Origin: a virus
Virus record (IMG/VR): IMGVR_UViG_3300046516_000399
Span: 1 to 25,673 of that record
Direction: 5' to 3' (one strand)
DNA: 25,673 nt
The notes beneath the pieces are model-generated. The model had not been told where the DNA came from. It did not search any database and was given only the letters and a program-made list of their open reading frames with translations. How positions within the stretch are numbered: position 1 is the first letter of the stretch; every line of letters starts with the position of its first letter. This document shows positions 1 to 25,673 of the stretch, piece after piece. The position numbers were made by a program, and so were the translations under genes.

Positions 1-462
1 CTGAAGCAAGTCTTCTCCCTTCCCACCAAGGCCCAACTGGTCGAGATCGCCCGTCGAGTCACCGTGACCTTCGGGTCCGCGTTCTCCGCCTCCCTGGCCG
101 CCAACGAGGCCGGGATCACCAACCTCAGCACCGCCAAGATCGTCGGCGTCGCCGCCGGTGCCGCTGGGCTCAACGCGGTCTACCGCATGTTCATCACGCC
201 CGCCGTCGCCACCGCCAAGCTGGAGGCCAGCGCCACGGTGGACGCCCTCTCCTCCGAGGTGCAGGCCGCGCTCTCCGGGGCCGCGCCGGTGGACCTCCGC
301 ACGGTGCTCGCAGTGCTCCCGAGCGATCTCGTGCTGAAGGTGCTCCAGGTCGTGCCCACGAGCGCGTATCCGGGTGCGCCCACGTCCCCGGCGAGCCCGC
401 CCGCGCTCCCCGACGCGAAGTTCGTCGGAGGCGCGGATCAGGTGGTTCCCCCGCCCGCCTGA
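1..462 (+). CDS. Small membrane protein, holin-like (5' end cut by window)
   Basis: The frame is open from base 1 to TGA at 460-462, so the true start probably lies upstream. A GTG at 64 is possible but has no ribosome site and would discard a conserved-looking N-terminus. The visible 153 residues have two weakly hydrophobic, Ala/Gly-rich stretches (about residues 22-36 and 48-64), then an Ala/Pro-rich polar tail. Short proteins with two such segments beside lysis genes are often r1t-type or class II holins, which permeabilise the membrane for the endolysin. The segments are weak for membrane helices and no lysis gene is visible next to it here; the endolysin candidate is at the far end of the window. 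The holin call is an inference. Confidence 0.4.
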   Translation: MKQVFSLPTKAQLVEIARRVTVTFGSAFSASLAANEAGITNLSTAKIVGVAAGAAGLNAVYRMFITPAVATAKLEASATVDALSSEVQAALSGAAPVDLRTVLAVLPSDLVLKVLQVVPTSAYPGAPTSPASPPALPDAKFVGGADQVVPPPA

Positions 463-463
463 C

Positions 464-493
464 TTGCAGACCGACCGCGCCATCGGCTACACT
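464..493 (+). promoter_or_regulatory. Sigma-70-type promoter for the tRNA
   Basis: A TTGCAG box (464-469) and a TACACT box (488-493) are separated by 18 bases. The -10 box is followed by GG, as at several other starts in this window. The expected transcription start, 7 bases past the -10 box, is base 500, which is also the first base of the tRNA. The primary transcript would then need no 5' leader removal. Confidence 0.65.
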
Positions 494-499
494 GGCTGT

Positions 500-576
500 C
501 GCGCGGTAGAGCAGTCCAGTAGCTCACCTGGTTCATACCCAGGAGGTCGTGGGAGCGAAGCCCACCTGCGCCACCA
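500..576 (+). tRNA. tRNA-Met-like (CAT anticodon), CCA encoded, aberrant T and D loops
   Basis: A full cloverleaf can be drawn. The acceptor is 500-506 with 566-572, the D stem 509-512 with 522-525, and the anticodon stem 527-531 with 539-543. The anticodon loop is TTCATAC with CAT at 534-536, the variable loop has five bases, and the T stem is 549-553 with 561-565. The discriminator is A573 and CCA is encoded at 574-576. All stems pair except the first acceptor pair, which is C-C. Initiator tRNAs also have an unpaired 1-72 position, but the three G-C pairs of the initiator anticodon stem are not all present. The T loop reads AGCGAAG instead of TTCRANN and the D loop lacks the GG pair. The T54, T55 and G18 positions that make the elbow are therefore changed. 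CAT could decode Met, or Ile if the C is modified. It may be a specialised or decaying phage tRNA. Confidence 0.8.
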
Positions 577-662
577 TCGCCGGAAGGCAGCACATCCGGG
601 CTCGTGTGGGCCACACGCCTCGTCACGTCGAGGTGCTCTCCGCGCGAGTCTGGTCCATCGAC

Positions 663-692
663 GGACCCCCTGGGGAATAACCCAGGGGGTCC
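663..692 (+). terminator. 12-bp perfect hairpin between tRNA and helicase gene
   Basis: GGACCCCCTGGG (663-674) and CCCAGGGGGTCC (681-692) form a perfect 12-bp stem with a GAATAA loop. No T-run follows, as is common for hairpin terminators in high-GC genomes. It lies 17 bases before the helicase start, so it could end the tRNA transcript or act as an attenuator of the replication operon. Confidence 0.6.
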
Positions 693-709
693 GGGCCTTG
701 AAGGGACAC

Positions 710-2038
710 ATGCAACTCTGGCCGAAGCAAGAAGAAGCTCTCGCCCGCCTCGTACCCGCCCGCCGGGTCATCTACGGCGACGCCGCCGGGAGCGGCAAGA
801 CCGCCGTGAGCATCCGCACCGCGCAGGCGTGGGACTCTGAGCGCACACTCGTGCTCGCCAGCGGTGAGGAGATTCTCGACCAGTGGATCACCGAGGCCAG
901 AGTGTGGGACTCCGAGCTGTTCCCCATCAAAGGCTACGGGACCAAGCCGCAGCGCGCCGAAGCGCGCGATCGAGCGCAGACGATCCAGCCCTCGATGCTC
1001 GTGCTCAACTACGAGGCGCTGATCCGAGACGTGGACGACCTCATTAAGGTCGGCTTCGATACGGTGATCTTTGATGAGGCGCACAACCTAAAGAACCGGC
1101 AGAGCGCGACGTTCAAGGCGGCGGCCAAGCTCGCACGACGCGCTACGAACGTACTCCCCGTCACCGGTACGCCCATCCTCAACAGCGCGGAGGAGGCGTG
1201 GTCGATGCTCCACCTCATCGACCCCAAACGCTACTCGTCGTTCCACCGGTGGACCGGCGAGCACTTCGAGGTCGAGATCACCGACTTCCACGGGACGATC
1301 CCTCAGCCGATCCGGCTCATCATCGGACTCAAGCCTGGGCACGCCGACCTCGTGCGCGCCGAGCTGGCCCCGCTGCTCGTGCAGCGCCCGTTCGAGGAGC
1401 TGTTCCCCGACGCCATCCCGCCCGAGATCACGACCGTCGAGGTCGAGCTGGGCGAGGAGGAGCGCCGAGCGTACGCCGAGATCGACCGGCGTGACTGGAC
1501 GCAGATCGGCGACCTGCTCGTGCAGACGAGCAACGCCGTCTCGAAGACGACCCGGCTGCGCCAGATCGCCAGCTCGTGGGCCACACTTGGTGGCGACACC
1601 GGCGGTGCCAAGATCGAGGCCGCCATGCAGATCGACCAGAAGCTCGTGGGCGACGAGCAGGTGCTTGTGCTCTCGGCCTACCAGGAGACAGCCCGCCAGG
1701 CCGCGCTCGCGCTCGGCGGCGTGGCCTACACCGGGGACTTGAAGAAGCCGGTGCGCCGCACGGTGCTCGACGCCTTCAAGCGCGGCGAGCTGCGCGTGCT
1801 CTCCGCCACCATCGGGATGCTGGGCGAAGGCGTGGACGGCCTCCAGGTCGCGCGCAACCTCATCCAGCTCGACCGGGACTGGACACCTGCCCGCAACGAG
1901 CAAGTGCTCGCCCGGCTCCGACGTGGTGGTCAGGAGCGGCAGGTGAGAGCGTGGTACATCCACGGGAATAAGACGGTGGACGACGACGTTACAGCCGCAC
2001 TCTCGCGCAAGACCGGCATCATCGCTTCGATCGTCTGA
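710..2038 (+). CDS. SF2 (SNF2/DEAH-type) DNA helicase
   Basis: A 442-residue superfamily 2 ATP-dependent helicase or translocase. Walker A (GxxGSGKT) is at residues 23-31 with K30 and T31, the DEAH box is at 122-125, TGTP (motif III) is at 152-155, and an Arg-rich motif VI (ARLRRGGQ) lies near 400. The two RecA-like lobes and the length fit phage SNF2-like helicases that act in replication, recombination or restart. The frame is open further upstream, to 374, but that would cross the tRNA and the hairpin. ATG 710 is preferred because it follows AAGGG (701-705) and begins a normal N-terminus. The gene opens the replication module. Its stop overlaps the GAGGAG ribosome site of the next gene. 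Confidence 0.92.
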   Translation: MQLWPKQEEALARLVPARRVIYGDAAGSGKTAVSIRTAQAWDSERTLVLASGEEILDQWITEARVWDSELFPIKGYGTKPQRAEARDRAQTIQPSMLVLNYEALIRDVDDLIKVGFDTVIFDEAHNLKNRQSATFKAAAKLARRATNVLPVTGTPILNSAEEAWSMLHLIDPKRYSSFHRWTGEHFEVEITDFHGTIPQPIRLIIGLKPGHADLVRAELAPLLVQRPFEELFPDAIPPEITTVEVELGEEERRAYAEIDRRDWTQIGDLLVQTSNAVSKTTRLRQIASSWATLGGDTGGAKIEAAMQIDQKLVGDEQVLVLSAYQETARQAALALGGVAYTGDLKKPVRRTVLDAFKRGELRVLSATIGMLGEGVDGLQVARNLIQLDRDWTPARNEQVLARLRRGGQERQVRAWYIHGNKTVDDDVTAALSRKTGIIASIV

Positions 2039-2048
2039 GGAGACGCAC

Positions 2049-3023
2049 ATGGGACAGGCCAAGACCAGCTACACCGAGCTGAGCGTACTCGCCGACTGCG
2101 AGGAGAAGTGGAAGCGTCGATACACCGGACCCAAGGTCAAGAACCCTCCGTCGCTCGCGCTCGCCACCGGGTTGCTCACGCACGGCGGCGTCAATACTGT
2201 GTGGACCCACGGCGACTTCCGGACCGGGCTTCAGGAGGCCATCGCCACGATGACCACCGAGTGGCCCGACCTGCCGGTGCTCGCCGAGGCGGTCGAGCTG
2301 GCTGACTGGCTGCTGCGCCGCTACGTCGAGGTGTACGCCGACTTTGCCCGCAACATCGAGGTGATCGAGGTCGAGAAGCGGCTCCAGGCCAAGGTGCCGG
2401 GCTCGCCCTTCTCGATCTACGGATACGTGGATCGCATGGTCGAGATCAACGGCAAGCTCTGGCTGGTCGAGACGAAGACCATGAAGGACTGGTCGCGCCT
2501 CGATCTCGTGGACGTGGACCCGCAGCAGACACTCTACTTCTGGCTCGCACAGCAGAACGGCTTGGAGCCCCACGGCATCCTGTTCGATGCGATCCGCACG
2601 TTTCGCTGGGCGCTGGAGAAGCCGACGCAGAAGGTCCTCATCGAGGCCGAGTTGGCGTCTTCCTTCAGCGAGGACCGGCTGGAGCGGTGGCGCACGCCCG
2701 AGTTCGAGGAACTGTTCCCCGACCTCACCCCAGCCAAGCGCAAGCTGGAGTGGGCGCGAGCGGCCGTCGAGGCGCACCCCGGCGTCGAGACGCACGCTGC
2801 GCACGAGTCGTTCAATCAGGTGTGGCTCGACCGCACGCCAGCGCAGATCGAAATGGCGCTGAAGTGGGCGCGTGGACTCATGCGTCGGCGCTCGGCGCTG
2901 AAGCACGGCGCGACGGCAGCGCGCAACATCGGCCCGTTCTGCAAGAGCTGCTTCCACAAGGACGACTGCTTCGAGGACTTCGCGTTCCCGCAGCAGTTCG
3001 AGATCACGATGGAGCTGGACTGA
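2049..3023 (+). CDS. Cas4/RecB-like PD-(D/E)XK exonuclease with Fe-S cluster
   Basis: A 324-residue nuclease of the RecB/Cas4 type, expected to resect DNA ends for recombination. The catalytic core is visible as GYVD with D128, followed by VETKT with E141 and K143 (the E-x-K of PD-(D/E)XK). A QxxxY-like stretch (QQTLYFWLAQ) follows. One Cys near the N-terminus (C17) and a C-terminal C-x2-C-x5-C (C298, C301, C307) match the four ligands of the 4Fe-4S cluster in Cas4 and AddB. ATG 2049 has GAGGAG six bases upstream. There is no CRISPR array or cas1/cas2 in the window, so a recombination role with the Sak4-like ATPase downstream is more likely than adaptation. Confidence 0.9.
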   Translation: MGQAKTSYTELSVLADCEEKWKRRYTGPKVKNPPSLALATGLLTHGGVNTVWTHGDFRTGLQEAIATMTTEWPDLPVLAEAVELADWLLRRYVEVYADFARNIEVIEVEKRLQAKVPGSPFSIYGYVDRMVEINGKLWLVETKTMKDWSRLDLVDVDPQQTLYFWLAQQNGLEPHGILFDAIRTFRWALEKPTQKVLIEAELASSFSEDRLERWRTPEFEELFPDLTPAKRKLEWARAAVEAHPGVETHAAHESFNQVWLDRTPAQIEMALKWARGLMRRRSALKHGATAARNIGPFCKSCFHKDDCFEDFAFPQQFEITMELD

Positions 3024-3352
3024 TGTTCAACCGCAAGCGCCTGCGAAAGCTCATCGACACGAACGCCCGGTACGCCGACGAGCTGAGCGAGCTACGCGAT
3101 ACCCGCGAAGCTTATGACCAGTTCCAACGCTGGGCGGTAGTCCACGCCCCAGCGACCATCGAGCGGTACACGAAGGCCACCGGCTTCGAGCTTCCGCTCT
3201 GGAAGCTCACGCAGATGGAGATGATGAATGCCGTCATCAAGGACGCCTATGCGCCCCTGCTGCGCGCTGCGTTCGCGGACTCCATGCCGCTGTTCGAGCA
3301 ACTGATGCAGACGCCCCAGGATTCTCCGCTCATCGTCGTGCACGAGCTGTGA
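3023..3352 (+). CDS. Hypothetical protein, 109 aa
   Basis: ATG 3023 overlaps the TGA of the nuclease gene by one base (TGATG), so it is probably translationally coupled. The N-terminus is basic (MFNRKRLRKLID) and the rest appears helical, with an acidic, amphipathic C-terminal half. There are no Cys motifs or membrane segments. I do not recognise a family. Its position between the Cas4-like nuclease and the WhiB-like gene suggests an accessory to replication or recombination, which is inference only. Confidence 0.8.
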   Translation: MFNRKRLRKLIDTNARYADELSELRDTREAYDQFQRWAVVHAPATIERYTKATGFELPLWKLTQMEMMNAVIKDAYAPLLRAAFADSMPLFEQLMQTPQDSPLIVVHEL

Positions 3353-3987
3353 ACGCCGACGCCTGGCGTGACCTCGCCGCCTGCCTTGGCACTGACCCCG
3401 ACGCCTTCTTCGATCCAGCAGTTCCCGCGATGGAGGACGTACGGGATCGGCTCTGCCGCAACTGCCCGGTGCGCAAGGCGTGCCTTGCCGACACGATGGA
3501 GCGCGAGCAGAGCTTCGTTGCGGCCGACCGTCACGGGCTGCTCGGGTACCTGAGCCCCGGCCAGCGAGAGAGCGCCGAGAAGCGTGGCGTCCTGCGATGC
3601 CCGAAGTGCAACAGGACGCGCGACCCGGTGCTGCTCGCTCAGGGCATCTTGAAGTGCCCGGTCAACTGCGGCCAGAAGACGCGCATGATCCCGCCGCTCC
3701 CGCACGACGGCGACCAGTGGACCCGTCGTCATACGACGCTCTCGCAGCGCATCGTGGCGTGGGTCATCGACAACACGGAGCGCGGCGACGTGCTCCCGAC
3801 ACCGACGCACATGGCCGAGCTGCTCGGCGGCGTGCGCAGGAGCGACGTGCTCCGGGTCTACACCGCGATGGTGGACGACCGGACCATCTCGCGCAAGGGG
3901 AAGGAGCAGGTCTACACGCGCCGGAGTCCTACCGGGACGCTGCGTACGTGGTATCCTGCATTTCTCACAACCGAACCGCTCGACTGA
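3349..3987 (+). CDS. WhiB-like Fe-S protein fused to zinc ribbon and winged helix
   Basis: A 212-residue protein starting at GTG 3349 with a GTGA overlap with the previous stop. The N-terminal third is WhiB-like. Four Cys occur as C12, C36, C39 and C45 (C...C-x2-C-x5-C), which would bind a 4Fe-4S cluster, and the turn normally read as GVWGG is here HGLLGYLSPGQR (62-73). A second metal site follows as C84-x2-C87 and C103-x3-C107 (zinc-ribbon pattern). Residues 128-193 look like a winged helix (two helices, a recognition helix with RRSDVLR, then a wing). Host WhiB proteins are about 80-130 residues and bind the principal sigma factor; phage WhiB proteins can alter host gene expression. Here DNA binding could come from the protein's own C-terminus. 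It is probably a transcription regulator. Confidence 0.85.
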   Translation: MNADAWRDLAACLGTDPDAFFDPAVPAMEDVRDRLCRNCPVRKACLADTMEREQSFVAADRHGLLGYLSPGQRESAEKRGVLRCPKCNRTRDPVLLAQGILKCPVNCGQKTRMIPPLPHDGDQWTRRHTTLSQRIVAWVIDNTERGDVLPTPTHMAELLGGVRRSDVLRVYTAMVDDRTISRKGKEQVYTRRSPTGTLRTWYPAFLTTEPLD

Positions 3988-4005
3988 CGAAAGGAATCCT
4001 TGTCC

Positions 4006-4842
4006 ATGAGCACGCAATCCGAAGTTCCGGTGCTGTCCGCACCTCCCCAGGAGGTCACGGACGAACGCACACCACTCCGACTCGTCGTCTTCGGCGAGCC
4101 CGGCGTCGGGAAGACCAGCCTCGCGCTGTCGTTCCCCCGGCCCATCATCATCAACACCGACGAGGGGCTCGAAGGAGACGCCCTCGAACAGCTCCGTGGC
4201 CGCAAGGGCTACGAGCACTCGCCGACCGGCCACAAGGACCTGGAGGCGCTGTACCTCTGGATCAAGGAGAAGGCCGAGCACTTCGACACCATCGTCATCG
4301 ACTCGCTGGACGAGATCGTGCGGCTGCTGCTGGACGAGATCGTGGCAGAGGGCAAGGGGATGCGTGCGGCGAAGACGATGGGTCAGTCCATCACCGATCT
4401 CGTGCCCGAGCAGGCGGAGTACCAGGCGTCGCAGCGCCAGCTCCACACCTTCCTGTCGAAGCTCCGTGGCCTCGGCAAGATGATCGTCCTCACCTCAGCC
4501 ATCCGTGAGCCCAAGCCCGTGAGCGCCGGTGGAGCTGTCGGTGCGAAGCGCACGGTGGACGTGAGCCCTGGGCTCCAGAAGATCGTGAACCGCTGGGCGT
4601 CCGTCATGGGCGAGCTGGTGACGATCGGAGTGAACGCCGACGGCGAGCTGGACGACGCCGCCGATCCCAAGCGAGTGCTGTCGGTCGATCCCGCCAGCAG
4701 GCGCAGCACCAACAAGACGCGCTACAAGGCGCTCCTGCCCTTCGTCGTCATCCCCGAAGGGGGTGGCTACGACCAGATCGTGTCCCGTATCGAAGCGGGG
4801 CGCGCGGCGGCCAGCCAACCGGCTGACGCCGATGACAACTGA
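4006..4842 (+). CDS. Sak4-like RecA-fold ATPase (recombinase)
   Basis: A 278-residue AAA/RecA-type ATPase resembling phage Sak4 single-strand annealing proteins. Walker A (GEPGVGKTS) is at residues 30-38 and Walker B (IVIDS) at 96-100. A conserved helix rich in Gln and Glu follows, with the VLTSAIRE strand later. Sak4 proteins are RAD51-like and work with a phage single-strand binding protein, which fits the next gene. ATG 4006 is preferred over TTG 4000 because AAAGGA (3990-3995) then sits 10 bases upstream, the same arrangement as the next gene. A TATCCT -10-like box at 3952-3957 may give an internal promoter. Confidence 0.85.
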   Translation: MSTQSEVPVLSAPPQEVTDERTPLRLVVFGEPGVGKTSLALSFPRPIIINTDEGLEGDALEQLRGRKGYEHSPTGHKDLEALYLWIKEKAEHFDTIVIDSLDEIVRLLLDEIVAEGKGMRAAKTMGQSITDLVPEQAEYQASQRQLHTFLSKLRGLGKMIVLTSAIREPKPVSAGGAVGAKRTVDVSPGLQKIVNRWASVMGELVTIGVNADGELDDAADPKRVLSVDPASRRSTNKTRYKALLPFVVIPEGGGYDQIVSRIEAGRAAASQPADADDN

Positions 4843-4856
4843 AAGGACTGTCCATC

Positions 4857-5306
4857 ATGGCATCGCTCGATGAGGTACTCAACAACGCAACGTCCGACGA
4901 GGTGGAGATCGACTTCAGCTCCGCCGTCACCTTCGAGAACCTGCCCGACGGCACGTACACCTTCGAGGTGGAGGAGTGCGAGCCCAGCGTGTCCGGCGAG
5001 AAGTCCAAGAACCCCGGAGCGCCGCTGCTCCACTGGAAGTTCGTGGTCGTCGCCCCCGAGGAGTTCGTCGGGCGTGTCATGCACCGGCACTCGCCGACCA
5101 ACGGCAAGGGCTCGGGCCTGACGAAGGACGTGCTGAAGGCGCTGAACGTGCCGGGTCTGGACGACCCGAAGATCAAGTTCAAGCGTTCGACCGCCATCGG
5201 TCAGCAGCTCGTCGCCGACGTGCAGCCGCAGAAGGGTGACGACCAGTACGTCGAGATGGTCAACCTCCGCCCCTTGGCGGCGGCCAAGGCCAGCTCGCCG
5301 CTCTAG
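4857..5306 (+). CDS. DUF669-like candidate single-stranded DNA-binding protein
   Basis: A 149-residue protein with a beta-rich centre that resembles DUF669-type phage proteins, which are commonly found next to Sak-type recombinases and Cas4-like nucleases. The pattern is 'LPDGTY-F-V-E-E', then 'L-WKFVV-APEE--GR', then a short helix with a small C-terminal strand set. This suits an OB-like ssDNA-binding fold, but no aromatic or acidic-tail SSB signature proves it. AAAGGA lies 9 bases before ATG 4857. It follows the Sak4-like gene by 14 bases and is the last gene before a terminator, so the two are probably co-expressed. Confidence 0.7.
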   Translation: MASLDEVLNNATSDEVEIDFSSAVTFENLPDGTYTFEVEECEPSVSGEKSKNPGAPLLHWKFVVVAPEEFVGRVMHRHSPTNGKGSGLTKDVLKALNVPGLDDPKIKFKRSTAIGQQLVADVQPQKGDDQYVEMVNLRPLAAAKASSPL

Positions 5307-5316
5307 GCGTACCCGC

Positions 5317-5331
5317 ACATCGCTGGGAGCC
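5317..5331 (+). repeat. Operator-like 15-mer, copy 1
   Basis: ACATCGCTGGGAGCC occurs here, between the end of the DUF669-like gene and the terminator hairpin, and again exactly at 20723-20737 in front of another promoter. Both copies are between genes. The CTGGGAGC core also occurs in the array at 7237-7333. A repressor or regulator site is the simplest reading. Confidence 0.45.
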
Positions 5332-5352
5332 CCCGGAATGTCCGGGGGCTCT
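5328..5352 (+). terminator. Hairpin terminator after the DUF669-like gene
   Basis: GAGCCCCCGGA and TCCGGGGGCTC form a perfect 11-bp stem around an ATG loop. There is no T-run. A second, weaker hairpin follows at 5377-5394 (7 bp, CTTC loop), shortly before the ribosome site of the next gene. Confidence 0.75.
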
Positions 5353-5416
5353 CCGCTGTTCCACCCGTCGTCCAAGGGGTGCGCTTCCGCACCCGGTCCG
5401 GAGGAGGACCCTCACC

Positions 5417-5836
5417 GTGACGAACCCCATCTACATCCCGCTGATGCCGCGCACGAAGCGCCCCATCAAGGCGGCCACCCGCTGGTCCGATCTCTCCGTG
5501 GACGAGGCAGTCATCGGCCGCTGGTGGGATGCCGCGCCCGAGGACGCCAACACCGCGCTCCGGCTCGACGGCTTGCTCGTGATCGACTGCGACTCCGAGG
5601 AGGCGGCCTGGTGGTGGATGAGCCAACCGGGGTGGGAGACGGACACCATCGTCGCCACTCCGCACGGGCTCCACTTCTACTACGTCCTCCCCGAGGGGGT
5701 CGAGGCCCCGCCCGCCGGTGCGATGAAGCACCCGGACGGACGGCCGCGAGGCGTGGACGTGAAGACGGGGGCAGGGCACTATGTCCTGGTTCCTCCCAGT
5801 AAGAACGAAGAAGGCGTGGCCTACCGGTGGATGTGA
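5417..5836 (+). CDS. Prim-Pol domain DNA primase/polymerase
   Basis: A 139-residue stand-alone Prim-Pol (archaeo-eukaryotic primase superfamily) domain that would make primers for phage replication. The three catalytic blocks are visible: D57-C-D59 in VIDCD, then TPHGLHFYY with H83 and H86, then GVDVKTGAGHYVLVPPS with D114. The size is that of the N-terminal catalytic domain of larger bifunctional primase-helicases. The alpha-helical PriCT-like part and the helicase lie on the next, overlapping frame. Start GTG 5417 has GGAGGA upstream. The frame ends in TGA 5834-5836 with no sign of decay, so the split looks like a natural gene boundary and not a sequencing error. Confidence 0.85.
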   Translation: MTNPIYIPLMPRTKRPIKAATRWSDLSVDEAVIGRWWDAAPEDANTALRLDGLLVIDCDSEEAAWWWMSQPGWETDTIVATPHGLHFYYVLPEGVEAPPAGAMKHPDGRPRGVDVKTGAGHYVLVPPSKNEEGVAYRWM

Positions 5837-7215
5837 GCTGGGCGAAGGACCGGAAGGACCCGTACGCAGCCCCCGTGGTCGCCTCCGAGGCGCTGACGGC
5901 TCTTGCTCAGGCACGGAGCCAGGAGCCCTCACGGCGGCAGAGGGGCGCACAGAGCCCCGAATCCGGGTTCGCCAAGCTGCCGTCCGGGGACCGCAACAAC
6001 ACGGTGGCCTCCCTGGCGGGCTGGGCGCGAGCCCGAGGGCTCGACGTGGATGCCGTGAACCGGCTCCTCAACGGCTTCAACGGGGCCTTCTTCGAGGAGC
6101 CCCTGGGCGCTGATGAGCTGCTGGGCGTGGTGAGCCAGGCCGGGCAGTGGGAGGCCGGTGGGCAGACCATCGAGATCATCATGGACGACGAGCCCGCCGA
6201 GGGCGAGGATCGTCCCGCCATCCTGAAGGCCAGCCGGATGACAAAGCCGCCGCCGATGCCGTGGCTCTGGAAGCCCTGGCTCCCCGAGGGCCGCCTCGTG
6301 CTGCTCGTGGGCGACGAGGGGATCGGCAAGGGCATGTTCTCCGCCCACTGCGCTGTGAAGGCCGTGAGCGGCGAGTTCGGCGACCCGGCTGACGTGATGT
6401 GGTTCTCGATCGAGGACGACCCCGAGGAGGACATCTACAAGCGACTGCTCTCCGCCGGGTACGACTCCGACCGGCACCAGGAGGTGCACTTCTTCAACCC
6501 CGACCTGCCCGTCGGGTTCCCGCTGAACATCCCCGAGGTCGAGAAGTACATCGTGGCGAACGGCATCAAGCTGGTCATCATCGACCCAGGACGGTCGTAC
6601 CTGTCCGGCGAGGAGGGTGTCGAAAAGTCGTTCAACAACGACGTATTCGTGGGCACCGCGCTGCGTGCGATCAACCGAATGGCGGCCCGCACCGGCGCGA
6701 CCGTGCTGTTCATCCACCACACGAACAAGAACGCTGACGCCTCGCGCCGCCACAAGAGCGGCGGCTCCGCTGCGTTCAGCCAGGCTGCACGTCACCGGGT
6801 GGACGTGGCGAAGGCCGGGACGGACGAGTGGGCCGAGTGGGCGATGGCGGTCACGAAGACGAACTACGGCGTCGAGGGCTTCCTCACCGAGTACCGCCTC
6901 GTGGCCGATGAGGAGAACGACACGGCCAAGTTCGAGATGGGCGAGCCCGTGCACCGTCACCGCACTCTGGACATCTGGCAGAAAGAGCGCGAGAAGGAAC
7001 TAGGTGAGCCAGAAGTGGACATTGCCGACAGCGACAAGCTCGCCTTCGCTCTCGACGGCGCGACGCTCCGGGGCTCGATCGTCCCGAACCGTGACGAGCT
7101 GATCCGGCTCTCCCGACTCCCCCGAAGCCGCATCCAGGCCGCCGTGGACGAGCTGATCGAGGAGGGCCGGATCGTGCAGGACGGCGACACGACCCGCCGA
7201 AAGTGGCTCGGATGA
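5827..7215 (+). CDS. RepA-like hexameric replicative helicase with PriCT-like N-terminus
   Basis: A 462-residue RecA-fold helicase (AAA_25/RepA type). Residues about 50-110 resemble the PriCT helical domain that normally follows Prim-Pol (GDRNNTVASLAGWARARG, then a D-E-L-L-G-V-V helix). Walker A (GDEGIGKG) is at 162-169, Walker B (LVIIDP) at 249-254, and a downstream FIHHTNK motif acts as sensor. The last about 70 residues look like a winged helix. GTG 5827 overlaps the Prim-Pol frame by 10 bases; GTG 5833 would give the GTGA overlap common here. GAAGG (5810-5814) favours 5827. Together with the preceding gene it makes a two-subunit primase-helicase. Confidence 0.87.
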   Translation: MDVSWAKDRKDPYAAPVVASEALTALAQARSQEPSRRQRGAQSPESGFAKLPSGDRNNTVASLAGWARARGLDVDAVNRLLNGFNGAFFEEPLGADELLGVVSQAGQWEAGGQTIEIIMDDEPAEGEDRPAILKASRMTKPPPMPWLWKPWLPEGRLVLLVGDEGIGKGMFSAHCAVKAVSGEFGDPADVMWFSIEDDPEEDIYKRLLSAGYDSDRHQEVHFFNPDLPVGFPLNIPEVEKYIVANGIKLVIIDPGRSYLSGEEGVEKSFNNDVFVGTALRAINRMAARTGATVLFIHHTNKNADASRRHKSGGSAAFSQAARHRVDVAKAGTDEWAEWAMAVTKTNYGVEGFLTEYRLVADEENDTAKFEMGEPVHRHRTLDIWQKEREKELGEPEVDIADSDKLAFALDGATLRGSIVPNRDELIRLSRLPRSRIQAAVDELIEEGRIVQDGDTTRRKWLG

Positions 7216-7236
7216 GCGCCCTGAATGTCCCGATTT

Positions 7237-7333
7237 ACCCTGGGAGAGCGGCTCCCAGGGTCCCCGCGTTTCCGCAGGTCAGGACCCTGGGAGCCGGGGA
7301 ACGCCCTAAGTACAACCAGAACGCTCCCAGGGT
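7237..7333 (+). repeat. Array of four CTCCCAGGGT sites in alternating orientation
   Basis: The 142-base gap before the polymerase gene holds four exact copies of a 10-mer: ACCCTGGGAG at 7237-7246, CTCCCAGGGT at 7252-7261, ACCCTGGGAG at 7284-7293, and CTCCCAGGGT at 7324-7333. Copies 2 and 3 extend to a 14-bp perfect inverted repeat (7250-7263 with 7282-7295). The copies can pair as three mutually exclusive hairpins (1+2, 2+3 or 3+4). Possible roles are regulator binding sites, an origin-like iteron set between primase-helicase and polymerase, or an RNA attenuator. Confidence 0.85.
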
Positions 7334-7357
7334 CCCCACCCACAGAGAGGAATCACC

Positions 7358-9316
7358 ATGCTCGTGACAGACCGAACCACCCTCGCCACCATCATCGAAG
7401 ACGTGCTCCGCCTCACCCCCGAGGAGAGCATCGCCATCGACACCGAGACGAGCGGGCTGCACACGTACCAGGACGACTACGCCATCGGGATGAGCCTCAC
7501 CTACCCAGGCGAGATCGTGCCCGAGGGCGAGGAGCCCATCCTGCTCGATTGGTACATCCCGATCAACTCGCCCGACTCGATCAACTTCGACGTGCGGGAG
7601 CTGGTCGAGGCGCTCGCCGCCACGAAGGCGGAGCACGTCTTCCACCACGCCGAGTTCGACTGGGCCGTGCTCGCCAAGGCGTCGGGCGGTGTGGAGCTAC
7701 ACGAGCACCGCTACTGGGACACGCAGACGATCGACTGGCTGCTGGACGAGAACAACGACCATCGACTGAAGGAGGGGCTCGGCGTCCGGTACTTCGGCAT
7801 CGAGGCCAAGGACAAGAAGGACGAGCTGAAGGCCATCATCAACGGCCGCCGGTGGCAGGATGTCTACAAGGAGCTGCGCAACGGTGACGACCCGCAGTAC
7901 ACCGGGCGGGGCACGACCGAGGCGGCCAAGGCGGAGGCACAGCGCATCGCCGAGGAGAGCAAGCGGTCGTGGGGCTCACTGACAGCCGCAGAGACGCACG
8001 AGTACGCCGAGAAGGACACGAACCTCACCTACCGTGCCCGGTTCGAGCAGGCCAAGCAGATCGAGAACTGGCACCACTACCAGATCGCCACGGACGTGCG
8101 CCCCGACATCGAGCGCGAGTTCGCCTTCCAGCGGGTGCTCTACAAGATGATGAAGGTCGGCATCAAGGTGAACCCGCTCGCCGCCGAGAATAGCCGCGCA
8201 CGGGCGCTGGACCGCATCGCTGAGATCGAGCCGCTGTTCGACGGCGTGAACCTGGCGAGCACGAAGCAACTGCGCGAGCTGATCTACGACACCTGGGGGG
8301 TGCCGATTACGAAGCGCACGAAGGGCGGCGAGGGCTCAACCGACAAAGACACGCTGCAAGAGCTGGAGGGCTCGCACCCGAACGTGGATGCCATCCTCGA
8401 ATACCGCAGCCTTACCAAGGCCGTCGGCACGTACTACAACGCGCTCATCACGAAGCGCGACGCCGGTGACCGCATCCACACGAGCTTTGCCATGAACCGC
8501 ACGGTGACCGGGCGGCTCTCGTCGTCCGACCCGAACCTCCAGAACATCCCGAAGCAGAGCACCAACGCCGAGGTGCGTGCGGTGTTCGTGGCCGAGCCCG
8601 GCCTGGAGCTGTGGGAGTACGACCTGAGCGCCGCCGAGATGCGGGTGATGGCCGGGTGGTCGGGTGACGAGGCGTTGACCGCCGCCGTGCTCGACCCGTC
8701 GATCGACGTGCACCTTCAGACCGCCATCGGGATATGGGGCGAAGCCGTCGTCACCGAGTCGAAGGACTCGATCGAGAAGTACCGCACGCTGGCGAAGAAC
8801 GTCGGCTACGGCTACCCCTACGGCATCGGCGAACGCAAGATCGCCGGGTACATCGTGAAGGGCACCGGGCGACCGGTGAACGACTCCGATGTAGCGCAGG
8901 GCAAGCTCATCAAGAGCGGCTACGAGCGCACCTACCCCGGCTTGGCTCGGCTGATGAAGGGCACGCAGCGCGAGGTCGAGCGCCTCGGGTACATCCCGCT
9001 GCACGTTCCCGGCAGGTTCCGGCGGTATAAGGGTCCCGGCTACCGGGTTTGGGAGACTTATACGGCGCTCAACAGCATCGTGCAGGGAGCCATCGGCGAG
9101 TTCGTGAAGGACGTGATGCTGCGCTTCGACCCGCACCCTTTGCACGGCGGCACCGGGGTGTGTAGGATGGCGCTCCAGATTCACGACTCCCTCGTAATCG
9201 AGGTAGTTCCTGGGAATGGAGAGCGCGTGCTCGGTGTTCTCCAAGAGATCGCAGACGACATCAACCCGTTCCCGCTCCGCATGGAGTGGGACGCCAAGCA
9301 ATGGGGAGCCAAGTGA
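7358..9316 (+). CDS. Family A DNA polymerase with 3'-5' exonuclease
   Basis: A 652-residue polymerase I-type replicative DNA polymerase. The proofreading exonuclease begins with D28-x-E30 (AIDTETSG). Polymerase motif A is YDLSAAEMR with D422. The O-helix motif B reads R476-x3-K480-x3-Y484-x3-Y488-G, with Tyr at the place where E. coli Pol I has Phe762 and T7 has Tyr. Motif C is QIHDS with H609 and D610, where Ser replaces the usual Glu after HD. There is no room for a 5'-3' exonuclease domain, as in many phage Pol A proteins. Start ATG 7358 follows GAGAGG. Confidence 0.95.
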   Translation: MLVTDRTTLATIIEDVLRLTPEESIAIDTETSGLHTYQDDYAIGMSLTYPGEIVPEGEEPILLDWYIPINSPDSINFDVRELVEALAATKAEHVFHHAEFDWAVLAKASGGVELHEHRYWDTQTIDWLLDENNDHRLKEGLGVRYFGIEAKDKKDELKAIINGRRWQDVYKELRNGDDPQYTGRGTTEAAKAEAQRIAEESKRSWGSLTAAETHEYAEKDTNLTYRARFEQAKQIENWHHYQIATDVRPDIEREFAFQRVLYKMMKVGIKVNPLAAENSRARALDRIAEIEPLFDGVNLASTKQLRELIYDTWGVPITKRTKGGEGSTDKDTLQELEGSHPNVDAILEYRSLTKAVGTYYNALITKRDAGDRIHTSFAMNRTVTGRLSSSDPNLQNIPKQSTNAEVRAVFVAEPGLELWEYDLSAAEMRVMAGWSGDEALTAAVLDPSIDVHLQTAIGIWGEAVVTESKDSIEKYRTLAKNVGYGYPYGIGERKIAGYIVKGTGRPVNDSDVAQGKLIKSGYERTYPGLARLMKGTQREVERLGYIPLHVPGRFRRYKGPGYRVWETYTALNSIVQGAIGEFVKDVMLRFDPHPLHGGTGVCRMALQIHDSLVIEVVPGNGERVLGVLQEIADDINPFPLRMEWDAKQWGAK

Positions 9317-9732
9317 CGACTCAGACGCTCAACATCGACATCCTGAACTTCCCTGCCTACATCGCGCAGGAGCACAGCCACGGCCGACAGGTCTTCACGG
9401 CCTGGGCGACCCATAACGACCCTAACGAGACGGAGGCCGTGGCCGCGTACAAGTACAAGAAGGCGCACACCGACGGGCGCAGATACAGCCAGTACAACGT
9501 CGTGGTCGTGTACCGCAACAAGTTCGGCACCGAGTGGTCGCGCACCTTCGAGGACGGGAAGATCATCGTGGTCGTTCCGCTGGGCCGACGAACCGACCAG
9601 GCAATCGCAGACCTGATCACTGCGATAACTCGTGCACCGATGAGTGCTGTGAGCCTCAGCTACAAGGACTCCATCCGAGAGAGCCTGAGCGAGCTTCAGA
9701 TACACCTCGACCGTGAGCGTGCAGCGCGATGA
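9313..9732 (+). CDS. Hypothetical protein, 139 aa
   Basis: GTG 9313 gives a GTGA overlap with the polymerase stop and has GGGGAG (9303-9308) upstream. ATG 9301 is an alternative adding four residues but lacks a ribosome site. The protein has beta strands alternating with charged turns (VVVVYRNKFGTEWSRTF) and a helical C-terminus. No family is recognised. Its close coupling to the polymerase suggests a replication-linked role, but nothing in the sequence proves it. Confidence 0.78.
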   Translation: MTTQTLNIDILNFPAYIAQEHSHGRQVFTAWATHNDPNETEAVAAYKYKKAHTDGRRYSQYNVVVVYRNKFGTEWSRTFEDGKIIVVVPLGRRTDQAIADLITAITRAPMSAVSLSYKDSIRESLSELQIHLDRERAAR

Positions 9733-10031
9733 AGAACGCCTCGCACGAGTCCTGTCTCGCCGGGTGGGAGCTGTTCAAGGCGGCGGCCGAGCTGATGCCC
9801 GGCTGCACGTTCGGGCACGTCCGCAGCGGACGAGTGCCGTGGCCCGACCACGACGTGATTGGTCGTCGTCTCATCAACCGCGGGCTCGACCCGGTGAGCG
9901 CGAGCACCTTCGCCGGCTTCAAGCGCCTGTTCCGTGAGGGCAGGGATTACAAGACGCGCAACGAGGTGCACTACCCCAACATCACGCCCGATCCTGATTG
10001 GGTTCCGGTGGCGTTCGGGGCGTACGAATGA
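9729..10031 (+). CDS. Hypothetical protein, 100 aa
   Basis: ATGA overlap with the previous gene. The protein is basic in the middle (VIGRRLINRG, FKRLFREGRDYKTRN) and could be nucleic-acid binding, but no motif is diagnostic. I do not recognise a family. Confidence 0.75.
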   Translation: MKNASHESCLAGWELFKAAAELMPGCTFGHVRSGRVPWPDHDVIGRRLINRGLDPVSASTFAGFKRLFREGRDYKTRNEVHYPNITPDPDWVPVAFGAYE

Positions 10032-10285
10032 TCCGCTGGCTGCTGCGAGAGCTGCGGCGCATCCGTGAGGGCTATGGTCCGGCGCGCCCCGAGGACTTCA
10101 CCGGCGAGGACCGATACCCTCCCTGCTTCGTGTTCTACGACGAACTGGCTGACGTACCCGAGGAGGTGTGGGACGCGCTGGAGCCCGACGACCTGCACCT
10201 CACGTTCCCGGCGTGGGAGAAGCCAACGCCGGTCGTGGAGGACGACCCGTGGGCCGAGTGGCACGACCACGGAGGCGAGGGGTGA
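10028..10285 (+). CDS. Small protein with MIRWL start, 85 aa (copy 1)
   Basis: ATGA overlap with the previous gene. The N-terminus is basic and tryptophan-bearing (MIRWLLRELRRI) and the rest is acidic and proline-rich. The first 15 bases after the first letter of the start codon (TGATCCGCTGGCTGC) recur exactly at the start of the next gene, although the proteins diverge afterwards. No family is recognised. The start is fixed by the overlap. Confidence 0.72.
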   Translation: MIRWLLRELRRIREGYGPARPEDFTGEDRYPPCFVFYDELADVPEEVWDALEPDDLHLTFPAWEKPTPVVEDDPWAEWHDHGGEG

Positions 10286-10542
10286 TCCGCTGGCTGCGTA
10301 AGCTGGCGTGGTGGCGCAAGCTGGCGTGGTGGCGCAAGACTGCGCCCGACGATCGGTGGTGGGAAGACGGCTGGCCGGTGTCGGTGCTGCCGTTCTCCGG
10401 CGTGTTCCAGGTGGTGATGCGACGCCAGGTGTGCGCCGCTGAGTGGGAGATGACGCTCGACCTGCACCGCCAGGTGTGGGGTGACCCATACAGCTCGCCG
10501 TGGCCTCGCAAGGAGCTGACCGGGCTGCGTGGCATCCTGTGA
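10282..10542 (+). CDS. Small Trp-rich protein with MIRWL start, 86 aa (copy 2)
   Basis: GTGA overlap with the previous gene and the same opening as that gene (MIRWL). Residues 7-18 contain a duplicated KLAWWR unit from an 18-base tandem repeat, giving an amphipathic Trp/Arg/Lys-rich segment that could associate with membranes or nucleic acid. The remainder is a compact unknown region with more Trp residues. It looks like a partial duplicate of the preceding gene's start joined to another body. Confidence 0.7.
   Translation: MIRWLRKLAWWRKLAWWRKTAPDDRWWEDGWPVSVLPFSGVFQVVMRRQVCAAEWEMTLDLHRQVWGDPYSSPWPRKELTGLRGIL
10300..10335 (+). repeat. 18-bp perfect tandem duplication inside a gene
   Basis: AAGCTGGCGTGGTGGCGC occurs twice head to tail (10300-10317 and 10318-10335), followed by another AAG. 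It is in frame and encodes KLAWWR twice. This is most simply a recent slippage duplication. Confidence 0.95.
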
Positions 10543-10907
10543 GCTGGTCGTCCGAGCTGAAGCGGCGCTACAACATGAGCGTCGAGGAGTACAAGGAGCT
10601 GCTTGACAAGCAAGGTGGGCGCTGCGCGTTCTGTCGCAAGAAGCCGCGCGCCCGTGACCCTCGCCTCGCGGTCGATCACGACCACCGAAGCGGCCTGGTG
10701 CGCGGCCTGCTCTGCAAGCGTTGCAACCACGACTTGCTCGGCTTCTTCGGCGAAGACCCGGACTACTACCAGCGCATCGCCGACTACCTGCGTCGGCCAC
10801 CTGCGCGCGCGCTGTTCAGTGCTAAGTTTGTCCCTGACTCGATCGGGAATGTTCTCGGCGAGCAAGCGGTTCTACCAGCATCACCCAACGAAAGGAGAGC
10901 TACATGA
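10539..10907 (+). CDS. Endonuclease VII-like HNH nuclease (copy 1)
   Basis: A 122-residue nuclease of the T4 endonuclease VII (gp49) type, which cuts branched DNA such as Holliday junctions. The zinc site is C29-x2-C32 with C59-x2-C62. The catalytic block is VDHDH (D46, H47, D48, H49), followed by GLVRGLLC and N63, the usual family pattern. GTGA overlap with the previous gene fixes the start. In the replication context a junction resolvase is likely; a free-standing homing-type role is the alternative. The C-terminal about 35 residues are unlike the second copy at 13887. Confidence 0.9.
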   Translation: MSWSSELKRRYNMSVEEYKELLDKQGGRCAFCRKKPRARDPRLAVDHDHRSGLVRGLLCKRCNHDLLGFFGEDPDYYQRIADYLRRPPARALFSAKFVPDSIGNVLGEQAVLPASPNERRAT

Positions 10908-11092
10908 GGGCAAGCGTCCACAAGATCACGAACGACTGCTTCCGGGTGTCGTTCACTCCGACCGGCTTCGGCTCTCCCGTCGCAGAGGTGCTCGTCACCT
11001 CCGGCGGGAAGGCGCGCAACATCAAGCGGACGTACGACAAGTACGGCGAAGTTTCCCAGTCGGTGGTCGGCCAGATCATCCCCGTTACCTGA
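10904..11092 (+). CDS. Small basic protein, 62 aa
   Basis: ATGA overlap with the nuclease gene, with a strong AAAGGAG site just upstream inside that gene. It is predicted to be mostly beta strands with a basic stretch (GGKARNIKRTYDKYGE). No family is recognised. A small DNA- or RNA-binding protein would fit the charge pattern. Confidence 0.75.
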   Translation: MRASVHKITNDCFRVSFTPTGFGSPVAEVLVTSGGKARNIKRTYDKYGEVSQSVVGQIIPVT

Positions 11093-11340
11093 TGTCGGTG
11101 CTGTCGGTCCTTGCTTATGGTGCGGACGCCGCAGTTCTCGCCACGTACTGGCACCTAGCGAGGACCGGGAGCGCACGACTGTTCCACTGGGCGAACGCCA
11201 TCGGGTGTTTGCCGCTCATCGGCGTCGAGCTGGTCGCCCACCTCTACCAGCCACTCATTCTGTCCGTAGCCTTCGGCATCATCGGTGCCCTGGGAGTCTG
11301 GAAGGACCACCATGCCTCGCAAGATCACACCCAAGCCTGA
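11092..11340 (+). CDS. Small three-helix membrane protein, 82 aa
   Basis: TGATG overlap with the previous gene. Three hydrophobic segments at about residues 4-23, 30-49 and 55-70 are joined by short polar loops. The arrangement resembles CBU_0592-type small membrane proteins, whose role is unknown. The last 29 bases overlap the next gene in another frame. Confidence 0.75.
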   Translation: MSVLSVLAYGADAAVLATYWHLARTGSARLFHWANAIGCLPLIGVELVAHLYQPLILSVAFGIIGALGVWKDHHASQDHTQA

Positions 11341-11530
11341 GCCCCAGCTCGGGGCGTACGAGCTGGAGCACATCGCCGTCGCGCTTCGACACCTCAACGA
11401 CTCTGACCCCAGCCCGGCTGTCGAAGGTCCAGTCTCGCTCCTCGTGGAGACGATCGAGCCGAACGTCCGAGTGTGGGCAGACCGCAGCGAGGAAGAAGGA
11501 TGGACGTTCATCGACTGGGAGCTGGCCTGA
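11312..11530 (+). CDS. Hypothetical acidic protein, 72 aa
   Basis: ATG 11312 with GAAGGA (11301-11306) upstream, overlapping the previous gene by 29 bases. After a short basic, Pro-rich start (MPRKITPKPEPQ) the protein is acidic with a central helix. It ends in a TGATG overlap with the HD-kinase gene. No family is recognised. Confidence 0.7.
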   Translation: MPRKITPKPEPQLGAYELEHIAVALRHLNDSDPSPAVEGPVSLLVETIEPNVRVWADRSEEEGWTFIDWELA

Positions 11531-12663
11531 TGGGCCTCGACGCCAACGGTCTTCACGAAGACCGGCCCAACGCCATCACGACGTGGACTGGGCTCAAGGT
11601 CGAGCCGCTCAACATCCATCGTGACGACATCCAGATCAAAGACATCGCCCACGCCCTCGCCCGGCTCTGCCGGTACAACGGGCACGTCGAGCACTACTAC
11701 TCCGTGGCTCGGCACTCCGTGCTCGTGAGCGAGGCGCTGGACGGCACCGGCTACGAGCTGGCCGGGCTGATGCACGACGCCGCCGAGGCGTACTTGGGCG
11801 ACCTCGTGCGTCCGCTGAAGACGGCCGACACCTTCGCCGCCTTCCGTGAGGCTGACCAGACCCTCGACGCCGCCATCGCTGCCCGGTTCGTGCTCCCCTG
11901 GCCGCAGCCCGCTGCTGTGCTCGAAGCCGACCGCAAGCTCCTGCTGGAGGGCGAGCTGCCCTACCCCGGCGGCCTGCGCTGGACGCACGACAGCACTCCG
12001 CAGCAGGATGAGCGCGACTTCCTCCGCCGGTACTACGAGCTGACCGGGATCGACAACGGGAGCCAGTCGCCGACGAAGACCCTGCTCATCGGCCTGTCGG
12101 GCTACGCCCGGTCGGGCAAGGACACCGCCGCCCGTGTGCTGATGGAGCACTTCCGCTTCGAGCGGGTGGCGTTCGCCGACAATCTGAGGGATGTGCTGTA
12201 CGCCCTCAACCCGGTAGCTGTGTGGGAGGCCGTCTACGACGAGTTCGGCGTGGTGGACGGCGAGGCTCGCCGGGTGCAGGACATCGTGGACTCCATCGGC
12301 TGGGATCAGGCGAAGATTGTCTACCCCGAGATCAGGGAGCTGCTGCAACGTCTTGGCACGGAGGCCGGGCGCAAGGTGCTCGGCGAGAACGTGTGGGTGG
12401 ACGCCGCGATGCGCGACCTCAATCCCGCCAAGCGTTACGTCTTCACTGACGTGCGGCACCCCAACGAGTACGACGCCATCAAGGCGGCTGGCGGCGAAGT
12501 GTGGCGCATCACACGACCCGGCGTTGCGCCGGTGAACCAGCACCCGTCGGAGACGGCACTCGACACGCACCACTTCGACCGGGTAGTCGTCAACTCCACC
12601 TCGATTCAGGCGTTCGACCGTGCGGTGCACACCGCTGCGGCGGGCCTGTTCCTGAAGCGGTAG
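11530..12663 (+). CDS. Fusion: HD-domain phosphohydrolase + deoxynucleoside monophosphate kinase
   Basis: A 377-residue two-domain protein. Residues 30-170 are an HD hydrolase of the YfbR/phage type: H62 in SVARHSVLVSE, H82-D83, E86 in GLMHDAAEAYLGD, and a later Asp (D109 or D113). Such domains remove phosphate from deoxynucleotides. Residues about 185-377 are a T4 gp1-like dNMP kinase with Walker A GLSGYARSGKDT at 188-199 (K197), a VAFADNLR segment, GTEAGRKVLGENVWVDAA, and TDVRHPNEYDAI, all typical of phage dNMP kinases. One polypeptide thus carries domains that could add and remove phosphate on deoxynucleotides, shaping the dNTP pool. Start ATG 11530 is fixed by the TGATG overlap. No internal stop or frameshift is seen at the join. 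Confidence 0.88.
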   Translation: MGLDANGLHEDRPNAITTWTGLKVEPLNIHRDDIQIKDIAHALARLCRYNGHVEHYYSVARHSVLVSEALDGTGYELAGLMHDAAEAYLGDLVRPLKTADTFAAFREADQTLDAAIAARFVLPWPQPAAVLEADRKLLLEGELPYPGGLRWTHDSTPQQDERDFLRRYYELTGIDNGSQSPTKTLLIGLSGYARSGKDTAARVLMEHFRFERVAFADNLRDVLYALNPVAVWEAVYDEFGVVDGEARRVQDIVDSIGWDQAKIVYPEIRELLQRLGTEAGRKVLGENVWVDAAMRDLNPAKRYVFTDVRHPNEYDAIKAAGGEVWRITRPGVAPVNQHPSETALDTHHFDRVVVNSTSIQAFDRAVHTAAAGLFLKR

Positions 12664-12676
12664 GCTGGACCCTCAC

Positions 12677-13483
12677 ATGGCACCCAAGCTGATCGTCCCC
12701 AACACGCACATCATCATCCCCGACACGCAGGTCGCCCCCGGTGTGGACACCACGCACCTGGAGTGGGTTGGGCAGTACATCCACGACAAGTACGCCGGGC
12801 GCGACGGGATCAAGGTGATCCACCTCGGCGACCACTACGACCTTCCGAGCCTTTCCTGGTACGACCGAGGGAAGCGCAGCATGGAGGGCCGTCGTCTGGA
12901 GGCCGACATCGAAGCCGGGAACGACGGCATGGACAAGCTCACGTTCCCGTTCTACGAGGACCACTTCGAGCAATACCTGCTCCGTGGCAACCACGAGGAC
13001 CGGCTCACCCGAGCGATGGACGACCACCCGCAGCTCGAAGGCGTGCTCGACTTCGCACAGTTCAACGACACGCTGTGGGGCTGGGACGTTCAGGACTTCA
13101 AGGAGGTGCTCAACCTCGACGGCGTGGCGTACAGCCACTTCTTCTACCAGCCGATGAGCGGACGCCCGTACGGCGGCAACAACGTCGAGACGCTGCTCGG
13201 GAAGATCGGCCAGAGCTTCACGCAGGGGCACCGACAGGGCCTCTGGTACGGCCTGCGCAACGTGCTCGGCGGTATCCACCAGGGCCTCGTCGCCGGGAGC
13301 TGCTACACACACCACGAGGAGTACAAGGGGCCGCAGGCGAACAGCCACTGGCGTGGCATCATCGTGAAGTACAACGTCGTCGGCGGGCAGTACGACCCCA
13401 AGTTCGTGAGCCTCGACAGCCTCTGCCAGCGGTACGAGGGCATGACCCTTGCCGCCTGGAAGAAGCGCAAGAGGCTGGCGTGA
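12677..13483 (+). CDS. Calcineurin-like metallophosphoesterase
   Basis: A 268-residue metal-dependent phosphoesterase. The ordered motifs are PDTQ (D16, Q18 in place of the usual DxH), GD-x2-D (D52, D55), GNHE (N105, H106, E107) and GHRQG (H185). Phage members act on nucleotides, 2',3'-cyclic phosphates, or DNA ends; the substrate cannot be told here. The start follows the kinase stop by 13 bases. TAGGCT (which includes that stop) may be a -10 box, but the spacing to ATG is 10, unlike the 6 seen at the leaderless candidates. No clear ribosome site is present. Confidence 0.88.
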   Translation: MAPKLIVPNTHIIIPDTQVAPGVDTTHLEWVGQYIHDKYAGRDGIKVIHLGDHYDLPSLSWYDRGKRSMEGRRLEADIEAGNDGMDKLTFPFYEDHFEQYLLRGNHEDRLTRAMDDHPQLEGVLDFAQFNDTLWGWDVQDFKEVLNLDGVAYSHFFYQPMSGRPYGGNNVETLLGKIGQSFTQGHRQGLWYGLRNVLGGIHQGLVAGSCYTHHEEYKGPQANSHWRGIIVKYNVVGGQYDPKFVSLDSLCQRYEGMTLAAWKKRKRLA

Positions 13484-13890
13484 GCGCCGCCGACGGGATG
13501 CGCACGGACCAGCTCCGGCGCGAGGTCGAGCGGACGGCGAGCAAGAAGCGCGCCGCCTTCTCGGTGGCGATCGACTTCGATGGCACGCTGATGGAGCCCA
13601 CCGGCCGACGCTTCAGCAACTTCGACCTGGGCCGTCCAATGGCGGGCGCTCAGCAGTTCGTCTCTCGGCTCGTGCAGTCGGGCGCGACGTGCTTCGTGCA
13701 CTCCGTCCGAGCAAACGACACCGAGGGTAAGGTTGCGATCACCGCCTGGCTCCGGCGTTACAGCTTCCCCAACATGGAGATCGTTGGGAAGCCGCACGCC
13801 GAGGTCTACGTGGATGACCGAGGTCTGCACTTCGACAACTGGTCGCACGTCTACTCTGAGATAGTTCGACAGAGGGGCCGTGATTCGTGA
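13480..13890 (+). CDS. HAD-superfamily phosphatase
   Basis: A 136-residue haloacid dehalogenase-type hydrolase. Motif I is D32-F-D34-G-T (nucleophile and acid/base), motif II is S75 in FVHSVRAND, and motifs III and IV are K104 and VDD (D112, D113). There is no large cap domain, so macromolecular or nucleotide phosphates are plausible, as for the phosphatase half of polynucleotide kinase. GTGA overlap with the phosphoesterase gene fixes the start and suggests joint function in nucleotide or end processing. Confidence 0.88.
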   Translation: MSAADGMRTDQLRREVERTASKKRAAFSVAIDFDGTLMEPTGRRFSNFDLGRPMAGAQQFVSRLVQSGATCFVHSVRANDTEGKVAITAWLRRYSFPNMEIVGKPHAEVYVDDRGLHFDNWSHVYSEIVRQRGRDS

Positions 13891-14240
13891 GCAACAATAC
13901 GGCTGAGTATGCGCGGGCATGGAGAGCCAACCTCTCCCCTGACCATCGCGCTCGTGTCCTAGCTGGACAACGCCGTGCGGCGCTGAAACGCGTCTACGGT
14001 ATAACGCCGGAACAGTTCGATGCCATGCTCGAAGCGCAGGGCGGGATGTGCGCAATCTGCGGCACCAACAAGCCGGGTGGTAATGGTCGGCGATTTCACG
14101 TCGATCACGACCACGCAACCGGAGTGGTAAGAGGACTTCTCTGCCACAACTGTAATCGTGGCCTGGGATGGTTCGGTGACGACCCAACTACAGTGTCCGT
14201 AGCGGCCGAGTATCTTCGGCTGAAGGGAAGGGAAAGCTGA
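13887..14240 (+). CDS. Endonuclease VII-like HNH nuclease (copy 2)
   Basis: A 117-residue second member of the endonuclease VII family. The zinc site is C55-x2-C58 and C86-x2-C89, with VDHDH at 72-76, GVVRGLLC at 79-86 and N90. It has about 35 extra N-terminal residues and lacks the C-terminal tail of the copy at 10539. The codon choice is looser than in neighbours (for example GGTATAACG, TGTAATCG), which hints at separate acquisition, perhaps as a mobile HNH gene. GTGA overlap with the HAD gene. Confidence 0.88.
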   Translation: MSNNTAEYARAWRANLSPDHRARVLAGQRRAALKRVYGITPEQFDAMLEAQGGMCAICGTNKPGGNGRRFHVDHDHATGVVRGLLCHNCNRGLGWFGDDPTTVSVAAEYLRLKGRES

Positions 14241-14413
14241 TGGAAGTCACGCATCTCACGATCCTCACGACTACCGACGATGATGGCAATGAAGCTGCTG
14301 TCTTCACGGCGTCAATCCTCGATGACACCGGCTACACCTCCCGGTCGTCGGAGTTGTCGAACGAGCAACTCAACGCGCTCTCGGCAATCTTGTTCGCTAA
14401 GGTGCCGAAATGA
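14240..14413 (+). CDS. Small protein, 57 aa
   Basis: A short gene between the second HNH nuclease (TGATG overlap) and the next gene (ATGA overlap). Thr/Asp-rich start (LTILTTTDDDG), probably beta-rich, then a helix. The two perfect overlaps are the main evidence that it is real. No family is recognised. Confidence 0.75.
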   Translation: MEVTHLTILTTTDDDGNEAAVFTASILDDTGYTSRSSELSNEQLNALSAILFAKVPK

Positions 14414-14895
14414 GTGACGAGTTCGACAGCATCATGGCGCAGGCGTTCGACCCGGACTCCTTCGACTCCGAGGACAGCATCGTGGACCACGGCATCCTGC
14501 CCACCACGGTGGACAACCACATGGCCGTGCACCTGCTCGAAGCTGAGATGCAGTTGGCGATCTTCCTCTACGCCCAGGAGTACGCGATCGACTCCGTGGA
14601 GCCCGAGGCTGCTCCCGGCCTGGAGCGCGCGCTGAGGGTCGGGCTGATGGCCTACAACAACGAGTACCGGCACGCACACGGCGCTCAGGAGTTCACCCCC
14701 GAGGCCGTCGGCGACGCAGTGGACACCGAGTTCCTGGCCTGGGTCCGACTCTCCGCCGGGCAGCTCGCTCTCGCACTGGAGCGGTTCCTCGCTGCGCACG
14801 GACTCGACCGGGTGACCGTCATGGTCCACCTGTCCGGGCACGGTTGGTACCCGTTCACCATCGGCGCTGGCTTCGGCCGTCGGGTGGATGGCTGA
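14410..14895 (+). CDS. Hypothetical acidic protein, 161 aa
   Basis: ATGA overlap with the 57-residue gene. Very acidic N-terminus (residues 1-30), then mostly helices (HLLEAEMQLAIFLYAQEYAI; LSAGQLALALERFLAAHGL) and a short beta-rich end. The acidic start could mimic nucleic acid or bind a basic partner, but nothing is diagnostic. No family is recognised. Confidence 0.78.
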   Translation: MSDEFDSIMAQAFDPDSFDSEDSIVDHGILPTTVDNHMAVHLLEAEMQLAIFLYAQEYAIDSVEPEAAPGLERALRVGLMAYNNEYRHAHGAQEFTPEAVGDAVDTEFLAWVRLSAGQLALALERFLAAHGLDRVTVMVHLSGHGWYPFTIGAGFGRRVDG

Positions 14896-15179
14896 TGGCT
14901 GCTCCCGAAGGTCCGGTGACTGAGTTCGCCCGGTGGCTCGAACGAGAGAACCTACGGCTGCACGGTCACGACAGGCACACCATCCAGCGTGTGCAGGCCA
15001 TGCTCGCTGAGTATGTCCCGTTCACCGCTCAGTTGTCGTGGGTCGGTCGGCCGAGACTGGTGGCTGCTCAGTACGAGGAGCGCATCTCCGAGCTGGAGGA
15101 GCAGCTTCGAGGTACGCAATCGGCGCTGGAGGCCGTCAGCAAGGGCGCGCAGTACACCCCGCCACGAGACTGGTCGTGA
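14895..15179 (+). CDS. Hypothetical coiled-coil protein, 94 aa
   Basis: TGATG overlap with the previous gene. Mostly helical, with a likely coiled coil at about residues 55-80 (YEERISELEEQLRGTQSALEA, written here as its repeating pattern of Leu/Ile and charged residues). No family is recognised. The last four bases overlap the next small gene. Confidence 0.72.
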   Translation: MAAPEGPVTEFARWLERENLRLHGHDRHTIQRVQAMLAEYVPFTAQLSWVGRPRLVAAQYEERISELEEQLRGTQSALEAVSKGAQYTPPRDWS

Positions 15180-15289
15180 ATGGCGGCCAAGGGTGCCGAC
15201 ACCCCGGCTGCACGCTCCCAGCGGGCCACACGGAGCCGCACCTGGGCTTCCTGGGCCAGGAGTGCGCCTGCCCCACCGGCACCGAGTAG
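15176..15289 (+). CDS. Small Cys/His-rich peptide, 37 aa
   Basis: A GTGA overlap (GTG 15176) begins a 37-residue peptide ending at TAG 15287-15289, just before the terminator. It has C-x4-C, then LPAGHTEPH, then C-x-C. The C-x4-C-x-LPAGH-x3-H pattern recurs in small actinobacterial and actinophage proteins and would bind one zinc ion. No function is known to me. Confidence 0.65.
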   Translation: MNGGQGCRHPGCTLPAGHTEPHLGFLGQECACPTGTE

Positions 15290-15304
15290 TCCTCCTCCAC
15301 GCAG

Positions 15305-15333
15305 AGAGCCCCGGCCAGTTCGGCCGGGGCTCT
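15305..15333. terminator. Bidirectional hairpin terminator between convergent operons
   Basis: AGAGCCCCGGCC and GGCCGGGGCTCT form a perfect 12-bp stem around AGTTC. It sits between the end of the rightward operon (15289) and the end of the leftward operon (15418), so it can serve both. A short TATTG follows on the + side. Confidence 0.85.
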
Positions 15334-15417
15334 GCTATTGGGTGGCTCGGTGGCTACCGCACGGGGACCTCCCTTCTCTCGTGAGTTCCCATCCTAGCCG
15401 ACCAGTTGCCTCCTCTG

Positions 15418-15684
15418 CTAGTTCGTGGGGCAGGGCTCCACGTCGTTGACGGTGCGGACCACGCACGTCGCTGTGCCGATCTGCACTCGAGCCGGTCGGT
15501 CGTTGCTCGGGTCGGGCGTGTTGCCCACGAGCACGAGGGCGACGAACATCAGGATCGCCACGATGGCTGCGATCAGGATACGCTTCGCCATCTGACGCCG
15601 TTTGATGGTACGCAGTACTTCGTACGTGACATCCTCCCAAATACCACTTAGGTTATCCACGATGACCAGAGCTTTGACGTACAA
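15418..15684 (-). CDS. Single-pass membrane protein, 88 aa
   Basis: The last gene of the leftward operon. TTG 15684 directly abuts the stop of the preceding gene and has an excellent GGAGGAGG site 8 bases upstream. ATG 15591 is an alternative start, giving 57 residues, but lacks a ribosome site. A basic stretch (TIKRRQMAKR) precedes one hydrophobic helix at about 35-54, implying an inside N-terminus and an outside C-terminus. The outer tail carries two Cys that could form a disulfide. The role is unknown; an envelope function such as superinfection exclusion is only a guess. Confidence 0.7.
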   Translation of the reverse strand: MYVKALVIVDNLSGIWEDVTYEVLRTIKRRQMAKRILIAAIVAILMFVALVLVGNTPDPSNDRPARVQIGTATCVVRTVNDVEPCPTN

Positions 15685-15840
15685 CTACTTCACCTCCTCC
15701 GGTGCTGGCTTCAGCCACGTCAGGCGCTTGCGCGGGTCCTTGGCCTTGGGGCACTGGTGACCCACCTCGTCGCTGGCGTGCACGGTCAGGTAGACCTTCG
15801 GGCACCCGTTCGGGCACACGAGCTTCAGCTCTGCCGCCAT
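15685..15840 (-). CDS. Small Cys/His-rich protein, 51 aa
   Basis: ATG 15840 shares one base with the stop of the upstream gene and its own TAG abuts the next gene's TTG. It has C-x3-C (CPNGC) followed by H and H-x-C (GHQC), a plausible zinc-binding site, then a basic segment (KAKDPRKRL). No family is recognised. Confidence 0.68.
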   Translation of the reverse strand: MAAELKLVCPNGCPKVYLTVHASDEVGHQCPKAKDPRKRLTWLKPAPEEVK

Positions 15841-16181
15841 CAGACGAACACCGACGTGGCACCGAAGGCGGAGTCGTGCGGGTTGAACACCTTGACGCCA
15901 TCCACCTCGATCTTCTCGTCAGCCTCGTGGCAGGCGAGGTAGTGGACGAGGCCACGGATGACCTTGACCGCCTCCTCGACCGTCTCGTAGTACGAGTCCA
16001 CGATGAGCACCCGGCACACGCTGAACTGCGCGCCCTCCTTGAATGTGTCGTCGGTGGTGCAGATGGCCTGGAGCACGCACTTGTCGGTGTGCTCGTAGTC
16101 GGCGATCTGCAAGGCGGCGAACGTGGTACCGGGGTATGTGACCCGCTCGCACACGTCGCCGAGGTAGATTGCCTTGGGCAT
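15840..16181 (-). CDS. Hypothetical protein, 113 aa
   Basis: The frame is open upstream to 16250, but ATG 16181 is preferred because AAGGAGACAGG lies directly before it and the longer version would run through the spacer hairpin. It has alternating strands and helices with four Cys scattered. No family is recognised. Confidence 0.75.
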   Translation of the reverse strand: MPKAIYLGDVCERVTYPGTTFAALQIADYEHTDKCVLQAICTTDDTFKEGAQFSVCRVLIVDSYYETVEEAVKVIRGLVHYLACHEADEKIEVDGVKVFNPHDSAFGATSVFV

Positions 16182-16218
16182 CCTGTCTCCTTGTCTCCGG
16201 GCTTCGATCGAGCGCCGG

Positions 16219-16253
16219 AGGAAGCACCCTAGCACACAGCCAAGGTGCAACCT
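16219..16253 (-). promoter_or_regulatory. Spacer hairpin copy A (UU/UU internal-loop family)
   Basis: On the transcribed strand: AGG, TT, GCACC, a long loop, GGTGC, TT, CCT. It begins 7 bases (GCCACGA) after the stop codon of the phosphoribosyltransferase gene. Inner stem 5 bp, outer stem AGG-CCT. Confidence 0.65.
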
Positions 16254-16260
16254 TCGTGGC

Positions 16261-16836
16261 TCAGGTCCAGCTCACTCCGTCCACGTTGCCCGTGACGGTA
16301 CTCACTTCGTTACTCCAAGGGTCGATCTCTGGCCGTACTTCCGGCGTTACGACTCCAGTCTCCAGCTTCCATCCACCCTCCTTGTGTCCGTATCCGTAGC
16401 GGTCGGCTCGCGCTTCCGTCGCTCCGACATCGAGCCAGGTTCCTTCCTGCTGGTACAGCCACGCACCGACGTACCGAGTGCCGTGGGAGGGCTGGCGGTA
16501 GCCCCACTCATCGAACGGTCCACGGAACGCTTCGACCACGGCGTTATGCACTCGTCGGAACGTCTTGCCGGAGTCCATCAGGTCATCTACGAACACCCAT
16601 CGCTCGCCGATCACACCTTCGATCGACCACGATGAGTGCGACCCGTCCTCGGGCTTGCGCACGACTGCCCACGTCACTCCGAACGCCTGGGCGAGTGTGG
16701 GGATCACGAGAGCCCCGGACAGCCCCGAGCCGACGATAGTGTCGAACTGGTGGTCACCCAGTCGCCCGTCGATGGCCTTTCGGACGATGCCCGCAGGGTC
16801 AAGTGCGCCCGCTGCGTACACGTTGCCAAACTCCAT
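16261..16836 (-). CDS. Phosphoribosyltransferase family protein
   Basis: A 191-residue type I phosphoribosyltransferase. The PRPP-binding loop is VFVDDLMDSGKT with D84, D85 and the SGKT turn at 89-92. The upstream VGSGLSGALVIP loop (35-46) and VVRKPEDGSH (58-67) match the PRPP and pyrophosphate loops. Such enzymes join a base to PRPP or act in salvage; the substrate hood, about 100-190, is not one I recognise. ATG 16836 has GAGGAG 8 bases upstream. It is the only well-known enzyme family in this half of the operon. Confidence 0.83.
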   Translation of the reverse strand: MEFGNVYAAGALDPAGIVRKAIDGRLGDHQFDTIVGSGLSGALVIPTLAQAFGVTWAVVRKPEDGSHSSWSIEGVIGERWVFVDDLMDSGKTFRRVHNAVVEAFRGPFDEWGYRQPSHGTRYVGAWLYQQEGTWLDVGATEARADRYGYGHKEGGWKLETGVVTPEVRPEIDPWSNEVSTVTGNVDGVSWT

Positions 16837-16872
16837 GACTTCTGCTCCTCTGTGTGCCGGTCTAAGCGCCGG

Positions 16873-16905
16873 AGGAAGGGCACCGGCTACGCCAGTGCCC
16901 AACCT
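16873..16905 (-). promoter_or_regulatory. Spacer hairpin copy B (UU/UU internal-loop family)
   Basis: On the transcribed strand: AGG, TT, GGGCACTGGC, GTA, GCCGGTGCCC, TT, CCT. The inner stem has 10 pairs (one G-T) and the outer stem is AGG-CCT. It begins 7 bases (GCCACGA) after the TAA of the 110-residue gene. Confidence 0.8.
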
Positions 16906-16912
16906 TCGTGGC

Positions 16913-17245
16913 TTAGGCGGGGTCAGCGGTGGCGAGGTCCTGGTCCAGGTTGGACTTGATGACCCTCGTTGCACTGGCAACCACGGTGGCGATGAGGGTG
17001 CGGGCGTCCCGCTCCTCGTCGCTCACGTCGTCCACGAGGAACGACAGATCGAGCACGGTGCCCAACGCCTCCACGATGTCGATGGAGTTGACGAGCGACT
17101 GCGCTTCCGCTGCGCTCACCGGGGCCTGCGAGAACTGCCGACCCTCGAAGGGCTCGGCCTGTCCTCCGACCGTGGTGCGTGCGTCGATCCCGGCCCGGAA
17201 CGCTTCCTGCTGCTTCCGTCGTGCTCCATTGTCGTATGCGTGCAT
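16913..17245 (-). CDS. Hypothetical protein, 110 aa
   Basis: ATG 17245 follows CAGGAGACACC. The first 25 residues are basic (ARRKQQEAFRAGIDAR) and the rest is helical and acidic, with two long amphipathic helices. No family is recognised. The gene is flanked on both sides by the spacer hairpins. Confidence 0.75.
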   Translation of the reverse strand: MHAYDNGARRKQQEAFRAGIDARTTVGGQAEPFEGRQFSQAPVSAAEAQSLVNSIDIVEALGTVLDLSFLVDDVSDEERDARTLIATVVASATRVIKSNLDQDLATADPA

Positions 17246-17281
17246 GGTGTCTCCTGTCTCCGTGCTCACGGTGAGCGCCGG

Positions 17282-17318
17282 GCGAAGTGCACGAGCCTAA
17301 CAGGTCCGTGCACAACGC
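17282..17318 (-). promoter_or_regulatory. Spacer hairpin copy C (UU/UU internal-loop family)
   Basis: On the transcribed strand: GCG, TT, GTGCACG, 13-base loop, CGTGCAC, TT, CGC. Compared with copies A and B the outer stem has changed on both sides (GCG-CGC instead of AGG-CCT). It begins 7 bases (GCCACGA) after a TGA. Confidence 0.8.
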
Positions 17319-17325
17319 TCGTGGC

Positions 17326-17790
17326 TCAGTCTCCCGTGTATCCGCCGGTCGGCCCGTTCGGGTCGCCGGTGCGGTCGTAGTGCCAGGCGATTGCCTGGTC
17401 GGTGTCGGTGAAGATGATGCCATCGAAGAACTGCTCAGGCTTGTCCCACTGAAGGCTGGCGTTTCCGTGGATACGGCGCACGACGTACCACTGGTAGTCC
17501 CGCTGGTAGACAGCGACGAGCTTCTGCGCTGCGTTGAGGCGCTGCTTTGTGGTCACGCTGCGGTAGCCACACGAATCGAGCACCACTCGCCCGTTCTTGC
17601 GCCACTGGACGATCAGATGCCCGTGAAGCAGCAGACCGAACCCCGGCGAGTCATCCGGGTGCACGATGAGACGGCACACCTTGGTATTGTTGGCAACGGT
17701 GGCGAGGTTGACTTGACCCTTGCCCTTGTCCTTGCCGTTGAGGAACCGTGCGGCATCGCCGTACGACTGGGGAAGATCACGTACAGTCAC
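17326..17790 (-). CDS. Conserved phage protein of unknown function, 154 aa
   Basis: GTG 17790 overlaps the stop of the 40-residue gene (GTGA). Residues about 30-85 follow a pattern seen in many actinophage proteins: VANNT, then a short strand pair, LLLHGHLIVQW, G-R-V-VLDSCGYRSVTTK-RLN. Its function is unknown. A C-terminal Gly/Pro-rich tail (GDPNGPTGGYTGD) follows. Confidence 0.8.
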   Translation of the reverse strand: MTVRDLPQSYGDAARFLNGKDKGKGQVNLATVANNTKVCRLIVHPDDSPGFGLLLHGHLIVQWRKNGRVVLDSCGYRSVTTKQRLNAAQKLVAVYQRDYQWYVVRRIHGNASLQWDKPEQFFDGIIFTDTDQAIAWHYDRTGDPNGPTGGYTGD

Positions 17791-17909
17791 TTGGACTCCT
17801 TGGGCTTCTGAACCGTGACCTTGACGCCACGGTTGCGCAGACGACGGGCCAGGCGGTCGATCTCCGCCTGTGTCGCCCTCGTCTGCGCCTTGTCTCCGAC
17901 GGTCGGCAT
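17787..17909 (-). CDS. Small basic helical protein, 40 aa
   Basis: ATG 17909 has GGAGGAG 8 bases upstream and the gene ends in a GTGA overlap with the next. The sequence is strongly basic (RLARRLRNRGVKVTVQKPK) and mostly helical, suggesting a nucleic-acid or partner-binding peptide. No family is recognised. The strong ribosome site and overlap support it despite its length. Confidence 0.7.
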   Translation of the reverse strand: MPTVGDKAQTRATQAEIDRLARRLRNRGVKVTVQKPKESK

Positions 17910-17950
17910 GACTACTGCTCCTCCTCGTAACCGGTCGCTCTAAGCTCCGG

Positions 17951-17980
17951 GCAGAGCGCACGCCGGAGCGTGCGCAATGC
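17951..17980 (-). promoter_or_regulatory. Spacer hairpin copy D (UU/UC internal-loop family)
   Basis: On the transcribed strand: GCA, TT, GCGCACGC, TCCG, GCGTGCGC, TC, TGC. The inner stem has 8 perfect pairs and the outer stem GCA-TGC is again compensated. It begins 7 bases (GCCACGA) after a TGA. This is the only copy with a TC instead of TT on the 3' side. Confidence 0.8.
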
Positions 17981-17987
17981 TCGTGGC

Positions 17988-18272
17988 TCAGATGCCGCCG
18001 CTGTGGTCGATCTCCTCGTAACCACAAGCGGCGCAGCGGGTGTCCACGTAGTAAACCTGCTCTTCTCCTCGTGACGGGCCGTACGTGATGCGTGATACTA
18101 GCGCACGAGCGCCACACGCCGGGCACCATTCGATGACGCCGATAAATAGCCGACCGGCGTTGTTCCTTTGTAGTGAGATAGTGGGGCGTAGCGTAAGCGT
18201 TACGCTGCCATCCTCACTCAGCTCGGCGCTACCGCTGCCGACCACGGTAAATGGTGACGGATTCTCGCACAC
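17988..18272 (-). CDS. Zinc-ribbon protein, 94 aa
   Basis: GTG 18272 has AGAGGAGG 8 bases upstream. After a beta-rich N-terminal half there are two knuckles, CPAC and CAAC, about 30 residues apart, which makes a zinc ribbon. Such domains are common in nucleic-acid-binding or adaptor proteins. The exact role is unknown. Confidence 0.75.
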   Translation of the reverse strand: MCENPSPFTVVGSGSAELSEDGSVTLTLRPTISLQRNNAGRLFIGVIEWCPACGARALVSRITYGPSRGEEQVYYVDTRCAACGYEEIDHSGGI

Positions 18273-18312
18273 GTCGTAATCCTCCTCTGATGGATGTCCC
18301 GCAAGACTGCGG

Positions 18313-18344
18313 GCGAAGTGCACCGGTCGCCCGATGCACAACGC
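18313..18344 (-). promoter_or_regulatory. Spacer hairpin copy E (UU/UU internal-loop family)
   Basis: On the transcribed strand: GCG, TT, GTGCATCGG, GCGA, CCGGTGCAC, TT, CGC. The inner stem has 9 pairs (one T-G). It begins 11 bases after the TAA of the 107-residue gene; the GCCACGA leader is replaced by a related GTGTGA. Confidence 0.8.
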
Positions 18345-18355
18345 TCACACTCCTG

Positions 18356-18679
18356 TTAGGAGTACAGCTCCGACTCCGCAGCGGTAACAGCGATAGCATC
18401 CTGCTGATACCTGATGCACAGCGTGTGCAGAGCGGTACGGAAGGGTAACCATGCGAAACGGTCGTCGGCGAAGAACGCAAGACACCCGGCCTCCTCCTCC
18501 TTACCCTCCCACGTTCCGCACCCGGTACCGTCGAAGTGCACACTGCCGCCGCACTCCTCCGCCACGCTGCGCAGCTCGTGACGAAACTCTCCCCATTCCC
18601 ACTGGGTCAGCTCGTCGCCGACCTTGACCGAGTACCGGCCGCCGATGGTGCGCCCGAAACCTAGCGTTACGTTGTCCAC
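18356..18679 (-). CDS. Hypothetical protein, 107 aa
   Basis: GTG 18679 is chosen because GGAGGAG then sits 5 bases upstream; GTG 18685 would leave no spacing. The first twelve bases (GTGGACAACGTA) match the start of the 47-residue gene upstream apart from the first letter. The protein mixes strands and helices, has three Cys, and is not recognised. Confidence 0.73.
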   Translation of the reverse strand: MDNVTLGFGRTIGGRYSVKVGDELTQWEWGEFRHELRSVAEECGGSVHFDGTGCGTWEGKEEEAGCLAFFADDRFAWLPFRTALHTLCIRYQQDAIAVTAAESELYS

Positions 18680-18699
18680 GTTCACTCCTCCTCGTCACT

Positions 18700-18732
18700 G
18701 CCACCCTAGTGGGTGGCACGCCGGTAGTGCAA
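18700..18732 (-). promoter_or_regulatory. Degenerate spacer hairpin copy F plus a second hairpin
   Basis: Directly after the TAG of the 47-residue gene comes TTGCAC, a 7-base loop and GTGC, which keeps the TT and the GCAC-GTGC core of the family but no outer stem. It is followed by a separate perfect hairpin, GCCACCC-ACTA-GGGTGGC (18700-18717). It is either a decayed family member or a replacement. Confidence 0.5.
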
Positions 18733-18876
18733 CTACTGAGCCTCCTCGCACCGGTATGCTCTGGCGATGTCGTCGCCGGTCGGGATGTTGAGCACTAGGG
18801 CCTCCTCTGCGGACTCCTCCGCCCGTCGAGCCTCCCAGTAGTCCACGCTGCTGATGATCCGTTCTACGTTGTCCAT
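18733..18876 (-). CDS. Small acidic protein, 47 aa
   Basis: ATG 18876 has AAGGAG 6 bases upstream, 11 bases after the stop of the glycosylase-like gene. It is a short, helical, Glu/Ala-rich protein (ARRAEESAEEALV). It shares its first codons with the gene at 18679. No family is recognised. Confidence 0.65.
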   Translation of the reverse strand: MDNVERIISSVDYWEARRAEESAEEALVLNIPTGDDIARAYRCEEAQ

Positions 18877-18887
18877 TGCTCTCCTTG

Positions 18888-19532
18888 TCATAGTGTGAAG
18901 GTCAGTTGATCTTGCGCCCGATCCCGTGCCGCCCATCCGGGTGCAGTCTCGTTGCGCCACTGGAGCCACGTAGCGGCTTGTACGACGTGCGGAGCGAGTC
19001 CGAGCGCCGATGCTGCGCACCGGTACGCATCGGCCACGTAGTCGTAGACTCCGACTCGCTCCAGTACCTTCCTTTCCCGATTAGTGAGCGTGCGCCCGAG
19101 CGCCACGGCTACAGCGTGCCGGTCTACGCAAACGGTAAACCAATCGGCGAAAGGCTCGGCGATTAGTGCAAAGAAAGCCCGCACTTTCCGGCCGCCTAGA
19201 ACGCTATCGGGAGTCTCCCCATCGACTAGTATTGCGTTCGCTCGTCGGCAGAATAGCCGAGTATGACCACTGGCATTATCGTCCGCATACGCACGCTTAG
19301 CGAGACGGACGTTTAGGTCCCATGATGTTTGCGGGGAGAGTGCCGCAATCACTCCGGCGGCACGAGCTGGGGCCTCGGGGTCAAGCTCGCACGCTACGTG
19401 GTGCGCATCGGCATACCATGCCGCGCCCGAGTCCCGAACGTGGTCACTCGCACGCTCCCACGTAGCGAGAATGTGACCCACGAGCGTGGGCAAGTCTGCG
19501 CCAAGCGTGACGCTAGGGTGCTGCGCAGTCAT
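18888..19532 (-). CDS. Conserved phage protein, possible DNA-glycosylase-like fold (DUF7178-like)
   Basis: A 214-residue, mostly helical protein. Recognisable blocks are AAWYADAHHVA (about 38-48), GVIAALSPQTSWDLN, VLGGRKVRAFFALI, and VCVDRHAVAVALGR, followed by VQAATWLQWR. They resemble a family found in many actinophages that I associate with DUF7178 and with HhH-GPD DNA-glycosylase-like folds; the Asp in VDRHA would be the candidate catalytic residue. This assignment is by pattern memory, not a search. The start overlaps the stop of the 53-residue gene (ATGA). Base use (CTA, CGA, ATA codons) is looser than in the replication genes. Confidence 0.7.
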   Translation of the reverse strand: MTAQHPSVTLGADLPTLVGHILATWERASDHVRDSGAAWYADAHHVACELDPEAPARAAGVIAALSPQTSWDLNVRLAKRAYADDNASGHTRLFCRRANAILVDGETPDSVLGGRKVRAFFALIAEPFADWFTVCVDRHAVAVALGRTLTNRERKVLERVGVYDYVADAYRCAASALGLAPHVVQAATWLQWRNETAPGWAARDRAQDQLTFTL

Positions 19533-19690
19533 GCCGACACCTCGAGGAGTAGTTCGGCGATTCGACGGTCAAGGTCGAATGAGGCGAACGCTTGACGGAG
19601 TGCACCGCTCTCGCAGTCGGCACGATGCGGGGCGTCCGCACCTCGCCCACACTCACGGCAGATGCTCCGCTGCTCTGTCTGGTCAGTCAT
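19529..19690 (-). CDS. Small Cys-rich protein, 53 aa
   Basis: ATG 19690 follows AAGGAC and the gene ends in an ATGA overlap with the glycosylase-like gene. C-x2-C (CREC) followed by H-x3-C (HRADC) is a likely single zinc site; the C-terminal half is a helix. Coupling to the next gene suggests a partner role. No family is recognised. Confidence 0.68.
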   Translation of the reverse strand: MTDQTEQRSICRECGRGADAPHRADCESGALRQAFASFDLDRRIAELLLEVSA

Positions 19691-19715
19691 GGTCAGTCCT
19701 TGTGGTCGAATCGGT

Positions 19716-19751
19716 CTAGGAAGCGCACCGGCGAACCGGTGCGCAACCTAG
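19716..19751 (-). promoter_or_regulatory. Spacer hairpin copy G (UU/UU internal-loop family, most complete)
   Basis: On the transcribed strand: CTAGG, TT, GCGCACCGG, TTCG, CCGGTGCGC, TT, CCTAG. The outer stem has 5 pairs, the inner 9, and the loop is a UUCG-type tetraloop. It begins 5 bases after the TGA of the 109-residue gene. It is the best-formed copy and the first encountered in the operon. Confidence 0.88.
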
Positions 19752-19756
19752 GCCGG

Positions 19757-20086
19757 TCAGGCTCGGGAAATGGAGCGGATCGACGCCAGTGGGTACGTGG
19801 CGTGGATTGTGCCGTCCCGAGTGCCGCACTCGATACGGTCGGACCAGATGGTGTGGATGTACGCACGAGGGGCCGTTGCTCCGCCATGTAGCGTGATGCG
19901 GTAGGGCCGAAATCCCCCGTAGACCAGACGATCCACGTCGTCTGCGCTGATCTGATCGTCTCCGCTCACTGTCACGCTCAGCGTCTCTCCGCCTGGCGCG
20001 GGCGGCACCGGCTCCGCCCAGTAATTCTCCGCCGCTTGCTCCGCCTGGTCGTAGGTCGGACTCTGATGCTTCGCAATCTCAGCCAT
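19757..20086 (-). CDS. Hypothetical protein, 109 aa
   Basis: ATG 20086 with AAGGAGG four bases upstream; a longer frame to 20140 has no ribosome site. Residues 1-30 are polar and helical, then a beta-rich domain follows (LSVTVSGDD, YRITLHGG, YIHTIW, TIHATY). The 12 bases CGACCACAAGGA before its start are repeated before the gene at 19690. No family is recognised. Confidence 0.78.
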   Translation of the reverse strand: MAEIAKHQSPTYDQAEQAAENYWAEPVPPAPGGETLSVTVSGDDQISADDVDRLVYGGFRPYRITLHGGATAPRAYIHTIWSDRIECGTRDGTIHATYPLASIRSISRA

Positions 20087-20151
20087 CGGGCCTCCTTGTG
20101 GTCGGGACGCAGCTTGCGCCATGCGCTCAGTATCATCCACGAGCGACCAGA

Positions 20152-20157
20152 AGTGTA
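20152..20157 (-). promoter_or_regulatory. Candidate -10 box for the main leftward operon
   Basis: TACACT on the minus strand, 65 bases before ATG 20086, in a gap of 81 bases. It matches the -10 boxes elsewhere but is followed by TC, not GG, and I see no -35 box. It may be chance. Confidence 0.3.
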
Positions 20158-20167
20158 GTAGGGCAAA

Positions 20168-20434
20168 CTAGGACAGAGTGATATTTCCCAGTGAGCCGAC
20201 CCACACTAGCGCCACCCTACGGCTCGAAGCGGTCACGATGCGGCCGACGGTAGACCGTACCACTACTAGCGCCACGGCTCGGCGCAGCGCATACGATCGA
20301 CCGCCGATGAGCGCCGCTCCCATCTGTCTCGCCCACCTACTGCCACGAGCGTGCTCAAGGATCACCACGAGCAGACAGAGCGCCAGAGCGTGGGAACCTC
20401 CGCCCGTGAGTGCGCCACGCTGCGCATGATTCAC
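20168..20434 (-). CDS. Small membrane-associated protein, 88 aa
   Basis: GTG 20434 has AAAGGAG 6 bases upstream. A hydrophobic stretch (ALALCLLVVILEHA) near residues 16-29 and a second (VALVVV, later VALVWVG) suggest membrane contact, separated by a basic segment. The stretch GTGGCGCTAGT is duplicated inside the gene (complement at 20204-20214 and 20265-20275). No family is recognised. Confidence 0.55.
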   Translation of the reverse strand: MNHAQRGALTGGGSHALALCLLVVILEHARGSRWARQMGAALIGGRSYALRRAVALVVVRSTVGRIVTASSRRVALVWVGSLGNITLS

Positions 20435-20446
20435 TGTCCGCTCCTT

Positions 20447-20641
20447 TCATTGCGCAGTGAATCGTGCCGCAGAGTGAACGTTGTCGCCGTGAGTGTGCGC
20501 CATCGAATGAGCGGGCGTCAGTGTGCCCACCACTACGTACGTATGTTCGATCGACGTTGCGAGCGCAATGATCTGTTCGAGAGCGTGCGCGGCTGAGCGC
20601 GGCCGACTCGACTCGTCACGACCCCGGCGGGGGCGCAGCAT
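20447..20641 (-). CDS. Possible small basic protein, 64 aa
   Basis: ATG 20641 to a TGA that is embedded in the next gene's ribosome site (TGAAAGGAG), the tight spacing expected of a real upstream gene. Basic N-terminus (MLRPRRGRDESSRPR), then a helix and His-rich segment. No ribosome site is visible before it, so it is either leaderless or not a gene. It would be the first gene of the leftward operon. Confidence 0.45.
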   Translation of the reverse strand: MLRPRRGRDESSRPRSAAHALEQIIALATSIEHTYVVVGTLTPAHSMAHTHGDNVHSAARFTAQ

Positions 20642-20722
20642 GGTTCCATCTGAACTACCCGATGGCAGCGAGCACCAAATCTAGCTAGGGGTACAAATCG
20701 GACATCACGTCAGTACGACAGA

Positions 20723-20737
20723 ACATCGCTGGGAGCC
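20723..20737 (+). repeat. Operator-like 15-mer, copy 2
   Basis: ACATCGCTGGGAGCC, identical to 5317-5331. Here it spans about -38 to -24 of the promoter whose -10 box is at 20749, the usual place for a repressor or activator site. Confidence 0.5.
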
Positions 20738-20748
20738 TATGTTCGTCG

Positions 20749-20754
20749 TACACT
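20749..20754 (+). promoter_or_regulatory. -10 box (TACACTGG) for the rightward operon at 20781
   Basis: TACACT followed by GGGAG, with expected start near 20761 and a normal AAGGAG ribosome site at 20769-20774 before ATG 20781. No clear -35 box. The 15-mer at 20723 lies just upstream. Confidence 0.55.
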
Positions 20755-20780
20755 GGGAGTCCGACAAGAAGGAGATCACC

Positions 20781-21095
20781 ATGTTCGTCGTCACCATCGA
20801 CATCTGGCCGCACGGCAACGCAGCGGCCCCGCAGACTCAGCTCACCATCGTCGCCGCCAACGACGGATCGGAGCACGGCCGATACGGCTCATACGACGCC
20901 ATCGTCTTGCGCGGTCCCATCGTCACCGAGAGCGATCGGTGGGCTGCGCGACAGGACCTCATCGACGCCATCGACGCCGGGAAGACGGCCCGTGTCGAAC
21001 ACTTCCCCCGAGGCAACGACCAGGCGCATCTCGGGTCACTCACCTCCGCGCTGATCGAGGCCCTTGGGCTCGGCGAGTACCTGGCGCTCGCCTGA
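20781..21095 (+). CDS. Hypothetical protein, 104 aa
   Basis: ATG 20781 has AAGGAG 6 bases upstream. An in-frame ATG at 20739 lies before the -10 box and is rejected, although eleven bases (ATGTTCGTCGT) are identical at both positions. Strand-rich first half (MFVVTIDIWPHG, QLTIVAAND), then helices. No family is recognised. It opens a rightward operon. Confidence 0.77.
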   Translation: MFVVTIDIWPHGNAAAPQTQLTIVAANDGSEHGRYGSYDAIVLRGPIVTESDRWAARQDLIDAIDAGKTARVEHFPRGNDQAHLGSLTSALIEALGLGEYLALA

Positions 21096-21235
21096 TGGCT
21101 CGAACTGCGCCCCATTGGTTCGGCTACCTGCGTGCGCTCGTGCGCGACGATATCGGGGTATGGAACCTCTTTCTGGCGGTCCTCTACATCGCCCTGTGCA
21201 TTGCCGTCGGATGGCGCATTGGCATGAACCTCTGA
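21095..21235 (+). CDS. Single-pass membrane peptide, 46 aa
   Basis: TGATG overlaps at both ends. One hydrophobic helix at about residues 22-42 (VWNLFLAVLYIALCIAVGW) after a basic, aromatic N-terminus. A small inner-membrane peptide; a holin accessory is possible but not shown. Confidence 0.7.
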   Translation: MARTAPHWFGYLRALVRDDIGVWNLFLAVLYIALCIAVGWRIGMNL

Positions 21236-21777
21236 TGGACCCGACCTGTCCGATCTGCGCCGACCCGAACCGCTACACCATCGAGCAGAAGTACCTCGAA
21301 TCGGGGACGGGCCGCGACACCCCGTATACCCGCCAGGAGATCGAGCGCCATATGAGCCACGCGGCCGACCCGCGCGCGCTCCGATTGGTCACTGATCTCG
21401 CCAACGCCAGCGCCGTTGCGGGCCGCCTGCGCGCGCTGGAGACGATGGCCGTCCAGATCATGGACGCCGCGCTCATGCGCCAGATCGTCACCCTCGCCGA
21501 CGGCACGCAAGTGCAGCGCGAGCCCGACCTGAAGATCGCGCTCTCTGCGCTCCGTGAGGCGCGCTCGACCATCGTGGAGATGGGCAAGATCACCGAGACG
21601 CTCCAGAGCCAGCACGAGTCAGACGAGGAGCGACCGGACCTGGACGACGCCATTGCGGCCTATCTCTCGGGCAAACAGATCGGCGATCTCGGCGACCTGG
21701 AGGCCGATGAGCCCGACGACTCCGCCAGCCCAACCACTCCCGTTTCGCCACTTGCGATCGAGGCCCCGGTCAAGTAG
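21235..21777 (+). CDS. CPIC-motif protein, possible small terminase subunit
   Basis: A 180-residue protein. C5-x2-C8 (CPIC) with a downstream His pair (ERHMSHA) gives a likely zinc site, followed by a helix-turn-helix-like stretch (residues about 13-40). A helical core (RLRALETMAVQIMDAALMRQ; LKIALSALREARSTIVEMGKI, given here as separate helices) and an acidic, Pro-rich tail follow. CPIC-x-HP-type starts with such an arrangement occur in small-terminase-like DNA-binding phage proteins. The role is likely DNA recognition. TerS is plausible but the large subunit is not visible in the window. Confidence 0.6.
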   Translation: MDPTCPICADPNRYTIEQKYLESGTGRDTPYTRQEIERHMSHAADPRALRLVTDLANASAVAGRLRALETMAVQIMDAALMRQIVTLADGTQVQREPDLKIALSALREARSTIVEMGKITETLQSQHESDEERPDLDDAIAAYLSGKQIGDLGDLEADEPDDSASPTTPVSPLAIEAPVK

Positions 21778-21780
21778 CAT
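21775..21780 (+). promoter_or_regulatory. Candidate -10 box (TAGCATGG)
   Basis: TAGCAT followed by GGTCCC, close to the box used at 23006 (TACACT-GGTCCC). It overlaps the end of the CPIC gene and would leave a 106-base leader before the gene at 21893. The leader holds nothing else I can name. Confidence 0.35.
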
Positions 21781-21892
21781 GGTCCCTGCGTGCCGACGGG
21801 TACGCGCCGACGACGGCCGGGGGTCGCGCGGGGTGGGTACCTACCTCACGTCAAACCCGGCCTGAAGCGGTCACTCGAACAAGGAGCGCCAC

Positions 21893-22201
21893 ATGATCCC
21901 CGAGAGCAGCCCGCGCGTCATCCTCACCTGGAAGCCCGACATCGCAGTGTCCGACGAGGAAGCCCCCGGACGGCCGATCCGCGAAGTCCACGGTGGCGGC
22001 CTCTCCGTGACGCAGATCGCGTACTCCCACACATTCACCCCGGAATCGTTACGGCAAGCTCAGATCGACCCTGCGTTCGGACGGCACCTCATCAAACGCG
22101 TCGCCGCGACGGTCGCCACCGATATGCGCGACCATCTCGAAGCGCAGATCACCTTGGCCTTCCGTGAGGCGCTCGGACTCCGCGACGTGGTGCTGTCGTG
22201 A
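21893..22201 (+). CDS. Hypothetical protein, 102 aa
   Basis: ATG 21893 has AAGGAG 7 bases upstream. The sequence has a mixed N-terminal half and a helical C-terminal half (FGRHLIKRVAATVATDMRDH). The 3' end overlaps the deformylase start by four bases (GTGA). No family is recognised; the coupling to the deformylase gene is the main clue. Confidence 0.75.
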   Translation: MIPESSPRVILTWKPDIAVSDEEAPGRPIREVHGGGLSVTQIAYSHTFTPESLRQAQIDPAFGRHLIKRVAATVATDMRDHLEAQITLAFREALGLRDVVLS

Positions 22202-22659
22202 GGCAACTCGTCGGCCCGCTCAATCCCGCGCTGCGCACCAAGGCAGCGATGGTCGTGGACTACGACGCCCAGCTCGCCGACCTCATCGCCGAGATGTTCG
22301 AGGTGCTCGACAGCGTGGATGGCGCAGTCGCGCTCGCGGCTCCGCAGATCGGCGCGATGCAGCGCGTCGTCGTCTACTCGCTCCCCTTCGGGAAGATCGA
22401 CAATCGCGGCCACATGGTGAACCCGACGATCACCCGAGCGAGCGCCAAGAAGCGCCTGGTCACCGAGGGGTGCCTGTCCTTCCCCGATGAGTTCTGGCGC
22501 GTGCGCCGGGCCGTCTCCTGCACCACCGCGTACGTCGATCGCTTCGGGTACGCCAAGGTCAAGGAGTGGCACGGGCTCGGCGCGCAGATGGTCCAGCACG
22601 AACTCGGCCACCTCGACGGCGTGCTCCTCCCTGACGTGGCGGTCGCGCGCGTTCGGTAG
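22198..22659 (+). CDS. def: Peptide deformylase
   Basis: A 153-residue peptide deformylase, which removes the N-formyl group from new proteins. All three family motifs are present: GAVALAAPQIG (motif 1), EGCLSFP with metal ligand C92 (motif 2), and QHELGHLDG with H134, E135 and H138 (motif 3, HExxH). Motif 3 has Gly where cellular enzymes usually have Asp (HExDH). The N-terminal half is a little shorter than cellular enzymes, as in other phage deformylases. GTG 22198 has a GTGA overlap with the previous gene. Confidence 0.93.
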   Translation: MRQLVGPLNPALRTKAAMVVDYDAQLADLIAEMFEVLDSVDGAVALAAPQIGAMQRVVVYSLPFGKIDNRGHMVNPTITRASAKKRLVTEGCLSFPDEFWRVRRAVSCTTAYVDRFGYAKVKEWHGLGAQMVQHELGHLDGVLLPDVAVARVR

Positions 22660-22662
22660 ACT
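22657..22662 (+). promoter_or_regulatory. -10 box for a leaderless start at 22669
   Basis: TAGACT, then GGTCGC, then ATG 22669. The A of the ATG is 7 bases past the -10 box, the normal initiation point, and there is no ribosome site. TAG 22657-22659 is also the stop of the deformylase gene. No convincing -35 box. Confidence 0.65.
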
Positions 22663-22668
22663 GGTCGC

Positions 22669-22980
22669 ATGACCTTCTCCACGACCGTGCATCACTCCGA
22701 GGACACCGCCGTCAGCAAGACCGCCCCCACGGTTGCTGCGGCCACCTCGGCGGCCGTCGTCGCCACTACGGTTGCCACCGCGGTCACCAAGACCAACACC
22801 ACCCCGTACGGTTTCAGCACCGGCGACGCCGACAAGGTGGTGACCGCACTTGGGGCTATCCCCACCGACCTCGCGGCCATCATCGCCGACAACACGCTCC
22901 TGCGTGCCGACGTGGCCGCGCTCCGCGCGACCGTGACCTCCCTGATCCAGAAGCTCCAGGGCCAGAAGGTGCTCTCCTGA
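22669..22980 (+). CDS. Structural-type protein with C-terminal coiled coil, 103 aa
   Basis: A Thr/Ala/Val-rich N-terminal half (ATSAAVVATTVATAVT), a short middle (YGFSTGDADKVVTALGAI), and a C-terminal coiled coil (LLRADVAALRATVTSLIQKL). Short phage head-fibre or decoration proteins have this layout, so a virion role is likely. ATG 22669 appears to be a leaderless start, since no ribosome site precedes it. Confidence 0.75.
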   Translation: MTFSTTVHHSEDTAVSKTAPTVAAATSAAVVATTVATAVTKTNTTPYGFSTGDADKVVTALGAIPTDLAAIIADNTLLRADVAALRATVTSLIQKLQGQKVLS

Positions 22981-22993
22981 TTCGACGGCGAGC

Positions 22994-22999
22994 TACACT
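22994..22999 (+). promoter_or_regulatory. -10 box for a leaderless start at 23006
   Basis: TACACT, then GGTCCC, then ATG 23006: the same spacing and nearly the same bases as at 22657-22671. There is no ribosome site and no clear -35 box. Confidence 0.65.
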
Positions 23000-23005
23000 G
23001 GTCCC

Positions 23006-23512
23006 ATGACCACGACCGTCAATCACACCAACTCCTCGCCCAACCTGCGCGGCCCGCAGCTTTGGGTGCCGTTCAACGCCGCTGCGGCGCTCATCACCGA
23101 CACCAACGAGGCGGCTGCGGCCACCGAGTACCCCGGTGTAGACACCGACCCGTTGTCGTGGCGCACGATCGTGGACCTGCGCGCGTTCAACTACGCGAAG
23201 CTCTCGGTCTACATCGGCTCCGTCGCCCCCGACGAGGACTTCTACCTCGGGGTGCAGTACAGCGTGGACGCCGGTTCGACCTGGGCCTTCCTGAACGGGC
23301 TGACCCTGCTCAACGCCGCCCCCGCCATCGGCTCGCAGCTCGCGGCCGACGCCGGCACCGCGCTCACCGTCTCGACCCCGGTGGCGTCTTCGTGGGCCGC
23401 GCTCACCTCGACCGCCAAGTCGGAGAACGCGTGGCTCCGGCTGCTCGGTACCCGCGGCGACGGCGTGATCGACCCGGTGTTCGGCAACATCGGCGTCCAG
23501 TTCTCGGCCTGA
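23006..23512 (+). CDS. Probable virion protein, 168 aa
   Basis: A beta-rich protein with many Ala, Thr and Ser, and strands such as YAKLSVYIGSV, YLGVQYSVDAGSTW and WLRLLGTRGDG. This texture is typical of phage decoration, fibre or minor capsid proteins. No named family is recognised. It follows a leaderless-type promoter and is next to a similar gene at 22669, so the two are probably controlled alike. Confidence 0.7.
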   Translation: MTTTVNHTNSSPNLRGPQLWVPFNAAAALITDTNEAAAATEYPGVDTDPLSWRTIVDLRAFNYAKLSVYIGSVAPDEDFYLGVQYSVDAGSTWAFLNGLTLLNAAPAIGSQLAADAGTALTVSTPVASSWAALTSTAKSENAWLRLLGTRGDGVIDPVFGNIGVQFSA

Positions 23513-23513
23513 C

Positions 23514-23801
23514 GTGGCTGGCGGCCTGGTCAACGTGACCGGCTCGTCGCCGACCACGCCGACTCCCCCCACCACAACTGCCGCTCCATCGCAGCATCCC
23601 GCGCCGACACCGGCCGGGATGGCGATGTGGGCGCAGATGCAGAAGGCCCTCGCCAAGAAGGCGGCGAAGACCGGGCGTGCGGGGAAGCGTGGCGCGATGG
23701 GTCCGGTGAGCGCACCGAACGACCCGTCGGGCACCGGCGGTCCGAACGACCCGGCGTGGCAGCACCTCGCCGACCTCTACAAGAACGGCCTGCCCGGCTG
23801 A
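23514..23801 (+). CDS. Low-complexity protein, 95 aa
   Basis: GTG 23514 lies one base after the previous stop. Pro/Thr/Ser-rich N-terminus (residues 8-33), a short basic Lys/Ala helix (MQKALAKKAAKTGRAGKRG) and a Gly/Pro/Asn-rich end. It could be a linker-rich virion or scaffolding accessory. The operon ends at the hairpin that follows. Confidence 0.65.
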   Translation: MAGGLVNVTGSSPTTPTPPTTTAAPSQHPAPTPAGMAMWAQMQKALAKKAAKTGRAGKRGAMGPVSAPNDPSGTGGPNDPAWQHLADLYKNGLPG

Positions 23802-23823
23802 TCGCTACGACACCCTGAATCGA

Positions 23824-23853
23824 GAGAGCCCCCTGCCGAAGCGGGGGGCTCTC
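23824..23853. terminator. Hairpin terminator between convergent genes
   Basis: GAGAGCCCCC and GGGGGCTCTC form a 10-bp stem with a 10-base loop. It lies between the end of the rightward operon (23801) and the end of the leftward lysis-side operon (23926). The 72 bases up to 23926 hold nothing else I can name. Confidence 0.8.
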
Positions 23854-23925
23854 GTCGTGTGGGGCGCTTCAGGGGGGTGGCCCGGTCACCCAGGTGCACG
23901 GCGGGATCGCCACCGGAGCACCAGC

Positions 23926-24228
23926 TTACCAGCGCGTTCCCGCTCTCCGGGCGTCGCGCTGGGGGAGCTGCTCGTTTCGGTTCTCCACGAGGCCGACAAC
24001 GAAACGACCTTCGCCGCAGGACTCGCACCAGAAGACCGATTCGAGGGCAGGGGCGTCGATGAACGCGGGCTCGGTCGGCTTCGCCGACCTCGCACTGGGA
24101 GCACGCCCCATCCTTGCCGCAAGCACCGAATCCATCTGAGGCTCAGGTTCCGAATCCAGAGCAGGAGTAGAGCCGCAGCTATGTCCGCACGAGAGACGTG
24201 CGACCCACGCCGCGTCACTTCGGGCCAT
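23926..24228 (-). CDS. Zinc-binding hypothetical protein, 100 aa
   Basis: ATG 24228 overlaps the end of the preceding gene by 14 bases. C-G-H-x-C-G (CGHSCG) near the start and CESCGEG near residue 70 make a zinc-ribbon-like pair, joined by a Pro/Ala-rich linker. No family is recognised. Confidence 0.6.
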   Translation of the reverse strand: MARSDAAWVARLSCGHSCGSTPALDSEPEPQMDSVLAARMGRAPSARSAKPTEPAFIDAPALESVFWCESCGEGRFVVGLVENRNEQLPQRDARRAGTRW

Positions 24229-24454
24229 CGGTCAGCTCGCTCGGGAGGAAGTACCTGCCGTCCTCTGTGAGCGCGCCGGGCTCAGCCAGGGCCTCGTTCT
24301 GCTCGGCCTCGAACCGCTCAGCCATGAGGAGAGCCTCGGCGGCGATGCGCTCGTCGTTGGCACGTTCGAGTCGGATGCGGGAGCGCACCTCACGCCGGGC
24401 GGCGTTCATCTGCGTGCGCTCCAACTTCCGCCACTGACGGCGACTTGCGCCCAT
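24215..24454 (-). CDS. Small basic/acidic helical protein, 79 aa
   Basis: TGATG overlap with the 53-residue gene fixes ATG 24454; the longer frame to 24532 would overlap that gene entirely. Strongly basic first 35 residues (RRQWRKLERTQ, REVRSRIRLER), then an acidic helix and a polar end. A nucleic-acid or virion-assembly accessory is possible. No family is recognised. Confidence 0.7.
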   Translation of the reverse strand: MGASRRQWRKLERTQMNAARREVRSRIRLERANDERIAAEALLMAERFEAEQNEALAEPGALTEDGRYFLPSELTDGPK

Positions 24455-24615
24455 CAGTCGTGCACCATGATGACGAAGCGGATAGTGCGGCCATCGCTTT
24501 GCGACTCGCGCAGCACGTAGCTCTTTCGCCATCCCTCGTCCACGAGGCGCTGAATCAACGCGGTGCGATCCACCGGAAGCTTCAGCCGCTCGAAGCTCAT
24601 ATCCACTGCGGGCAT
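24454..24615 (-). CDS. Small protein, 53 aa
   Basis: TGATG overlaps link it to both the endolysin upstream and the next gene. Mixed helix and strand (LIQRLVDEGWRKSYVLRE; TIRFVIMVHD). The overlap with the endolysin suggests a lysis or tail-end role, but nothing is diagnostic. Confidence 0.7.
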   Translation of the reverse strand: MPAVDMSFERLKLPVDRTALIQRLVDEGWRKSYVLRESQSDGRTIRFVIMVHD

Positions 24616-25547
24616 CAGATCACGCGGGTCTGGTAGCCGTACGGGCCGGGGTACGCCTCGATGAGGTGCCCGTCCTGCGTGGCTGCGTGTACGAGCACGA
24701 GCCCGAAGCCCTCGACCGGCAGGAGATCGCCAGCGGGGTCCAGGTGGATCGCGTTCGCACCGCTCCACGGCGGTTCGGAGAGGATGACGGGCTTCAGGGG
24801 CGCGCCATCCTTCCAGTACCGCACGACGAGCTTGTCGCCGGAGCGGTAGAACTCGCAGACGGTGCCGTGAACGTCGGTGAACTTCAGCATGGTGGTGCCT
24901 TCCGTGTGTTGTGTGGTGGGTGTTGGTGTCTGAGCTTGCGGGCCGGTGTGTGCGCCCCACTGACCGAAACTCTCGATCAGCACGATGTTCTCGTCAGTAT
25001 CGTACCCCGGCACGTCGAGCGCGCGGCTGTTCGCCATCTGGATCATGGCGACCGGTGGGGTCTTGCCCTCCCACCCGGCGAGGCCGTTGCGCGCGTCGCT
25101 CCACGTCTCGACGCCCCACCAGAAGTCGGGGTTGGCGAAGCGGAGCGCCGCCTCGTTGCCGTAGCCGACCTTCAGGCCCCGGCGGCCAATGGAGCGGATG
25201 CCTGCGGCGGCCTGCTGGAGCGCAGCCATCTCGTTGTCCCCGGTGAAGGGGGTGTCTGCGAATACGTACGCGATGGCGCAGTCCTGCGGCGCTCCCACGC
25301 TGTCGAGCCGATCGTTCGCCGAGACGGCGAAGCGCACGCCGACGTTGAAGCCGCCGTACAGCTCGGTCGGGCCGCCCTCCTTGATGAACAGGACCTCCAG
25401 ACCGAGCGCGCGAACCTGCGAGATGTACGCGGCGTCGGGCAGGGCAGCGTCGGTGTAGATCGCCACCCCGTCGTACCCGGCGCTCTGGATGACCTGGGGC
25501 GGCGGCTGACTGAAGGAGTAGTCCACGAATCGCTTGATGATGTTCAC
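24615..25547 (-). CDS. Glycoside-hydrolase-like endolysin (DUF1906 / Rv2525c type)
   Basis: A 310-residue protein. Residues 1-200 are a DUF1906 glycoside-hydrolase-like TIM barrel: VDYSF at the start, AGYDGVAIY, LGLEVLFIKEGGP, AIAYVFADTPF, and WWGVETWSD. DUF1906 domains are found in cell-wall-acting proteins and phage lysins. A Thr/Pro/Gln linker (about 200-219) leads to a beta-rich C-terminal domain of about 90 residues, probably wall-binding. Start GTG 25547 lies exactly 6 bases after a TACACT box. ATG 24890 (residue 220) is preceded by GGAAGG, so the C-terminal domain could also be made alone. There is no signal peptide. Cys occurs at few positions. The catalytic residues cannot be assigned without alignment. 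Confidence 0.8.
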   Translation of the reverse strand: MNIIKRFVDYSFSQPPPQVIQSAGYDGVAIYTDAALPDAAYISQVRALGLEVLFIKEGGPTELYGGFNVGVRFAVSANDRLDSVGAPQDCAIAYVFADTPFTGDNEMAALQQAAAGIRSIGRRGLKVGYGNEAALRFANPDFWWGVETWSDARNGLAGWEGKTPPVAMIQMANSRALDVPGYDTDENIVLIESFGQWGAHTGPQAQTPTPTTQHTEGTTMLKFTDVHGTVCEFYRSGDKLVVRYWKDGAPLKPVILSEPPWSGANAIHLDPAGDLLPVEGFGLVLVHAATQDGHLIEAYPGPYGYQTRVI

Positions 25548-25553
25548 TCCCCC

Positions 25554-25559
25554 AGTGTA
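25554..25559 (-). promoter_or_regulatory. -10 box for a leaderless endolysin start
   Basis: On the minus strand TACACT, then GGGGGA, then GTG 25547. The first base of the start codon is 7 bases beyond the box. The G-run touches the GTG, too close for a ribosome site. Confidence 0.6.
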
Positions 25560-25581
25560 CGTAGGGTGCCACCTGGGTAAC

Positions 25582-25597
25582 GTGCCCGAGCGGGCAC
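25582..25597. promoter_or_regulatory. Inverted repeat overlapping the promoter at 25595
   Basis: GTGCCC-GAGC-GGGCAC is a 6-bp inverted repeat with a 4-base centre that overlaps the first bases of the CACACT box. It is well placed for an operator controlling the divergent pair. Confidence 0.5.
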
Positions 25598-25600
25598 ACT
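25595..25600 (+). promoter_or_regulatory. -10-like box for the start at 25607
   Basis: CACACT, then GGGGAG, then GTG 25607: the same spacing as the other leaderless starts, with C for T at the first place. GGGGAG abuts the GTG and leaves no spacing for a ribosome site. Confidence 0.5.
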
Positions 25601-25606
25601 GGGGAG

Positions 25607-25673
25607 GTGCCGACCCCCCGAGAAGAAGCCGAGGCCATCGTCCGAGAGAACCCCGACCTGGCGGGTCCGCAGC
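25607..25673 (+). CDS. Start of a rightward gene, cut by window end
   Basis: GTG 25607 opens a frame of 22 complete codons, beginning MPTPREEAEAIVRENPDLA, with no stop before the window ends. Its divergent promoter with the endolysin supports a real gene. The family cannot be judged from this fragment. Confidence 0.55.
   Translation, partial: MPTPREEAEAIVRENPDLAGPQ

Follow-up and report, generated by a model that had tools for sequence, protein, structure and literature searches.

Hairpins of one ladder-like design were found in six spacers of an early operon on the window, the whole stretch of DNA that was analysed (a linear IMG/VR fragment of 25,673 bases). Judged by covariation and recurrence, these hairpins form one family of predicted structured intergenic RNA in early polycistronic phage mRNA. 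Their role is given a little better than an even chance of being that of processing signals, where this mRNA would be cleaved to give separate units, the host RNase III being the probable enzyme.

Six hairpins in the spacers of an early operon

The polymerase, phosphoribosyltransferase and kinase encoded on the window gave weak matches to actinophages, and its DUF7178 protein matched at 34-42%. These protein similarities place the virus among the actinophages, with no close kin sequenced, and no close relative was found with the phosphoribosyltransferase, DUF7178 protein or DNA polymerase as single-protein queries. The hairpins and neighbouring features are as follows, all on the minus strand.

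15418..20086, minus strand, early operon of about 13 small genes, leftward and divergently transcribed (ORFs and sequence reading)
16209..16263, minus strand, hairpin H6 (fold, covariance-model match and MAFFT)
16261..16836, minus strand, phosphoribosyltransferase-like gene between H5 and H6 (PHROG 2068, E 8e-31)
16862..16916, minus strand, hairpin H5 (fold and covariance-model match)
17272..17328, minus strand, hairpin H4 (fold and covariance-model match)
17326..17790, minus strand, Kyano_Gp96-like gene, upstream of H4 (PF23790, E 1e-8)
17939..17992, minus strand, hairpin H3 (fold and covariance-model match)
18302..18355, minus strand, hairpin H2 (fold and covariance-model match)
18686..18732, minus strand, operon gap longer than 40 nt without a family hairpin (folding, z -1.8 against dinucleotide shuffles)
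18888..19532, minus strand, DUF7178 protein gene (PF23802, Pfam E 6e-50)
19707..19759, minus strand, hairpin H1 (MFE fold, covariance-model match of 63.2 bits)

Seven gaps of the operon are longer than 40 nt and H1 to H6 occupy six of them, and no hairpin of this type was found at the tight or overlapping junctions of the operon. The remaining gap was found by folding to hold a simple unrelated hairpin, TGCCACCC-ACTA-GGGTGGCA. Among the genes, the phosphoribosyltransferase-like one scored under the cut-off for Pfam PF00156, while that for the DUF7178 protein is a marker common to the window operon and other hairpin-bearing operons.

All six hairpins that a sequence-only reading had placed in these spacers on the minus strand were located. 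The outer stems it gave (AGG/CCT, AGG/CCT, GCG/CGC, GCA/TGC, GCG/CGC and CTAGG/CCTAG, from H6 to H1) were correct, as were the TT/TT that it described for five copies and the TT/TC of the sixth. That reading covered only the upper part of the element, missing a basal helix and the 2x2 and 1x1 loops under the outer stem. From the base upward, the full ladder consists of a basal stem, a 2x2 loop, 2 bp, a 1x1 A.C mismatch, 3 bp, UU/UU, 8-10 bp and a loop, the element being a quasi-continuous hairpin of 53-57 nt with about 25 rungs. One strand of the basal stem is the end of the upstream gene including its stop codon, and the other is a conserved 3' flank; in the spacer folds this stem measured 5-7 bp in the window copies with the 2x2 lower loop. 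The stop codon is thus paired within the basal stem in five of the six copies, whereas the hairpins had been described as starting 5-11 nt after it.

H1 and H2 have the ladder seen in H3 to H6 with other lower rungs. In H1 the stop TGA lies in the basal 3 bp, followed by CGG/CCG, a 1x1 C.A mismatch, CTAGG/CCTAG, TT/TT, 9 bp and the loop TTCG; H2 comprises 5 bp, a 1x1 loop, 4 bp, a 1x1 A.C mismatch, GCG/CGC, TT/TT and 9 bp, with its stop TAA unpaired immediately 5' of the hairpin. The basal stem of H3, TCTGAGC/GCTTAGA including the stop TGA, is followed by the 2x2 loop CA/GA, CG/CG, A.C, GCA/TGC, TT/TC, 8 bp and the loop TCCG. Above basal stems of TGAGC/GCTCA in H4 (stop TGA), CTAAGC/GCTTAG in H5 (stop TAA) and TGAGC/GCTCG in H6 (stop TGA), these copies have CA/GC, CG/CG and A.C, continuing with GCG/CGC, TT/TT and 8 bp in H4 and with AGG/CCT, TT/TT and 10 bp in H5 and H6. 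The upper stem of H6 includes G.U pairs, and all ten of its pairs are in register on the MAFFT alignment. From the 3' end of the hairpins to the next start codon there are 16-30 nt, leaving the ribosome site free.

Two other proposed features were corrected. The GCAC-GTGC inner core is present in the family but not universal, the copy at 18313 having GTGCATCGG/CCGGTGCAC. The flanks, claimed to be shared, are partially alike, but GGCGCTTAGACC occurs exactly in a single copy; where the other copies partly resemble it, the likeness is the 3' strand of the basal helix.

Covariation and recurrence in other phages

The six copies were aligned with plain MAFFT and the structure was applied to the alignment; 94% of its cells then paired, and 11 of the 20 pairs were changed on both sides. 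The covariation score was 0.60 compared with 0.26 in shuffles, with 0 of 500 reaching it and slid registers giving at most 0.12, so that the covariation anticipated from the sequence was borne out. The covariance model derived from these copies recovered all six at 63-74 bits, and its strong extra matches in the window were only the complements of these copies. No further copy was found in the window (best unrelated covariance-model match 15.9 bits), in agreement with the earlier claim that the design is absent from its other parts.

Of the seven operon spacers exceeding 40 nt, six were found to fold 2.1-4.3 s.d. below dinucleotide shuffles. Mean spacer folding was 3.0 s.d. below shuffles for the window, 4.1 for contig L018, 4.6 for L019 and 2.0 for the isolated Streptomyces phage Dagobah, compared with 1.1 and 1.2 for two Streptomyces BD-type phages and 0.9 for a mycobacteriophage of A-type. 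Folding energy was similar for both strands and did not single out the transcribed one.

The same ladder was identified at stop codons in contigs L018, L112 and L139, which have almost no sequence in common with the window, so that the related spacers on which the proposal had been made to depend do exist. Contig L018 (IMGVR_UViG_3300036798_000335) was reached through a DUF7178 alignment, while L112 and L139/L132 were reached through a second DUF7178 alignment search. The early operon of L018 is divergent from a large-terminase-like ORF and carries the ladder in its leader and three spacers, one example being CTGAG-GT-CA-G-CGGA-TT-8bp ... TT-TCCG-G-TG-CA-CTCAG with the stop within the basal stem. 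The leader copy precedes the first gene of the operon, with no coding sequence or stop recognised upstream. In L112 the hairpin has TT/TT and A.C and adjoins the same ArdC-like and DUF7178 genes; hairpins of L139/L132 have TT/TT or CT/TT with G.G, CCT/TTA variants also occurring. Furthermore, one spacer of Dagobah has the ladder, as a hairpin at 249-305, with a UA/GU loop and the stop in the basal stem, and L138 gave an independent match to the window-only model (E 4e-4), at stop codons and without UU/UU.

Cross-phage counts were taken from a hand alignment of 14 copies from four phages because MAFFT misaligned the relatives. All 16 aligned pair positions were doubly changed, the pairing percentage across phages being partly circular as members were found by pairing, which does not apply to the letters of the kept mismatches. 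Eleven of the 14 copies have TT/TT as their 2x2 loop, and the 1x1 rung is A/C in eight and G/G in five. A count of G.U against A.C was set aside, since the way of defining stems had biased it. Loop letters are kept within each phage and differ between phages, and 5x5 segments recur within a phage (CACGA/CCGGC in the window, TCAG/GTGC in L018).

A strict sequence-free descriptor, run on 1.68 Mb, gave 12 matches in the window, L018, L112 and L139, eleven of them at a stop codon, and 20 further matches consisting mainly of a few recurring coding sequences, with Markov controls giving 6-9. In a looser class, that of long stop-codon hairpins with at least two symmetric loops, 59 of 1439 candidate junctions at the loci examined qualified as against 18.0 expected. 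Sequence-pattern searches of viral contigs returned chance matches or L018 only. Search model R1 gave eight matches (E <0.01 per genome) on 395 Actinomycetes-class genomes, none of which were accepted, as several were without the upper stem or loops and two were ordinary AA/TT palindromic hairpins. The named relatives of Streptomyces BD-type and mycobacteriophage A-type had no family hairpin by this model, and Streptomyces prophage regions in G017 and G420 were likewise without one.

The covariation, the recurrence of the ladder in three other contigs and the keeping of pyrimidine mismatches while stems change point to a selected RNA structure. This agrees with the sequence-only reading, which had argued from kept tandem mismatches against a DNA operator; a double-stranded operator is ruled out by the freely changing stems and by TT/TT letters that are not palindromic in duplex DNA.

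Candidate roles of the hairpins

The sequence-only reading had listed several roles without choosing one. Of these, RNase processing fits best, while terminator and recombination seam fit poorly. In the proposed mechanism, a double-strand-specific endoribonuclease, probably host RNase III, would bind the irregular helix of two turns, with the kept symmetric loops (UU/UU, A.C or G.G, 2x2) setting the position of the cut. Cutting would split the mRNA into mono- or oligocistronic units, the upstream unit keeping the 3' hairpin arm and the downstream unit gaining a processed 5' end. This reading is based on the parallel with the early sites of phage T7 and on a reported RNase III cut in an intergenic hairpin with a symmetric loop in S. 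coelicolor. It is also favoured by the position of the hairpins at operon gaps and their absence from tight or overlapping junctions, and by the leader copy of L018, which parallels T7 R0.3. In addition, none of the copies is followed by a T-run on the minus strand, and a search for sigma-70-like promoters found none between them. The absence here of the shared core sequence and asymmetric loops of T7 counts against it.

The conservation of loops within a phage would not be needed by an RNase III reading structure only, which leaves room for a protein that recognises sequence. An RNA-binding protein of phage or host origin might read the ladder of UU/UU and 1x1 rungs and control translation or decay of the units without cutting. 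The unpaired letters, constant within a phage while stems vary, and the recurring 5x5 segments would suit such a protein, but no candidate was found among the operon proteins scanned (Pfam, PHROGs) and the loop letters differ from phage to phage; we regard this as rather unlikely. A broader proposal, in which the ladder would serve as phage-wide RNA punctuation, each phage keeping its own version at most early-operon junctions where a dedicated phage or host factor would read UU/UU and the 1x1 rungs and process or control all units jointly, is speculative, although it merits some weight. Alternatively, hairpins that begin at the stop codon, occupy most of the spacer and fold strongly could be passive barriers that block 3' exonucleases or shield the untranslated spacer from Rho, so stabilising upstream messages. 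Such barriers would not need the kept mismatches, nor is a coding sequence recognised upstream of the L018 copy before the first gene, and we consider this role unlikely.

Termination at the hairpins is unlikely in view of the missing T-tract, the lack of a promoter between copies and the leader copy in L018. A canonical intrinsic terminator was rejected, there being no minus-strand T-tract match and 0-2 T in the ten bases past each hairpin. The stems are GC-rich, and terminators without U-tracts have been reported for the phiC31 early region (Ingham 1995, as cited in PMC8355165). The phiC31 structures, as described there, resemble the family in being actinophage early-region hairpins without a U-tract, but they are terminators, whereas the window hairpins lie inside an operon, with no intervening promoters and with kept internal loops. 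If six terminators followed one another, with no promoter found between them and only 16-30 nt before the next start, the genes downstream would be silenced, and with the L018 leader copy and the conserved loops also speaking against it, a role as U-less terminators is very doubtful. It is highly improbable that the hairpins are translation insulators closing over the stop codon to prevent reinitiation or readthrough into the next cistron. The stop does lie in the basal stem in most relatives as in the window, but its pairing (16 of 20 in the window, L018 and L019) is only a modest excess over the 10.6 of stop-keeping shuffles, and the L018 leader copy has no recognised stop. Copies within a phage are alike and both strands fold with similar energy, which would suit recombination seams of single-stranded DNA, or mobile repeats (attC-like or REP-like), that spread genes together with the hairpin. 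However, there is free, compensated variation in the stems, the copies do not share a GTTRRRY box and they occur only in spacers of one strand, making this reading scarcely credible.

Comparison with known families and RNase III sites

No Rfam 15 family matched the hairpins of the window or its relatives at or above the gathering threshold. Above threshold, Rfam 15 yielded only tRNAs, one of them in the window and the others in L008/L019. The best sub-threshold likeness was to a microRNA precursor, an RNase III-type substrate, which is only suggestive. The SAS/ESAS of cluster K mycobacteriophages, whose defining features are GGGATAGGAGCCC and repeats of 17 nt (PMC12699233), resemble the family in that they are repeated elements, contain inverted repeats and lie close to gene starts, in the right arms of actinophages. 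They were rejected, as GGGATAGGAGCCC with up to 2 mismatches occurred only once, at 7525, which is chance level, and never near the hairpins, consistent with the difference already noted from the sequence. An attC or integron cassette site was also rejected, as the GTTRRRY and RYYYAAC boxes are not conserved, GTTRRRY being matched in H5 only when the six sequences were read. REP/BIME elements are defined by a conserved palindrome sequence and a RAYT transposase; the hairpin stem sequence is not conserved. A literature search, in which subscription journals were thinly covered, found no description of the hairpin family, nor one of RNase III processing of early mRNA in actinophages. The family thus appears to be new in Rfam and the literature searched, with a probable working parallel, the T7 RNase III sites, that is already known.

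To our knowledge, RNase III processing of early mRNA is not known for actinophages, and the family offers sites that covary strongly and can be tested, the look-alike in an isolated phage among them. The host of Dagobah is S. coelicolor, for which a viable RNase III null mutant has been published. The family further indicates that sequence turnover in a junction element can be complete without loss of its shape, and sequence searches would therefore miss such elements.

The early spacers of T7 are textbook RNase III sites with established cleavage. Like the window spacers, R0.3, R0.5, R1, R1.1 and R1.3 are hairpins of one design repeated between early genes. When folded in the same way, they gave an upper stem of 9-13 bp, compared with 8-10 bp in the window, within an irregular hairpin near two helical turns. 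Below the upper stem, R0.3, R0.5 and R1 have a small internal loop and then further helix. R1 (2 bp, 1x1, 5 bp, 2x3, 9 bp) has a 1x1 rung as do the window copies, and the R0.5 stem starts at the gene 0.4 stop, like the stop-anchored window hairpins. T7 has asymmetric loops and a shared core sequence, whereas the window has symmetric 2x2 and 1x1 loops and another core sequence. The family may therefore work like the T7 sites, but, as the T7 core sequence and asymmetric loop are absent, neither its sequence nor its loop type places it among them.

The rpsO-pnp intergenic hairpin of S. coelicolor has a symmetric [4/4] loop, of which RNase III is reported to cut both sides (PMC10126417). It shares with the family an intergenic position, here in an actinobacterial operon, and the symmetry of its internal loop; it is a single bacterial site with a [4/4] loop, whereas the window carries a repeated phage family.

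Endonuclease-like, tRNA and helicase-like genes of the window

The following features were identified:

500-576, plus strand, tRNA-Met(CAT) gene
10500-10907, plus strand, ORF resembling the endonuclease VII/HNH type (by eye only)
13887-14240, plus strand, ORF resembling the endonuclease VII/HNH type (by eye only)

The tRNA gene was found to be enclosed by a helicase-like ORF starting at 374, and the annotated start of this ORF is therefore probably too early. Both endonuclease-like ORFs share, by eye only, the motif DHDH...GLLC.CN, and they are possibly paralogous homing genes.

Operon gap with a plain hairpin

The sole gap above 40 nt in the early operon of the window to lack a ladder hairpin (the irregular RNA hairpin repeated there) was 18686-18732 (minus strand), which is occupied by a plain hairpin, TGCCACCC/GGGTGGCA.

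Junction hairpins of other viral contigs

The early operon of L019, a 108 kb phage contig, was found to carry a long hairpin at most non-overlapping gene junctions (1028-7341), nearly without bulges and with a stem that often includes the stop codon. Its DUF7178 gene (5605-6205), a marker common to hairpin-bearing early operons, is apparently split over two overlapping frames (5605-5742 and 5693-6205), which appears to be a frameshift or assembly error.

Viral contigs L099 and L100 share repeated junction hairpins, apparently a further family, with sequences differing from the others (CCGCTTAGGGAGTCGGAC..., ACAAAAAACGCGTAACCC...):

L099: 14962 and 2541
L100: 16433, 14239 and 884

Several hairpins at stop codons were observed in L138, a 122 kb phage contig:

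L138: 7096-7158, 7379-7440, 8148-8207, 9911-9972 and 15831-15887

These lack the UU/UU internal loop and have a ladder form related to that of the window, one being matched by the covariance model built from the window's six hairpins only (E 4e-4).
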